Below are positions 1-50,294 of a stretch of 50,294 bases of DNA, piece by piece. How positions within the stretch are numbered: position 1 is the first letter of the stretch; each line of letters begins with the position of its first letter. Source of the DNA: a virus. The notes beneath the pieces are model-generated. The model did no database searches. It had not been told where the DNA came from and was given only the letters and a program-made list of their open reading frames with translations. Location: positions 1 through 50,294 of IMG/VR virus record IMGVR_UViG_3300025314_000854; one strand, given 5' to 3'. A program made the position numbers and the translations under genes.

Positions 1-45
1 GGCCCGGTGGGGCATGCCTATGTCCGGTAGGGTCTGGTGCGGTAT

Positions 46-200
46 GGCATGGATGAATTATGCCTATTTTGTAAAATAGGGCGGGGTATGTCATGGTGGG
101 GTCGAGTACGGTTCGGCGGAGTAAGGCCTGGTCTGGTGGAGCGTGGCGAGGATGGGCGAGGCATGGATGAATTATGCCTTATTTATAAAACAGGGCGAGG
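46..200. repeat. Duplicated double-palindrome module
   Basis: Two imperfect copies of a roughly 40-base module lie at 46-85 and 160-200, 114 bases apart. Each starts with GGCAT, a nine-base spacer and ATGCC. In copy one this runs into a perfect palindrome, CCTATTTT-GT-AAAATAGG (63-80). In copy two the second palindrome has decayed (around 177-194). The AT-rich modules interrupt the surrounding G-rich five-base pattern, so they were probably duplicated as units. Confidence 0.7.
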
Positions 201-225
201 TTCGGCCCGGTATGTCACGGTGCGG

Positions 226-275
226 CTCGGCACGGCAGTTTGAGGTTCGGCACGGCACGGCAGTTTGAGGTTCGG
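226..275. repeat. 25-bp tandem repeat
   Basis: Two near-perfect copies of a 25-base unit containing cggcacggcagtttgagg follow each other; the cagtttgagg core occurs at 236-245 and again at 261-270. The unit keeps the five-base phase of the surrounding tract. Confidence 0.75.
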
Positions 276-287
276 CACAGATTGAAA

Positions 288-320
288 TAAGATATCCTCG
301 ATAATTTCGAGGATATCTTA
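288..320 (-). terminator. Hairpin terminator closing the late operon
   Basis: A perfect 14-bp inverted repeat (288-301 with 307-320, loop taatt) lies about 40 bases past the last minus-strand gene. On the minus strand it is followed by a T-rich stretch (TATTTCAAT). A second, small hairpin with a GCAA tetraloop (CCCC-GCAA-GGGG on the minus strand, 345-356) lies between it and the gene. The stem is AT-rich and nearly symmetric, so it may stop transcription from either side. Confidence 0.6.
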
Positions 321-360
321 ATTATGGTAGTAATTCCGAATACGCCCCTTGCGGGGGTTA

Positions 361-702
361 TCAAAGCCTCAATTCCGATAATATCTTGAGGTTGTTGACA
401 AGCCAGGGCAAGATGTCATGCACAAAAATAAACCAGAACGTGGCGCTGATAAAGAAAGCCCAGCATATCGAGGACGTCATTTTGGGGTGTTTTTTGATCC
501 AGGCGACAATACTTGTGGCCTCCAGCTTCTCCACACGTTGTATTAACTCCATCACCTTTTTAATATCTTCACGCATGTCCAGGATCAGATAGGTGGTCAA
601 TTGATTGCGTTGCGTTTCCGGCATTGTACCATTAGTCTCCAACAAACGCGATATCTTTTCCTGTAAGATATCTTTATCTATTTTTTGGGGTGTGTTGGTC
701 AT
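361..702 (-). CDS. Holin-like or XhlA-like single-TM protein
   Basis: This is a 113-residue protein if started at the ATG at 702, which has AAAGGA about eight bases upstream. The frame is open further upstream, but that part lies entirely over the preceding LamG gene and looks like read-through of another frame. The N-terminal part is polar with coiled-coil character (DIKKVMELIQRVEKLE). One strong hydrophobic segment follows near the C-terminus (ICWAFFISATFWFIFVHDIL). Coiled coil plus C-terminal TM is the XhlA/holin-accessory arrangement, and the position after the tail genes suits a lysis or virion-exit role. Function is inferred from topology and position only. Confidence 0.6.
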   Translation of the reverse strand: MTNTPQKIDKDILQEKISRLLETNGTMPETQRNQLTTYLILDMREDIKKVMELIQRVEKLEATSIVAWIKKHPKMTSSICWAFFISATFWFIFVHDILPWLVNNLKILSELRL

Positions 703-718
703 TGACGTTATCCTTTTG

Positions 719-1516
719 CTATGGTTTAACCCCCACCAGGGGACAGGAATGCCAGAACAGGGCCTTGATAAAATAGTCTTCGAGATCATCGGCGCACAAA
801 AAGCAATGACTGGCGCGGCCATCCATCGGATTAGTCGCAATATTATAAGACCCAACCTCGAGATCGGCGCTGCTATTGAATAGAGCTGCGGGTATGGCAG
901 CCGCCACAACGGTTTCGACCCCGTTGACAAAGATGCTAATTTCCGTACCCGGCACGAATCGGCCTACTACGTAATACCAACTATTGATTGCAATTGTAGC
1001 TGTTGAGGTCACCGAAACTGAGCTGGCGGCCGTCCCTAATGAGGATATAAAAAAGCGCAGTGTATTAGTGGCGTCATCCAGATAAAGCAAAAATGCGCGC
1101 TGATTAGCGCCGCCGCTGGTATCCCATTTGCTGATAAGCCCCTGCGATTGACCAGTAGCCAACGTATCCAACCAGAACCAACCACCCAGGGTAAGTCCCC
1201 CGAGAATATCAAGCCCGGCTTCGTCGACGCGGTTGAAGTAATGAGGGGTGGCCGCGGTCAGATCGGCATACGTCATCAGTCCTGCCGATACAAAAGGCAC
1301 GGCATTGTTATTATTCAGCACCCGCCCCTGCCCGCTTAAATCGTACACATCCCCATTTTCGTCAACCGATGTCATAGGCCAATATCCGCGCAGATGCCGC
1401 AGCAGCAGGTGGTTAGACAGGACATTGCCCCAGGACGTGGCGGGGGCGCTGAGCAGCGGGAACGAAGTCGAGAGGGCCTTGATCATCTCGGGGTTGAGGG
1501 AGATCGCTTGCGTCAC
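719..1516 (-). CDS. LamG/concanavalin-like virion protein
   Basis: A 265-residue protein starting at a GTG that overlaps the stop of the upstream gene (GTGA). The central part reads like a LamG/concanavalin A-like jelly-roll: GYWPM, YDLSGQGRVLNNN, LTLGGWFWLDT, LISKWDTS, FLLYLDDATNTLRFFISS and SWYYVVGRFVPGTEISIFVNG are the usual strand motifs. Such domains bind carbohydrates or act as adhesive modules on phage tail tips. Its place after the distal tail genes suggests a tail-tip or fibre component that contacts a cell-surface glycan. Ligand unknown. Confidence 0.75.
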   Translation of the reverse strand: MTQAISLNPEMIKALSTSFPLLSAPATSWGNVLSNHLLLRHLRGYWPMTSVDENGDVYDLSGQGRVLNNNNAVPFVSAGLMTYADLTAATPHYFNRVDEAGLDILGGLTLGGWFWLDTLATGQSQGLISKWDTSGGANQRAFLLYLDDATNTLRFFISSLGTAASSVSVTSTATIAINSWYYVVGRFVPGTEISIFVNGVETVVAAAIPAALFNSSADLEVGSYNIATNPMDGRASHCFLCADDLEDYFIKALFWHSCPLVGVKP

Positions 1517-2682
1517 AGGTAACCTCCGTTCATGGTTATTTTTGCCAAAGCCTGGGACAGGCGATCTAGTTTGCCACCACTCAGGTCAAGCGATGCCACT
1601 GCGCTATACCTGACGCTCTCCAAAAACTTCCAACGTGGATCGGAGCGCAGGTTGGCATTGGGCGGGATGAAGCCGGGCACGAAGTCGGGCACGAACAGCC
1701 ACCGCCCCGGTCTGACTGCCCAGGGATAGACGATGCGCTTGCCACGATCGAGCACGCGCTGAGCGGGATCGCTAAGCCTGTGCGTATACGAGTAGTCGGT
1801 TGGGATAGCAGAGTAATAGACCATGCGGTCATTATACACCCCGAAATTGCGGCGATAATCGTCGGTGTCGTTGCCGAGGTTCAAGAGTTCGGTGATGATA
1901 TCAAAAGCAAAACGGCCCTTGGCCTCCATTTGTTCCAGCAAGAAGTTATTGGCAACCATGTTTATAAAATCAGTGCTGATATAGCCATTGGGATCGGCGG
2001 TGATAATGTTTTGAAGCTTGTCGCTGAGAATAATATAGCCAGGTGTAACATCCTCGTAAATAAAAGCCGTCAACCAATGCACGTTGCCGAGGCAGTTCAG
2101 CGTCACAGCGGGAAATTGGGCGGACCCGGGCGCGATGGAGAGAGGGCCGCTGGTAGCAGGCCATGACCCGTCCTGGAGCTGAATATCACGAAGCTGCTCG
2201 GCAGTATCCTGAGTACATTGGCCCGCCGCGATCACCTTCTCTACAATCCCGAATTCGGCCTGGCTGTCCAGGTTCTCGGTGATGATAGTGGTGGTTTCCG
2301 TCCCTGTCACGGGCGGGTATACGCTGAAATCGACCGGGGTATAGGCTGCGCTAACTCTATTTCCAATATCCAGGACAGGCCCCCGCGTCTCCGTCACCGC
2401 CCCGGCGTTGACCTGCACCTGATTGACAAAGCCCTCCCAGACTATTCCCGATTTCGTGTAGGCTTTGATCTGACGGCCCAGGCCCAATGCATACCAGGTC
2501 TCCGCGTTTTTCAGGCTCAGGGTCAACCCGATATCGCAAGTCCAATATCCGCCCACGGCCAATATTTCTTGAGAGTATGACGCGATCTCGCGCGTCAAAG
2601 TGCCCTGTTCTGCGCCTGTTTTGGCGAGGGGGGTATAGTAATTGACTTTGAGGCCGATCTGGTCGAAGAGGCTGTCACTCAT
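1513..2682 (-). CDS. Tail protein, probable tail-tip component
   Basis: A 389-residue protein overlapping both neighbours by four bases (ATGA upstream, GTGA downstream), so it is translationally coupled in the tail operon. I do not recognise a named family with certainty. The N-terminal 100 residues are beta-rich and resemble tail hub modules (VNYYTPLAKTGAEQGTLTREI, GRQIKAYTKSGIVWEGFVNQV), and the rest is mixed with many aromatic residues. The position, third after the tape measure, is where siphophages place tail hub and tip proteins. Role inferred from order. Confidence 0.65.
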   Translation of the reverse strand: MSDSLFDQIGLKVNYYTPLAKTGAEQGTLTREIASYSQEILAVGGYWTCDIGLTLSLKNAETWYALGLGRQIKAYTKSGIVWEGFVNQVQVNAGAVTETRGPVLDIGNRVSAAYTPVDFSVYPPVTGTETTTIITENLDSQAEFGIVEKVIAAGQCTQDTAEQLRDIQLQDGSWPATSGPLSIAPGSAQFPAVTLNCLGNVHWLTAFIYEDVTPGYIILSDKLQNIITADPNGYISTDFINMVANNFLLEQMEAKGRFAFDIITELLNLGNDTDDYRRNFGVYNDRMVYYSAIPTDYSYTHRLSDPAQRVLDRGKRIVYPWAVRPGRWLFVPDFVPGFIPPNANLRSDPRWKFLESVRYSAVASLDLSGGKLDRLSQALAKITMNGGYL

Positions 2683-5213
2683 AGGGTTATACTCGAGAAA
2701 TATTTTTGGATGGCATCAATCTCTATCTTGCCGATGTGGGAACAAAAAGCAGCGCGCGTGCCTCCTCCAAAAGTTGCGGGATGAAACAGCCACAAACGTT
2801 GGCGATTCTTTTCCCTCACCATAGGCAAATGCGGACTCTTGTCGTCCCAGAATAAATAGGTATAGCCATCGCTGATATCGCGGATAGTAGCAACTTCCGA
2901 TAATTTGATCTGGGAAAATGGATTTACCGATAAATATTTATCATAGTTCAACATACCTTGTGGGGATTTGGCCGTATACTGGCCGATCCATTCATCATTA
3001 GGCATTGTAATAAAAGTATGTAAATAAACATCATAGGCAATATTATCCACTTTCCCAAATATCGAAATCAGAACATTGGTCAGGGAGAGAGCAGGGTCCA
3101 TCGGGATTCCCATTTCGCCAAACGAGCATATACTGATACTATCATTTGTACCGCCTGTGATAACCTCTGGTGTAGCAATTGGGCTTTCGTAAATTGTTTC
3201 TCCTCCAAACCCAAGAGTGTATTTAAATTGATAATGGGATTCCGCCCCGGTCAAGCGCATACGCAAATAGGTCATGAAAGAGCCGATATATTCAGGTGCG
3301 ATCACGCCGCCCAAAACAATATTGCCAATCCCTGTCCAATTGGTTGAACCAGAATTCCAGAAGATGGCGCGCCCCGTCTCAGAGGTTGGATCTGAAGCAA
3401 ATGCCGCCGCACCAGCCGAAATCGTGATCCCGACAGGATTCTGCTCATCGGCCAAATTAATGTACGGCGTGAAATTCAATCCGCGTTTTAAGGAGCGCAA
3501 CGCCGCAATCACAAAATTAGCGCCATAGCCCGAAATGGCAATCGTGCGCTCATATATTTTGAGGTCCGCTAACATTCCGGTATCGCCTCCGACCTGAGTC
3601 GGATCGATATCGATATAAGGAGTATTGACTGCATAAATCTGCCGGTTTTGTTGAGTAGGAACACCCGCGCCTACCGCTGTTACCCGGAAACGCACAATAT
3701 ATCCCGTCACTAAATTTATCGTGGTAGTAATCCAATCCAGGGCTTGTAACCAACTAACCTCATTTACCCCTAATGTTCTGAACTCACTGAGGAAATCCTG
3801 CTCCCCCACGGTTCCCACCCACGCCCCATTCCAGTATTCCCACACTCCCGTCATACCGGCGTCAACCACAGACAGATCGAATACCGCCGATCCGAAGGGG
3901 CCTGAGTTGGGTATAGCGGTAGCACAAATCAGATACAAGATATCGCCAATTCCAGGAACAGCCGGGAACAGGGTGTAAGGCAGAGCCGCCCCAATCTTGT
4001 TTGCTGAGTAAGTCCCGGCGCTGGTGTCATAAGCGAAGGCGTGAGTCAACTGCGCCTGGTTGTGGCGATCTGCAAAATACAGGGGTTCACACGTCGCGGT
4101 CTGACCGAAAGTGTGGGTAGCGGTATCGTACCACCACACATAGAGAATTGGGGCGGGGGCAGCCGCGTCATCCCACGAATAAATAGAGCGATACGCGCCA
4201 TCTGTAGAGCCATTGTTATCGAATAAAATTGATAAATTATTATTCAGAACCCAACCCGGACGCCCCACCACTTCCTGTACAATGCCCGAGAGATCAGGAG
4301 TATCGTAATCCGTGCCAGCCACAAAGGCAGGCACGGGGTTCCAAGGCACTACTGCAGCCGTACGAGCGCGGCCCGCAAAATTGGCGTAGGTCGAAAATAT
4401 GGCTGAGTCATCAGCGTCATCACCCGCAATAGCCAGGATGACATTATTCACAGCCTGATTTACCACCGCCCGCATTCTGACATAGGCTTTGAAAATCAGC
4501 GCCCCTTGTGGAATGTCCACCACACGGAAACGGACGCCGCAACTATATAATAACGCCGCCGAACGCCCAAACAAGAGATTGACCGCGTTGAGGTTGATTG
4601 TAAACGCGCCAGCATCAATATAGCAATCGTCCGCGCTTTGGGTTGGAACATAATTATTATCGCTGGCGTCATAGTAATCTTGGGTTGCGCTCAACTCCAC
4701 ACACGATCCGGCCAGGCTATCCATCCAGAACCCGTGCTCGAGGATAGTCCTGAAGTCATTCACCAGCGACGGCCAGGAGGCCCGCGGCGGCTCGAAGGGA
4801 TTGGTTTCTTGCGGCGCATCCCCCGCGTAAAGGTAAGCGAATCTCGTAATGGCCTCACCGTCCCCGCGCATTTCAAGCCAGACCGGCTCGGTAGTCCAGT
4901 CCTCCACCCAATACTCTACCGCTTTCTTGATTAGAGCGCGCAAATGTCTGATTTCGGCGTTGACCGTATCGGGATCATCGGCCTCAACATTCAACACGAA
5001 TTCATCCGCCGCGTTGCCGTATTTGCGCATTGCCAGTACACGGCCATCACTGAAAGGCGAGGACTGCCACAGGTCTTCGGGGGGCGGCGAGAGCGGGGAC
5101 CATTCCTTGATATGCAGGCATCCCAAATCGTTATTGAGGTGCAAGCGGTCTTCGGTAGTGACGCCGTTCTCGTCGGTATTGAGGGTTACAATGTCCAGGT
5201 GTCCGGGGGTCAA
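2679..5213 (-). CDS. Large distal tail protein
   Basis: An 844-residue protein immediately after the tape measure, where distal tail proteins usually sit. Translation most likely starts at a TTG (5211-5213): AAGGAG lies six bases upstream and no better start is available. The N-terminus (IKEWSPLSPPPEDLWQ, FVLNVEADDPDTVNAEIRHL, GDGEAITRFAYLYAGD) resembles tail proteins that build a ring below the tube. The middle and C-terminus are beta-rich with several jelly-roll-like stretches, suggesting appended carbohydrate-binding modules. It ends in an ATGA overlap with the next tail gene. Confidence 0.65.
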   Translation of the reverse strand: MTPGHLDIVTLNTDENGVTTEDRLHLNNDLGCLHIKEWSPLSPPPEDLWQSSPFSDGRVLAMRKYGNAADEFVLNVEADDPDTVNAEIRHLRALIKKAVEYWVEDWTTEPVWLEMRGDGEAITRFAYLYAGDAPQETNPFEPPRASWPSLVNDFRTILEHGFWMDSLAGSCVELSATQDYYDASDNNYVPTQSADDCYIDAGAFTINLNAVNLLFGRSAALLYSCGVRFRVVDIPQGALIFKAYVRMRAVVNQAVNNVILAIAGDDADDSAIFSTYANFAGRARTAAVVPWNPVPAFVAGTDYDTPDLSGIVQEVVGRPGWVLNNNLSILFDNNGSTDGAYRSIYSWDDAAAPAPILYVWWYDTATHTFGQTATCEPLYFADRHNQAQLTHAFAYDTSAGTYSANKIGAALPYTLFPAVPGIGDILYLICATAIPNSGPFGSAVFDLSVVDAGMTGVWEYWNGAWVGTVGEQDFLSEFRTLGVNEVSWLQALDWITTTINLVTGYIVRFRVTAVGAGVPTQQNRQIYAVNTPYIDIDPTQVGGDTGMLADLKIYERTIAISGYGANFVIAALRSLKRGLNFTPYINLADEQNPVGITISAGAAAFASDPTSETGRAIFWNSGSTNWTGIGNIVLGGVIAPEYIGSFMTYLRMRLTGAESHYQFKYTLGFGGETIYESPIATPEVITGGTNDSISICSFGEMGIPMDPALSLTNVLISIFGKVDNIAYDVYLHTFITMPNDEWIGQYTAKSPQGMLNYDKYLSVNPFSQIKLSEVATIRDISDGYTYLFWDDKSPHLPMVREKNRQRLWLFHPATFGGGTRAAFCSHIGKIEIDAIQKYFSSITL

Positions 5214-5223
5214 CTCAAACTCC

Positions 5224-8200
5224 TTAGCGACGCATTGATTTTATAACGACTCTTTCAATAAGCCGTTCCAAAGCCATCACATCCATTTGATTGCTGAGGT
5301 TATTGTTCACATTCAGGTTCATGGTGCGGTAGCTGGGGCCGTTCACGACCGGGATATTATTGGTTGGCATCATGCGGTCGAGGGCGGTGGTCAAGGCCAT
5401 ATTTTGAGGATTGTGTAACACCAAACTTTTAGTTCCTTTCAAAGGTTTGCTTTCAAGGTTTGTTGGAGCAAAACCCTCTCCCTCTTCACCCGTGGGTAAT
5501 CCCAAGGCACTAAGAGCTGCATTAATAGCATCCTCAACCAATCCTTTGATAGCCCCCCATAATTTACCAGCCATCGAACCAGCGCCATTGATAAGACCTT
5601 GAATAAGATCGACGCCAGCATTAAAAAATTTGGTAGCCATTTTAGTAAGTTCGCCCTCGGGGCCAAATAAGCCATCCAATATTTCCATTACTTTGTCTTT
5701 TATTCCCTGAACGATACCGGCTATAGATGTTTTAATATCATTCCACAATTCCTCTGCTTTCTTTTTGATAGCTTCCCATTGCGTTTGCAACCATGTTTTA
5801 GCGTCATCAATTGGACTGGTAATATAACTCTTGATATCCTGCCATATTGTGTTGGCTTTGCCTTGTAATCCTAGCCATAACTCCTCGGCTTTAGTTTGTA
5901 TTTCTTTCCATTTAGTTTCTAGCCAAATCCTGGCTTCTTCTATTTTTTCCGATATTATTTTTTTTACATCTTCCCAAATTTCTTTGGCCTTGGCATAAAG
6001 TTCGTCCCATTTTTCTTTTGCTTTTAACTTGATATCTTCCCAGGTTGTAGCCAACCATTCCTTGGCCTCGCCTATCTTTTCAACAATCCAATCCTTAACC
6101 GCGGTCACCTTTTCAACAACATAATTTTTAATACGTTCCCAAATCGTGGTAAAGATTAATTTTATTTTCCCCATCATATCTTCAAGCCATGCCCTCTCCT
6201 CTTCGAAGTCAAGCCCCATCCACGCGAAAAGGGCAATAATAACATTCATAATTTCTTGTTTGAGATTCTCCCAAATCTCAGCCGCCTTGTCCTTGATTTT
6301 GCCCCACGCCTCCTCGAGCCATACCTTTACACCCTCTATGACTTCCTGTATTTTAGTTTTAAGCCCTTCCCAAATCTCGGCGGCTTTGGCCTTGATACCC
6401 TCCCAAAGTGCAATAGCAATCGCTTTTATTTTCTCCCACACATTGCCCCAATACCATTTCAGATAATCCAGCACAATTTTGAAAGCGAGCTTAATTATGT
6501 CCCAGGCAATTTTCAGCAGGTTCTTGATATTATCCCAGGCCAGTTTAGCAATGTTTTTAACATGCTCCCACACGCCTTTCCAATCGCCCTTGATGATATC
6601 TGAAAACAAGCCGAATATTTCACCGATCCCTTTAACCCCATTTTCTATAATGCCCTTGATAAATTTCCAGATATCGTCCACGATCTGCATGATATCGCCG
6701 CCGTACCGCTCCCAAAACTTTTTAATGTTATTCCAGGTACGGGCAATACCTTTACCGATCTCGCCGATGAACCAGGTCACGCGCCCCCACAGCCACGTCA
6801 CTACGGTAATAACATCGGCTCCGTGTTCTTCCCACCACTGCTTTATACCTCCCAATAAACGTTGTACGGTCTCAGAAAGCCACTGCTTGAAATCTTCCCA
6901 TTTTTGCTTGACCCATTCCAGGGCCTTTGGCGCGTTTGTGCTAAACCATTCCGAAAACGCCTCCCATTTACCGCGCAGCCAATCCACGATAGGCCCAATG
7001 GCTATCTTGAACCGTTCCCAGGCTTCCTTGAGGCGTTCTATAGAAGGCCCCATCTTCTCGTTCCAGATATCTACCAAATCCTGCCACACATCTTTAAGCT
7101 TGTCGATGATGTTCTGGCGAATACGGTCTACGGCGTCCCTTATCTTATCTTCCAGCGTTGACAGATCGGGCATCTCGCCCCCGCCCGGCAGCTCCGGCAC
7201 ACCGGGCGCGCCCGGAGCCTCGCCGCCTCCGCCCGGAGCTGGCGCTTCCTGGGGCGGAATCTGGGCCTGCGCCAGCTCCAACAACTGCTCCAATATCTCG
7301 GCCTGTAGCTGGGCTTGCTCCTTGAGGGTGTCAATATTGGCCTGCGCCGTGTCCAGGTTTGTTTCGGCCTGCTCGGCTTCGGCGGTGGCGGCATCGTGGG
7401 CCTTAGCCGCCGCGTCTATCTTCGCCTTCTGGCGTTTCAGCTCCTCCGCGCTTGCCCCGGATCGTAACATCCGGTTGTATTCCATTGTCAGTTTGTTTAC
7501 TTCTTTTCCAGACGCCGCCTGGCGGGCGCGGGCGTCGGCCAATGCTGTCTCGGCGTTCTTGACGTCTGCCTCGGCCTGCGCAAGGTCGATCTGTTTGCGC
7601 GCCAGGTCTGCCAGCTCTTCCCCGTATTTGCCCCCCGCCTTCCTAATTTTTTCAAATAATCCTTCATCTACCGTCCCCGTTGCCATTGCCTCGATAATGT
7701 CTTTTGAAATGGAGGCGAACAGCGGCCCCAACTCGGCTTTCGTCAATTTACCCTGATCTACTAGCGTCGAGAACACCTGTCGCATTTGGCCTTGAATGGC
7801 GTCAAGCGCGGTAAAGTCGGCCTTGGTGAAGGCATTCAGGTATTCTTCCATCGTTAACTTGCCGTACTTGTCAATATTGGGGATAATCTTGGGTGGGCTG
7901 CCGGGGGAAAGCCAGCTTGTGAGTAATTGTGATATCCAGTTCAGGGCGGCGGTGATGGCCGCGGCCGCGCCCTGGATCAATCCCATAGCGAGGTTAATTG
8001 CGATATTTGCGCCCCATTCCAAAGCGTCTGATGCAATACTTGATAGTTTGTTGCTGGCCTCAGTGGCGGTGTCTGTCAGCCAGCCCGAGATCACATCTGC
8101 CAGACGTTTGATGCCGCCTGTCACGATCTCGGCGATAGCGCCTAACGTAGTCAGAACGGGATAGAGCTTGCCGCCCTCTGAGATTGCCGCGGTGAAGGCT

Positions 8201-9063
8201 TTGACCAGATTACCGACGGCGCTGACAATATTTCCAAACGCGGCCAGGAAGGGGGCTCCGATGGCTATTTTCAATTCGTAGAATAAACGGGTGAGTGACC
8301 GCGCCTGCTTGCCTGGGCTTTCCATCGCCGTTGCATAAACCCCCGATATTTTTGCGCCCTCGGCGATGACGCCGTTAAGAGTGGCCTGCACCTTCTCGGC
8401 TTCGCTGAGCTGCTCCGCGGTTTTACCTAAAGTTTTGGCGTAAGTTTCAAAAGAATTGGATACGTCAAGATTGATACCGTGGGTTCTAAGTATGCGTTGG
8501 TTATATGTTGTCACGCCATACAAGAGGCCATCCAAAGCCTCGGATGAATTTTCCATCGACAGAACCGCAGCATCCTGAGCCACACGGGCAAGATCGGTTG
8601 CCTGCGCCATATTAAGGCCGAAGCGCGCAAATTGGGCCTGCAAGCCCAATGCCACATCGGTCTGGATTCCCAGAGCCTTGATCGCCTGCGTTTGGTCGTT
8701 GATCTCCTGCGCTGTCATGCCCGCCCGTTGGCCCAATAGTTGCGCTACCAATGTCATTTCCTGGACACGTGCTGCCGCTAATACCGCGCCTTTGGCGTAT
8801 TCGAACATGGCCTTGACCGCTTCACCTATCTTTTCGGCAAGTTTCGCCATGATAACGCCCCCCGCCACTGCCACCGCGTTCATCCCCATCATAGCCCCGG
8901 TTGCACCCCCGGCGGCCATAGACATAGACTGCATCCCTCCCGCCGCGCCGCCTGTACCCGCGGCTTTCTGAGCCTGATTCATGCCCTGCACGAACTGATT
9001 CAGGCCCTTCAAAAAGTTGGCGTTATCCCAAAAAGCCTGTACTCCGGTCTTGACGGGAGGCAT
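5224..9063 (-). CDS. Tail tape measure protein
   Basis: At 1279 residues this is the longest protein in the window and follows the tail chaperone pair, the standard place of the tape measure. The N-terminus has a glycine/alanine/methionine-rich hydrophobic stretch (about 36-75). A long helical region follows (AQEINDQTQAIKALGIQTD, SEALDGLLYGVTTYNQRIL), with membrane-like segments near 280-390. A charged coiled coil and a proline/glycine hinge lie near 610-645, then about 450 residues of tryptophan-punctuated amphipathic helix (W..IK.KAEELW..IK). By the usual 0.15 nm per residue it would set a tail of roughly 190 nm. The protein sets tail length and is thought to pass into the cell envelope with the DNA. 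Confidence 0.93.
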   Translation of the reverse strand: MPPVKTGVQAFWDNANFLKGLNQFVQGMNQAQKAAGTGGAAGGMQSMSMAAGGATGAMMGMNAVAVAGGVIMAKLAEKIGEAVKAMFEYAKGAVLAAARVQEMTLVAQLLGQRAGMTAQEINDQTQAIKALGIQTDVALGLQAQFARFGLNMAQATDLARVAQDAAVLSMENSSEALDGLLYGVTTYNQRILRTHGINLDVSNSFETYAKTLGKTAEQLSEAEKVQATLNGVIAEGAKISGVYATAMESPGKQARSLTRLFYELKIAIGAPFLAAFGNIVSAVGNLVKAFTAAISEGGKLYPVLTTLGAIAEIVTGGIKRLADVISGWLTDTATEASNKLSSIASDALEWGANIAINLAMGLIQGAAAAITAALNWISQLLTSWLSPGSPPKIIPNIDKYGKLTMEEYLNAFTKADFTALDAIQGQMRQVFSTLVDQGKLTKAELGPLFASISKDIIEAMATGTVDEGLFEKIRKAGGKYGEELADLARKQIDLAQAEADVKNAETALADARARQAASGKEVNKLTMEYNRMLRSGASAEELKRQKAKIDAAAKAHDAATAEAEQAETNLDTAQANIDTLKEQAQLQAEILEQLLELAQAQIPPQEAPAPGGGGEAPGAPGVPELPGGGEMPDLSTLEDKIRDAVDRIRQNIIDKLKDVWQDLVDIWNEKMGPSIERLKEAWERFKIAIGPIVDWLRGKWEAFSEWFSTNAPKALEWVKQKWEDFKQWLSETVQRLLGGIKQWWEEHGADVITVVTWLWGRVTWFIGEIGKGIARTWNNIKKFWERYGGDIMQIVDDIWKFIKGIIENGVKGIGEIFGLFSDIIKGDWKGVWEHVKNIAKLAWDNIKNLLKIAWDIIKLAFKIVLDYLKWYWGNVWEKIKAIAIALWEGIKAKAAEIWEGLKTKIQEVIEGVKVWLEEAWGKIKDKAAEIWENLKQEIMNVIIALFAWMGLDFEEERAWLEDMMGKIKLIFTTIWERIKNYVVEKVTAVKDWIVEKIGEAKEWLATTWEDIKLKAKEKWDELYAKAKEIWEDVKKIISEKIEEARIWLETKWKEIQTKAEELWLGLQGKANTIWQDIKSYITSPIDDAKTWLQTQWEAIKKKAEELWNDIKTSIAGIVQGIKDKVMEILDGLFGPEGELTKMATKFFNAGVDLIQGLINGAGSMAGKLWGAIKGLVEDAINAALSALGLPTGEEGEGFAPTNLESKPLKGTKSLVLHNPQNMALTTALDRMMPTNNIPVVNGPSYRTMNLNVNNNLSNQMDVMALERLIERVVIKSMRR

Positions 9064-9066
9064 AGT

Positions 9067-9375
9067 CTATTTCTTAGTCTCCTCTGCTTTCCTTCTCTTT
9101 TCGTCCTCGATCTCGGTCTTCGTTATTTCGTCTTCGGTGCGGTCGATAATGCGCTTTGCGTCCAGGTAAGCGGTCATAAAGCTTAGATTGTCTTCGGGCT
9201 TGCAGATGCCAAACTCAGACGGTAGGCGCTGCCAGTCATGGCAGGTATCGAGGGCGGTAAATAAATCGTTATGACGCCACCGGCCTTTGGGCAGCTTCTG
9301 TCGAAGCTCCGCCAACGTCCAGCTTTTGGACCCGTACTCTAGCCTGACGGAGAAAGGAGGCCACCTGGGCCTCAA
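9067..9375 (-). CDS. Tail assembly chaperone, frameshift extension (GT-like T part)
   Basis: This frame lies just upstream of the tape measure and overlaps the end of the preceding chaperone by 107 bases in the +1 frame. Its only early start is a TTG at 9373-9375 placed directly against AAGGAGG with no spacing, a poor initiation site. It is therefore best read as the extension made by ribosomal frameshifting, the lambda G/GT arrangement. The product has the usual basic and acidic helical composition, with SWTLAELRQKLP, HDWQRLPSEFGICKPEDNLSFM and a charged, lysine/glutamate-rich C-terminus. The fusion would contain about 197 + 94 residues. Confidence 0.8.
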   Translation of the reverse strand: MRPRWPPFSVRLEYGSKSWTLAELRQKLPKGRWRHNDLFTALDTCHDWQRLPSEFGICKPEDNLSFMTAYLDAKRIIDRTEDEITKTEIEDEKRRKAEETKK

Positions 9376-9943
9376 CCTCCTTGCGCTCGAGCGTGCCCGA
9401 GCTTGAAACCAGCATTACCTCGGCCTGCATACGCGCTAAATCGCCAGGGGTCACGATCAGGACGTGCTTTTTGTAAAACACGAGACGGTCATACTTATCG
9501 GCGGGGACGTGGATGTGCAAGCGCTCGTAACGCTGAATCCAGGACTCGTCCTCCGGCAACTCTTCGTCGATGCCGCCCAATAAATACTCGATGGTGAGCT
9601 GGCCTAATTCAACCTTCATGCGGGTCACGGCGTCCTGGTGCGCAAGCCACAACGCCTGACGGCGCGCGGTTTCTTCGTCATCATCTGCCACAACCAGGTT
9701 TTTCTCGGTCAGGATGCGCTTGACTGTGCTTCCCCCGGCTACTTCTACGTTCACCTCAGGGGCGTCGATAGGTTCACCGGCCGCTCGGTAGTCCGCGGCC
9801 AGGCCGTCTTCCATCAGCTTTGCCGCGTCCATTTCCAACGGCCTGACTTTGATTTTTACGCCTGATTCGGAAATGAAAAAGGGGCGCTCGCGTTCGGTAT
9901 AGCTCTGTATCTGCTCGCGTTTTGATACGGTTTGTTTGGTCAT
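9269..9943 (-). CDS. Tail assembly chaperone, N-terminal part (G-like)
   Basis: A 224-residue protein between the tail tube and tape measure genes. I start it at the ATG at 9943, which has GGGAG eight bases upstream; an upstream extension lacks a site and runs into the palindromic spacer. It contains a beta-rich N-terminus (FFISESGVKIKVRPLEM), a helical middle (ETARRQALWLAHQDAVTRMKVELGQLTIEYLLGG) and a charged C-terminus. These chaperones coat the tape measure during tail assembly and are absent from the finished virion. The overlapping downstream frame is probably reached by +1 frameshifting at TTT C. Confidence 0.8.
   Translation of the reverse strand: MTKQTVSKREQIQSYTERERPFFISESGVKIKVRPLEMDAAKLMEDGLAADYRAAGEPIDAPEVNVEVAGGSTVKRILTEKNLVVADDDEETARRQALWLAHQDAVTRMKVELGQLTIEYLLGGIDEELPEDESWIQRYERLHIHVPADKYDRLVFYKKHVLIVTPGDLARMQAEVMLVSSSGTLERKEVEAQVASFLRQARVRVQKLDVGGASTEAAQRPVAS
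9349..9382 (-). promoter_or_regulatory. Probable programmed +1 ribosomal frameshift site
   Basis: In the chaperone reading frame the codons are TCC TTT C (9358-9352). A phenylalanine tRNA on TTT can slide forward onto TTC and continue in the frame of the downstream chaperone part. TCC TTT C is identical to the first seven bases of the influenza PA-X +1 site. Just upstream are an AGGTGG Shine-Dalgarno-like hexamer five bases before TTT, and a perfect 6-bp GC-rich hairpin (9357-9362 with 9368-9373, five-base loop). AAGGAGG (9376-9382) could alternatively pair with CCTCCTT (9354-9360). Frame relation and motifs are directly visible; use as a recoding site is inferred. Confidence 0.65.
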
Positions 9944-10050
9944 GACATCTGCTCCCGATAGTGGCGATAAAATCGCCGTTGGCGCACGCCGTCCCCGCAC
10001 ACATGGGGGAGCTTCATGTTTGGTGCAGGAACGGCGTACATAATTTGACC

Positions 10051-10081
10051 GTGTGGGGCAGACACACAGGTCTGCCCCTAC
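10051..10081. repeat. REP-like palindrome in the spacer
   Basis: A 9-bp perfect inverted repeat, GGGGCAGAC (10055-10063) with GTCTGCCCC (10070-10078), encloses ACACAG, flanked by further partly matching bases. The form GTAGGGGCAGACC...CTGCCCC resembles dispersed palindromes I associate with Chloroflexota and some other bacterial genomes. It lies in the 155-base gap between the tail tube and chaperone genes and could act as an intercistronic RNA hairpin that lowers downstream expression. Confidence 0.6.
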
Positions 10082-10098
10082 ATCTCCCCGGTCTTGTA

Positions 10099-11595
10099 TT
10101 AGATTTGGGAAGGCCCAAACGACATTATTACAGCAGTCGCGCTCTCGACCTCGCCTACGGCGATGGCCTCATTGATGTCGCACATTACCACCGCGTTGAC
10201 CCCAGTATTATCCGGAATGTCGGGGATCTCACGCCAGTTGTGGCCGCCGTCGATGGTCTGGTGGAAGCTGGATTTATCGGAAACCGAGGTGCCTTCATCG
10301 GTGACGATGATACCCACGCACTCATTCCAGAAATCCATATCTTTCACCTGTTCTGTGGCGTGGCCGATAAAGATTTTTTCTTCCCAGGTTGCTGTGCCGT
10401 CGAACGTCATCCACAGGCTTCCGCCTGCCGTGGCGTTGTCGGTGCCGACCAAAACCCGGTATTGGCTGAACGTGGTCACAGATAACAGGGCATCAGCGGT
10501 GCCGGTGGCGGTCTCTGCGATCCAGTGCACACCGCCGTCGGTAGTGCCGATCACGGTATCGCTATTGCCAACCGCAAAGCCAATCTTCTCATCGACAAAT
10601 GAGATAGCATTGAGTTGGGTAGCGCCCGAGGCCCCGGCCGCGCCCTGGTCAGCCCAGGTCTCGCCGCCGTCCGATGAAAAGTACACATCTCCGGTGGTAG
10701 TGCAAGCCCAAATGTGCTGCCAATCCAGGGCAAAGAGGGATTTTGGCCCGGTCGCGCCTTCGGCGACCGTGGCGGATACCTGAACCTGTGTCCAGGTCAG
10801 ACCGCCGTTGTCACTGTAGGCGATAAAGAAACCCACCGCGGCGGTTGAGGCCCGCGCTGCGATCAGGCGGTTGGTGGTGCGCCCATACTGAACGCAGATC
10901 ATAGCGGCAATGTTTTGCTGAACGGCGAAGGGGAAGGTGGGAGTGTTAGCCCAGGTCACGCCTCTATCGCCAGAGTACAGCGTATTGGCAATGATCGCCG
11001 GAGCGCCGTCCCCGCCCGTATACCAGTTGTCGCAAGGCACGGTCAGGGCTCCACACTTGTCGCCGCAGAACTGGTTGTTGCAGTTGGCGAGGGCATTCAA
11101 AGCCCGCGTCTCCGAGGTCGTCATGCGGCTGCCCATCAAAGGCAACGGATCATAACGGGGGGGTATGCCCGAAACTCCGGTCTCGACTGTTACAAGTCCG
11201 TCCTCGCCGTGCTTGTAGGCATCCTTAAGATCGTCGTTCATGATATCGTTCTCGGCCACAATTGCCGCCACATCCCAGTTGCCGAACACACCGGCGTCAC
11301 CGCAAGTGGCGTACAGGGCATAGACATAGAACGGGCACTTCAGGCCCCGCACGTAGGAGGCCGAAGTTAGCAGGATTTCGGTCAAGGTGAACTCGATCGG
11401 GCCTGGCGCGGACTTGATCTTGCCCAGGAACTTGAAGCCGTCGCGACGCCGGTTCCAGCACGGTTCGAGGTCGATCCCGCCAAAGCGGGGGTTGGGGATG
11501 CCATCCAAATCTACGCAGTCACCCAGGTACACCGGATTCTTGCCGGGTTGTGTCTGGACGTAAACGGATGCCATACGTGAAAAGATAGTACTCAT
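10099..11595 (-). CDS. Major tail tube protein with C-terminal Asp-box beta-propeller
   Basis: A 498-residue protein placed directly before the tail chaperones, the position of the major tail (tube) protein. The first ~170 residues fit a tube domain (PVYLGDCVDLDGIPNP, IEFTLTEILLTS, VRGLKCPFYVYAL). A cysteine-rich linker (about 171-189) leads into five good Asp-box motifs ending at W215, W268, W314, W358 and W454 (SGDRGVTW, SDNGGLTW, SSDGGETW, TTDGGVHW, TIDGGHNW) and one degenerate copy near 397-404. Regular 44-53 residue spacing means a BNR/YCF48-like beta-propeller. Tail tubes often carry a small surface domain, but a whole propeller would decorate the tail heavily. AGGAGG lies nine bases before the ATG. 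Confidence 0.82.
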   Translation of the reverse strand: MSTIFSRMASVYVQTQPGKNPVYLGDCVDLDGIPNPRFGGIDLEPCWNRRRDGFKFLGKIKSAPGPIEFTLTEILLTSASYVRGLKCPFYVYALYATCGDAGVFGNWDVAAIVAENDIMNDDLKDAYKHGEDGLVTVETGVSGIPPRYDPLPLMGSRMTTSETRALNALANCNNQFCGDKCGALTVPCDNWYTGGDGAPAIIANTLYSGDRGVTWANTPTFPFAVQQNIAAMICVQYGRTTNRLIAARASTAAVGFFIAYSDNGGLTWTQVQVSATVAEGATGPKSLFALDWQHIWACTTTGDVYFSSDGGETWADQGAAGASGATQLNAISFVDEKIGFAVGNSDTVIGTTDGGVHWIAETATGTADALLSVTTFSQYRVLVGTDNATAGGSLWMTFDGTATWEEKIFIGHATEQVKDMDFWNECVGIIVTDEGTSVSDKSSFHQTIDGGHNWREIPDIPDNTGVNAVVMCDINEAIAVGEVESATAVIMSFGPSQI

Positions 11596-11930
11596 TGGTT
11601 GGGTCCTCCTTCAATAATGGATGTTACGATTTTGTTGGTGGCTGCGATCACGGCCTTACGAAGGTTCGTGATATCGGCGCGGGCGTCCTGGAACGTCCAG
11701 ATCTGACGCCGATGCATTTCCCAATTCAGGTTATTGAGGCCGGGATAGATTTCATCCCAGTCAATACCGTATTCAATACCGGTGTTGAGCGACTTTAGGC
11801 TGGCTTCGCCGTTCTCGATTTCGGAAGCGGGCAGGCTGACACGATGCATATCGCCGTCACGCACGAACTCGACCATCGCGTTATCGCCTTCCTGCGCCAA
11901 TAATTTGACTTTGATTTTAGGTATTGCCAT
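11592..11930 (-). CDS. Neck/tail-completion-region protein, unknown
   Basis: A 112-residue protein between the gp10-like neck protein and the tail tube, overlapping the latter by ATGA. The N-terminal half looks like a small beta domain (KIKVKLLAQEGDNAMVEFVRDGDMHRVSLPASEIENG). The C-terminal half is helical and contains WTFQDARADITNLRKAVIAATNKIV. Its place suits a tail terminator or a small connector, but I cannot assign the family from sequence alone. Confidence 0.6.
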   Translation of the reverse strand: MAIPKIKVKLLAQEGDNAMVEFVRDGDMHRVSLPASEIENGEASLKSLNTGIEYGIDWDEIYPGLNNLNWEMHRRQIWTFQDARADITNLRKAVIAATNKIVTSIIEGGPNQ

Positions 11931-11931
11931 A

Positions 11932-12444
11932 TCATGCTCCTTGACTGACCACGCTCTCGGCGAGGGCGCGGGTAATCGCTTTTTCTACCATTGCCGGTAG
12001 TTTTTTTTCAACTCTTTTCGCTTCTGTAATATCCCAATTTCGGCCCTTGATGCCGCTGACCATGTGGCCTTTAGAAAAAAACATCCTTTTACCTTTATAG
12101 CCCGCTTTTGAAGTCATCAGGCCCGGTGTAGTTTTAGCATGATAAACGCCCGGAAATCTCAATACCGTGACATTGCGCGGGGCCACAAAATGAGCGCGAG
12201 TGCCAATATTGAGCATGTCATAAATATTGTCATTGGTTCCGGCTATCATCATGAAACCAGCGCCGCCAACCTCAACAAAATGCTCAAACTTTGGCTGTTT
12301 GTCCCATGTTCTAACAGATGGCAAAAAGTCCATCATCATCTCGATGGAAAACTTGACAGCATCTTCCCTGAGCGACTTCATAATCTTGGGCACACTCAGC
12401 GTAGTGCCGCCGGGCATGGGGCGGGTGTAAACTACGGGTTTCAT
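11932..12444 (-). CDS. HK97 gp10-like neck/tail completion protein
   Basis: Best started at the ATG at 12444, which overlaps the stop of the upstream gene (ATGA), giving 170 residues; a longer frame adds only residues read over the neighbour. Features include a basic helical start (VPKIMKSLREDAVKFSIEMM), a central beta part with HFVAPRNVTVLRFPGVYHAKTTPG and a lysine-rich stretch, KKLPAMVEKAITRALAE. This composition and the position between connector and tail tube fit the HK97 gp10 family, which joins head and tail. Family call is moderate. Confidence 0.65.
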   Translation of the reverse strand: MKPVVYTRPMPGGTTLSVPKIMKSLREDAVKFSIEMMMDFLPSVRTWDKQPKFEHFVEVGGAGFMMIAGTNDNIYDMLNIGTRAHFVAPRNVTVLRFPGVYHAKTTPGLMTSKAGYKGKRMFFSKGHMVSGIKGRNWDITEAKRVEKKLPAMVEKAITRALAESVVSQGA

Positions 12445-13502
12445 AGGATTCCGCCTCCACGATACAGCTTCAACGCCAGGGCCTGCATCCAGGCCCACCA
12501 CGCTCCCGCGGCTAACCCGAATGGGTTATTGATTCTTTCCTGAGTTAATATTGTAGGCACTTCCCTATCCCTCACCCACAACGCCTTGGCGGGATCGCAC
12601 CCGCACGGATCCTGCGGCATTTTGGAGTGGGCGAGTCTAACTATGGCATCCTCGGTATCGTAATCGAGATCAATTCCGGCCCGGTAATACAATTTCATGA
12701 AGCGGTACTGACCGCAACAAGTTGACGAAATTCGTAACCAGGACCCGCTCGCATACGAGGCTGGATAGACTTCGACCTTGCCGATATCGGGCACGGCTAT
12801 ATACAGACAGGCGTCATGGCTGTAGTCGCTGCATCCGCTCGATGAACACACTAACGAACACTGGTGATTATTGTATAGCACCGCCTGAGTGCTGGGATCG
12901 TTATAAATGCGCTTGACATCAACCGTGGCTTCAAAATTGGACATGTCAGTGTAGGACAGGCCCGCGGCAGGGTTATCGGCTCTGGCGACCGTAACCATGC
13001 GGCACCGCGGTATCTCGATGTCCAGGAAACCCCCCGCAATCGTAACCGCTGAGGGGTCAATCTCAACATCCGTGCCGGGATGAAATATATGAACCTCATC
13101 CACATCCGTAAATGTGACTGCGACAGGCCCAATCGTGGCGGGGTCGGTGATGTGGGACACCGCCGCCGCGGCTTGCACCATCGTTTCAGCCGCGATTCCA
13201 CCCTCGATGACATAACCGTATTTAGCCAGGGCGGGGCAGGTGTATTCCCGTTTCAATTCCGTGATCCAGCGTTGGCCTATAGGATAGCCCACGACCTGTT
13301 CGAACTCGAACTGCGCCTCGGCCAGGTATTTAGCAACTGACAGGCGCTGGGGCAGAGTCCAGATCGTGCGACAGTGGGTGGTTTCAGTACCACGGGCGAT
13401 TCCGAAAAAGCGGCACTCGTCATAATTAATGATTTGGCTGTAGCGGACCAGGCGAATGGCGCTGGATTCTAGTGGGATTGATTGTAACGGTATAATTGGC
13501 AT
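12441..13502 (-). CDS. Head-tail connector region protein, cysteine-rich
   Basis: A 353-residue protein upstream of the gp10-like gene. It has an N-terminal helical part (LPQRLSVAKYLAEAQFEFEQVVGYPIG) typical of connector/adaptor proteins, a long beta-rich middle with VHIFHPGTDVEIDPSAVTIAGGFLDIEIPRC, and an unusual number of cysteines (CSLVCSSSGCSDYSHDAC, STCCGQY, CGCD). The cysteines could bind metal or form disulfides in the free virion. The order head genes, this gene, gp10-like, tail tube supports an adaptor role; the exact family is not recognised. Confidence 0.6.
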   Translation of the reverse strand: MPIIPLQSIPLESSAIRLVRYSQIINYDECRFFGIARGTETTHCRTIWTLPQRLSVAKYLAEAQFEFEQVVGYPIGQRWITELKREYTCPALAKYGYVIEGGIAAETMVQAAAAVSHITDPATIGPVAVTFTDVDEVHIFHPGTDVEIDPSAVTIAGGFLDIEIPRCRMVTVARADNPAAGLSYTDMSNFEATVDVKRIYNDPSTQAVLYNNHQCSLVCSSSGCSDYSHDACLYIAVPDIGKVEVYPASYASGSWLRISSTCCGQYRFMKLYYRAGIDLDYDTEDAIVRLAHSKMPQDPCGCDPAKALWVRDREVPTILTQERINNPFGLAAGAWWAWMQALALKLYRGGGIL

Positions 13503-13561
13503 ATCTTTACTCTAATTATCGTCTTTTGACATTTTGCCCTATCGCGAATATTCAGGTCTCG

Positions 13562-14884
13562 TTATGCCTCTATTATTGTGCAGTACCAAATATCATTTAT
13601 GTTAATAGCGTGGACTACATCACCAATGAATGCCCGATAATCTATGCTTTTATTACCGCGCAAGCTTGAGCCACTAAAATTAAATGTAGTAAGTGCATCA
13701 TTTACGTATACCCATATCTCCTGCCCATCATAGCCGTCATCAAAATCAGTGATGGTAGTCTCCATAATGTTAGTAGTATTATAGAATTTTATCCCGAATA
13801 TCGTCGGCGTTACCGATGGTGTAGAATCCGCTGACTCAAAATAATCTCGACCACTCATATTGATTTGGTTTCTTCTGCCACCTGTACCACCTGTGGGCGC
13901 AGTTGAAACCAGGTCAACAACTCCAGAGCCATCATATATAATAGTGCCTCCTAATTCATTGTGTACCAATAATCCCCAATTGCTGGCTGAGTCCGAAAAG
14001 AAACTCGCAACCGATCCATACGTACCGCATTCCTCGATAGTAAAATACGAGGTATTAACAAGGTGTATATCAGCATATTCCCCATCGCCATTGGTCTCAA
14101 AATAATTGTTGCGCAGAGAAACATGCCGACTTTTGGTCAATACCACACCACCGCTATGATTGCCCTCGATGATACAGGTGTCAATTGTTAAATGATTTGC
14201 TCCTCCGCAAATTCCATGACTGTTATTACCCTGGATGTGGCACCCCTCAATAACTATATTTACCGTGGAGCCATACGGGCCAGGTATAAGATCGTCGGTA
14301 AGTTGGATACCGTGCTTGTTCCCACTTAACCAGCAAGATTTGTAGTTGCCCAGCCACGCTGTTTCGAGATGAATTCCAGCTCCTCCGCCAAATTCCCGTA
14401 TCACCACATTATTGATATGATGCGGCATGATGCAACGATGTAACCGTATAGCATGACCTGTGTTAGCACCATAGCCCATGCCAATAAATGCAAGATCGTG
14501 TATATGAAGCGTTGATACTCCGCCTGTATGGCCCAGGATATGCAAGCAGTCTGAGCCATCCGTAGGCAGATAAAGTAATTCCGATGCCCCGCCATCTCCA
14601 CAAATGCTAATGCTATTAGACAATGAATTATAAATTGGATGCTCCACGGTTATATGCAATGGAGAACCAACTCGATATTTGCCGGCCGGAATATATAATT
14701 GGCCCCCACTACGTGCTCGCAATTCATCAAGTGCGTTTTGAATAGCAATAGCATCATCGTGTATATTATCCCCTAGCGCGCCGAAGTCCCGAACATTCAA
14801 CAATCTCGTAGTAATTTCGTTATGTTCGGCTACATGCCCAGTCATACCAGAAATCCAATTGTTATGTAGCATCTTCCATTTCAT
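13562..14884 (-). CDS. Pectate-lyase-like beta-helix protein, tailspike or head fibre
   Basis: A 440-residue protein with the classic start of a right-handed beta-helix of the Pectate_lyase_3 type: VRDFGALGDNIHDDAIAIQNALDELRARSGGQLYIPAGKYRVGSPL. Repeated helical rungs follow (HDLAFIGMG, INNVVIREFGGGAGIHLE, IVIEGCHIQGNNSHGICGG, LTIDTCIIEGNHSGGVVLT, VSLRNNYFETNGDGEY). The C-terminal ~110 residues are a separate beta domain. Such proteins bind or cut surface polysaccharides. Its place within the head/neck genes rather than the tail tip is less usual and may mean a head-fibre role. No catalytic residues can be assigned by eye. Confidence 0.8.
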   Translation of the reverse strand: MKWKMLHNNWISGMTGHVAEHNEITTRLLNVRDFGALGDNIHDDAIAIQNALDELRARSGGQLYIPAGKYRVGSPLHITVEHPIYNSLSNSISICGDGGASELLYLPTDGSDCLHILGHTGGVSTLHIHDLAFIGMGYGANTGHAIRLHRCIMPHHINNVVIREFGGGAGIHLETAWLGNYKSCWLSGNKHGIQLTDDLIPGPYGSTVNIVIEGCHIQGNNSHGICGGANHLTIDTCIIEGNHSGGVVLTKSRHVSLRNNYFETNGDGEYADIHLVNTSYFTIEECGTYGSVASFFSDSASNWGLLVHNELGGTIIYDGSGVVDLVSTAPTGGTGGRRNQINMSGRDYFESADSTPSVTPTIFGIKFYNTTNIMETTITDFDDGYDGQEIWVYVNDALTTFNFSGSSLRGNKSIDYRAFIGDVVHAININDIWYCTIIEA

Positions 14885-14920
14885 CCAGCATTATTCCTAA
14901 GGGGAGCATGCCAGCTCCAA

Positions 14921-16018
14921 TCATAAAGGGATACCACCTCGAACTATCTCGCAGCCAACTGTTCCAAACACTGAGGTTTTTAACGCTGGTACTGAGTTGC
15001 CAGCGAGAAAACCCAAATATTGCGCATTAGCGGTATTACTTGGGTCTGTGTTTCCTGTCCATATATATAGAGTAGACCAATTAGGGAAATATACAGAATT
15101 CGGGGCCGCAGTAGCCGCCTCCCAATCCTGCAAAGATATTAACTCAACCAGGTCGGGTATGCGCCAGTCAGTATATCCGGCAAAACTGGCGACATCCGCC
15201 CCGGCTGCATAGGCGTAAATTGAACGGCATACCACACGAATGTCACGCGCCCCCGCAGCCACTTCGGCGATCGATGTCTGATGTCCAGTATATAAAAGGA
15301 TATCGAGGTCCGCCCCGTTCACAGCCACGGAAGTAACGCGGTAGCCGGGCAGGTTGTTTACCGCGTTGGCAAAACCGGAAGGGTCGATGATCATCCCCGC
15401 AAAATAGCAGGGCAATTCAGCAGCACCACCCACGATCTTGATCCCTGTTGTCATCATCTGTAAATCAGCCGCGGCGGGGTGTAGGGTATAACAAGTAGCC
15501 ATGTCATACCAACTTAATCCGCCATTACTCCCAATACCCACGCGCTCCACCGATCCAGTTCTAATAGTGTTGTATCGTTTCCACATCAACCCCGTCACGT
15601 TATCCAAAACACAGTTATTGGACGGCGATGAGCGCTTGCATAGTGTAATATATGGGCCTGCCCCACCGTTGACGATAGTATTTTGAACTGTTATGATCTG
15701 CCCCGCCACGCCACCCACAGAAACAGTATAAACACCATCATTGGCAACGCTGCCCCTGACCCGAATCGTGTCGGTTGCCAGGAATGTGACAAGCCCGGCC
15801 CCGGCGTCATTGATCTGATTGGGGGCCACAAAACTGATCCCGTTGTTGGCATAATGCGGGGTATCAATAGCAGTCACGCCCGCGAACTGGCCCGTATCTA
15901 GCACAGTATAGCGATGGCCTAAACCGGCTTCGTAGTCGCCGTCATCCCCCACGTGATAACAAGTGGTTTGGGCGGTCTTTTTGAGCATCCCGGCTCGCCG
16001 TGGTTGTCGAAGTGGCAT
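14921..16018 (-). CDS. DUF1566 (Lcl C-terminal, lectin-like) structural protein
   Basis: A 365-residue protein with a strong site (AGGAGG, about six bases before ATG). Residues ~70-130 form an Ig/beta module (DTIRVRGSVANDGVYTVSVGG). The C-terminal half matches the DUF1566/Lcl_C pattern: DNVTGLMWKR, GGLSWYDMATCYTL, then GYTDWRIPDLVELISLQDWE. Lcl_C domains are related to C-type-lectin-like folds used as adhesins and as targets of diversity-generating retroelements. No reverse transcriptase or template repeat is visible here. Likely a virion-surface receptor-binding or decoration protein. Confidence 0.75.
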   Translation of the reverse strand: MPLRQPRRAGMLKKTAQTTCYHVGDDGDYEAGLGHRYTVLDTGQFAGVTAIDTPHYANNGISFVAPNQINDAGAGLVTFLATDTIRVRGSVANDGVYTVSVGGVAGQIITVQNTIVNGGAGPYITLCKRSSPSNNCVLDNVTGLMWKRYNTIRTGSVERVGIGSNGGLSWYDMATCYTLHPAAADLQMMTTGIKIVGGAAELPCYFAGMIIDPSGFANAVNNLPGYRVTSVAVNGADLDILLYTGHQTSIAEVAAGARDIRVVCRSIYAYAAGADVASFAGYTDWRIPDLVELISLQDWEAATAAPNSVYFPNWSTLYIWTGNTDPSNTANAQYLGFLAGNSVPALKTSVFGTVGCEIVRGGIPL

Positions 16019-16027
16019 CTTGTCCTC

Positions 16028-16450
16028 CTAAATCCAACCTATCAGCTCTACCACCGTGCCCGCGGTCGGGCTGGCAAAGAATAAATCCGAGGGCGTTAGA
16101 CCCTGATTGAGCGGGTAACTGTAGTAATAGTCCCCGGCCTTCAAGGTTTCGTAGGGCGCGACCGGAGCCGCCACATGCCCCGTCTCAAAGGCGAAACGCA
16201 CATCCGCCTCGGTGCGGGCCTGAAACTCGAAGCCCTGACAGTGGGGGGGCAAGAGCGTAGCATATTCGGTATTTGCCAGGGTCAGGGTTATGTTGTAGAT
16301 CAGAGGAATGCGAATAACACTCGCAATCGGCAACGGGTTCTGGGCATCGATAAGATTGCCGCCGGCGTCCTCAATCTGAACCCGATTCCAGGCTTCCGAA
16401 ATCGCACCCAACACATTTCGTACAAATCGTACCGGATTAGAAGGAGCCAT
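16028..16450 (-). CDS. Small virion protein, probable decoration/fibre component
   Basis: A 140-residue protein with GAGAGG before its ATG. The core IYNITLTLANTEYATLLPPHCQGFEFQARTEADVRFAFETG, followed by an ETLKAGDYYYS stretch, is a beta-sandwich pattern seen in small phage structural proteins. It sits in a run of accessory structural genes after the capsid gene. I cannot name the family; a decoration or fibre-attachment role is inferred from size, beta content and context. Confidence 0.6.
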   Translation of the reverse strand: MAPSNPVRFVRNVLGAISEAWNRVQIEDAGGNLIDAQNPLPIASVIRIPLIYNITLTLANTEYATLLPPHCQGFEFQARTEADVRFAFETGHVAAPVAPYETLKAGDYYYSYPLNQGLTPSDLFFASPTAGTVVELIGWI

Positions 16451-16461
16451 AATAGACCTCT

Positions 16462-16755
16462 CTATTCATCATCGTCTCCCCATAACAAACCCTGGATGAT
16501 ATCTTGCAAACCCGCCACGGCCAGGACATAGGCCAGGGCTTTGCCGGATTTGAAGCGATTTAGCAGTACCAACGCCACCGCCCCCCACACACCCAGGCAG
16601 AAGGGGCAATTAATGAGATCGGCGGCAAACTTCCAGGCCCCGCCGCGGTAGGCCCTGCGCCCTAACTTTGCGCGTAAGTCATCGCTAATAGTGTCCTTGC
16701 TAAGGATTAGCGACAACCGGTAATCGGCCAATGCCAGCACGGCCAGGTCAAACAT
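16462..16755 (-). CDS. DUF1360-like small membrane protein
   Basis: A 97-residue protein overlapping the upstream glycosyltransferase gene by eight bases. It shows the DUF1360 pattern: an N-terminal LALADYRLSLILSKDTIS, then LINCPFCLGVWGAVALVLL with the CxxCxGxW motif in a membrane-like helix, and a second hydrophobic segment, ALAYVLAVAGLQDII. Relatives occur in Gram-positive bacteria and in many phages, with unknown role. Coupling to a glycosyltransferase suggests it could act at the membrane with it, but this is a guess. Confidence 0.75.
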   Translation of the reverse strand: MFDLAVLALADYRLSLILSKDTISDDLRAKLGRRAYRGGAWKFAADLINCPFCLGVWGAVALVLLNRFKSGKALAYVLAVAGLQDIIQGLLWGDDDE

Positions 16756-18667
16756 TGAGCTTGCCTTGAATGAAAGCCAGCACCGATTTACGGTTTTTAC
16801 CCGCTATTTCGGCTTGCTCAAGGTCTGACCATTGCGCTTGAGTCAGTTCCAGTTTCTTGATTGCGGCCACCGACAGCGCAGCAATGTCAACAACTGCAAT
16901 TGCTTCCACGGCAGCTTCCGCGGGTTCGGCTTCGCCCTTCCAGTCCTGAAATGCTTCTTCGGCTTTGGCTTCCACGGCTTCCACCGGCGTCTCGACTGGC
17001 ACGGCTATTGGGGTTGGCCTGGGAGGCAACGGCTCTTTACCGAATAATTTTATGCCGTTCTCGACCCGCTCCAACATGCCGGCCTGTTTGAGATTAGGCC
17101 CGTAGAGATCGCGGTCATCCACTGCAATCAAGGGATGACTGGTACCGGCGGCATAGCGCGCCCCCGTAATAGGGCCATAGAACGTCTGTTTGCCGCTGGC
17201 CTTGCCCAGGTATCGCAATATCGTCTGCCCCGCTCCACCGGCCACTATAAGAGTAGATTTTCCTGATTTGTTCATAGTTTTTTTAGGGGCTGTTCGCCCG
17301 CCTCCGCAGCATGACATAGGATCGATACTCCCGTTGTAAAGTTCCGGAAACATTTGTATAATTTTCGACTTGAACAATTGCCAGTGCTCACGGCTGGTAT
17401 TGTGCAGCGTCCGGTTTTGTTTCTCGCGCCGATACAGGTAGCCGGGACTGTCCACGAAGATCCCGCACCAGCCGTTGTAGAGCAAATTCACGTTCATGGC
17501 CCAGTCTTCACGGCCATCGCTCATTGATTCGGGGTAGCCGCCGCACTCGTACCAGGCCCGTTTGGGCATCAATATCCCGGCATGGACATGGTTTTTGTGA
17601 ATGAGATCAGCGGCGTTGAATTCACGCACCCGCACAGCAATATCGGGGCGGCGCTGGCCCTCGGCGAAGGCTAGAATCTGGTCGTAGACATAATTGTGGG
17701 GCCGCTCGACCGCCACACGATACAGGGTTTCTAAAGCCCACGGCTCTCTCATGTCATCCGCACCCATGACCGAAATAAACTTGCCGTGACTGGCCTGTAC
17801 CCCGACGTTTATCGCCGCCGCCGTACCCACGCTCTTATTGAGTCGCTTGGTAAACACGCCCTTCCAGTCATTGGCTACCTGCTGGCAATAATCGGGGGTG
17901 TCATCACTGGAGGCATCGTCAACAATGATAACTTCAAAGCTTGCCAACGATTGCTGTTCGAAGTAACCCAGGCTGGTATTACCTCCACACAGACTGTTTA
18001 CCAGGTCAGGCAAATAGCGGCCATAATTGCGGCAGGGCACAATGACTGAGATTTCGGGTGGGGTTCGAATAAAGAGAGAACGCTTCTCCGGCTCCTGGCC
18101 CAGGACTTCGGTAATGGCGCTGCCGAAGCGACCGCTGCGGTCATGCATGAGTCCGGGGAAGGGGCGCATGGGCAGGGCTTCGAAGCCAGTCCTACAAGCC
18201 CTCAACTGATATTCACACGTGGACCCCCACAACGGGTAATCGCGGGCATTCAAGAGTCCCACCGCGTTTACAAGGTCACGCCGGATAAACATAAGCGTGC
18301 CTTGAATGTAAGATTTAGGGAAAGCAGGGTGATCACCGGCAATGCGCTCGCCGATCAAGGCATATTGATCCCGATTAGCTCTGATGGCTTCCGCCCACGC
18401 ATCCCCCTCCAATACTGCATCCTGATTCAGTACCAGTACATCAGTATTACAAGCTTCTATTCCGGCGTTGACCGCGCCCGAGAAATAGCCTTTTTCGTTC
18501 AACCTGAACATGTTCAGGTTCGGATATTTCTCAAGCAAAGCCGTGGGACTTTCCTGAGACAGATCATCTATCAGGATAACGGATTGGTCGCGGGGGATCG
18601 ATTCCAGCAGCCGCACAATCGTGCCATAGCCATTATAAAACGGGATAACAATAATAAGATTATCCAT
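16748..18667 (-). CDS. Tandem GT2 glycosyltransferase fused to a possible phage virion domain
   Basis: A 639-residue protein. Residues 1-195 form one GT-A domain (VIPFYNGYGTIVRLLESIP, ILIDDLS, NQDAVLEG), and 205-440 a second GT2 domain (SVIVPCRNYGRYLPDLVNSL, VIIVDDASSDDT, GADD at 302-305, EDW at 387-389). From M451 it changes character: MSCCGGGRTAPKK, then ILRYLGKASGKQTFYGPITGARY and VDDRDLYG, recalling small phage proteins found next to capsid genes. An alanine/glutamate-rich tail follows. A separate 189-residue product could start at 17317, with GGGAG ten bases upstream. It lies just after the capsid gene, so it may glycosylate virion or host-surface molecules. Confidence 0.8.
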   Translation of the reverse strand: MDNLIIVIPFYNGYGTIVRLLESIPRDQSVILIDDLSQESPTALLEKYPNLNMFRLNEKGYFSGAVNAGIEACNTDVLVLNQDAVLEGDAWAEAIRANRDQYALIGERIAGDHPAFPKSYIQGTLMFIRRDLVNAVGLLNARDYPLWGSTCEYQLRACRTGFEALPMRPFPGLMHDRSGRFGSAITEVLGQEPEKRSLFIRTPPEISVIVPCRNYGRYLPDLVNSLCGGNTSLGYFEQQSLASFEVIIVDDASSDDTPDYCQQVANDWKGVFTKRLNKSVGTAAAINVGVQASHGKFISVMGADDMREPWALETLYRVAVERPHNYVYDQILAFAEGQRRPDIAVRVREFNAADLIHKNHVHAGILMPKRAWYECGGYPESMSDGREDWAMNVNLLYNGWCGIFVDSPGYLYRREKQNRTLHNTSREHWQLFKSKIIQMFPELYNGSIDPMSCCGGGRTAPKKTMNKSGKSTLIVAGGAGQTILRYLGKASGKQTFYGPITGARYAAGTSHPLIAVDDRDLYGPNLKQAGMLERVENGIKLFGKEPLPPRPTPIAVPVETPVEAVEAKAEEAFQDWKGEAEPAEAAVEAIAVVDIAALSVAAIKKLELTQAQWSDLEQAEIAGKNRKSVLAFIQGKLNV

Positions 18668-18698
18668 CCCGTACCTTTGATAATGTGCAAGGTTTCAT
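18660..18698 (-). CDS. Possible 12-residue leader peptide
   Basis: ATG at 18698 has GGGAG six bases upstream and encodes MKPCTLSKVRDG, stopping at TAA (18660-18662), which overlaps the first codons of the glycosyltransferase gene. The good ribosome-binding site followed by immediate termination over the next start suggests translational coupling. It may equally be chance. Confidence 0.35.
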   Translation of the reverse strand: MKPCTLSKVRDG

Positions 18699-18722
18699 AA
18701 GTTGCTCCCTCAACATGTTTAG

Positions 18723-18746
18723 AGAGGGGCGGTTTCCCGCCCCTCT
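18723..18746 (-). terminator. GAAA-tetraloop hairpin behind the capsid gene
   Basis: A perfect 10-bp GC-rich stem (18723-18732 with 18737-18746) closes a GAAA tetraloop on the minus-strand RNA, 22 bases after the capsid stop. It is not followed by a T run on that strand, so full termination is unlikely. Partial termination or protection of the capsid mRNA 3' end would fit the need for more capsid than glycosyltransferase. On the plus strand it is followed by TTATTTT, but no plus-strand gene needs it. Confidence 0.55.
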
Positions 18747-18767
18747 TTATTTTAGCCAGATCCCAAT

Positions 18768-20081
18768 TTACTCATGCACGCCGGGATTGCCGTCAGGACA
18801 TGTTGCCAAAGAAAAACTCGTGGGCGGATAGAAACTGGTCTGATCGGGGTCAGGGCCTAAGAACCCACCGGGAACGTCACATTGGACATCTGTGAACCGC
18901 GCCTGTAGGAAAGGAGCTCCACACCACATTCTCGGATGAATCCAGCCCTTGACAGTACGGCACTCATTCTCGGTATCGATCTTCCACAAAATGCGGCCAC
19001 CGTCAGTCGTCCAGTAACCCATGTTCTGATCGCCGAGCTCTTTCAGAGCCGTATTTCCGTCCAGGTGTTCGCCTTCCCAGATGCGCTGGCCCCCGACTGC
19101 CCCGGTCAAGAAGTACATATCGCCGGTTTTCGGGCCTTTGAGCAAGCCCCAGTCGTAGCCCAAGATCGGGATGGTGAAGCCCTTGAGCGTGATCTGGCCG
19201 TACCCGAACTGGCCGCCGTTGAGGCTGTCACGGAAAGTACGGGCCTCGTAAGACGAATACACATTATCGGTGCACACGCTCCAGCATGTGTAGAAGTTCA
19301 AGAGACAGTCGATCAGGTCGTTGGGCATGACCAGGATCATGTCACCCACCGCGCGGCGCTGCGCCTTGAGCATGGGAGCCCAGGATATGCGTTGGATGAA
19401 GCGGTTGAAGATGGCGATCAACACGTCCACAATGTTGAAATTGACACCAACCGCTGCGCCGTTCCAGGTGATCCCGGCTCCGCCTGCCATTGGATTGCCG
19501 TTCCAGTCGATCACTATCGAATCCAGCATACCGCAGTCATAGCCATCGGTAACGATATGCTCGAGGCCGTCGAACTGGCCGCAGGTTCCGGCATCGCCCT
19601 CGACTACCGCCACCGATACATCATTGATGATCTGATCACTGACAAACTTCATGTCCCATTCGCGCTCGCTGGTAACAGGTGTCCCATCCAGCCGCACGAT
19701 TGGGCGGGTCTTGCAGTAAAACTTGGGTTTCATTAGCTCGCGGGTGGGTCCCAAACGGCCATAGCGCCCGAAATCTTCGAGCTGGAGCTTGCACGAACCC
19801 CACTCGACCCCATAAGGATCATGACAGGGATCACAGATGTAGCCGGGGGTCGCTGCGCCCTGCTCTGTCCGCGCCGGCCTGACATAGGTCAGATATTCCA
19901 TTGAGCGCAGGCAGACATCGGTCACGTTGAAGCCCATCCAGTCCAGTAGCGGTAACTGACCTGCGTAGTACAGGGTCATCAAGCCGTCATCGCAGGCGTC
20001 GAAGAAGTTGCAACAGCCGAAGGGGGTAGCCTCGTTGGTGAGTGCAAGCGTGCGTTGGCGTAAACTCGTTTGAGGTTTCAT
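18768..20081 (-). CDS. Major capsid protein (HK97-fold type)
   Basis: A 437-residue protein following the protease/scaffold gene, with AAGGAG about ten bases before the ATG. Size, position and features fit an HK97-fold capsid subunit: an N-terminal helical arm, LPLLDWMGFNVTDVCLRSMEYL, a long helix with VNFNIVDVLIAIFNRFIQRISWAPMLKAQRR, AVGDMILVMPNDLIDCLLNFY in the axial domain, then FRDSLNGGQFGYGQITLKGFTIPILGYDWG. It is unusually rich in cysteine, including CNFFDAC, CDPC and CWSVC, so disulfide or metal cross-links may stabilise the shell. Direct family identification is by context and pattern. Confidence 0.82.
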   Translation of the reverse strand: MKPQTSLRQRTLALTNEATPFGCCNFFDACDDGLMTLYYAGQLPLLDWMGFNVTDVCLRSMEYLTYVRPARTEQGAATPGYICDPCHDPYGVEWGSCKLQLEDFGRYGRLGPTRELMKPKFYCKTRPIVRLDGTPVTSEREWDMKFVSDQIINDVSVAVVEGDAGTCGQFDGLEHIVTDGYDCGMLDSIVIDWNGNPMAGGAGITWNGAAVGVNFNIVDVLIAIFNRFIQRISWAPMLKAQRRAVGDMILVMPNDLIDCLLNFYTCWSVCTDNVYSSYEARTFRDSLNGGQFGYGQITLKGFTIPILGYDWGLLKGPKTGDMYFLTGAVGGQRIWEGEHLDGNTALKELGDQNMGYWTTDGGRILWKIDTENECRTVKGWIHPRMWCGAPFLQARFTDVQCDVPGGFLGPDPDQTSFYPPTSFSLATCPDGNPGVHE

Positions 20082-20121
20082 GTTTGAAAGACTCCTTTAT
20101 AATTGCTCCCCAGCAATAATC

Positions 20122-22290
20122 TTATTTTGATTTCGGCCCCCATTGGGGGATGTTCGCCAGAATCGCTTCGGCCTGGTCGGCCATTGATTCGGGTTCATTT
20201 TCGGCCTTGGGATCGGGATTGCGCGGGCGCACGGTCTTACTCAATACGATCTTAGGCGCGTCCTGCAAATAGATCTGATGCTTCACGTCCTCATCGGCCT
20301 CGAGCGGCTTCAGGCGTTGATCGATTGCCGCAGCCAGGACGCTGACGACCCCGCTCAATTTCTCGATTTCGGCGGGAAATCCTTTGATTGCTTCGGTCAC
20401 TGCCGCGGTAATGCGCGCGTCCAGCCCGTCGCCTACGCGCTTTGTCAGTTCAACCAGCGCCGCTTCCTCAAGCACGAACTCCTGAGGCGCTTCCGTCTCA
20501 GGTTCTACCACCGGTGGCTCTTGCGCGCGCGTGACCATACCGGCATCGGCGATCTCACGGTTGCGGGTGGCCGAATTTTCATCCAGCCATTTGTCCACGA
20601 CCTCCACCGATCCCATCAGCTTTACCAGTTCTTCTTTCTGCTTTGTGGATAACATACGATTTACCTCCTGAATGGTGGGCGTTGCCGTGAACCAGGCCGC
20701 AGCCATAGCCTCAGGCAGCGTCGAAATTTCCTGCAATATGCCCTCGTCATAGGCGAGGATATCAACCCCCTCGGCAACACGGATTTTGGCCGGTTCCTGA
20801 GTGGGCAAAAAACCAATGCTATCGCCCCAGTAATCGGGGCTTTCCTGGCGCGCCTTGACTTCCGCGCGCCCGATCTCGGTGTCGTCATACAGACCCGATG
20901 TAATCAGCAGATAGTCATCCCGCGCCAGGTAATCGCATTGTCCGGTTCTGAACTTCTCGCCGGCGTGGAAGAACTCCCGGATTGGATATTCTTTCTTTTC
21001 CTCGGCGTGCGCGATGAAGCTGTCGAATAAAGCGCGACTGTCGATCTCGCCCGCGCGGTTGAGCACCGCCGAGCATGAGATCGAGAACCAGCGATAGCGA
21101 CCGTCTTGCTGGCGCTGAATCGTGGTGCGGGATTGGGTCACAATGGGCGGGAAATCGAGCTTGACTTCGAACCAGGACTCGCGCTCGCCTACCATCAACT
21201 TATCACCAGCGATGGTAATCTCGGCCCGGTAGAGCTTGCCAACGGCTGAGATAATGGCGAACATCTTGCCCTCGTCCACAAAAGCGCCATTCAGCCAGGC
21301 GTAGCCGTCCATCTTATAGACTTGTTCGGACAGATCCCAAAATGCCTCGTCAATCGATTTAGCACGCTGTTCCTCTTCCGTCTCTGCTTCGCCCGTTGGC
21401 TTTTCTTTCCCGGCCAGCTCATACACGGCTTCGGGCGCTTCCTCTTCCATTTCATCGTAGGCGGAAATAATCTTGTTGGCCGCGGCCTTAACCGCTGCGT
21501 CCCAATCTTCCTTGGGCACATCCTCGGGCTTTACGACCTGGGTAATGCCGTGCCCACCCGCCGCGGCGTAGACGGCCTGTTTTACCATTTCCGTCTCCCC
21601 GTCAAGTTTTACGGGCAGCATACAGTGAGCTTGATCCTTCGTATCCCGCCCCGCGGCGGCATTGGAATCAATCAGGCAGGCAGCGCAATAGCTGTCTGTA
21701 CTGGCATAGTTACTGGCTGCCCCATCCCAGCTTTCCACGTCCTTGATAGCGCGCCCCAATAAACGATTGACAAAATTACGTAAAGTTACTTTCATGCGAG
21801 ACTCCCTTCTTGGTTCCCGTGACTCTTCTTCCGGTGTGGCCCAGGACGCCCCCAAGTCGCGGGCCGTGGGTATTTCGTCTGGCTTGGCGGGGGCATCGGC
21901 AGGCGCTTTGTCCTCGCGGTAGCAGCGATAGTCTTCGTAATCGCTATCCGTATCCCCGGCGTAGAACACGCGCTCACAAGCCCCGCACTTGTACCATCCG
22001 ATCGTAGGAATGGCTAAATCATGGCAGCAGTCATTGTAGGGGCAAAGCTGACCTTCGGGATAGTCATTATCCCTGAATTGACTCATGCGGGTGGCTGAAT
22101 CTTCCTTGCTTTTTTTAACCGCACTATACACGATTGCGTAGGCTGAACTTTCGCAATCATCTTCTTTTCCCCCATCACCAATACATGACTCGTAGGAATC
22201 ATTGAATGCCGCAACCCATATTTCCTTATCATGTTGTGGCATTTCCTTCACTTTATTTGGGAGGTCATTATCGTCAATTGAATATGGCAT
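20122..22290 (-). CDS. ChaB-zinc finger-prohead protease-scaffold fusion
   Basis: With the ATG at 22290 this is 722 residues. Residues 1-60 match a ChaB domain (MPYSIDDNDLPNKVKEMPQH...AFNDSYESC...AYAIVYSAVKK). A Cys-rich zinc-finger-like region follows (83-105, CPYNDCC...CGAC). Residues ~310-510 look like an XkdF-type capsid protease: FFHAGE (H442), CDYLARDDYLLITSGLYDD and GDSIGF (S491) are candidate His and Ser catalytic sites. The charged helical C-terminus resembles a scaffold. The first ATG has no ribosome-binding site and directly follows a terminator T run. An internal ATG at 21795 has GGGAG six bases upstream and would give a 557-residue protease-scaffold. Confidence 0.75.
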   Translation of the reverse strand: MPYSIDDNDLPNKVKEMPQHDKEIWVAAFNDSYESCIGDGGKEDDCESSAYAIVYSAVKKSKEDSATRMSQFRDNDYPEGQLCPYNDCCHDLAIPTIGWYKCGACERVFYAGDTDSDYEDYRCYREDKAPADAPAKPDEIPTARDLGASWATPEEESREPRRESRMKVTLRNFVNRLLGRAIKDVESWDGAASNYASTDSYCAACLIDSNAAAGRDTKDQAHCMLPVKLDGETEMVKQAVYAAAGGHGITQVVKPEDVPKEDWDAAVKAAANKIISAYDEMEEEAPEAVYELAGKEKPTGEAETEEEQRAKSIDEAFWDLSEQVYKMDGYAWLNGAFVDEGKMFAIISAVGKLYRAEITIAGDKLMVGERESWFEVKLDFPPIVTQSRTTIQRQQDGRYRWFSISCSAVLNRAGEIDSRALFDSFIAHAEEKKEYPIREFFHAGEKFRTGQCDYLARDDYLLITSGLYDDTEIGRAEVKARQESPDYWGDSIGFLPTQEPAKIRVAEGVDILAYDEGILQEISTLPEAMAAAWFTATPTIQEVNRMLSTKQKEELVKLMGSVEVVDKWLDENSATRNREIADAGMVTRAQEPPVVEPETEAPQEFVLEEAALVELTKRVGDGLDARITAAVTEAIKGFPAEIEKLSGVVSVLAAAIDQRLKPLEADEDVKHQIYLQDAPKIVLSKTVRPRNPDPKAENEPESMADQAEAILANIPQWGPKSK

Positions 22291-22329
22291 AAAAAAAGAG
22301 GCCGCGACCACTTACGTGATCACGGCCTC
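22291..22329 (-). terminator. Intrinsic terminator in the leader of the late operon
   Basis: On the minus strand a 14-bp stem with two G-U pairs (22329-22316 with 22311-22298) closes a GTAA tetraloop and is followed by seven T residues (22297-22291). The ATG of the protease gene begins at the very next base. It lies about 45-85 bases downstream of the minus-strand promoter. Late-gene transcription must therefore pass a strong stop signal, which points to antitermination or attenuation control. Confidence 0.8.
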
Positions 22330-22381
22330 ACCTTAGAAAATACAATATCGGCGTATGGCCTACATATTCAGATGTATCTAT

Positions 22382-22409
22382 ATTATAGTCGAATCTGAAT
22401 TAAAGTCAA
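22382..22409 (-). promoter_or_regulatory. Sigma-70-like promoter for the late virion operon
   Basis: Read on the minus strand: TTGACT (22409-22404), a 16-base spacer and a perfect TATAAT (22387-22382). Transcription would start near 22375 and run through an ~85-base leader with the terminator hairpin before the protease gene. Its -35 box lies ten bases from that of the divergent plus-strand promoter. Confidence 0.75.
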
Positions 22410-22414
22410 GTATT

Positions 22415-22428
22415 CGTTGTTGACAACG
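22415..22428. promoter_or_regulatory. Dyad operator candidate between divergent promoters
   Basis: CGTTGT-TG-ACAACG is a perfect 6-2-6 palindrome that overlaps the plus-strand -35 box and ends six bases from the minus-strand -35 box. A dimeric repressor bound here could block both promoters. No obvious repressor gene is in the window except the small RHH and HTH proteins at 28.5-29.2 kb. Confidence 0.55.
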
Positions 22429-22448
22429 CTATCTAATTGATGTACAAT
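22420..22448 (+). promoter_or_regulatory. Consensus sigma-70-like promoter for the accessory island
   Basis: TTGACA (22420-22425), 17 bases, TACAAT (22443-22448). This is nearly perfect sigma-70 consensus. Transcription would start near 22455, only a few bases before the ribosome-binding site GAAAGG of the first gene (ATG at 22471), so the leader is very short. Confidence 0.85.
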
Positions 22449-22470
22449 AATTAGAGAAAGGAAATTAACA

Positions 22471-23247
22471 ATGTGCAATTTCATCAGCTTTATGATCTGC
22501 TCTACACACGAACGCGGCTTGTGGGTGCAGTTAGCTCACTCGCTCAATTCGCATTCCGATTTCAGCCTTGAATGTAAAGCCTATGAGGGGGAATGGACAG
22601 AAAATGACCGCGGCGAAACGCTCCAAATCCGTATTCCTGACGATGAACCCGAAGGCAAACGCGAGGAACTCAAGGCATGGCTGCTCAAACAGTGGCCGAC
22701 CTGGGAACGATTCACAAAATGGGCAATCGCATCGCTTGACTGGAAAGAACATGCCCTCGACCTCAGAAACACCGCCATCACCGCCCTGCCTGAGGGCCTG
22801 AGCGTGGGCGGCAGTCTCTACCTCAACAACACTGCCATCACCGCCCTGCCTGAGGGCCTGAGCGTGGGCGGCTGGCTCGACCTCAACAACACTGCCATCA
22901 CCGCCCTGCCTGAGGGCCTGAGCGTGGGCGGCTGGCTCGACCTCAGAAACACTGCCATCACCGCCCTGCCTGAGGGCCTGAGCGTGGGCGGCAGTCTCTA
23001 CCTCAACAACACTGCCATCACCGCCCTGCCTGAGGGCCTGAGCGTGGGCGGCTGGCTCGACCTCAGAAACACTGCCATCACCGCCCTGCCTGAGGGCCTG
23101 AGCGTGGGCGGCAGTCTCTACCTCAGAAACACTGCCATCACCGCCCTGCCTGAGGGCCTGAGCGTGGGCGGCAGTCTCTACCTCAGAAACACCAAAATTG
23201 ATCCTGAAACAATCCCAGATCATCTGAAAAATAAAGTAATTTTATGA
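22471..23247 (+). CDS. LRR-like repeat protein with seven identical 20-residue modules
   Basis: A 258-residue protein. Residues 1-95 form a unique N-terminal domain (LAHSLNSHSDFSLECKAYEG, EELKAWLLKQWPTWERFTKW). Then seven modules NTAITALPEGLSVGG follow, each joined by SLYL or WLDL and ending NN or RN, and a short cap, TKIDPETIPDHLKNKVIL. The modules form a leucine-rich-repeat-like solenoid, a family seen in phages and bacteria as binding proteins. The near-perfect DNA identity of the 60-bp units implies recent expansion or gene conversion. It is the first gene of the island, with its own strong promoter. Target unknown; an anti-defence or host-binding role is possible but unsupported. Confidence 0.8.
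   Translation: MCNFISFMICSTHERGLWVQLAHSLNSHSDFSLECKAYEGEWTENDRGETLQIRIPDDEPEGKREELKAWLLKQWPTWERFTKWAIASLDWKEHALDLRNTAITALPEGLSVGGSLYLNNTAITALPEGLSVGGWLDLNNTAITALPEGLSVGGWLDLRNTAITALPEGLSVGGSLYLNNTAITALPEGLSVGGWLDLRNTAITALPEGLSVGGSLYLRNTAITALPEGLSVGGSLYLRNTKIDPETIPDHLKNKVIL
22762..23190 (+). repeat. Seven 60-bp in-frame tandem repeats
   Basis: Units of exactly 60 bases run without interruption inside the LRR-like gene. Almost all differences are confined to two small switches: AGTCTCTAC versus TGGCTCGAC (Ser-Leu-Tyr/Trp-Leu-Asp) and AACAAC versus AGAAAC (Asn-Asn/Arg-Asn). Synonymous sites are also identical, so the units are recent copies and not just conserved protein. Confidence 0.9.
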
Positions 23248-23258
23248 GGAGAAAATCC

Positions 23259-23432
23259 ATGCTTATTCCAATGATTCTGGCTTGTGCGGGTGGGTTAATG
23301 CTACTACTTGCTATAATTATAGAACATTACAATAAGGATAAGGCAATGTTTGCTATTTTATCAAGCATTGCCGTATTTTTAGGAGCTATCCTATTCATCT
23401 TGATCCATATTGCAGAAAGGCTTATCCCATGA
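23259..23432 (+). CDS. Small two-TM membrane protein
   Basis: A 57-residue protein started at ATG 23259, which has GAGGAG seven bases upstream; an alternative ATG at 23244 overlaps the previous stop and would add MRRKS. Two hydrophobic helices (MILACAGGLMLLLAIII and FAILSSIAVFLGAILFILI) flank a short charged turn (EHYNKDK). It is tightly coupled to the genes on both sides. Unknown function; holin-like, exclusion or toxin roles are all conceivable. Confidence 0.65.
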   Translation: MLIPMILACAGGLMLLLAIIIEHYNKDKAMFAILSSIAVFLGAILFILIHIAERLIP

Positions 23433-23644
23433 GAAAAAACATTATCGTCGTCGCTGCCTGGCTGAGCGTGATCGCCATGTTGTGGCTTTTCTTCCTCGAC
23501 CTGGCCCCGCTCGATATCAAGAACCTGGTTATCTTCGTGCTTGTCCTGATTGGCTCTGTCATGGCATCGGCGGTGGATGACAAGCCCAGGAGTTATCGCC
23601 CCCAACCGCCCACGCATTTACCAGGGAAGGCAGAGAAGAATTAA
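23429..23644 (+). CDS. Small two-TM membrane protein
   Basis: A 71-residue protein overlapping the previous gene by ATGA, with AAAGG upstream of the start. Two hydrophobic segments (IIVVAAWLSVIAMLWLFFLDL and NLVIFVLVLIGSVMASAV) are followed by a polar, proline-rich tail, KPRSYRPQPPTHLPGKAEKN. No family recognised; it forms a pair with the preceding membrane protein. Confidence 0.65.
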   Translation: MRKNIIVVAAWLSVIAMLWLFFLDLAPLDIKNLVIFVLVLIGSVMASAVDDKPRSYRPQPPTHLPGKAEKN

Positions 23645-23648
23645 TCCA

Positions 23649-23873
23649 ATGCCTGACATCGACATAACCGATAAAACTCGTTGGGGCGACATAGACGGGG
23701 AATCTCTTGCCCTGACCCAATGCACGTGTGGCAAGGAATTCGGTTACTGGGATTTCATCATTGGCCCTTATCGCGAGTGGCCCCATCACTGCCCTGATTG
23801 TGGGCGCGCACTATATTTCAAGATTCATGTTCAAATTTTTGAAATACCAGAATTGAGAGAGGAGAATCCATGA
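23649..23873 (+). CDS. Small zinc-ribbon-like protein
   Basis: A 74-residue protein starting at ATG 23649, just after the previous stop. CTCGKEFGYWDF and HHCPDCGRAL give a C-x-C...C-x-x-C zinc-ribbon pattern; the rest is short and acidic at both ends. It ends in an ATGA overlap with the next gene. Probably binds zinc; partner unknown. Confidence 0.65.
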   Translation: MPDIDITDKTRWGDIDGESLALTQCTCGKEFGYWDFIIGPYREWPHHCPDCGRALYFKIHVQIFEIPELREENP

Positions 23874-24142
23874 AGCTTTTATTACGAAGAATTACAGGAT
23901 TAATTACCCGTATATTTTTTCTCGGTTACGGAACTTGCGCACGATGCGGACGAGCGTGGGCAATATGCAGGGAACACACTGTCATGGTAGGGCCTGGCAG
24001 TGGTTGCTTTGCTATTTGTGAGCCATGCTGGCAAGAATGCACCAAAGACGAACGTTTTTCATATTATTATGATTTGTTAGCTTCACATCGCTGTACCAGT
24101 ACAGAATTCGAAACCATGCGAAACAATATACTCAGCTCATAA
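23870..24142 (+). CDS. Small cysteine-rich protein
   Basis: A 90-residue protein with GGAG six bases before ATG. After a basic, weakly hydrophobic N-terminus (MKLLLRRITGLITRIFFLGYG), it contains CARCGRAWAIC...H, then CFAICEPCWQEC. This arrangement of paired cysteines and a histidine suggests a two-zinc treble-clef or ring-like module. No named family recognised. Confidence 0.65.
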   Translation: MKLLLRRITGLITRIFFLGYGTCARCGRAWAICREHTVMVGPGSGCFAICEPCWQECTKDERFSYYYDLLASHRCTSTEFETMRNNILSS

Positions 24143-24153
24143 GAGGTAAATTC

Positions 24154-24681
24154 ATGAAAGTCCTTACTTTATACCAGCCCTACGCCACACTTGTAGCGGT
24201 TGGAGCTAAGAGAATTGAGACGAGATCATGGAGCACAAAATACAGAGGCCCCCTGGCAATCCATGTTTCAAAACACAAAGAGATTGACCACAAATTGTGG
24301 TGGAGTGAACCGTTTGCGACGGCGCTTGAGGGTACATTGGTACATATTGGCCCGTCCGAAATATCTATTTTGGGTAAAACCGACTTTACCACTCACCAAA
24401 TACTGACCAAGAATTTACATCTCGGATGCGTGATCGCCACCTGCGAACTTGTGGATATCAAAGAAACCGATGATTTTTGGTTTGATTATATTAAAAATCA
24501 TCCCCAAAACGGATGGAAACACCCCGAGAAAAACTGGTACTTTACATCAAACGAGTTGGCCTTTGGGGATTTCTCGTCTGGACGCTTCTTGTGGTTTTTG
24601 GATAATGTCAAACTTTTACCCGAACCAATCCCTGCCCGCGGCGCGAGGGGATTATGGAACTGGGAGTATCCAAAGGAATAA
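24154..24681 (+). CDS. ASCH-domain protein
   Basis: A 175-residue protein. The start MKVLTLYQPYATLVAVGAKRIETRSWSTKYRGPLAIHVSK is the typical opening of the ASCH domain, a PUA-like RNA-binding fold; LGCVIATCELVDIKET and FGDFSSGRFLWFLDNVKLL match its later strands. Some ASCH proteins bind or cut RNA, and phage copies are common. Conserved basic residues after the first strand would line the RNA groove. It precedes the sugar operon by one base and is probably co-transcribed. Confidence 0.8.
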   Translation: MKVLTLYQPYATLVAVGAKRIETRSWSTKYRGPLAIHVSKHKEIDHKLWWSEPFATALEGTLVHIGPSEISILGKTDFTTHQILTKNLHLGCVIATCELVDIKETDDFWFDYIKNHPQNGWKHPEKNWYFTSNELAFGDFSSGRFLWFLDNVKLLPEPIPARGARGLWNWEYPKE

Positions 24682-24682
24682 T

Positions 24683-25573
24683 ATGACTAACTTCGCCATT
24701 ACCGGCTGCGCCGGTTACATCGCCCCCCGCCACCTCAAGGCCATTCAGGATGTGGGAGGCCGACTCGTTGCCGCCCTTGACCCCTGCGACAGCGTGGGTA
24801 TTCTTGACCAATTCGGGTACGATGTCCAATACTTCACCGACTTTGAGCGCTTCGAGCGCCATTTACTGCACCTGCGCGGCACCCCCGATCAAGTCGATTA
24901 CGTCAGTGTCTGCTCCCCCAATTATCTTCATGAAGCCCACGCCCGCGCCGCTCTGAGGGCGGGAGCATCGGCCATCGTAGAGAAGCCGATGGTAATCAAC
25001 CCCGATAACCTGGACTTGCTCGAAGAACAGGAAACCACCAGACAGCGCGTGTGGGCGATCATGCAGATGCGCTATCACCCCGAGATAATCAGGCTCCGCG
25101 CCAGAGTTGAAAGCGAACCCGATAAAATACATAGGGTAGATATGACCTACGTCACCGCCCGCGGCCCCTGGTACGCGCGGTCCTGGAAGGGCGACCAAGA
25201 AAAAAGCGGGGGCCTACTCATGAATATCGGCATTCACCTATTTGATTTGTTGATATGGATATTCGGCGCTCCCCTCAATTATTGGCACAATACCGGCATT
25301 GAAATAGCCACCGGCGAGATCAAGCTGGAACGCGCTCAGGTATCGTGGCTGCTCTCCATCAACCCCGGCTACTCCACCCACAACCCGGCCCAGCAGCGTA
25401 ACATCACCGTTGACGGCGAACTCTACGACTTCACCCAGTATGGGGGCGAGCTCCATACCCTGGCTTACCGTGAGATTTTAGCAGGTCGCGGTTTCGGCAT
25501 CGCGGACGCCAGGCCAGCCCTTGAGTTTGTGCATAAACTATCGCAGACTCATTTAGATATGACGGGAGGCTAA
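24683..25573 (+). CDS. wlbA: WlbA/WbpB-like sugar dehydrogenase
   Basis: A 296-residue Gfo/Idh/MocA oxidoreductase. I start it at ATG 24683 (AAAGGA upstream); the frame is open further up, but only over the ASCH gene. The N-terminus FAITGCAGYIAPRHLKAIQDVGG...ALDPCDSVGILDQFG, with DYVSVCSPNYLHEAHARAAL and the EKP motif (100-102), is characteristic of WlbA, which oxidises C3 of UDP-N-acetylglucosaminuronic acid using NAD. It is the first committed step towards diacetamido-uronic acids. wlbB- and wlbC-like genes follow in the same operon. A phage copy would change host or virion glycans. Confidence 0.85.
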   Translation: MTNFAITGCAGYIAPRHLKAIQDVGGRLVAALDPCDSVGILDQFGYDVQYFTDFERFERHLLHLRGTPDQVDYVSVCSPNYLHEAHARAALRAGASAIVEKPMVINPDNLDLLEEQETTRQRVWAIMQMRYHPEIIRLRARVESEPDKIHRVDMTYVTARGPWYARSWKGDQEKSGGLLMNIGIHLFDLLIWIFGAPLNYWHNTGIEIATGEIKLERAQVSWLLSINPGYSTHNPAQQRNITVDGELYDFTQYGGELHTLAYREILAGRGFGIADARPALEFVHKLSQTHLDMTGG

Positions 25574-26143
25574 ATGGACGCCTGTTACAAAAATATACAC
25601 CCTTCGGCTTTTATTCATCTATCCTCAATTATTGACTCAAACGTCAAAATCGGGGAAGCCACCAAAATCTGGCACTTCTGCCACGTTTGCGCCGGGGCGG
25701 TGATAGGCAAAAACTGCATCCTGGGCCAAAACGTGCACATCGGGCCAAATGTCAGCATTGGCGACGGCTGCCGCATTCAGAACAATGTCAGCGTCTATGA
25801 CGGCGTGACGTTGGAAGATTCGGTATTCATTGGCCCTTCCGCCGTCTTTACCAACATCCTCAATCCCCGCGCCAAAGTCAATCAACACGGTAAGTTTCTG
25901 CCTACCCTGGTCAAGCGCGGGGCCACGATCGGGGCCAATGCTACTATCCTGTGCGGATCGACTGTCGGCAGTTACGCAATGGTAGGGGCGGGGTCTGTAG
26001 TCACTCATGACGTGCCTGATTTTGCCCTCGTCTACGGCAATCCAGCGCGGATACAGGGAAGCGTGTGCAAGTGCGGGTGGGTCTGGCGCGACTACTGCCA
26101 TCCCTGCCCAAACTGCGAGCGACTACCACACGAAATCGGATGA
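25574..26143 (+). CDS. wlbB: WlbB/WbpD-like hexapeptide N-acetyltransferase
   Basis: A 189-residue protein with GGGAGG five bases before the ATG, starting directly after the wlbA stop. Left-handed beta-helix hexapeptides run through the protein (IDSNVKIGEATKIWHFCHV, CILGQNVHIGPNVSIGDGC, RIQNNVSVYDGVTLEDSVFIG). VKRGATIGANATILCG and PARIQG are typical of the WlbB/WbpD/PglD-like acetyltransferases that acetylate the 3-amino group of the sugar nucleotide. The Cys-rich end (CKCGWVWRDYCHPCPNC) may bind zinc. Pathway placement comes from its neighbours. Confidence 0.85.
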   Translation: MDACYKNIHPSAFIHLSSIIDSNVKIGEATKIWHFCHVCAGAVIGKNCILGQNVHIGPNVSIGDGCRIQNNVSVYDGVTLEDSVFIGPSAVFTNILNPRAKVNQHGKFLPTLVKRGATIGANATILCGSTVGSYAMVGAGSVVTHDVPDFALVYGNPARIQGSVCKCGWVWRDYCHPCPNCERLPHEIG

Positions 26144-26397
26144 ACCTGAAACGCCTCAACCAGCGCCTTCACGCCAAGCGTCGCGCCAGTGAACGCCTGG
26201 GCCTGACCCTAAACCGCAACGACTTCGCCGAGTTGATAACCATGATACAGGACGGCCAATCCACTCTCGAGCGTAAGATTAGCTTGCGCCAGAGCGTGAG
26301 ACGGCTGGAATGGCGGGGGCGTGAGATCAGATTGATCTTGGTCTATGACTGCAACAGACATCAAATCGTAACATTTTTGACGGAGGACATGAAGTGA
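26140..26397 (+). CDS. Small basic protein, possible DUF4258/RelE-like fold
   Basis: An 85-residue protein whose ATG overlaps the wlbB stop (ATGA). The pattern HAKRRASERLGLTLNRNDFAELITMIQ...LEWRGREIRLILVYDCNRHQIVTFL is shared by many small phage and bacterial proteins with a RelE-like or DUF4258-like look: basic helix, then a small sheet. No toxin catalytic residues can be assigned. It sits inside the sugar operon without an obvious link to it. Confidence 0.6.
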   Translation: MNLKRLNQRLHAKRRASERLGLTLNRNDFAELITMIQDGQSTLERKISLRQSVRRLEWRGREIRLILVYDCNRHQIVTFLTEDMK

Positions 26398-26942
26398 ACT
26401 TTATTCCGGATCAACCCAAGGTATCAGCCCTATCCGTCCCCTACTACGACGATGTAACCGGCGACAAGGGCTGGCAAGGACAAAGCACTACTAAAACAGT
26501 AAAAGTCCTGCAATCTGAAATCATCGGCGCTATCGCACGTCTGGGCGGTAACGTCACTTCGTTCCAGCGCGGCACCTTCCAGACCGGCAATCAAACCCGC
26601 GAGGGCTACCGCCTGCACTATACCATCGAAGCCAGTGACGGCGCTATGATACCGGGGCGCATTGATATCGCGGCCCTGCCCATAAAACAGGACTGGAAAC
26701 TACAGCGAAGCCTCGACACCCGCAAAGACAAGAGCCTGCGCATGTGTTTATACATGCTTAGAATTGCTTTGGACGGAACCTGGTTCTTGCAGCAGCTCAG
26801 CCCCGGCTATGCCCCGCTCATGCCGTGGATGCTGGCTCCGGGGTCTGATAAAACCATCACCGAGTTGTGGCAAGAAAGCTCGGTGATGAGTAATTTACTG
26901 CCGCCAGGCGAAACCGATTTTGTGGAAGGGAGTTATAAATGA
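26394..26942 (+). CDS. Conserved-looking phage protein of unknown function
   Basis: A 182-residue protein starting at a GTG that overlaps the previous stop (GTGA), with CGGAGG upstream. The core TVKVLQSEIIGAIARLGGNVTSFQRGTF...YRLHYTIEASDGAMIPGRIDIAALP is a compact alpha/beta domain. Helical LRMCLYMLRIALDGTWFLQQLSPGYAPLMPWML follows, and the C-terminus is acidic. I recall similar small proteins in metagenomic phages but cannot name the family. It lies between wlbB and wlbC. Confidence 0.6.
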   Translation: MNFIPDQPKVSALSVPYYDDVTGDKGWQGQSTTKTVKVLQSEIIGAIARLGGNVTSFQRGTFQTGNQTREGYRLHYTIEASDGAMIPGRIDIAALPIKQDWKLQRSLDTRKDKSLRMCLYMLRIALDGTWFLQQLSPGYAPLMPWMLAPGSDKTITELWQESSVMSNLLPPGETDFVEGSYK

Positions 26943-28042
26943 TCCCACTCTTTGATCTCAAAGCCCAATACCAAAGCATAAAACCCGAAATTGATGCCGC
27001 CGTATCTCGCGTACTCTCCAGTGGTCGCTACATCGGGGGTGACGAAGTCAAGGCCCTGGAAAACGAAATCTGCGGCTACCTGGGAGTGAGACACGCGGTC
27101 GCCGTAGCAAGCGGTACCGACGCCCTGATCCTGGCCCTGCGCGCCCTCAACATCGGCGCGGGCGATGAAGTCATCGTGCCCGCCTTCTCATTTTGGGCTA
27201 CGGCCAGCGCGGTTCTGCATGTAGGGGCAACACCCGTTTTCGTGGATGTCGAGAAGTCGGATCTCAATATCAGCCCCGCCCGCATCGGCTCAAAAATTAC
27301 TCACCGAACCCGCGCAATCATCGCCGTCTACCTCTACGGCAATCCCGCCAACATGAAAGCAATTCGCGAGATCGCCAAGGGTCATGGCTTATACGTTATC
27401 GAGGACACGGCGCAAGCGTTTGGGGCGACCGTGCCTGATATGGGTTATGCCGGCACGATCGGTAACTGCGGCTGCTTCTCATTCTTCCCCACCAAGCCAC
27501 TGGGCTGCGCGGGGGACGGCGGAATGGTCGTGACAAACATTGACGCGATCGCCGCCAACGTCCGACGCTTGCGCAGTCACGGTTGGACCCAAAAATACAA
27601 TCCCGAAGTCCTGGGCTACAACAGCCGCCTTGACACTATCCAGGCTGCCATACTGAGGGCGAAGCTGCCCCACGTTCTGGACTGGATCAGGCGTCGCAAT
27701 TACTGGGCCGAAATGTACAAGCCCGAATTTTATGCGAACCATATCAACGTCATCGACCAATCCCTGAGCTGGAAAACCAGCGCCCGTCACCTCTTCGTGC
27801 TGGATGTCAAAAACAGGGACGCCGTGCAAGCCCACCTGAAAGAACGGGGCATCGAAACCGGAGTCTATTACCCGCTCCCGCTCAATCGCTGCCAGCCCGT
27901 CAATAACCCCAATTGTGACGATGACTTGCCGGTGGCAGACCGCGCCAGTCGCAACGTTCTGGCTATACCCTGCTACGCCGAGATGACGCCAGAACAAGTG
28001 AATTATGTTGCTGAAAATGTAGTGGAGGCGGTGAACTCATGA
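26939..28042 (+). CDS. wlbC: WlbC/WbpE-like PLP sugar aminotransferase
   Basis: A 367-residue DegT/DnrJ/EryC1/StrS-family aminotransferase. The opening IPLFDLKAQYQSIKPEIDAAV, SGTDALILALRAL, GDEVIVPAFSF and EDTAQ (D156 region) are classic, and FFPTKPLG supplies the PLP lysine (K186). In the Wlb pathway this enzyme aminates the 3-keto sugar made by WlbA. It overlaps the previous gene by ATGA. Together with wlbA and wlbB it forms three consecutive reactions. A UDP-GlcNAc 6-dehydrogenase is not in this window and would have to come from the host. Confidence 0.88.
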   Translation: MIPLFDLKAQYQSIKPEIDAAVSRVLSSGRYIGGDEVKALENEICGYLGVRHAVAVASGTDALILALRALNIGAGDEVIVPAFSFWATASAVLHVGATPVFVDVEKSDLNISPARIGSKITHRTRAIIAVYLYGNPANMKAIREIAKGHGLYVIEDTAQAFGATVPDMGYAGTIGNCGCFSFFPTKPLGCAGDGGMVVTNIDAIAANVRRLRSHGWTQKYNPEVLGYNSRLDTIQAAILRAKLPHVLDWIRRRNYWAEMYKPEFYANHINVIDQSLSWKTSARHLFVLDVKNRDAVQAHLKERGIETGVYYPLPLNRCQPVNNPNCDDDLPVADRASRNVLAIPCYAEMTPEQVNYVAENVVEAVNS

Positions 28043-28488
28043 CCTACACTGGCGGAAACAAATCAGACGGCAAACATTACTGGCTTACTCCTGAAGAACT
28101 CATGGATAAACTACGGGCAGAGTTTACATTCGACTTTGACCCATGCCCATATCCCAAACCGGATGACTTTGACGGTCTAACTGCTGAGTGGGGGCAGTCA
28201 AATTATGTCAATCCCCCGTTCGGCAGTTATATCGCCGAGGACGGGAAAAAGAAAGGCCCTACAGCCTGGGCGCGTAAAGCTATACAGGAATTTAGGAAAG
28301 GCAAGAAAGTGGTATTGGTATATCCAATTGATAAATGGATTCACATGCTTTTAGAGGCGGGCGCACAAGTAAGGAATCTCAAAGATATTCGGTGGTGTTC
28401 TATCGAGGATAGAGAGCAAGGCCCCGGTACAGGCCGTTGGGTCGCCATGTTTATTCTGGATCCGGAAAGCGAGAATAAGAATGTCTAA
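28039..28488 (+). CDS. Phage N6-adenine DNA methyltransferase (Dam-like)
   Basis: A 149-residue short-form phage N6-adenine methyltransferase. YWLTPEELMDKLRAEFTFDFDPCPYP and the catalytic motif IV, NYVNPPFGSY (NPPF, 58-61), are typical; the family lacks a large target-recognition domain. It overlaps wlbC by ATGA. It probably methylates phage DNA at a short site to avoid host restriction. Target sequence cannot be read off. Confidence 0.85.
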   Translation: MTYTGGNKSDGKHYWLTPEELMDKLRAEFTFDFDPCPYPKPDDFDGLTAEWGQSNYVNPPFGSYIAEDGKKKGPTAWARKAIQEFRKGKKVVLVYPIDKWIHMLLEAGAQVRNLKDIRWCSIEDREQGPGTGRWVAMFILDPESENKNV

Positions 28489-28756
28489 AAAACCCGGCAG
28501 AACCCCCCTCGGACTCGTCAATATCCACCTCCAACTCCTGGCCGCTGATCTCGACCACTTGCGCCAGATGCGGGAGCGCAACGGCAAGCCCGTCAACGAA
28601 ATGATCCGCGACCTGGTATCGGGATACGTGGCGTGGATAAAGAGAATCGAGGAGGCCGAGGAACAGATAGCCGCGGACTCGATGAGAAAGGGCATCGAGT
28701 CCGCGGCATCTGAAAATATTGTAGCAGAAATTGAGGGGGAGGTCAACCATGAATAG
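28481..28756 (+). CDS. Ribbon-helix-helix-like small protein
   Basis: A 91-residue protein overlapping the methyltransferase by eight bases. LVNIHLQLLAADLDHLRQMRERNGKPVNEMIRDLVSGYVAWI fits an Arc/MetJ-type RHH unit: one strand, then two helices with the NEMIRDLV turn. An acidic coiled C-terminus follows. It could be a dimeric repressor, and the palindrome at 22415-22428 is a candidate target, but that link is speculative. Confidence 0.6.
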   Translation: MSKKPGRTPLGLVNIHLQLLAADLDHLRQMRERNGKPVNEMIRDLVSGYVAWIKRIEEAEEQIAADSMRKGIESAASENIVAEIEGEVNHE

Positions 28757-28841
28757 AAAATACCCAAACACAGGTTGTCTGATTTCAAAAAAGCCCTCTA
28801 TGATGACCCCTGTAACCAATGTTAGCCTATTTAACAAATGA
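28749..28841 (+). CDS. Possible 30-residue protein
   Basis: A short frame starting MNRKYPNTGCLISKK and ending SLFNK. It overlaps the end of the RHH-like gene by eight bases and the start of the HTH gene by ATGA, so the spacing is just what coupled genes show. The N-terminal YPNTG.L..KK pattern recalls the beginning of small phage proteins of unknown role, perhaps truncated here. Confidence 0.45.
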   Translation: MNRKYPNTGCLISKKPSMMTPVTNVSLFNK

Positions 28842-29173
28842 CGATCTCGCACACGCCCGATTATACCTTGGCTGAATTTAAGGTCATCCTGCGTGATGAA
28901 AAGCGTATTTATACCTACGCAGATTTATCCAAAAAATATGGCGTAAACCGTTTTTATTTATGGCATATTATCAATACACCAAACTATGTGCCACCGCCGA
29001 AAGTACGGATGAAAATAGGAATCCAATACTTTGCACTTGCCCCCGTCTGTGTCCACTGCGGACACGTTCACATATCACGCCGTTGCCCCCTGAAACGCAA
29101 GCCAGCACGGACGCTGCTAGATTATCCCATACAGACGTTACGGGCCATGATTGAGAACAGGGAAGAATACTGA
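28838..29173 (+). CDS. HTH protein with zinc knuckle
   Basis: A 111-residue protein. YADLSKKYGVNRFYLWHIINTPNYVPPPKVRMKIG is a helix-turn-helix of the kind seen in small phage regulators, and CVHCGHVHISRRC adds a CxxC...H...C zinc knuckle. A basic tail follows (RKPARTLLDYPIQTLR). Likely a DNA-binding regulator or accessory protein at the end of the first plus-strand operon. Confidence 0.65.
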   Translation: MTISHTPDYTLAEFKVILRDEKRIYTYADLSKKYGVNRFYLWHIINTPNYVPPPKVRMKIGIQYFALAPVCVHCGHVHISRRCPLKRKPARTLLDYPIQTLRAMIENREEY

Positions 29174-29220
29174 TTCCCCCCCCTCCCCCTCCCTGATTTA
29201 TGTACCCAAAAATAGGGCTA

Positions 29221-29260
29221 CGCACGCAAAATGACCGCACGCAAAATGACCGCACGCAAG
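29221..29260 (+). repeat. 15-bp direct repeat (2.7 copies)
   Basis: CGCACGCAAAATGAC at 29221-29235 and again at 29236-29250, then CGCACGCAAG at 29251-29260. It lies just before the next gene and follows a C-rich stretch (29174-29195). Iteron-like spacing of one and a half DNA turns could serve protein binding; no function can be shown. Confidence 0.75.
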
Positions 29261-29267
29261 GACAATT

Positions 29268-29525
29268 ATGAAAAATAACATCTTCTGGAACACAGTATTT
29301 TTCTTAGACTTGGCTGGACTGCTGGCCTTCGCTATTCTAATCAATGACCGCTGGCCCCGCCTTATTCACCTGTTCTCGGATGGCCTCCTGATCTGCTGCG
29401 GCGTCATTGTGTTTATCTTATCCATCGCCTTCGTCATTACCAATATCCTGTTCAGGCGCGACCATGACCGCCGTGGCAAGTGGATAAACGGCAGTTACTA
29501 CGAAGACTTTTGGTCAGATCAATAA
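29268..29525 (+). CDS. Small two-TM membrane protein
   Basis: An 85-residue protein with two hydrophobic helices (TVFFLDLAGLLAFAILI and LLICCGVIVFILSIAFVITNILF), followed by a charged tail, RRDHDRRGKWINGSYYEDFWSDQ. It overlaps the next gene by one base (TAATG). No family recognised; topology is visible, role unknown. Confidence 0.65.
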   Translation: MKNNIFWNTVFFLDLAGLLAFAILINDRWPRLIHLFSDGLLICCGVIVFILSIAFVITNILFRRDHDRRGKWINGSYYEDFWSDQ

Positions 29526-30154
29526 TGTTAGAAAAACCGCCCTCACTCCTGCCTTCCTTCTGCATTGGCGTCCTTGTCGTGCTGTGCCTGACCGCCATGA
29601 GTTTGAATTTGGGCTGGATCGGGGTCATGGCCTTCTATGGCCTGTGGGTATCCCTGTTTATGCTGGCAGTAGCAAGCGCCGCCTACCTAGCGCGGGCTAT
29701 CTTCTATTCTCGCAGCCTGTCCGATATCAGCCGTCCCGACATCCGCCTCGCCCAGTCTCATGTTGACCTTGCCCGTTATATCTCCCACATGAACGTAGAG
29801 CAGCGCCAACACCACATCCAGATCGTGAATGCGTTGCAGCTCCCACTTACATTTTTACCCGGTCAATCCCTGGTAACAAGCGAAGGCATTGAGATACCTT
29901 ACGAAGCCTTGCTTCGCTACGTGGCGGGGATGAGGGAGATCCAGCGCGAGGGCGGGGAAACACTGTACCGAATGCCGGCGGAAAGGAACGCTTCTGCTGA
30001 AGATAGGGATGCGTTCCGGGCAATCGCCGACGACATCGTTGACAAGTCCTATGCCATAAGCCCTCAGCGTGGCAGTGCACCAGTAATTACCGATAAGGAC
30101 GGGATCATAAAGTACGTGGAAACACTGCTCAATCAGAATCTTGTCAAAGCTTAG
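29525..30154 (+). CDS. Membrane-anchored protein of unknown function
   Basis: A 209-residue protein starting at ATG 29525, which shares its first base with the previous stop. Two TM helices near residues 8-60 (FCIGVLVVLCLTAMSLNLGWIGVMAFYGLWVSLFMLAVASAAYLA) anchor a soluble C-terminal part. That part contains helical segments (IRLAQSHVDLARYISHMNVEQRQHHIQIV, YEALLRYVAGMREIQREG) and a charged end. No known domain recognised. Confidence 0.65.
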   Translation: MLEKPPSLLPSFCIGVLVVLCLTAMSLNLGWIGVMAFYGLWVSLFMLAVASAAYLARAIFYSRSLSDISRPDIRLAQSHVDLARYISHMNVEQRQHHIQIVNALQLPLTFLPGQSLVTSEGIEIPYEALLRYVAGMREIQREGGETLYRMPAERNASAEDRDAFRAIADDIVDKSYAISPQRGSAPVITDKDGIIKYVETLLNQNLVKA

Positions 30155-30162
30155 GAGAAAAT

Positions 30163-30378
30163 ATGGAAACTCACAACATCACCGCTTTACTAGACCAACT
30201 CAGCGCCGCCATTGGCGATCAAGCGCGTCCAGTCATTGCCTATTACGAAGCCTTGACCGAGGCCAAGCTGCCGGAAGACCTTATCAGTGATCTTATTTTA
30301 CAGTTCGCCGATATGTGGTGGCGGAAGGCATTCGGGATATCCCACGAAAAGCCGTGGTTTGATGCCCGAATTGAATAA
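30163..30378 (+). CDS. Small soluble protein, unknown
   Basis: A 71-residue, helical, acidic protein (ITALLDQLSAAIGDQARPVIAYYEALTEAKLPEDLISDLILQFADMWWRKAFG) with AGGAG upstream of its start. The LPEDLISDLILQF...WWRK part resembles short helical modules in phage proteins with no named role. Placed in the membrane-protein run of the island. Confidence 0.6.
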   Translation: METHNITALLDQLSAAIGDQARPVIAYYEALTEAKLPEDLISDLILQFADMWWRKAFGISHEKPWFDARIE

Positions 30379-30395
30379 AGAAATCAATGCTTACG

Positions 30396-30409
30396 GATAA
30401 TTAATTATC
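30396..30409. promoter_or_regulatory. 14-bp perfect palindrome
   Basis: GATAATTAATTATC is a perfect palindrome in the 53-base gap between two small genes. Being AT-rich it may bind a regulator; it could also be chance. Confidence 0.4.
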
Positions 30410-30431
30410 AAAAACATGAAAGGAAAATAAC

Positions 30432-30887
30432 ATGCCCACCCGAAAACCCGGCCAACACCCCACGCTTCCCCCTCCCTTCACTCATCTATTGTGGGACAAG
30501 CCAACCCGCAGCGACCACATATTCAACATCGTCTATATCTTCATCCTGCTCGTGTTCGTGGCGGTCTTCGCCGCACTGCTGTTCAGCCGCGCCAGCGCCC
30601 AGGCCAACCTATGCGGGGGCAAATCCGATGCCCGCTATGTCTCACCCTGGACAATCATACAGCCCCATACATCCTACATCTTCAAACACGGTTTCAAATG
30701 CGCCCCGCTCGAGTTGAACGCCTGGGCAGTGGTAGCTTTCAAGAACAGTGAAGGTGTGCCAGTAGTAGCCGTGCCGTACCTGGAGCTGCATGGCGCTCTG
30801 GCGGTTACTGCGGTAGACGATTACTCCATCGTTCTACAGAACAATTCCGAAACCATGATATGGGCGAGGGTTGTAGCCAGACCGTGA
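30432..30887 (+). CDS. Single-TM protein with extracytoplasmic domain
   Basis: A 151-residue protein with AAAGGA before the start. A proline-rich cytoplasmic N-terminus (1-30) leads to one TM helix (IFNIVYIFILLVFVAVFAALLF), then a ~95-residue beta-rich exported part with two cysteines (ANLCGG and FKCAPLELNAWAVVAF) that could form a disulfide. No family recognised. A role at the host envelope is likely from topology. Confidence 0.65.
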   Translation: MPTRKPGQHPTLPPPFTHLLWDKPTRSDHIFNIVYIFILLVFVAVFAALLFSRASAQANLCGGKSDARYVSPWTIIQPHTSYIFKHGFKCAPLELNAWAVVAFKNSEGVPVVAVPYLELHGALAVTAVDDYSIVLQNNSETMIWARVVARP

Positions 30888-30894
30888 GGATGCG

Positions 30895-31098
30895 ATGAAA
30901 AACCTGAAATATATGATTGGCGTCGGCATTGTCTGCGCCATTTCAGGGACAGCAATTGCCTTGATAATCCTGTTAATTGCCCACCAACCGTTGGAATATG
31001 TCTGGATTGGGGCATTGATAGGGTTTGTCGCGGGCGTTCTCCTTGAATCATTGGCGCAAATGGCGGCCTGGGCCGACACCGAAATGCCGAAACATTAG
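30895..31098 (+). CDS. Small two-TM membrane protein
   Basis: A 67-residue protein with two hydrophobic segments (MIGVGIVCAISGTAIALIILLI and YVWIGALIGFVAGVLLESLAQMAAW) and a short polar end. It starts seven bases after the previous gene. Holin-like in size and topology, but there is no endolysin next to it. Confidence 0.65.
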   Translation: MKNLKYMIGVGIVCAISGTAIALIILLIAHQPLEYVWIGALIGFVAGVLLESLAQMAAWADTEMPKH

Positions 31099-31111
31099 GA
31101 GTTAAGTACTA

Positions 31112-31140
31112 TAGACTCTGCTTACCGTTTCTGCTACAAT
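31112..31140 (+). promoter_or_regulatory. Promoter for the structured RNA/second island operon
   Basis: TAGACT (31112-31117), 17 bases, TACAAT (31135-31140). The start would fall at 31146-31147, exactly the first bases of the GGGGTTGG arm of the outer hairpin of the predicted RNA. Confidence 0.55.
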
Positions 31141-31145
31141 AAATT

Positions 31146-31404
31146 GGGGTTGGTACTCGGGAAACCGTGGAATCGCCGGTGTGCGCCGGTCCCCAGCCCC
31201 TATTGGTAATGCCGGGCGGGTGTCCTCTGCCCCGCGTCCTGACATGCGCGGTCGGATCTCCTACGCCCGCCCGGCGCTTATAAAAATAAATAGCTCCGCC
31301 TAACACCGACGATAACGGCGAGTATGCGAGGACTGGCATCAAAGCGCAAGGGCAACCGCTGCCAGCTTCCGGGATACGGCCACGAAACTTCGGATGAATG
31401 GAGC
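31146..31404 (+). ncRNA. Candidate structured noncoding RNA or long structured leader
   Basis: No gene fits the 391-base gap 31099-31489. The sequence folds by eye into several strong stems. Stem 1 is GGGGTTGG (31146-31153) with CCAGCCCC (31193-31200), enclosing CGG-GAAA-CCG (31158-31167, a GNRA loop) and a small CCGG hairpin. Stem 2 is a perfect 10-bp GCCGGGCGGG (31211-31220) with CCCGCCCGGC (31266-31275), enclosing CCGCG/CGCGG (31232-31236 with 31247-31251). Stem 3 is GCTCC (31293-31297) with GGAGC (31400-31404), closing a branched domain that holds CTGGCA/TGCCAG (31333-31338 with 31360-31365), inner GCG/CGC and a CGCC/GGCG helix. Both halves are followed by CTTATAAAA. I do not recognise a known RNA family. 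It is either a free RNA or a leader of the gene at 31490. Confidence 0.6.
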
Positions 31405-31489
31405 ACTTATAAAACAGAAAAAAAACTCATAAGACCAGGCAGGTGAGTTGCCCCGCCTCCTGGCAGAAACTCTCCAGAAAGGAAATCGA

Positions 31490-31633
31490 ATGCGACAACA
31501 ATTAACATTCTTTGAAATTGTGCTGCTGCTCATACTTGGAATAGGCGCGGTTATCGTGGCGGGGGCAGTGTTGGGGATCGACGTGGTGCATGGGGTCAGG
31601 GGTTGGATTGAAACGGTTGGAAATCAGTTATGA
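31490..31633 (+). CDS. 47-residue single-TM protein
   Basis: Best started at ATG 31490, with AAAGGAA about six bases upstream; upstream in-frame residues lie over the structured region. One TM helix (EIVLLLILGIGAVIVAGAVLGI) and a short tail (DVVHGVRGWIETVGNQL). Its end overlaps the following methyltransferase by four bases. A 29-base hairpin (CCAG/CTGG, AGG/CCT, 31435-31462) lies just before its ribosome-binding site. Function unknown. Confidence 0.6.
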   Translation: MRQQLTFFEIVLLLILGIGAVIVAGAVLGIDVVHGVRGWIETVGNQL

Positions 31634-32841
31634 TTAGCTTGATTTGCGGTGATTCCCTGCATATCCCACTGGCTGACGAAACGGTGCAATGCGTAGTGAC
31701 CAGCCCACCCTACTGGAATTTGCGGGACTATGGAATAGACGGCCAACTTGGCAATGAACCCACACCAGAAGAATATACAGCGAACCTGGTGACGGTATTT
31801 CGAGAAGTGTGGAGAGTTCTTCGGCCAGATGGTGTGTTATTCCTGAATTTAGGAGACAGTTACGCTGGAAGTGGAGGAGTAGGCAATCAACGGGACGATG
31901 CCAATAAAGGCAATATGCCCCATTTCAAAAGCCAAAGCAGTGCTATTGTTACCAGAAAATCATTAAGACCCGATAAAGCAGATGTATGCACCGAAGGCAC
32001 CCACTCCGTATTGGGATTGAAACCCAAAGACCTGATCGGCGTCCCCTGGCGCGTGGCCTTCGCACTACAGGCCGATGGCTGGTACTTGCGGAGTGACATC
32101 ATCTGGCATAAGCCCAACCCCATGCCTGAGAGTGTGCGGGACAGGCCGACGAAGTCGCACGAGTACCTGTTCCTGCTGAGTAAGAGCCAGCGGTACTATT
32201 ATGACCAAGAGGCGGTTAGGGAACCATATATTAATCCCGACATAAACGCCACAGATAGCGCCATTTGTGGTTTTAGAGAAACACCTCCAGAAGAAGGGCA
32301 ACATAGCGCCCTGGGAAAGCCGCGCAAGACGTTTTATCAGAACATTGGTCGCAACCGCCGCACCGTCTGGACTATTCCCACATCGCCCTACAGCGGCGCA
32401 CACTTCGCCACATTCCCTCCCGCCCTGGTTGAACCGTGCATACTGGCCGGCACATCAGAGCGCGGATGCTGCCCGACTTGCGGCAAGCCGTGGGAGAGGG
32501 TGGTGGAGAAGGGCTATCGCGCTCCAGCTCAGGAAGATGTAATAGCAGAGATGATAGCGAAGGGCGTGCCTCGCCAGAAGGCAAACTTATACGGCAACCC
32601 TTCCAGAGATCCAAAGTTATATGCTGCTAACCCAGATAGGTTTCTCGGCTGGCGCGCCGCCTGTGACTGCCCTCCTGCCGATCCTGTTCCATGCACAGTC
32701 CTTGACCCATTCGCCGGCACCTTCACGGTTGGGATGGTCGCCGCCAAGCATCGCAGGAACGCGGTCGGTATAGAGTTGAAACCAGAATATATCGAACTGG
32801 CGCGAAAGCGTTGCAGTGATATACAAATACAATTTATATAA
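31630..32841 (+). CDS. Beta-class DNA methyltransferase (N4-cytosine or N6-adenine)
   Basis: A 403-residue protein. The N-terminus ISLICGDSLHIPLADETVQCVVTSPPYWNLRDYG carries motif IV as TSPPYW (24-29), the form common in N4-cytosine enzymes. TVLDPFAGTFTVGMVAAKHRRNAVGIELKPEYIELA near the C-terminus is the AdoMet motif I, so the order is beta-class. A CPTCGKPW...CDC pair may bind zinc in the target-recognition region. No cognate endonuclease lies nearby, which suggests a solitary methyltransferase protecting or marking phage DNA. Confidence 0.88.
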   Translation: MISLICGDSLHIPLADETVQCVVTSPPYWNLRDYGIDGQLGNEPTPEEYTANLVTVFREVWRVLRPDGVLFLNLGDSYAGSGGVGNQRDDANKGNMPHFKSQSSAIVTRKSLRPDKADVCTEGTHSVLGLKPKDLIGVPWRVAFALQADGWYLRSDIIWHKPNPMPESVRDRPTKSHEYLFLLSKSQRYYYDQEAVREPYINPDINATDSAICGFRETPPEEGQHSALGKPRKTFYQNIGRNRRTVWTIPTSPYSGAHFATFPPALVEPCILAGTSERGCCPTCGKPWERVVEKGYRAPAQEDVIAEMIAKGVPRQKANLYGNPSRDPKLYAANPDRFLGWRAACDCPPADPVPCTVLDPFAGTFTVGMVAAKHRRNAVGIELKPEYIELARKRCSDIQIQFI

Positions 32842-32857
32842 GAGAGGAAATGAAACT

Positions 32858-33340
32858 ATGAGAGAATCAACTTTCGACACCTGGGCTTTGATTGAACTTT
32901 TCGGCCACTCCCGCATTGCGGGCCTTGTCACCGAGCAAGCCCTAGGTGGATCCGCGCTCATTCGCGTGGACGTTCCAGCCCTCCCGGCCCGCGGCGACAT
33001 CCAGGCCCAACCCGCATTCACAAGATATTTTGGGATTGCGGCAATTTATAGCTTGACCCCCGTGAGTGAAGACCTGGCAACAGCCGCCGCTGACAGTATG
33101 CGAGTGCACCCGGTCGAAATTTATATGGCGACTCCTCAACTACGGGCGGGGCTGGAATGGGATGACGATACCGATAACAATCCCGATAACAATCTCTTAT
33201 CTTTTGGCCCATTTGACGCTGCCATCGAGTGGGACGAAGAAGCCCACCCAAATCTATCACGGCGAAGTCATCAACATCAAAGACGTTATTACTTTCCAGG
33301 GCGCAACAAGAGCCGAAACACTCCAGGCCATGAAAGATAG
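32858..33340 (+). CDS. Small conserved-looking protein, C-terminus probably altered
   Basis: A 160-residue frame starting at ATG 32858. The first ~110 residues (FDTWALIELFGHSRIAGLVTEQALGGSALIRVDVPALPARG...YFGIAAIYSLTPVSEDLAT) resemble a small protein common in phage and bacterial metagenomes. From about residue 115 the frame runs into the N-terminal strand of a HicB-like domain (FDAAIEWDEEAH) and then ends in a low-complexity basic tail (SRRSHQHQRRYYFPGRNK) that looks out of frame. The original gene probably ended earlier, and a frameshift joined the two. Confidence 0.6.
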   Translation: MRESTFDTWALIELFGHSRIAGLVTEQALGGSALIRVDVPALPARGDIQAQPAFTRYFGIAAIYSLTPVSEDLATAAADSMRVHPVEIYMATPQLRAGLEWDDDTDNNPDNNLLSFGPFDAAIEWDEEAHPNLSRRSHQHQRRYYFPGRNKSRNTPGHER

Positions 33341-33419
33341 CGTTTATGATTATCTGGATTTTGTCAGTGGAAAGAAAGCGCATCCAGAGGCAGAGGACAA
33401 ATACAAGGATGTAATTTAG
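33202..33419 (+). pseudogene. Frameshifted HicB-like antitoxin
   Basis: The HicB pattern is split over two frames. FDAAIEWDEEAH is read up to 33247 in the frame of the upstream gene. IYHGEVINIKDVITFQGATRAETLQAMKDSVYDYLDFVSGKK continues from 33252 in the +1 frame to the stop at 33419. An extra base in the CCCAAA run at 33247-33252 would explain it. HicB antitoxins normally pair with HicA mRNA interferases; no HicA is visible. Either a decayed antitoxin-like gene or a sequencing error. Confidence 0.6.
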
Positions 33420-33497
33420 CAAACCCTCAACCACTTCTCCTACTCTAGCCACATTCCCCAAAAAACGATATATAGATAAACTGAAAGGAACAATAAA

Positions 33498-33821
33498 ATG
33501 TTAGCACAGGATATAACCAAAATCGTACAGGCAATGGCCGAGTCAATATCAGATATAAAAAGGCAAGGCAAGGTATTCTTAAGCAGAGAAAACAATTCGT
33601 TATGCATATCGATCAATAGTAACTACGAGATCACCTTTAATAAAGATGATAAATCTTGGAAAATGAATATAGAAGATGGTCTTGGACGAGTAGTAAGATC
33701 CTATGAGATACTCTCTGATAGTCCAGAACATGAACAATTGAATATCATTCTCGATCGACTGGAAGCAAAATCAGGAAATGCTACTTTGGTTTTGAAGTAT
33801 TTGAATGAAAGCGAGAACTAA
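33498..33821 (+). CDS. Unknown 107-residue protein
   Basis: The last plus-strand gene of the island, with GAAAGGAA upstream of the ATG. It is notably AT-rich relative to neighbours. The sequence (ITKIVQAMAESISDIKRQGKVFLSRENNSLCISINSNYEITFNKDDKSWKMNIEDG) suggests a helix followed by a small beta sheet and a C-terminal helix. No family recognised. The base composition hints at a separate acquisition. Confidence 0.55.
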   Translation: MLAQDITKIVQAMAESISDIKRQGKVFLSRENNSLCISINSNYEITFNKDDKSWKMNIEDGLGRVVRSYEILSDSPEHEQLNIILDRLEAKSGNATLVLKYLNESEN

Positions 33822-33823
33822 GC

Positions 33824-34045
33824 CTAGCCCTCAAACACTTCCCCCGCCCTCGCCACACACCCCAAAAACTCGGTAATCGGAAGCTCAACCAAATTCGTGC
33901 CGCGCAAGTCGGCGCGAATTTTGTATCCGTCAAGGAATTGAATAACAATTCTGTCCCCGCGCCGACAGAACCGAAATACCGGGATATTATCGACTCTTAG
34001 AACACCCGAAACAGGATCGAGTTGAACATCATCTGCACATGCAAA
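33824..34045 (-). pseudogene. Small conserved-type gene lacking a start codon
   Basis: A 73-codon open frame reads LDPVSGVLRVDNIPVFRFCRRGDRIVIQFLDGYKIRADLRGTNLVELPITEFLGCVARAGEVFEG and stops at TAG (33824-33826). This resembles a small protein family frequent in phages (LDP..GVLRVD..PVFR...R.....IQF.D). No ATG, GTG or TTG lies in frame before it. ATGATG just upstream (34032-34027) is one base out of frame, so a one-base loss probably removed the start. It overlaps the end of the epimerase gene. Confidence 0.5.
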
Positions 34046-34967
34046 TTAGGTTTTCATTCTTGTACCATTCCATCACTTGCGGCAGCATATCCCGATACGT
34101 TTCGAAATCTAACCCCAGCGCCTTGATTTTGTCATTCCTTACCCCTGTAAAGTCGCGGATATCGCCGACCGTCTCGGCCTCGTAAAGCACTGTTTCAGGC
34201 TTGAGTATATCCAAAATATCATGCAACTGCACGATTTCGCCCGAAGATATATTGTAAACCTGCCCCGCCATTTCAGGCCGCTCCAGGGCCATCACCGCCG
34301 CGTCTACCACGTCCTTGACGTAGGTGAAGGTACGCGTTTGCTGCCCATCCCCAAAGATAGTGATGGGCTTGTGATTGGCAATGCGCCTGCACCATATCGC
34401 AATGACCCCCCCCCTGGCGTCCGCCGATTCCTGGCGCTGGCCGTAGACGTGAAAGGGACGCAAGACCGTCACCGGCAGGCCATATAGTTTGTGATAAAGC
34501 ATAGCGTATCGTTCCCCCGCCAATTTGGATACGCCATAATGAGAGACGGGATTATAACCGGTATTATCCTCGGACATAATTGGGCTGTTGCCATAAACCG
34601 AACCCGTCGAAAAATGAATGAAGTGCTTGATCTTGAACCGCAGCGCGTATTCGAGCAGTTCCAAAGTGCCGCAGGCGTTGACGTGCAAATCTAAAAACGG
34701 ATCGTTGAGCGATACCGTCTTCTTAGAGGCAGCCAAATGAAAAATAGCATCAAACCCCTGACTGTTATAGCAACCGCTATTCATTCCCCGAATATCATCT
34801 TTAACAAAGGTAAAGCGTCTGCTATAATGGGCTACCGCCGAATCCAGATTACGGACATACCCGGCCACCAGATTATCTATTCCTACCACTATATGCCCTG
34901 CCTCGAGCAATGCATCCACCAGGTGGCTACCAATAAATCCGGCGCAGCCCGTAACCAATATTTTCAT
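34029..34967 (-). CDS. NAD-dependent sugar epimerase/dehydratase
   Basis: A 312-residue extended short-chain dehydrogenase. GCAGFIG (7-13) gives the GxxGxxG NAD motif, IFHLAASKKTV and STGSVYG are conserved positions, Y144 and K148 (YGVSK) are the catalytic pair, and LRPFHVYGQRQ and ITIFGDGQQTRTFTYVKDVVDA are typical of UDP-glucose/GDP-mannose epimerases and dehydratases. Substrate cannot be fixed by eye. It overlaps the GT4 gene by ATGA, so the two likely work together in making and transferring a sugar. Confidence 0.88.
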   Translation of the reverse strand: MKILVTGCAGFIGSHLVDALLEAGHIVVGIDNLVAGYVRNLDSAVAHYSRRFTFVKDDIRGMNSGCYNSQGFDAIFHLAASKKTVSLNDPFLDLHVNACGTLELLEYALRFKIKHFIHFSTGSVYGNSPIMSEDNTGYNPVSHYGVSKLAGERYAMLYHKLYGLPVTVLRPFHVYGQRQESADARGGVIAIWCRRIANHKPITIFGDGQQTRTFTYVKDVVDAAVMALERPEMAGQVYNISSGEIVQLHDILDILKPETVLYEAETVGDIRDFTGVRNDKIKALGLDFETYRDMLPQVMEWYKNENLICMCR

Positions 34968-35923
34968 TCGCCCTCCAATATCTGTTCCAACTGATCGGTG
35001 GCCGCATCCCAGGTGTAAGGCGCTATCGCTGATAGGGCAAAATTAGAGAACTGATTAGCAAGTTCGGCATTGGTAAGCAATTGCAATGCCGCTTTATACA
35101 TCCCGTTCTCGTTTCCGACCTCAACCATCCAGCAGTTAATGCCTGATCGGGCAAAGTCGAGATTGCCCCAGATATTGGTACAGACTGTGGGGGCTCCACA
35201 CGCGAAAGCCTCGGCTACTGTATTGTTCCAGCCGCCATGATTTTGAGCATCCATAAAAACCGCGCACGAAGAATACAGCTCCGCCAACTCAATCTGGGAA
35301 TAGCCTTTGTTATTATACAGTTCCAGCCTTAGTTTAGGGTCGGTGTTCTTCAGCATATCGAACACCCGCAGCACCGCCCCCGTACCTTCAATCTCACGCT
35401 TGCTGCCATTGGCAAGTACCAGGTTGGGATCACGAGATTTGCGTGGATAGAACACATTGAAATCCACGCCGCCCAAAACGGGCTTGCAATCGCGCCCGAT
35501 TTCTTGGGTGATGAAATTACAGATAGGAGTGCAGTTGCCTAATAACTCGATATCAGGGTCGTGAATCGCCGCCCTGAATGCGCGGGTGCGGCGATCGGCG
35601 GCGGGCGTATCCAATAAAGCCTGGCGCAGGTTTGGGTCCTGCTCATTGAGACCCAGGATATAACAGTAACGCCGTTGTGCGTGTACGCGCTTGACAACCT
35701 CGTAATGGGGATGGCCGAAGAATATCACGGCTTCGTGTTCGTCAACTGCAAATTGGGTCTCGGGCCGGCCTCGGCAGATCTGGGGCAGCCATTCGCACTT
35801 GCTGCCGTCGCTGTGATAAATCGTGACATCGTGATCGCGTTTGAACAAGTGATTACCTAGCTCCACCACACGCCTGACACTGCCGCGCACGTTCAGGTTC
35901 AGGATCAAGAACGATATTTTCAT
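34964..35923 (-). CDS. GT4-type glycosyltransferase
   Basis: A 319-residue GT-B glycosyltransferase. The start ISFLILNLNVRGSVRRVVELGNHLFKRDHDVTIYHSDG matches the N-terminal Rossmann domain. PVLGGVDFNVFYP is the linker, YSQIELAELYSSCAVFMDAQNHGGWNNTVAEAFACGAPTVCTN carries the GT4 sugar-nucleotide site, with E in VAEAFA. Its stop overlaps the epimerase start and its start overlaps the MuF-like gene end, both by ATGA. Likely transfers a sugar to a host or virion acceptor; acceptor unknown. Confidence 0.85.
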   Translation of the reverse strand: MKISFLILNLNVRGSVRRVVELGNHLFKRDHDVTIYHSDGSKCEWLPQICRGRPETQFAVDEHEAVIFFGHPHYEVVKRVHAQRRYCYILGLNEQDPNLRQALLDTPAADRRTRAFRAAIHDPDIELLGNCTPICNFITQEIGRDCKPVLGGVDFNVFYPRKSRDPNLVLANGSKREIEGTGAVLRVFDMLKNTDPKLRLELYNNKGYSQIELAELYSSCAVFMDAQNHGGWNNTVAEAFACGAPTVCTNIWGNLDFARSGINCWMVEVGNENGMYKAALQLLTNAELANQFSNFALSAIAPYTWDAATDQLEQILEGE

Positions 35924-36639
35924 CCGCGCCTCAACAGTTGCTTGATGCTGGCGAATAAGCCCCGATTCTCGCTAACCTCGCCCTCTTCGTAGACTTGCCC
36001 TGTTTTGCTATTGGTAAACTCGATGGAGCAGCCATCCCTAACCAAACAGGGTGCGGTGCAATCCTTCGGGAATACTTCACCGTCTACCGTACTCATGAAA
36101 CCGCCGCGGGGGCCAATGGGACGCGGCCCCATCTGCTGCCGCTCCAAACACACACTGCAATTCTCGAGCGCCGGATTGACAAACCATGCTGCCGTGTCCG
36201 CCCCCCAACCCTTCGCAACTTTGGCGTGGGCCATCTCATAAGCCTGCCCCGCCGATTCGGAGTACATGCCTGCGCGCATTCTGATTTGAGCCTCGGATAG
36301 ATTGGGGAGATCCGCAGCAAAACGATTTAAAAATTTATACTGCTCCCGCAACATATTTCCTACCCGTCCCCAATCGGACTGCGTCATTTGCGACCGTCCC
36401 CCAATACCTGCTAAGTATTGCCGGATATATTCATTCTTAACCTCGGTGCGCATCAACTGAACCCAGTCCGGGATCGCAATCTGCCCCGCGCTGACATAAC
36501 CCGCCAATGTATCTGTGGCTACAATGGATTGCCGTATTGATTCTTGTATCAGGGACAGGGCGTAGGTATGCGAAATAAATCGCCCCGTCACCGCGTCCTG
36601 GTATCTATGCGCGGTTTCGTTCCAGCGCCAGTCCGTCAT
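35920..36639 (-). CDS. MuF-like phage head morphogenesis protein
   Basis: A 239-residue minor head protein. LIQESIRQSIVATDTLAGYVSAGQIAIPDWVQLMRTEVKNEYIRQYLAGIGG and WGRVGNMLREQYKFLNRFAADL are the helical region. AWFVNPALENCSVCLERQQMGPRPIGPRGGFM is the typical CxxC core of SPP1 gp7/Mu F-like proteins, and the second Cys pair follows (DCTAPC). Such proteins bind the portal and are packaged in a few copies. It is separated from the portal gene by methyltransferases and an HNH gene, an unusual spread. It overlaps the upstream methyltransferase gene by 35 bases. Confidence 0.8.
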   Translation of the reverse strand: MTDWRWNETAHRYQDAVTGRFISHTYALSLIQESIRQSIVATDTLAGYVSAGQIAIPDWVQLMRTEVKNEYIRQYLAGIGGRSQMTQSDWGRVGNMLREQYKFLNRFAADLPNLSEAQIRMRAGMYSESAGQAYEMAHAKVAKGWGADTAAWFVNPALENCSVCLERQQMGPRPIGPRGGFMSTVDGEVFPKDCTAPCLVRDGCSIEFTNSKTGQVYEEGEVSENRGLFASIKQLLRRG

Positions 36640-37462
36640 TGCTGACTTCCTTCCGCTCCCGCGGGTCTGTCAAAAAATCGGCTTGAGTAAGTTTAGGCTT
36701 TTCGTCAATGGCGAAGAGGGGCGGCTGTAGCTGCGCCTGGGCGATGCGCTTCTCCGCAATGGCGAAGTAGTCCGCGTTCATTTCGCATCCCCAAAACTCC
36801 TGCCCCGTCTGAATTGCGGCTATTCCAGTTGTACCACTGCCCATCACAAAATCACACACGAGATCGCCGGGGTTGCTGTAGGTGCGAATAAGATACTCAT
36901 AGAGGGAAATGGGCTTTTGGGTTGGGTGATAACCTACCTCAGGGCGAGTTCTGTCACCATTACTTACCGTTATTATAGTGGTCGGATAATATTCATTGTT
37001 GAATGACTTGCGCGGGCCATAGGGATGATACACATCCTTGTCACCTCCACTCCCTCCGCCCTTCAACCGTGGTTCACCCCTGGTAATCATTTGCGGGTTG
37101 TAGGTAGTGTAACCTGCAGGCGAAAATATCACTATATTTTCGTGAACACGCATCAATCGGCGGTTAGCATCAAGAAAACCAACGGGCAATACTTTATTCC
37201 AAGCCGCCTCTTGTCTAAACCACTCCAAATTACTCATCACCAATGCGCCGGTAAACGGCTGGCTTGCGGTGGTTATGAATGCGCCGCGCGGTTTCAGTAT
37301 GCGCTTGACCGCCGCCCACATCGGCACAAATGGGATCACCACATCCCAGCTACATGCGGTAATACCATAAGGCAAATCTGTCGCTATCAAGTCCACCGAC
37401 TGCGCGGGCAACGTTGGCAGCCAAGCTAGGCAGTCCCCGCAATGCAAAGTAACCTCAGGCAT
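36605..37462 (-). CDS. Beta-class DNA methyltransferase
   Basis: A 285-residue enzyme. VTLHCGDCLAWLPTLPAQSVDLIATDLPYG carries motif IV as DLPY (29-32), a variant of DPPY. HPTQKPISLYEYLIRTYSNPGDLVCDFVMGSGTTGIAAIQTGQEFWGCEMNADYF contains the AdoMet motif I. The order is beta-class N6-adenine (or N4-cytosine). It overlaps both neighbours. The target is unknown; no partner endonuclease is seen. Confidence 0.88.
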   Translation of the reverse strand: MPEVTLHCGDCLAWLPTLPAQSVDLIATDLPYGITACSWDVVIPFVPMWAAVKRILKPRGAFITTASQPFTGALVMSNLEWFRQEAAWNKVLPVGFLDANRRLMRVHENIVIFSPAGYTTYNPQMITRGEPRLKGGGSGGDKDVYHPYGPRKSFNNEYYPTTIITVSNGDRTRPEVGYHPTQKPISLYEYLIRTYSNPGDLVCDFVMGSGTTGIAAIQTGQEFWGCEMNADYFAIAEKRIAQAQLQPPLFAIDEKPKLTQADFLTDPRERKEVSNDGLALERNRA

Positions 37463-38069
37463 GTACCGCCTCCCTCGCCTTCGCCACGATTTCCCGAGGC
37501 CCGATATCGAACACGGCGTAGGGGCTGTAAACGTTGGGCCGTCTCAGGTATAGGGTGCAATCCATTAGATACCATTTCACGATCAAGCCGTGGCCGTCCT
37601 TCCCTATTTCCTCAGGCTTGCGCTTCGTTTTTCTATCCGTTTTCAGGATGGTAAACAGCGCTTTGTCCTGGTTCGTGCCAACATGAAAAGGGAAGCCGTC
37701 GGGAATAGTTTTGACATAAATTGAGTGCAGCTCAAAGCCCGAAGCGTCCCAGGTGAAGGGCTGCCACCCCGCCCACTTGGGCTTGACGCTGCCCACTGAG
37801 CCTACATACAACCAGCCTCCGGGCTTGAGCAAGCGCCAGGCCAGCGCTGACCACGATTCCACATCATCAATGCCGAAGTCCCGCATCAATGCCAGATCAT
37901 ATTCGTGATAACTGGCGGGATTGACTTCAAATAATTCAAAGGCAGTAAGGTCAACACCGGGGGGAGCACCAACCAGCTCCGCGCCCGTTCTAAGCAAGTC
38001 AGCGGCCTTCTTGCCCTTGAAGTCATAACGGAATCGGTGCTCGATTTCGAGGAAGGGATCAATGTTCAT
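37455..38069 (-). CDS. Methyltransferase-fold-like protein, unknown
   Basis: Started at ATG 38069 (about 204 residues), since the frame above it lies over the zinc-finger gene. LLRTGAELVGAPPGVDLTAFELFEVNPASYHEYDLALMRDFGIDDVESWSALAWRLLKPGGWLYVGSVGS looks like a class I Rossmann methyltransferase, with ALAWRLLKPGGWLYVGS as strand/helix five. I see no clear AdoMet glycine loop, so activity is uncertain. It sits in a run of methyltransferases. Confidence 0.55.
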   Translation of the reverse strand: MNIDPFLEIEHRFRYDFKGKKAADLLRTGAELVGAPPGVDLTAFELFEVNPASYHEYDLALMRDFGIDDVESWSALAWRLLKPGGWLYVGSVGSVKPKWAGWQPFTWDASGFELHSIYVKTIPDGFPFHVGTNQDKALFTILKTDRKTKRKPEEIGKDGHGLIVKWYLMDCTLYLRRPNVYSPYAVFDIGPREIVAKAREAVHA

Positions 38070-38295
38070 AGCTATCCCCACACTTGCAGTCATCACCGCA
38101 GCACGGCTCAACGCCGGTGCCGTGACAGCGCGGGCACTCCACAGGCTCGACCAGACCCAACGTTACTGCTATATTGGAGGGCGGCGTCAATTCCGCCCAT
38201 GCTTTCCAGGTATCGCCGCTCACACTGTCTACCCTTTTCCAACCCTCGCATTTGGTACATTTGTCTTCGTCATCGTAAATTGTAACGATGTCCAT
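38059..38295 (-). CDS. DnaJ-type zinc-finger-like small protein
   Basis: A 78-residue protein. CTKCEGWKRVDS and CPRCHGTGVEPCCGDDCKCG provide CxxCxG repeats like half of a DnaJ zinc finger. Its ATG shares a base with the upstream stop (TAATG) and its end overlaps the next gene by 11 bases, so it belongs to the coupled operon. Likely a zinc-binding adaptor; role unknown. Confidence 0.7.
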   Translation of the reverse strand: MDIVTIYDDEDKCTKCEGWKRVDSVSGDTWKAWAELTPPSNIAVTLGLVEPVECPRCHGTGVEPCCGDDCKCGDSYEH

Positions 38296-38798
38296 TATTT
38301 TGTCCTTTCCCTGAATACGACATTGATCGGGCCGGTATAGCCGCGGCGGAAATGCAAAGCTGCAACAGAGAAGCCAATCGGAAAGCCAAGGCTGCTCCCT
38401 GTTCCATACTCAACTAAATCTTGTATACCACCCCAGGCATAGATAATCTTTAACATAGCATGACTATTAAATGTTTTACTGGTTGGCGCTAAATATAAGG
38501 CGTGATCGCATATCTCGAAACTATGATAAAGCCATAAATCGAATAGACTAAACGGCGGGTTTCCCACAATCCAATCATAATGCTCATGACAGGCAAAGAA
38601 GTCCCGTCCCTTCGTAATCTCGCACCAATCCGCACCCGGCAGGTACTTGAGAAACGCACCATCACCCGCGCAAGGCTCCAGGATGCGGCCCGATGGTTTG
38701 AAATACTCCACCATGTCGCGGGCTACCCAATCTGGTGTGTATACGACATCTGATGGATTTAACGGAATCTGCAATAACTGGGGTTGTGTGCTATGCAT
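38295..38798 (-). CDS. N6-adenine methyltransferase-like protein
   Basis: A 167-residue protein. VVYTPDWVARDMVEYFKPSGRILEPCAGDGAFLKYLP gives the AdoMet motif (EPCAGDG, 41-47), and DWIVGNPPFSLFDLWLYHSFEI gives catalytic NPPF (80-83). Motif I before motif IV with no separate recognition domain makes it a compact, gamma-like type. It may be active on its own or need a partner for DNA recognition. Overlaps the HNH gene by eight bases. Confidence 0.82.
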   Translation of the reverse strand: MHSTQPQLLQIPLNPSDVVYTPDWVARDMVEYFKPSGRILEPCAGDGAFLKYLPGADWCEITKGRDFFACHEHYDWIVGNPPFSLFDLWLYHSFEICDHALYLAPTSKTFNSHAMLKIIYAWGGIQDLVEYGTGSSLGFPIGFSVAALHFRRGYTGPINVVFRERTK

Positions 38799-39240
38799 TA
38801 TTCAACCTGGCGTACTCTCCAAATAATTTACAGGCTTCGCAATCGTATGCCTGAGCGGCTTCCTTGGACGTTGTAAATCTTCCTATGTGTTTCTTGTTTC
38901 CATTGATGTTTATATAGGCCTCCCATTTTTTGCGGGCCTTGTCAAAACTCACGCCTTTATATCCACTTGTGTTATCACTCTTTATAATGGCATTCTGCAT
39001 GTTTTGAGCGTGAGTACAAAAGCGTAAATTTCCACGCCGGTTATCAAGTCGATTCCTATTAATATGATCTATCTCGTCATCCTGGCCCGCGCCCATAATT
39101 AATCGATGCATTAATATTTTACCGCTATCCATCGCCGCATAACCAGTTTTCATAAATTGCCACTTATGCCTATTTATCAATTCGTAATCCTCGTCGTCTA
39201 TAATAGCAAACCGACCTTGCGTTAACATTATTTTTTTCAT
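38791..39240 (-). CDS. HNH-AP2 homing endonuclease
   Basis: A 149-residue protein. IIDDEDYELINRHKWQF and the HNH core, MHRLIMGAGQDDEIDHINRNRLDNRRGNLRFC (H45, D58-H59, N-rich end), are followed by an AP2 DNA-binding domain (SGYKGVSFDKARKKWEAYININGNKKHIGRFTTSKEAAQAYD, ~92-148). This is the standard architecture of free-standing phage homing endonucleases. It is inserted between portal and head genes. GAGGT lies five bases before the ATG. An unusual set of interleaved dyads precedes it. Confidence 0.92.
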   Translation of the reverse strand: MKKIMLTQGRFAIIDDEDYELINRHKWQFMKTGYAAMDSGKILMHRLIMGAGQDDEIDHINRNRLDNRRGNLRFCTHAQNMQNAIIKSDNTSGYKGVSFDKARKKWEAYININGNKKHIGRFTTSKEAAQAYDCEACKLFGEYARLNNA

Positions 39241-39250
39241 TTTGACCTCA

Positions 39251-39341
39251 AATAAATAGCCGCCTTCTACAGATTGATATCTTGCTGAGGGATACCAGTA
39301 GAGAGCGGCTATTTATTATCAATCATAGGTATGCCCTCAGC
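39251..39341 (-). other. Three interleaved inverted repeats upstream of the HNH gene
   Basis: On the plus strand three blocks are each followed, in the same order, by their reverse complements. Block P (39251-39263) pairs with 39305-39317, 13 perfect bp, extended inside by TCTAC/GTAGA (39266-39270 with 39298-39302). Block Q (39272-39279) pairs with 39317-39324, 8 bp. Block R (39284-39296) pairs with 39328-39341, 13 bp with one bulged base. The order P-Q-R-P'-Q'-R' cannot nest, so the RNA would be a pseudoknot or would switch between folds. The predicted start of the minus-strand transcript falls at 39341, the first base of R' in RNA order. No known element recognised. Confidence 0.75.
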
Positions 39342-39347
39342 GTGGTC

Positions 39348-39364
39348 ATTATATCACAATCACC
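39348..39364 (-). promoter_or_regulatory. Extended -10 promoter for the HNH region, shared motif copy 1
   Basis: On the minus strand the sequence GGTGATTGTGATATAAT ends in TATAAT (39353-39348) preceded by TGA, an extended -10 element. No good -35 box lies at the usual distance. The same 17-base block, with one difference, precedes the packaging genes at 43929-43945. Confidence 0.6.
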
Positions 39365-39405
39365 TTGGGCAAGCGGTATCTGTAGCAGTTGCGGTTGGGT
39401 TGCGT

Positions 39406-41052
39406 TCAAATCGTTTCCCCTTCTGTAATCGGCTCATTGTCCAGAAGCTGCCCGAACTCAGCCCCCGTCCTCTTTATGCCCTGGTTGATAGCTTGCGTGA
39501 CCATATCAGCCGTGATCTTGACCTCGCCCTTCTCATACAATACCGCCGACTCGTCCTGTCTCCGTATGCGCGCGGCGGGTTGGTACACACGCTTTATCAG
39601 GCTCGAACCCGAACTCCACAACACCTGTACCCGATCTTTAGGCCATTGGTAACGAACTAAAGCGTCATCGGGGAAAGCGCGAACAGCGCGCCAGATGTGG
39701 GGCTGGGCCAGCAGCATGTCACGCCTGATACGTAGCTGCCGCGCCTCCGTCACCGCTTCCTCATCCGTACCGGCTTCGTCTTCATCGCTGGAAGTAGAGG
39801 GGATTTCAGTATCCACCCACTCCGGCGCAATCATGCCCTTCTCGGCGTAGAGCTGGCGCGTTTCCTGGTCGGTAATGGCCCCGCCTACGCCCAACTGCAT
39901 ACCGGTTTCACGCATGGTCTTGAACACATTCGCCCACGCCTGCATCACATTGGCGGCTTCGATCTCGGCAGCTTCGTCGCGCTCGTCGTATTCGAAGTGC
40001 AGGGCTTCCGGCAACACGTCAGGGCGTTGTAACTGTTCCTGGACAGCCAGAATGAAATTACGCCCGCCCTTGCCCGTTGCTTTTTCGTGCTGAACTTCCA
40101 TCTCTGTCCCACGCCCCAACGACCCGAACTGAACGGGGTAGAACTCGCTGGGGTCATATCCGGCGATCAATGCCAGGCCATACATGAACATAGCGATAAA
40201 GTCCCGCAAATTGAAATTGGCGGGGAGCTGGGACAGCGCGATCAACTTGGCATCCACGTTTGGGCCGTTGCCGCACAGAACTTGAATGGCGTCATAGTAC
40301 CTGACATTCGCGCCCTCACGGTCGGCTTTTCTGCCGACCATCGCATCCCGCCACTGTTTCTCGCTGATACCCAGGATAAGCAGGATACCGCGCGGAGCCG
40401 CCGCGCCCAACGCTTCCAGGTCGTGCTGCCACACCGCAATCATGAGACGGATTAAGATTTCGGCACGGCTCAAGAAACACCAGCCCGCGCCCCTGTACTC
40501 CTCGCGAATCTCGGGCATGGATGCGACTCTAATCATGTCCATTTCGCGGTAGGGTATAATCTTGTGACTGCGCCCCACTTTAGGCACGTAGGAGATCGGG
40601 AATTCTTCCTTGCTGGTCAAGTAACAACGCGTGGGGTCGAGGTGGAAGAACTGGCGCGTTGGGCCTGACTTGCCGTCCCTGCCTATCTCGGCAATGCCGC
40701 CGAAGTCCGAGGTATGATAAGCGGTGGACAGCGCCGCCGTGCCCGGTCGCCAGCCCTTGAGGCCCCAGGCCACCGTCCAGTCGTGCAAGACCCCGGTATA
40801 TCTCAACACTTGGTTGCGCCCGCCCGTCAGTGTCCAGCCCCGGTTGGCGTCGATGCTGACCATCGAATGTATAACGCCTTGCAGGTGCGGCTCCTTGCGC
40901 CAGAACTCGGCCAGCCAGGTATCACGGTATCGCGTGTCGGGCCTGTATGGGGGCGCGTCTTCAAGGTCTTGCGCCCACGACAGCAAATCGACCATAATGC
41001 CGTCAACTTCTTTTTCAGTAAATCGGGGTTGTTTCGAGGTTGTCTTTGCCAT
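39406..41052 (-). CDS. Portal protein
   Basis: A 548-residue protein started at ATG 41052, which has GGGAG six bases upstream; a TTG 21 bases earlier is a weaker alternative. It follows the terminase genes and shows portal features: LAEFWRKEPHLQGVIHSMVSIDANRGWTLTG, WRPGTAALSTAYHTSDFGGIAEIGRDG, YFHLDPTRCYLTSKEEFPISYV-like clip/wing strands, LIALSQLPANFNLRDFIAMFMYGLALIAGYDPSEFYPVQFGSLGRGTEME and a long C-terminal helical crown. The dodecameric ring through which DNA enters and leaves the head. Confidence 0.88.
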   Translation of the reverse strand: MAKTTSKQPRFTEKEVDGIMVDLLSWAQDLEDAPPYRPDTRYRDTWLAEFWRKEPHLQGVIHSMVSIDANRGWTLTGGRNQVLRYTGVLHDWTVAWGLKGWRPGTAALSTAYHTSDFGGIAEIGRDGKSGPTRQFFHLDPTRCYLTSKEEFPISYVPKVGRSHKIIPYREMDMIRVASMPEIREEYRGAGWCFLSRAEILIRLMIAVWQHDLEALGAAAPRGILLILGISEKQWRDAMVGRKADREGANVRYYDAIQVLCGNGPNVDAKLIALSQLPANFNLRDFIAMFMYGLALIAGYDPSEFYPVQFGSLGRGTEMEVQHEKATGKGGRNFILAVQEQLQRPDVLPEALHFEYDERDEAAEIEAANVMQAWANVFKTMRETGMQLGVGGAITDQETRQLYAEKGMIAPEWVDTEIPSTSSDEDEAGTDEEAVTEARQLRIRRDMLLAQPHIWRAVRAFPDDALVRYQWPKDRVQVLWSSGSSLIKRVYQPAARIRRQDESAVLYEKGEVKITADMVTQAINQGIKRTGAEFGQLLDNEPITEGETI

Positions 41053-41073
41053 TGCTAACTCCCGCTCCCGCAA

Positions 41074-41628
41074 CTATTCGACTCGATCGGTATAATATAA
41101 CTCAAAAGGGCATTTCAGTTTACTTAGATATTCCATGAGTTTGACATCTTCCACTTTAACGCCTCGCCAGGTTTTACCCCCATCATCAGAAACATTAACG
41201 GGTCCAACAGCGCTTTCCCAAATATTCTCGTCTTCGGCGGGCCAACGAGATAATGGTACTGCGATCTCGGTCATCGATTCGCCTTCGGGCAGCACGTTTT
41301 CTTTCCAATCCACCACAATTGAATCATAGACTCCGGTGCTAATACTATCTTTCAGCCCACTAAAAACACCCTTTGTTGTCTGTTCCCCCATATGCTGATA
41401 CCGGAAACGAGCATCATCTGCCAATTGCTGCAAAGCTTTGATAATATCTGGATTGGTTTCGTCTGATACAGCTTTAGACCAATCCAACACACCATCCACA
41501 ACCGGATCAATGTCATCCAGGAAGAACGCGTCTGTTCCTTCGGCATTCTCTGGCAACACCAATTTGCCTGCGACTAGCGCAACCAATCCAGCACCTATTA
41601 CTTTAAAGAAGCTTCTGCGAGTAATCAT
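41074..41628 (-). CDS. Tat-signal protein of unknown function in the head operon
   Basis: A 184-residue protein. The N-terminus MITRRSFFKVIGAGLVALVAGKLVLPENA is a good twin-arginine signal (TRRSFFK, hydrophobic core, then a polar region), so export in folded form is predicted. The rest is acidic, with DDARFRYQHMGEQTTKG, DSIVVDWKENVLPEG and a C-terminal Asp-box, SDDGGKTW, followed by LKCPFELYYTD. DSIV-DW also occurs in the capsid protein and LKCPF--Y plus Asp-boxes in the tail tube protein, which may be coincidence. An exported protein between terminase and portal is unusual. Confidence 0.65.
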   Translation of the reverse strand: MITRRSFFKVIGAGLVALVAGKLVLPENAEGTDAFFLDDIDPVVDGVLDWSKAVSDETNPDIIKALQQLADDARFRYQHMGEQTTKGVFSGLKDSISTGVYDSIVVDWKENVLPEGESMTEIAVPLSRWPAEDENIWESAVGPVNVSDDGGKTWRGVKVEDVKLMEYLSKLKCPFELYYTDRVE

Positions 41629-41640
41629 GTGTCCTCCATT

Positions 41641-43116
41641 TCACCACGTCCAGCCGCCACCATCGCTAATGTAGTTGCAAAGCATAATGGCTTCGCCTAC
41701 ATCGGGGCTACGGCCTATGCGCGCCTTGATTTCTTCTTTCTTCTCAATTATAACCCCGGCTGAGGTTATGCGGTAGCGCGGCGCGCATAAATCCGCCAAC
41801 ACTTCGGGGTCATTCGGTAATGCCATCGTGCTGCCCTGAGATGGGTCTAAGGCCTCCCGCATCCGCCAATGAATCTCGGCGCGGATATTGGTCATCTTGA
41901 GCTTACCCGATTTATCGTGGTATTCTGATTTCTCAGATACGTTGACTGGATTTACTTTATCGTACAGAGGCACAATGTGATCAAAAGTAGATGACCCAAT
42001 CCCAATCACGTCCACATTGATATAACCGGGCTTTTCATTGCCTAATTCCGAATGTACCAGCGTTGCAGCCGTGGGACCATCGGGGACCTGAACACCGGGC
42101 CATTTCTTGACCTCGGCAAACCAATCATCGTAACGCCGCGCTAGCGCCATGTAGTCATCACCGCCCCTGGCTGCATCAAGCCCCGCGCCAGTACAGGGTA
42201 TAGCCGGCCTATTGCGCTCCATCCCTCGCTTTTGCGCAAGCCTGACCCACTCTGTGGGGATAACCTGAAACGGATCGGGCTTGGTTGTGGCCGTGAAATC
42301 GCCGTAAAGAAGCATTGACCGCAACGGCTCAGGCATGGACTGAATAACAGAGCGATACCTGGAGTCATGGGTAAGAAATGGGTTATCGTTAAGCCTGGCC
42401 GGTATAAATGTGCGTGAGCGTGGATATATGATCTCGGCCTCGATCTCAACCGGGCTACCATTGGGAAACTCCCGCTCTTTGCCCTGCACCGTGGCGTACC
42501 AGCGCAATTCACCGGGCTTGGCGGGTCTTGGATGTTTGGGGGCAAGCCATGCCTCCCAATGCCTGACCACCCAAGAACCCGATTCGTCAAACGGGGGGTT
42601 ACCGCCAACAATGACGCGCACACGCTGATTAGCGTCGGTAGTGCGATTCCATCCGCATATGAACACATACTGAGTCTCGGTAAATTCGGTGATTTCATCG
42701 AAGAATAAAAAGTCATGGGGGCGACCCTGCCAGTTCTTTTTATCATCCTCGTACTGCACCGCCCCGAATTCGAGTGTACGAGCGTCACTCCAAGTCCATA
42801 TCTTGTCGGCTTTATTTTCATGCGCCGTCTCTCCAATAATCTCACGCGCCCGCTGCATGATCCCGGACAAGTTGGGATAGACGCGGCGGAAGATAGCAGA
42901 ATGTTTATGGCATTCAATCGCAAGCCCGATTCCGAGGTCAGTTTTACCCCCGCCAGCGCTTCCGCCATAAAATACTTCATCGGCTCTCGATAAAAATGCC
43001 AGCCATTGTGGCTTACTTTGGGGAACCCAAAGTACTATCCTTTCCTGAATCCGCGCCAGGTACCGCTTCTCGGAGGGCATCAGCAAGAGTAAATATTGCT
43101 CGATCAAGTCTGTCAT
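41641..43116 (-). CDS. terL: Terminase large subunit
   Basis: A 491-residue packaging motor. Walker A is GGSAGGGKT (51-59), and Walker B/catalytic Glu is FLFFDEITEF (D140-E141). The C-terminal nuclease domain has GLDAARGGDD (D314, D320/D321) and a late PDVGEAIMLC motif. It couples ATP hydrolysis to DNA translocation through the portal and cuts the concatemer. The ATG with GGTGA upstream lies inside the end of the small-subunit gene (104-base overlap). Confidence 0.95.
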   Translation of the reverse strand: MTDLIEQYLLLLMPSEKRYLARIQERIVLWVPQSKPQWLAFLSRADEVFYGGSAGGGKTDLGIGLAIECHKHSAIFRRVYPNLSGIMQRAREIIGETAHENKADKIWTWSDARTLEFGAVQYEDDKKNWQGRPHDFLFFDEITEFTETQYVFICGWNRTTDANQRVRVIVGGNPPFDESGSWVVRHWEAWLAPKHPRPAKPGELRWYATVQGKEREFPNGSPVEIEAEIIYPRSRTFIPARLNDNPFLTHDSRYRSVIQSMPEPLRSMLLYGDFTATTKPDPFQVIPTEWVRLAQKRGMERNRPAIPCTGAGLDAARGGDDYMALARRYDDWFAEVKKWPGVQVPDGPTAATLVHSELGNEKPGYINVDVIGIGSSTFDHIVPLYDKVNPVNVSEKSEYHDKSGKLKMTNIRAEIHWRMREALDPSQGSTMALPNDPEVLADLCAPRYRITSAGVIIEKKEEIKARIGRSPDVGEAIMLCNYISDGGGWTW

Positions 43117-43687
43117 TGGTCACCGCTATTGGGATAGGCCCGCCGCCAGCCCCAGTATGCTCCACGCGCTCATTGAATAATTTATGATGCTTGCCAATTA
43201 AAGCCGCTGCATCTTTGGCGTCATATAACTCGACCTCTACCCATTCATCCTCCCATTCTTCCGCGTTCTCGCCCCTGCCCTCGAGCCGGCGCGTGCGTTT
43301 CGTCTTTATTTTCTTGATGAGGTCAATATGCTTCAATGCTTCAGGGTTAGAAAAATCAAAATAGATAAAACCATTATCGCTTATCTTTATGAAAGGTTGG
43401 TGACTACCCCGCGCCCATCTCCCCAATCGGTCAAGTACTTCGTCGGCCCCCATCGCCCGCTCAGTCAAGCGACGCGAAATTTCATCTTTGATGTCAACAT
43501 TTGTCAACAACAACGAGCCTTTACGGCGCGCACTTTCCTGTGAACACTTCGGATACGCCAAACGATAAGCATCCGTGGCGTTCCATAACCGCAGATATTC
43601 CTCGACAAAGACTCTATGCTTTGGTCTCAGAGGCTTTGGCGTAGGTTGGATATTTGGTAATGCGTTTTCGTGGGATGGGTCGCTCAT
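43013..43687 (-). CDS. terS: Terminase small subunit
   Basis: A 224-residue protein. RPKHRVFVEEYLRLWNATDAYRLAYPKCSQESARRKGSLLLTNVDIKDEISRRL is the typical small-subunit DNA-binding start (Terminase_2-like HTH). A beta/charged central part follows (IKKIKTKRTRRLEGRGENAEEWEDEWVEVELYDAKDAAALIGKHHKLFNERVEH). It recognises the packaging start and regulates TerL. Gene order and the overlap with terL support this. Confidence 0.9.
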   Translation of the reverse strand: MSDPSHENALPNIQPTPKPLRPKHRVFVEEYLRLWNATDAYRLAYPKCSQESARRKGSLLLTNVDIKDEISRRLTERAMGADEVLDRLGRWARGSHQPFIKISDNGFIYFDFSNPEALKHIDLIKKIKTKRTRRLEGRGENAEEWEDEWVEVELYDAKDAAALIGKHHKLFNERVEHTGAGGGPIPIAVTNDRLDRAIFTLADALREAVPGADSGKDSTLGSPK

Positions 43688-43907
43688 CGTTTTCCGGTAA
43701 TTCGATCACCGTCACTAAAAGCCGCTTCTGTGTGAACAAAGCCAGTTTCAGGCCATCGGGGCTAATTCGGATCGGGATATCGAGCTGTACCCTTAAATTG
43801 TCGCCGTCGCCGCTGATTTTGAGCGCGGACTGAATTGGTGGCAAGCTGGCATAGAATTGGATTTGGGCAATGGCTTTCCCTTTCTCCGCTTTGGCCTTCT
43901 GGCTCAT
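43614..43907 (-). CDS. Small protein upstream of terminase, unknown
   Basis: A 97-residue protein with GAGG seven bases before ATG and a strong extended -10 promoter 20 bases upstream. It overlaps the small terminase gene by 74 bases in another frame. Lysine-rich N-terminus, a beta-rich middle (LRVQLDIPIRISPDGLKLALFTQKRLLVTVIELP) and a basic end. No family recognised. It is the first gene of the packaging operon. Confidence 0.6.
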   Translation of the reverse strand: MSQKAKAEKGKAIAQIQFYASLPPIQSALKISGDGDNLRVQLDIPIRISPDGLKLALFTQKRLLVTVIELPENDERPIPRKRITKYPTYAKASETKA

Positions 43908-43928
43908 ATTGACGCCTCTCTATATGAA

Positions 43929-43945
43929 ATTATATCACAATAACC
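43929..43945 (-). promoter_or_regulatory. Extended -10 promoter of the packaging operon, shared motif copy 2
   Basis: On the minus strand GGTTATTGTGATATAAT ends in TATAAT (43934-43929) preceded by TGA. It differs from the HNH copy at one of 17 bases. Transcription would start near 43922, leaving a 15-base leader before the ATG at 43907. A CGCCG/CGGCG hairpin lies further upstream (43965-43982). Confidence 0.65.
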
Positions 43946-44022
43946 GCAAATACAACGCCCCCGCCGCGATTGAACGGCGAGGGCGCGCCCGTGGAGGGGG
44001 CTAGGATTGCGTAAATTGTACA

Positions 44023-44763
44023 TTACCTTGGATCGACTGTCAAGCATTCCCGCAGCGCGTCCGCCAATTCCGAAATGGCCCTACATACCCGCGGCGGCAG
44101 CGACGCCGTATTCATAAGTTTTTCAAGCGCGGCTGCCATTTTAGCGATTAGCCTCAGCGCATACCGCTCCTTCGGATCTATCTCAACTGCCGTGGGGAAA
44201 TCAGGGGATAGGACATCATTATCGTAAATTCTCGCGTCTTCAAGCTCATTCTGTGCATCTATGCGGTTTACATCAACACCGACTTGGCACGCTCCAGAAA
44301 AATTCGCTTGCAACCAATCCACGCTCGGCGGCCTGCCCCCGTTCCTGTCCATATGCAAAAGCGAGGCCTCGAGAACCGTGCGCCACTTCTCCCCAAACGT
44401 AAGCGCAAACTCGAAGTGGGAGAAGGGCAGGACTTCGAACTCAGTCCATGCCTGGGCGGGATAGAATTGCACTGCCTGGGCGTACTCACGAACACGACGC
44501 CCTGACTTGCCGAACAGCTCGCCGACCACGCGATACACATCCATATACCCGGTTTCTTTCAGGGTATCGGCCTGGCCGGGGGGCAAGTAGAGTTTACCTG
44601 TGATGCTGTCACGCTTGATTTCATCCAGCCTGTTGCAGATGCGCAGGGCGATTGTGCCCACCTCCATATAGGCATCTGACGCAACACGGCCCAGGAATAT
44701 CAAGCGATCTTGAATGTCGGAATCGATAACGGTGAGTAAGAAAGCTTTAGCGCCCATTAACAT
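44023..44763 (-). CDS. Unknown, probably DNA-associated protein
   Basis: A 246-residue protein overlapping the end of the nuclease gene. VYRVVGELFGKSGRRVREYAQAVQFYPAQAWTEFEVLPFSHFEFALTFGEKWRTVLEASLLHMDRNGGRPPSVDWLQANF resembles helical DNA-binding proteins of phage replication regions, with a ParB/KorB-like look. The C-terminal half is helical and acidic. I cannot name a family. It is the last gene before the packaging operon. Confidence 0.55.
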   Translation of the reverse strand: MLMGAKAFLLTVIDSDIQDRLIFLGRVASDAYMEVGTIALRICNRLDEIKRDSITGKLYLPPGQADTLKETGYMDVYRVVGELFGKSGRRVREYAQAVQFYPAQAWTEFEVLPFSHFEFALTFGEKWRTVLEASLLHMDRNGGRPPSVDWLQANFSGACQVGVDVNRIDAQNELEDARIYDNDVLSPDFPTAVEIDPKERYALRLIAKMAAALEKLMNTASLPPRVCRAISELADALRECLTVDPR

Positions 44764-45056
44764 CTGCCCTTTCGCGGTTTATATTGCGCCATAATTTTTA
44801 TGGCTTCATCCTGGCTTGACACCACATGCCTGGGCGCGCCCGCCGTCTCTGCGAAAAACTCGATCTGCTTGCCGCGCAGACCCTCGCCGGGCATCTTGAC
44901 TTCCAGCAACACCCAGATTAACGCGGTTGGTTCCAGCACCAATAAATCGGGGATGCCATCGCCGGCTTTATGGAGTGAATACGTCCGGTATCCATTGCGG
45001 ATAAGATGCTGCTTAATGCTGGTATGGTTCGCGTCGGTCTTGGCAATTTGGATCAT
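44757..45056 (-). CDS. VRR-NUC-type nuclease
   Basis: A 99-residue protein started at ATG 45056 (GGAG nine bases upstream); an ATG at 45071 would add five residues. KQHLIRNGYRTYSLHKAGDGIPDLLVLEPTALIWVLLEVKMPGEGLRGKQIEFF matches the VRR-NUC PD-(D/E)xK core: IPDLLV supplies the Asp, LLEVK the E-x-K pair, and Q after GLRGK the later helix. Such small phage enzymes resolve branched DNA or trim flaps during replication. Confidence 0.82.
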   Translation of the reverse strand: MIQIAKTDANHTSIKQHLIRNGYRTYSLHKAGDGIPDLLVLEPTALIWVLLEVKMPGEGLRGKQIEFFAETAGAPRHVVSSQDEAIKIMAQYKPRKGRC

Positions 45057-45234
45057 AAAGCGGGTCTCCATTCTGGTCTATCCACACAAACGGCTCATAC
45101 TCGTATCGTGGGTTCAGGTTAGCGCGGTCGATTCTGCGCCATCCCTGGGGCGGATCCAGGGCGGGGGCGGCGTCCTCGGTGTAAGATCCGCGGCTATTAT
45201 TGACAATTACAGTAGCCTTAGAATCCCAGGTCAT
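45013..45234 (-). CDS. Small unknown protein
   Basis: A 73-residue protein from ATG 45234, with GGAGGAGG close upstream; an upstream Met adds residues read over the neighbour. Aromatic and polar, with two segments WRRIDRANLNPRYEYEPFVWID and GDPLYDPNCQDRREP. No family recognised. Its end overlaps the nuclease start. Confidence 0.55.
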   Translation of the reverse strand: MTWDSKATVIVNNSRGSYTEDAAPALDPPQGWRRIDRANLNPRYEYEPFVWIDQNGDPLYDPNCQDRREPYQH

Positions 45235-45826
45235 AGGCCTCCTCCGGTTCCGGGCCAATTAAGGCCCCCGCCAATGTCTGTGCCGGCGCTACCTGCCCGT
45301 CATATACCGCCGTTACGGCCCCGCCCTGTTTGAGCGCCTCCGCCACGACATCCGATAATTTATCGGGCTGGCGATCACTCTCACCGTTGATGTCGATGGG
45401 GCCGGTAGTGGTTTGATACCGTCCCAATAAATCGCCAAAGGTCAACTGCCCCGCCGCAACCTGCTGCCCAGCCATGACCATACGCGCCTTCGTCAATGCC
45501 CACGCCAGCTCTTGCGGGAATTGTTCCCGCATCTGGTATCCGTTTCCGCCCCTCTCCGTAGCCCACAAGCCCAGGGCGTTGAACTGCTGGGGCGTCAAGT
45601 CGCGACTGTGCAGGGGGTGAAACGGCTCGTCTTCAGGACACAGGACGTAGCCCCACACCAGGGTTCGGGCTTCGTCTACATCAAGCATACCCGGTAGTTT
45701 TGACAATTCGGCGTTGTAGACCACGCGCACCGCGCCTTTCGCCTTCTGGCTGAACTCGGTTGGGCGTTGAAGCGCGGCGTTGCGCAGGCACGATTTGCGA
45801 ATGGTGTCGGGGTCGTAGACTTTCAT
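45218..45826 (-). CDS. Unknown 202-residue protein
   Basis: Starts ATG 45826, overlapping the cytosine methyltransferase stop (ATGA), with GGAGG upstream. FSQKAKGAVRVVYNAELSKLPGMLDVDEARTLVWGYVLCPEDEPFHPLHSRDLTPQQFNALGLWATERGG is helical with a conserved-looking centre, and the C-terminus is acidic. No known family recognised; context suggests a replication or modification role. Confidence 0.55.
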   Translation of the reverse strand: MKVYDPDTIRKSCLRNAALQRPTEFSQKAKGAVRVVYNAELSKLPGMLDVDEARTLVWGYVLCPEDEPFHPLHSRDLTPQQFNALGLWATERGGNGYQMREQFPQELAWALTKARMVMAGQQVAAGQLTFGDLLGRYQTTTGPIDINGESDRQPDKLSDVVAEALKQGGAVTAVYDGQVAPAQTLAGALIGPEPEEAYDLGF

Positions 45827-46566
45827 AAAGCCTCCAATCTAACTACTTTTGCTACCGCTTGGGCTATGGCGCGCCCCAACGGGAGAGGCACTCCGTTTCC
45901 CACAACTTTATGCTTGCCCTCCAAAGTAAAGGGCGCATCCCTCAAAAAATCCTCAGGCAGCCCTTGTAAACGAATACTCTCTTTTAGTGCCGTCGCCGTT
46001 TTCCATCCCATATATTTAAGGCGTGTTTTTCTGTCGCCTGTAACTCCGGGCTTTATACCGCCACTGGCGCAAACCGCAGGCGACCAATTCATATCCTCAA
46101 ATACATTTACATCAAGATACCGACTCAGATCAATGGCAGAATGAAATGCAACTTGTGTCCCAAATGAAAATCTGCGCTTGCGCTCCTGCTCAGCTCCAAA
46201 CCAGCGCGCATTGAGTAAAATAGAACGCACGTGATAATATGGCTCAAGGCCTGGCTCCGGGGCATTGGCTACATTTTCCATAAGGAACCATTTCGGAAAC
46301 GCCTCTAATACTACCCGCTCAAACTCCGGTATCAAGTTTTCGGCAAGCTCAACACCGGCCGCCAGATTTACATATCGCAATTGTGAGAAACACTGACAGG
46401 GTGGGCCACCTATAATCCCGTCAAATTTGGCGACCGGTGGATGAAAGTTTTTGATATTGCCTCCCCACAACTTATCAGGCCCACGTACAACACAGAATTC
46501 CTGCTCCTCAAAAGCCATATCCAGCAAGCCTATACCTGGAAATAATGATAAAACTAATTCATTCAT
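45823..46566 (-). CDS. Cytosine-5 DNA methyltransferase
   Basis: A 247-residue C5 methyltransferase, a short variant of the usual 300-400 residues. Motif I LSLFPGIGLLDMAFE, motif IV GGPPCQCFSQ with catalytic C57, motif VI MENV (E97-N98-V99), motif VIII AEQERKRRFSFG and motif X GNGVPLPLGRAIAQAV are all present in normal order. The target-recognition region is short. AGGA lies six bases before the ATG. No partner restriction enzyme is seen. Confidence 0.92.
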   Translation of the reverse strand: MNELVLSLFPGIGLLDMAFEEQEFCVVRGPDKLWGGNIKNFHPPVAKFDGIIGGPPCQCFSQLRYVNLAAGVELAENLIPEFERVVLEAFPKWFLMENVANAPEPGLEPYYHVRSILLNARWFGAEQERKRRFSFGTQVAFHSAIDLSRYLDVNVFEDMNWSPAVCASGGIKPGVTGDRKTRLKYMGWKTATALKESIRLQGLPEDFLRDAPFTLEGKHKVVGNGVPLPLGRAIAQAVAKVVRLEAL

Positions 46567-46578
46567 AGCAATTCCTGA

Positions 46579-46883
46579 CTACGTAAACTCTACCGTTGGA
46601 TGCTCGCGTAAATAATCAATCTCTTTTTCAAGTGAGATTATTTTATCGTTCTGATCCACAAACAATCTCAAACTGTCATTGCTGGCCTGTAGTTGTTGCC
46701 GTAACTGCCCGATCTCGGCGTCCTTATACGCTATCGCTTGATTAAGCAGCACGAAGCAAGTATTGACATGGAATGGGCGAACTCCGCTTTCCCCTTCAGG
46801 TAAAAGCGCTGGGATTTGGGGGGAACAATCGGGAGGCCGCAGTATTTGCAAATAGGCGAATCAGACAGGTTGTGTTCTGGCAT
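46579..46883 (-). pseudogene. Zinc-finger/coiled-coil protein, probably frameshifted
   Basis: ATG 46883 has GGAGG six bases upstream and reads MPEHNLSDSPICKYCGLPIVPP...YLKGK before drifting to a stop at 46731. The -1 frame carries a matching second half, FHVNTCFVLLNQAIAYKDAEIGQLRQQLQ, and a coiled coil to 46579. CxxC in the first part and HxxxC in the second make one zinc finger only if the frames are joined. Homopolymer runs CCCCCC, GGGG and AAA lie between them. Either a frameshift mutation, a sequencing error or recoding. Confidence 0.55.
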
Positions 46884-47637
46884 TGATTTCCTCCACAAAT
46901 AAGGGATCGGGAACAAAGTTTTTCAGGAATGGAAATTCATGGTATTGAATACCGTCCAATTTATCGCCGCCCCACACACCGTCAATCTTGCGCGTGCCGC
47001 CCCACTGTTTGAAGAAGAAGGGAATCTTATTGGCCGCACATTCATCTCGCATCCATTGAAACCATAGCGCCTTGGGCTGAACGAATCCAGCCCCACTCTC
47101 ACCGCCAGCGATCCACCACCGAATCGTACTGGCCCATTCCGTAGGCACATTGATCGTTGGGCCTAGGGCAGGCTCATAACTGGCAAAACGCAACACCGCG
47201 GGAATCTTGGACACCTCATCGAGCCGCCATATATATTTGGCAGTCTCGACCGTAACACCCAACCACACATTCGGCCATCCCTGGCCCCAATCCTTGGGGA
47301 GGCAGGCCCGGATATTTTCAGGCCGCTTGGTCAAGATCTGGTAAGTCAAGTGCGGGGTCTGGCGTATAATTTGCCACGCCGCCTCTCGCCATTCCGGCTT
47401 GATATCGTTATGGAAAAAATCGCTCCAGGAGCAAGTGAATACCGGCGCCGGTTCCTTCCACTTCAAAGGTTGGCGCATAGTTTTGCTTAAATGCACCACT
47501 CTGGGATCGAACCCATAACGCTCGGCATCTCTGTAAAAATAACAAATACGGCAACCGGCGCTAACGCGAGTACAACCAATAAATGGATTCCACGTATGAT
47601 CGGTCCAAGATATTCCAGTTTTATCGCCCATTTGCAT
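46861..47637 (-). CDS. Gp37/Gp68-family (DUF5131) phage protein
   Basis: A 258-residue protein. The start ISWTDHTWNPFIGCTRVSAGCRICYFYRDAERYG is the hallmark of the phage Gp37/Gp68 family, with GC...GCxxCY cysteines suggesting an iron-sulfur or metal site in a radical-SAM-like barrel. FTCSWSDFFHNDIKPEWREAAWQIIRQTPHLTYQILTKRPENI, WLGVTVET and WWIAGGESG are family motifs. Function in phages is unknown. A TGTGATATATATT promoter-like element (47675-47687) lies upstream. Confidence 0.85.
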   Translation of the reverse strand: MQMGDKTGISWTDHTWNPFIGCTRVSAGCRICYFYRDAERYGFDPRVVHLSKTMRQPLKWKEPAPVFTCSWSDFFHNDIKPEWREAAWQIIRQTPHLTYQILTKRPENIRACLPKDWGQGWPNVWLGVTVETAKYIWRLDEVSKIPAVLRFASYEPALGPTINVPTEWASTIRWWIAGGESGAGFVQPKALWFQWMRDECAANKIPFFFKQWGGTRKIDGVWGGDKLDGIQYHEFPFLKNFVPDPLFVEEINARTQPV

Positions 47638-47647
47638 TTATACCTTT

Positions 47648-47902
47648 CTACTGTTCGACTTCCCTCTCACAGCGAATATATATCACATTCCCGGCCAATG
47701 TGTTCAAAACAAACGGCCTGCCGTAAGTTTCTTTTGAGTGCCGCAAATAAGCGGCGGCGGTGACGCCGGTCATCCACGTCCTGACGCAGCCCAGGCCGTC
47801 ACGCCAGTAATCGCCGTCTGTGGCGTCATAAAGCGCAACCTGCTGAAAGCTGAAGCCGCCGTGATCGATGAGGCGCATCTGGATGTGGTGAGGCTCGAGC
47901 AT
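47648..47902 (-). CDS. Small unknown protein
   Basis: An 84-residue protein between the helicase and the Gp37/Gp68 gene. Mixed alpha/beta (MRLIDHGGFSFQQVALYDATDGDYWRDGLGCVRTWMTGVTAAAYLRHS, then PFVLNTLAGNVIYIRCERE). No family recognised. Start has AAAGG upstream. Confidence 0.55.
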   Translation of the reverse strand: MLEPHHIQMRLIDHGGFSFQQVALYDATDGDYWRDGLGCVRTWMTGVTAAAYLRHSKETYGRPFVLNTLAGNVIYIRCEREVEQ

Positions 47903-47914
47903 TAGCTATCCTTT

Positions 47915-50164
47915 CTAGCGATCGCTGGCGTAATGATTCAATTCAATCGTTTTGACACAAGTGATATCGTTGGTCTCGGGATAAACAGTCAATTCCATGA
48001 CACGCGGGGACGGGCCGAATTTTTGTTTCATCACACCCAGGATCAACAAATTGTCGGTCACGCGGTAAGTCTTATTGGCGTATTCAAGCACAGTTCCGGT
48101 TGGGTTGTCGTTTTTAGGCATCCATACCGAGATCAATTTATCTGCGCTTTGCTCAAGATTTGATGTGTTATGCACAACAAACCCATTAGCAATAAAATTA
48201 TGTTCAGGCGGAATAGAAATATCATATGTTTGTTCGCGTCCATCTAATATCACTTCTTCTACCCTAACCCAAACAATATCTCCATTCAATCTTTCCGGCC
48301 AATGATTTTCCCCCATTTCTTGAGCAGCGCAAATAGCCTTAGAGTAACTTATGCCTCTCCCCTTTACCATCGCGTACCGAGCTCTCATGTGATATTTTTT
48401 TACCATCTCAATAAATTCTAATGAAATTTCTGGAGGGAGTGTCTCAGAAGATCGAAGTTTTATTTTGGATTTGCTTCTCAATGAAACAGCAATATCAAAC
48501 CGTTCTCTTGCTTTTTTTTGCTTTGTACCTAAAAATCCTACGATATTCATGAATCTCCCCACATTTTCCATTCCCGTTATATTAATTATATTCATTGGTA
48601 GAACTGTTCTTTTTCCAGGAAGTTGAATTCTACTACTTGAATGAATACCCAATCTTAATAATAAATCAACTACTTGTCGAGCCATCAAAATACTGGCCGA
48701 ACAAAACGAAATAACCGGTGAAGTTATTTTTTTGGAGGGCCGAGAATAACAACCGTCAGCAGTGTACAAACCACACAAAAAAGACGCTATAGATTCATTA
48801 GACGACTGAAATACTAATTGGGGTATTTCAGCATTATTATGTCGCTGCCCATATAGCCCAATTTTTCGTAACCAATCGATTAAAGTATTTTTCCCAGGTC
48901 CAACATTCTGCGGTCCGGTAAAATAAACTTCTATGTTCCCATCCTTAGCCACATTATATGTAGTAGATAAATTGAATTCTTCACGAACAATCCGTGCTGC
49001 AATATCACCAATTTCCTTTCTATGCCCACACGATAAAGTTGGGGTAGAACCATTAGTATACGATCCATCGCCAAGTAATAAACCCAGAATTAGAGCTCGG
49101 CTCTTATTTAATTGTTTCGCATCAATCACATCTAAACAACGAGCATAAGCTACATAATCCCCAGATTTTAGCCGATCAGCTTTTTTCCATCCCTGAGGCG
49201 TATAAAAAGGATGATTCCCGGATACACGAATAAACTTATTATCCTTTGTCAAAATCTTATAAATATCTTGAATTGCCGCTAATCTTATAGGCCAAGATTT
49301 CTGAACACAAAAATGCCAATTTTCCTGCATAGTATGTAAGTAAAGATCGCTCCCTTTTTCGTGCCATTCTCGGACAGATTTAGTATCTCCCGTTTTGGCA
49401 TTAACCAAAACAACATCTCCGGCTAAACATTCCTGCCCTTCATCCACGTGCGGAAGCCGCCACGTCCGCGACGGCGTATTGACCACCGTTCGCCCCGCCT
49501 GGCTGCCCAAAATAACGGGGCAGTGAAACGCTAACGCCAGGTCTTTAGCCTGATCGACAATCGCTATGAACTGCTCGCGCAAGGTATCACCACGCTCACG
49601 CTTGATGCGCTGCAAATAGTCAAGCACCACCAGCACAGGCTCGATCTCCTGGTAATCCACGATCCAGGCCAGCACTTCCGCGACCTCCGACATATTCAGG
49701 CGAGGCCGTCTCTCGTTGATGCAGGCGCTATGCCCCACCAGCCACCACGGCAGAGTACCACGCCGCATCGCGCCTAAAAGTAAAAGATTCCATTCGTCCT
49801 CGCTGAGCTGACCCCGCATCATCCTGTTGGAGTCAAGGCTGGTGAGCTGGGCAATATCGATGATCCCCTGCTCCTCGATAGACTGCTCCCAGGTGAAGGT
49901 AATCACGGCCTGATTCATGGCCCCCGCATCGCGCAGACGCATCGCGTGATAGCGACTGATAAAATTCATGAGTCCGCTCTTGTAGTTGCGGGTATAGCCT
50001 AACACCACAATAAGCTCACCTGGGCGCAACGGGTTTAGGACTTCGTCCAGGTCGGCGATCCCGGTCTTGATGCTCTCGCCCAGCCTGAGCTTGCGATCCT
50101 GTAAAAGCTGAACCGTGGCCTGGCTGACCATGCCGGGGTCAAAAACATTTTTCATCGTATCCAT
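47915..50164 (-). CDS. Intein-containing RecA/DnaB-like replicative helicase
   Basis: A 749-residue precursor. Extein residues 1-245 and 667-749 form a DnaB/KaiC-type RecA ATPase: GYTRNYKS (56-63) is an altered Walker A (Tyr in place of the second Gly), VLVVLDYLQ (D182) the Walker B, and VILGSQAGRTV and LEQSADKLISVWMP the later motifs. There is no N-terminal primase-binding domain. Residues 246-666 are an intein, removed by splicing to give a 328-residue helicase. Start ATG with GAGGG five bases upstream, directly after the stop of the preceding gene. Likely the phage replicative helicase. Confidence 0.88.
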   Translation of the reverse strand: MDTMKNVFDPGMVSQATVQLLQDRKLRLGESIKTGIADLDEVLNPLRPGELIVVLGYTRNYKSGLMNFISRYHAMRLRDAGAMNQAVITFTWEQSIEEQGIIDIAQLTSLDSNRMMRGQLSEDEWNLLLLGAMRRGTLPWWLVGHSACINERRPRLNMSEVAEVLAWIVDYQEIEPVLVVLDYLQRIKRERGDTLREQFIAIVDQAKDLALAFHCPVILGSQAGRTVVNTPSRTWRLPHVDEGQECLAGDVVLVNAKTGDTKSVREWHEKGSDLYLHTMQENWHFCVQKSWPIRLAAIQDIYKILTKDNKFIRVSGNHPFYTPQGWKKADRLKSGDYVAYARCLDVIDAKQLNKSRALILGLLLGDGSYTNGSTPTLSCGHRKEIGDIAARIVREEFNLSTTYNVAKDGNIEVYFTGPQNVGPGKNTLIDWLRKIGLYGQRHNNAEIPQLVFQSSNESIASFLCGLYTADGCYSRPSKKITSPVISFCSASILMARQVVDLLLRLGIHSSSRIQLPGKRTVLPMNIINITGMENVGRFMNIVGFLGTKQKKARERFDIAVSLRSKSKIKLRSSETLPPEISLEFIEMVKKYHMRARYAMVKGRGISYSKAICAAQEMGENHWPERLNGDIVWVRVEEVILDGREQTYDISIPPEHNFIANGFVVHNTSNLEQSADKLISVWMPKNDNPTGTVLEYANKTYRVTDNLLILGVMKQKFGPSPRVMELTVYPETNDITCVKTIELNHYASDR
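48167..49429 (-). mobile_element. LAGLIDADG intein in the helicase gene
   Basis: A 421-residue in-frame insertion. It begins with Cys (CLAGDVVLVN, block A) after GQE and ends in block G (HNFIANGFVVHN) before Thr of TSNLEQSADK. Block B is VSGNHPFYTP. Two LAGLIDADG motifs (LILGLLLGDGSYT and SFLCGLYTADGCYS) mark a homing endonuclease. The insertion hits the conserved motif corresponding to the DnaB IEQ-DAD loop, a known intein hotspot. The DNA is visibly more AT-rich than the exteins, a sign of recent arrival. Confidence 0.92.
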
Positions 50165-50294
50165 TTAGTCCCTCGCTCTGATTAGACACGGCTGCCCGTT
50201 GTCAAGCGTGGGCTGCGTCCAGGTTCGGTTGGGGTTCCACTTCACGATGTAATTGACTATACGCGCCCTCTGCGTGATCCCAGTCTCTAAAGCC
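50165..50294 (-). CDS. C-terminal end of an unknown gene, cut by the window edge
   Basis: An open frame enters from the right edge and ends with TAA (50165-50167), directly before the helicase ATG. The last residues read ITQRARIVNYIVKWNPNR, then TWTQPTLDNGQPCLIRARD. Adjacent stop and start indicate the same operon. Too short to identify. Confidence 0.55.
   Translation of the reverse strand, partial: ALETGITQRARIVNYIVKWNPNRTWTQPTLDNGQPCLIRARD

What the first reader, a model, noticed from the sequence alone, without database searches (positions are those of the whole stretch)
31112..31489. Structured RNA candidate with its own promoter in a coding-poor gap
A 391-base gap among otherwise packed genes holds at least three separate strong stems (8, 10 and 5-plus-6 bp), a GAAA tetraloop, nested GC-rich helices and a repeated CTTATAAAA end after each half. 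A TAGACT-17-TACAAT promoter places the RNA start exactly on the 5' arm of the outer stem. I do not recognise a known class. Phages carry several large structured RNAs of unknown use, so a new class, or a structured leader controlling the following methyltransferase operon, is possible. Promoter and stems are seen; RNA function is inferred.
Basis: partly seen in the sequence, partly recalled or inferred. Interest (0 to 1): 0.8.

Follow-up and report, generated by a model that had tools for sequence, protein, structure and literature searches.

The report
Phage operon's long structured RNA leader
A gap between two genes of an environmental phage holds one of the phage's own promoters and, right behind it, an unusually stable RNA fold, so it is most likely a long folded lead-in to a gene for a DNA-modifying enzyme; no relative of it was found anywhere, so a new RNA class can be neither shown nor excluded.

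Summary
The 391-nt gap (31099-31489) is non-coding and holds a credible phage promoter (31112-31140): a matrix trained on four other promoters of this phage ranks it 4th of 100,530 sites, and 9 of 5000 shuffled gaps match it. The predicted start lies within about 1-2 nt of stem A. One hairpin (B, 31210-31276, 14-bp closing stem) is a real outlier: no shuffle of 200 folds as well, and no other of about 4020 77-nt windows is more stable. The rest is weaker: the whole gap (z -1.0 to -1.6), half C and the GAAA hairpin (3 bp) are not clearly better than shuffles, and C refolds once coding sequence is included.

Rfam, cultured phages, plasmids, viral-contig scans, sister phages and about 1,300 genomes gave no homologue, so covariation cannot be tested. 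There is no intrinsic terminator on the + strand, and the ribosome-binding site is of this phage's usual type. Best reading: a ~343-nt structured 5' leader of a small membrane protein plus DNA methyltransferase operon, probably acting in cis on mRNA stability or early elongation. Two other promoter-like sites of the phage also lead straight into GC-rich hairpins. The 'new class' reading is possible but unsupported.

The parts
31112..31140 (+). Promoter TAGACT-17-TACAAT with extended -10 (TGC); predicted start about 31147
   Evidence: 9/12 matches; rank 4 of 100,530 with a matrix from four other promoters of this phage; 9/5000 shuffled gaps as good
31146..31200 (+). Domain A: 8-bp outer stem 31146-31153/31193-31200, inner hairpin 31175-31180/31185-31190, GAAA loop 31161-31164 on 3 bp
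   Evidence: z -1.28 on its own, so not significant alone
31210..31276 (+). Hairpin B: 14-bp closing stem 31210-31223/31263-31276, with inner helices
   Evidence: z -4.17, 0/200; lowest energy of about 4020 windows; third best stem of the window
31277..31292 (+). AU-rich unpaired linker after B, starts CTTATAAAA (repeat 1); possible RNase cleavage site (inferred)
31293..31404 (+). Half C: weak long-range fold; forms only when downstream coding sequence is left out
   Evidence: z -1.54; pair probability falls from 0.93-0.97 to 0 in longer folds
31406..31434 (+). AU-rich linker after C, starts CTTATAAAA (repeat 2), with A8 run
31435..31463 (+). Hairpin D, 10 bp, before the ribosome-binding site; also lost in longer folds
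   Evidence: z -2.47, 5/200
31476..31486 (+). Ribosome-binding site AGAAAGGAAAT, of the type found close behind other promoters of this phage
   Evidence: 3 exact in the window against 0.02 expected
31490..31633 (+). First gene behind the leader: 47-aa putative membrane protein
   Evidence: sequence; no family
31630..32841 (+). DNA methyltransferase gene (N6_N4_Mtase)
   Evidence: PF01555 E 2.3e-42; phrog_67 E 5.2e-68

Best explanation
The gap is the 5' leader (about 343 nt, 31147-31489) of an mRNA made from the phage's own promoter at 31112-31140 and encoding a small membrane protein, a DNA methyltransferase and following genes. Supported by computation: non-coding, promoter of the phage's own type, an exceptionally stable hairpin (B) within the first 130 nt, no intrinsic terminator on the + strand, phage-type ribosome-binding site before the next gene. 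Inferred: that the promoter is used; that the 5' end lies at the foot of stem A; that the A-B domain works in cis by closing off the 5' end, so that 5'-end-dependent decay is slowed (and possibly the polymerase leaving the promoter is influenced); that the AU-rich linkers after B and C are cleavage sites. C and D are probably loosely folded spacer.
For: Non-coding gap. Promoter rank 4 of 100,530, 9/5000 shuffled gaps. B z -4.17 and lowest energy of about 4020 windows. A outer stem 0.94-0.99 paired in leader folds to 31560. No + strand terminator in the gap. Ribosome-binding site AGAAAGGAAAT as behind promoters 22420 and two in G001. Other promoter-like sites 44043(-) and 28746(-) also lead into hairpins reached by only 0.37% and 0.30% of random windows, with no shared sequence, which suits a generic 5'-end role. 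5' UTR stem-loops that stabilise mRNAs are documented (PMC7509114).
Against: No transcript data. No homologue, so no sign that the fold is under selection. Whole leader folds no better than shuffles. In the fold to 31633 stem A drops to 0.04. -35 box is poor (TAGACT). The hairpin recurrence was noticed after the fact and 28746(-) lies inside an ORF.
Confidence: 0.5

Rival explanations
1. An ordinary promoter region: the promoter is real, but the rest of the gap is spacer (for example a cassette junction), and hairpin B is a chance or DNA-level palindrome without RNA function.
For: Only B stands out; other windows of this phage have equal or lower z, 15 of about 4020 at or below B; whole gap z -1.0 to -1.6; genes around lie in a cassette on the strand opposite to the structural genes; nothing conserved.
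Against: B is the most stable 77-nt window and lies right behind the promoter; a 391-nt non-coding stretch is rare in this packed genome.
Confidence: 0.26
2. An independent small RNA: A-B (about 130 nt) is made from the promoter, cut off in the AU-rich linker after B and acts in trans or as a stable RNA; the methyltransferase operon is merely downstream.
For: A+B is compact (z -2.94, 1/200) and is followed by an unpaired AU-rich stretch.
Against: No terminator behind B or C on the + strand; no homologue; no known family.
Confidence: 0.14
3. A put-like element: A and B bind the transcribing polymerase and suppress termination or pausing downstream, as in phage HK022.
For: Two stem-loop domains directly behind a phage promoter, the arrangement of HK022 putL (PMC9378689).
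Against: No sequence or model match to HK022 (best 3.7 bits); the element is about twice as long; hairpins behind the other promoters share no sequence with it; the + strand terminator scan found none inside the operon, only one at 33901 beyond its last gene.
Confidence: 0.05
4. A riboswitch or translational switch: C and D exchange with a pairing between the leader and early coding sequence and so control the start codon.
For: C and D are replaced by that pairing in longer folds; start codon accessibility falls to 0.19.
Against: The pairing is at shuffled level (30-50 of 300); ribosome-binding site about 0.6 unpaired in every fold; no Rfam riboswitch; no terminator pair.
Confidence: 0.05

Closest known systems
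Stabilising 5' UTR stem-loops of bacterial mRNAs (review PMC7509114)
   Same: Stable stem-loop at or near the predicted 5' end of an mRNA, upstream of an independent ribosome-binding site
   Different: Leader is long (about 343 nt) with a much larger hairpin; no stability data; 5' end only predicted
HK022 put RNA (PMC9378689)
   Same: Two stem-loop domains directly behind a phage promoter
   Different: put is about 70 nt and its copies share sequence; no similarity to HK022 found; function untested
GOLLD and ROOL phage RNAs (PMC12286853)
   Same: Structured non-coding RNA in a phage genome
   Different: Many GOLLD members exceed 800 nt and both classes often lie near tRNA islands; here no tRNA, no Rfam match, and compact folding only over about 130 nt

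Membership tests
Any Rfam 15 family (including GOLLD, ROOL, riboswitches, ribozymes) | Covariance-model score at or above the gathering score | tested here: not met
   Whole window: 0 matches; gap alone with lax filters: best 16.1 bits against a cut-off of 60
Stabilising 5' UTR stem-loop | Stable stem within a few nt of the mRNA 5' end | tested here: inconclusive
   Predicted start 31147, stem A from 31146; start not mapped
Stabilising 5' UTR stem-loop | Prolongs mRNA half-life | not testable with these tools
   Needs experiment
HK022 put RNA | Two stem-loops directly behind a phage promoter | tested here: met
   A and B, 31146-31276, promoter 31112-31140
HK022 put RNA | Sequence similarity to put | tested here: not met
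   HK022 26000-33000: model R1 best 3.7 bits; blastn only short AT- or GC-rich words
HK022 put RNA | Suppresses downstream termination | not testable with these tools
   Needs in vitro transcription
New structured RNA class | Homologues with compensatory base changes | tested here: inconclusive
   No homologue found, so covariation could not be counted
Transcription attenuator / terminating riboswitch | Intrinsic terminator in the leader | tested here: not met
   None on the + strand of the gap

The most novel reading that the evidence does not exclude
The first ~130 nt (A-B) belongs to an undescribed phage RNA type: a promoter-proximal hairpin module that this phage places behind several of its promoters (31112, 28746, 44043) and that modifies the transcribing polymerase or protects phage mRNAs, without sequence conservation between copies.
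Probability: 0.1. Interest if true: 0.6.

Novelty: new member of a known kind. Interest (0 to 1): 0.27.

Why it matters
If confirmed it would show that this phage controls a DNA methyltransferase operon through a long folded leader, and that stable 5' hairpins are a recurrent part of its transcripts. As it stands it is an orphan leader of an environmental phage and changes no general picture.

Tried and rejected
Known RNA class: rejected. Hidden or decayed gene: codon statistics at non-coding level in all six frames, no family match. Homologues through neighbours: 30432-30884 and a four-protein concatenate gave none in viral contigs; methyltransferase relatives and terminase sisters lack the gap. 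DNA patterns in viral contigs: only chance word matches. Models R1/R2, built from the single sequence, on about 2 Mb (R1) and 1 Mb (R2): best hit 22 bits, E 0.12, chance. About 1,300 genomes: isolated 29-44 nt hits at E about 7e-4, which that many genomes give by chance. Switch between C/D and a leader-coding pairing: not beyond shuffles. Strand asymmetry of folding: 14% of windows show as much. put RNA: no similarity. The exact 14-mer shared with 28717-28730 was first taken as chance (many other 14-mer repeats exist); both copies later ranked 3rd and 4th in the promoter scan, so it may be real promoter sequence. Four genome searches failed on handle syntax.

Full report
What the window is. 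It is a linear virus record of 50,294 bases from an environmental phage (tape measure, terminase). A second contig, G001 (27,466 bases), is identical over window 37077-50294 and over several hundred bases at the window's start, and holds more than 13 kb between these ends; the genome is therefore about 64 kb (inference). G001 does not cover the gap. The terminase is about 42% identical to that of phage BPP-1; its nearest relatives in IMG/VR (76-59%, G001 apart) share almost no other proteins with the window.

The gap. Between the + strand gene ending at 31098 and the one starting at 31490 there are 391 nt without coding signal (windows of true genes have a median score of 0.17, gap windows at most about 0.02 in any frame before the next gene begins). 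It is the largest internal gap; the next is 225 nt.

The promoter. A generic consensus scan gives TAGACT-17-TACAAT with TG before the -10, 9 of 12 matches; nine such sites in 6.1 kb against 6.8 in shuffles is not impressive. The phage's own promoters are more telling. Four sites (22420+ and 44043- in the window, two in G001) read TTGACA-17-TACAAT or TATACT; three of them are followed closely by the ribosome-binding site AGAAAGGAAAT. A matrix made from these four, without the gap site, ranks the gap site 4th of 100,530 positions, two of the better ones being training sites. Shuffled windows hold 1.4 sites this good on average, and 9 of 5000 shuffled gaps hold one. The promoter is therefore credible, not proven.

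The fold. Hairpin B (31210-31276) has z -4.17 with 0/200 shuffles as stable, is the most stable of about 4020 77-nt windows and in the top 0.4% by z. A+B (31141-31281) has z -2.94, 1/200, or z -1.95, 9/200, for 31147-31279. A alone, C alone and the entire leader are within reach of shuffled sequence. The outer stem of A is at 0.94-0.99 in folds ending between 31420 and 31560 but lost in the fold to 31633; B stays at 0.78 or more. C and D form only in folds that stop before most of the coding sequence. A stronger fold on the + than on the - strand is not unusual in this genome.

What follows. No intrinsic terminator lies on the + strand of the gap. The next gene has AGAAAGGAAAT at 31476-31486, a motif expected 0.02 times in the window and present three times. 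Elsewhere it stands close behind the promoter; here about 335 nt lie between. The simplest reading is a long leader of the operon 31490-33821 (47-aa membrane protein, DNA methyltransferase, further genes).

Recurrence. When the first 75 nt behind each promoter-like site were folded, 44043(-) and 28746(-) also led into hairpins of -33.8 and -35.5 kcal/mol, values reached by 0.37% and 0.30% of random windows. The three hairpins share no sequence. This comparison was made after the fact, and 28746(-) lies inside the 3' end of an ORF. If real, it favours a generic role such as protection of the mRNA 5' end over recognition by one specific factor.

Homologues. None was found: Rfam, cultured phages, plasmids, sister phages, viral contigs by pattern and by neighbouring proteins, covariance models over about 2 Mb and about 1,300 genomes. 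Single-sequence models and exact word scans have low sensitivity, the genomes were chosen from groups holding distant terminase relatives only, and the metagenome collection could not be scanned. No covariation test was possible.

Mechanism and standing. Most likely a cis-acting structured 5' leader; a stabilising effect of 5' UTR stem-loops is established for other bacterial mRNAs (PMC7509114). The architecture resembles HK022 put RNA (PMC9378689), but direct comparison with HK022 gave no similarity. The claim of a new RNA class is not supported by present evidence and not excluded either.

Noticed in passing
28665-28746, - strand: Promoter-like TTGACC-17-TACAAT (rank 3 of 100,530) whose -10 region is identical over 14 nt to that of the gap (TTTCTGCTACAATA); the predicted start (about 28711) falls on a 19-pair hairpin, z -6.7, antisense to the 3' end of an RHH-like ORF (28481-28756). 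Possible antisense RNA.
   Followed up: partly
43929-44043, - strand: Strong promoter TTGACA-17-TACAAT followed by a 13-bp GC-rich hairpin (43955-43986; z -2.7, 0/200), then a second TATAAT with TGTGA before it, upstream of the packaging genes.
   Followed up: partly
39241-39405, - strand: Intergenic hairpin of 14 bp plus inner helix (AATAAATAGCCGC...GCGGCTATTTATT) just before gene 38791-39240; the strongest z of all 77-nt windows (-7.4); 165-nt fold z -3.45. The 13-mer ATTGTGATATAAT upstream of it recurs at 43929-43941.
   Followed up: partly
window ends 1 and 50294; G001 (L222): Contig G001 is identical to both ends of the window and bridges them with more than 13 kb of further phage sequence, so the window record is an incomplete genome of about 64 kb.
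   Followed up: partly
47915-50164, - strand: DnaB-like helicase interrupted by an intein with a LAGLIDADG domain.
   Followed up: no
22696-23252: Seven copies of a 60-nt-spaced repeat inside gene 22471-23247, with a weak leucine-rich-repeat match.
   Followed up: no
14921-16018, - strand: Protein with an Lcl_C domain in a phage whose terminase resembles that of BPP-1; from memory such domains occur in targets of diversity-generating retroelements. No reverse transcriptase was recognised among the proteins annotated here, and no template repeat was seen.
   Followed up: partly
46-360: Non-coding stretch with a diverged 72-nt direct repeat, a 25-nt tandem repeat and a perfect 14-bp hairpin, continuing into G001. 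Possible replication or packaging site.
   Followed up: no
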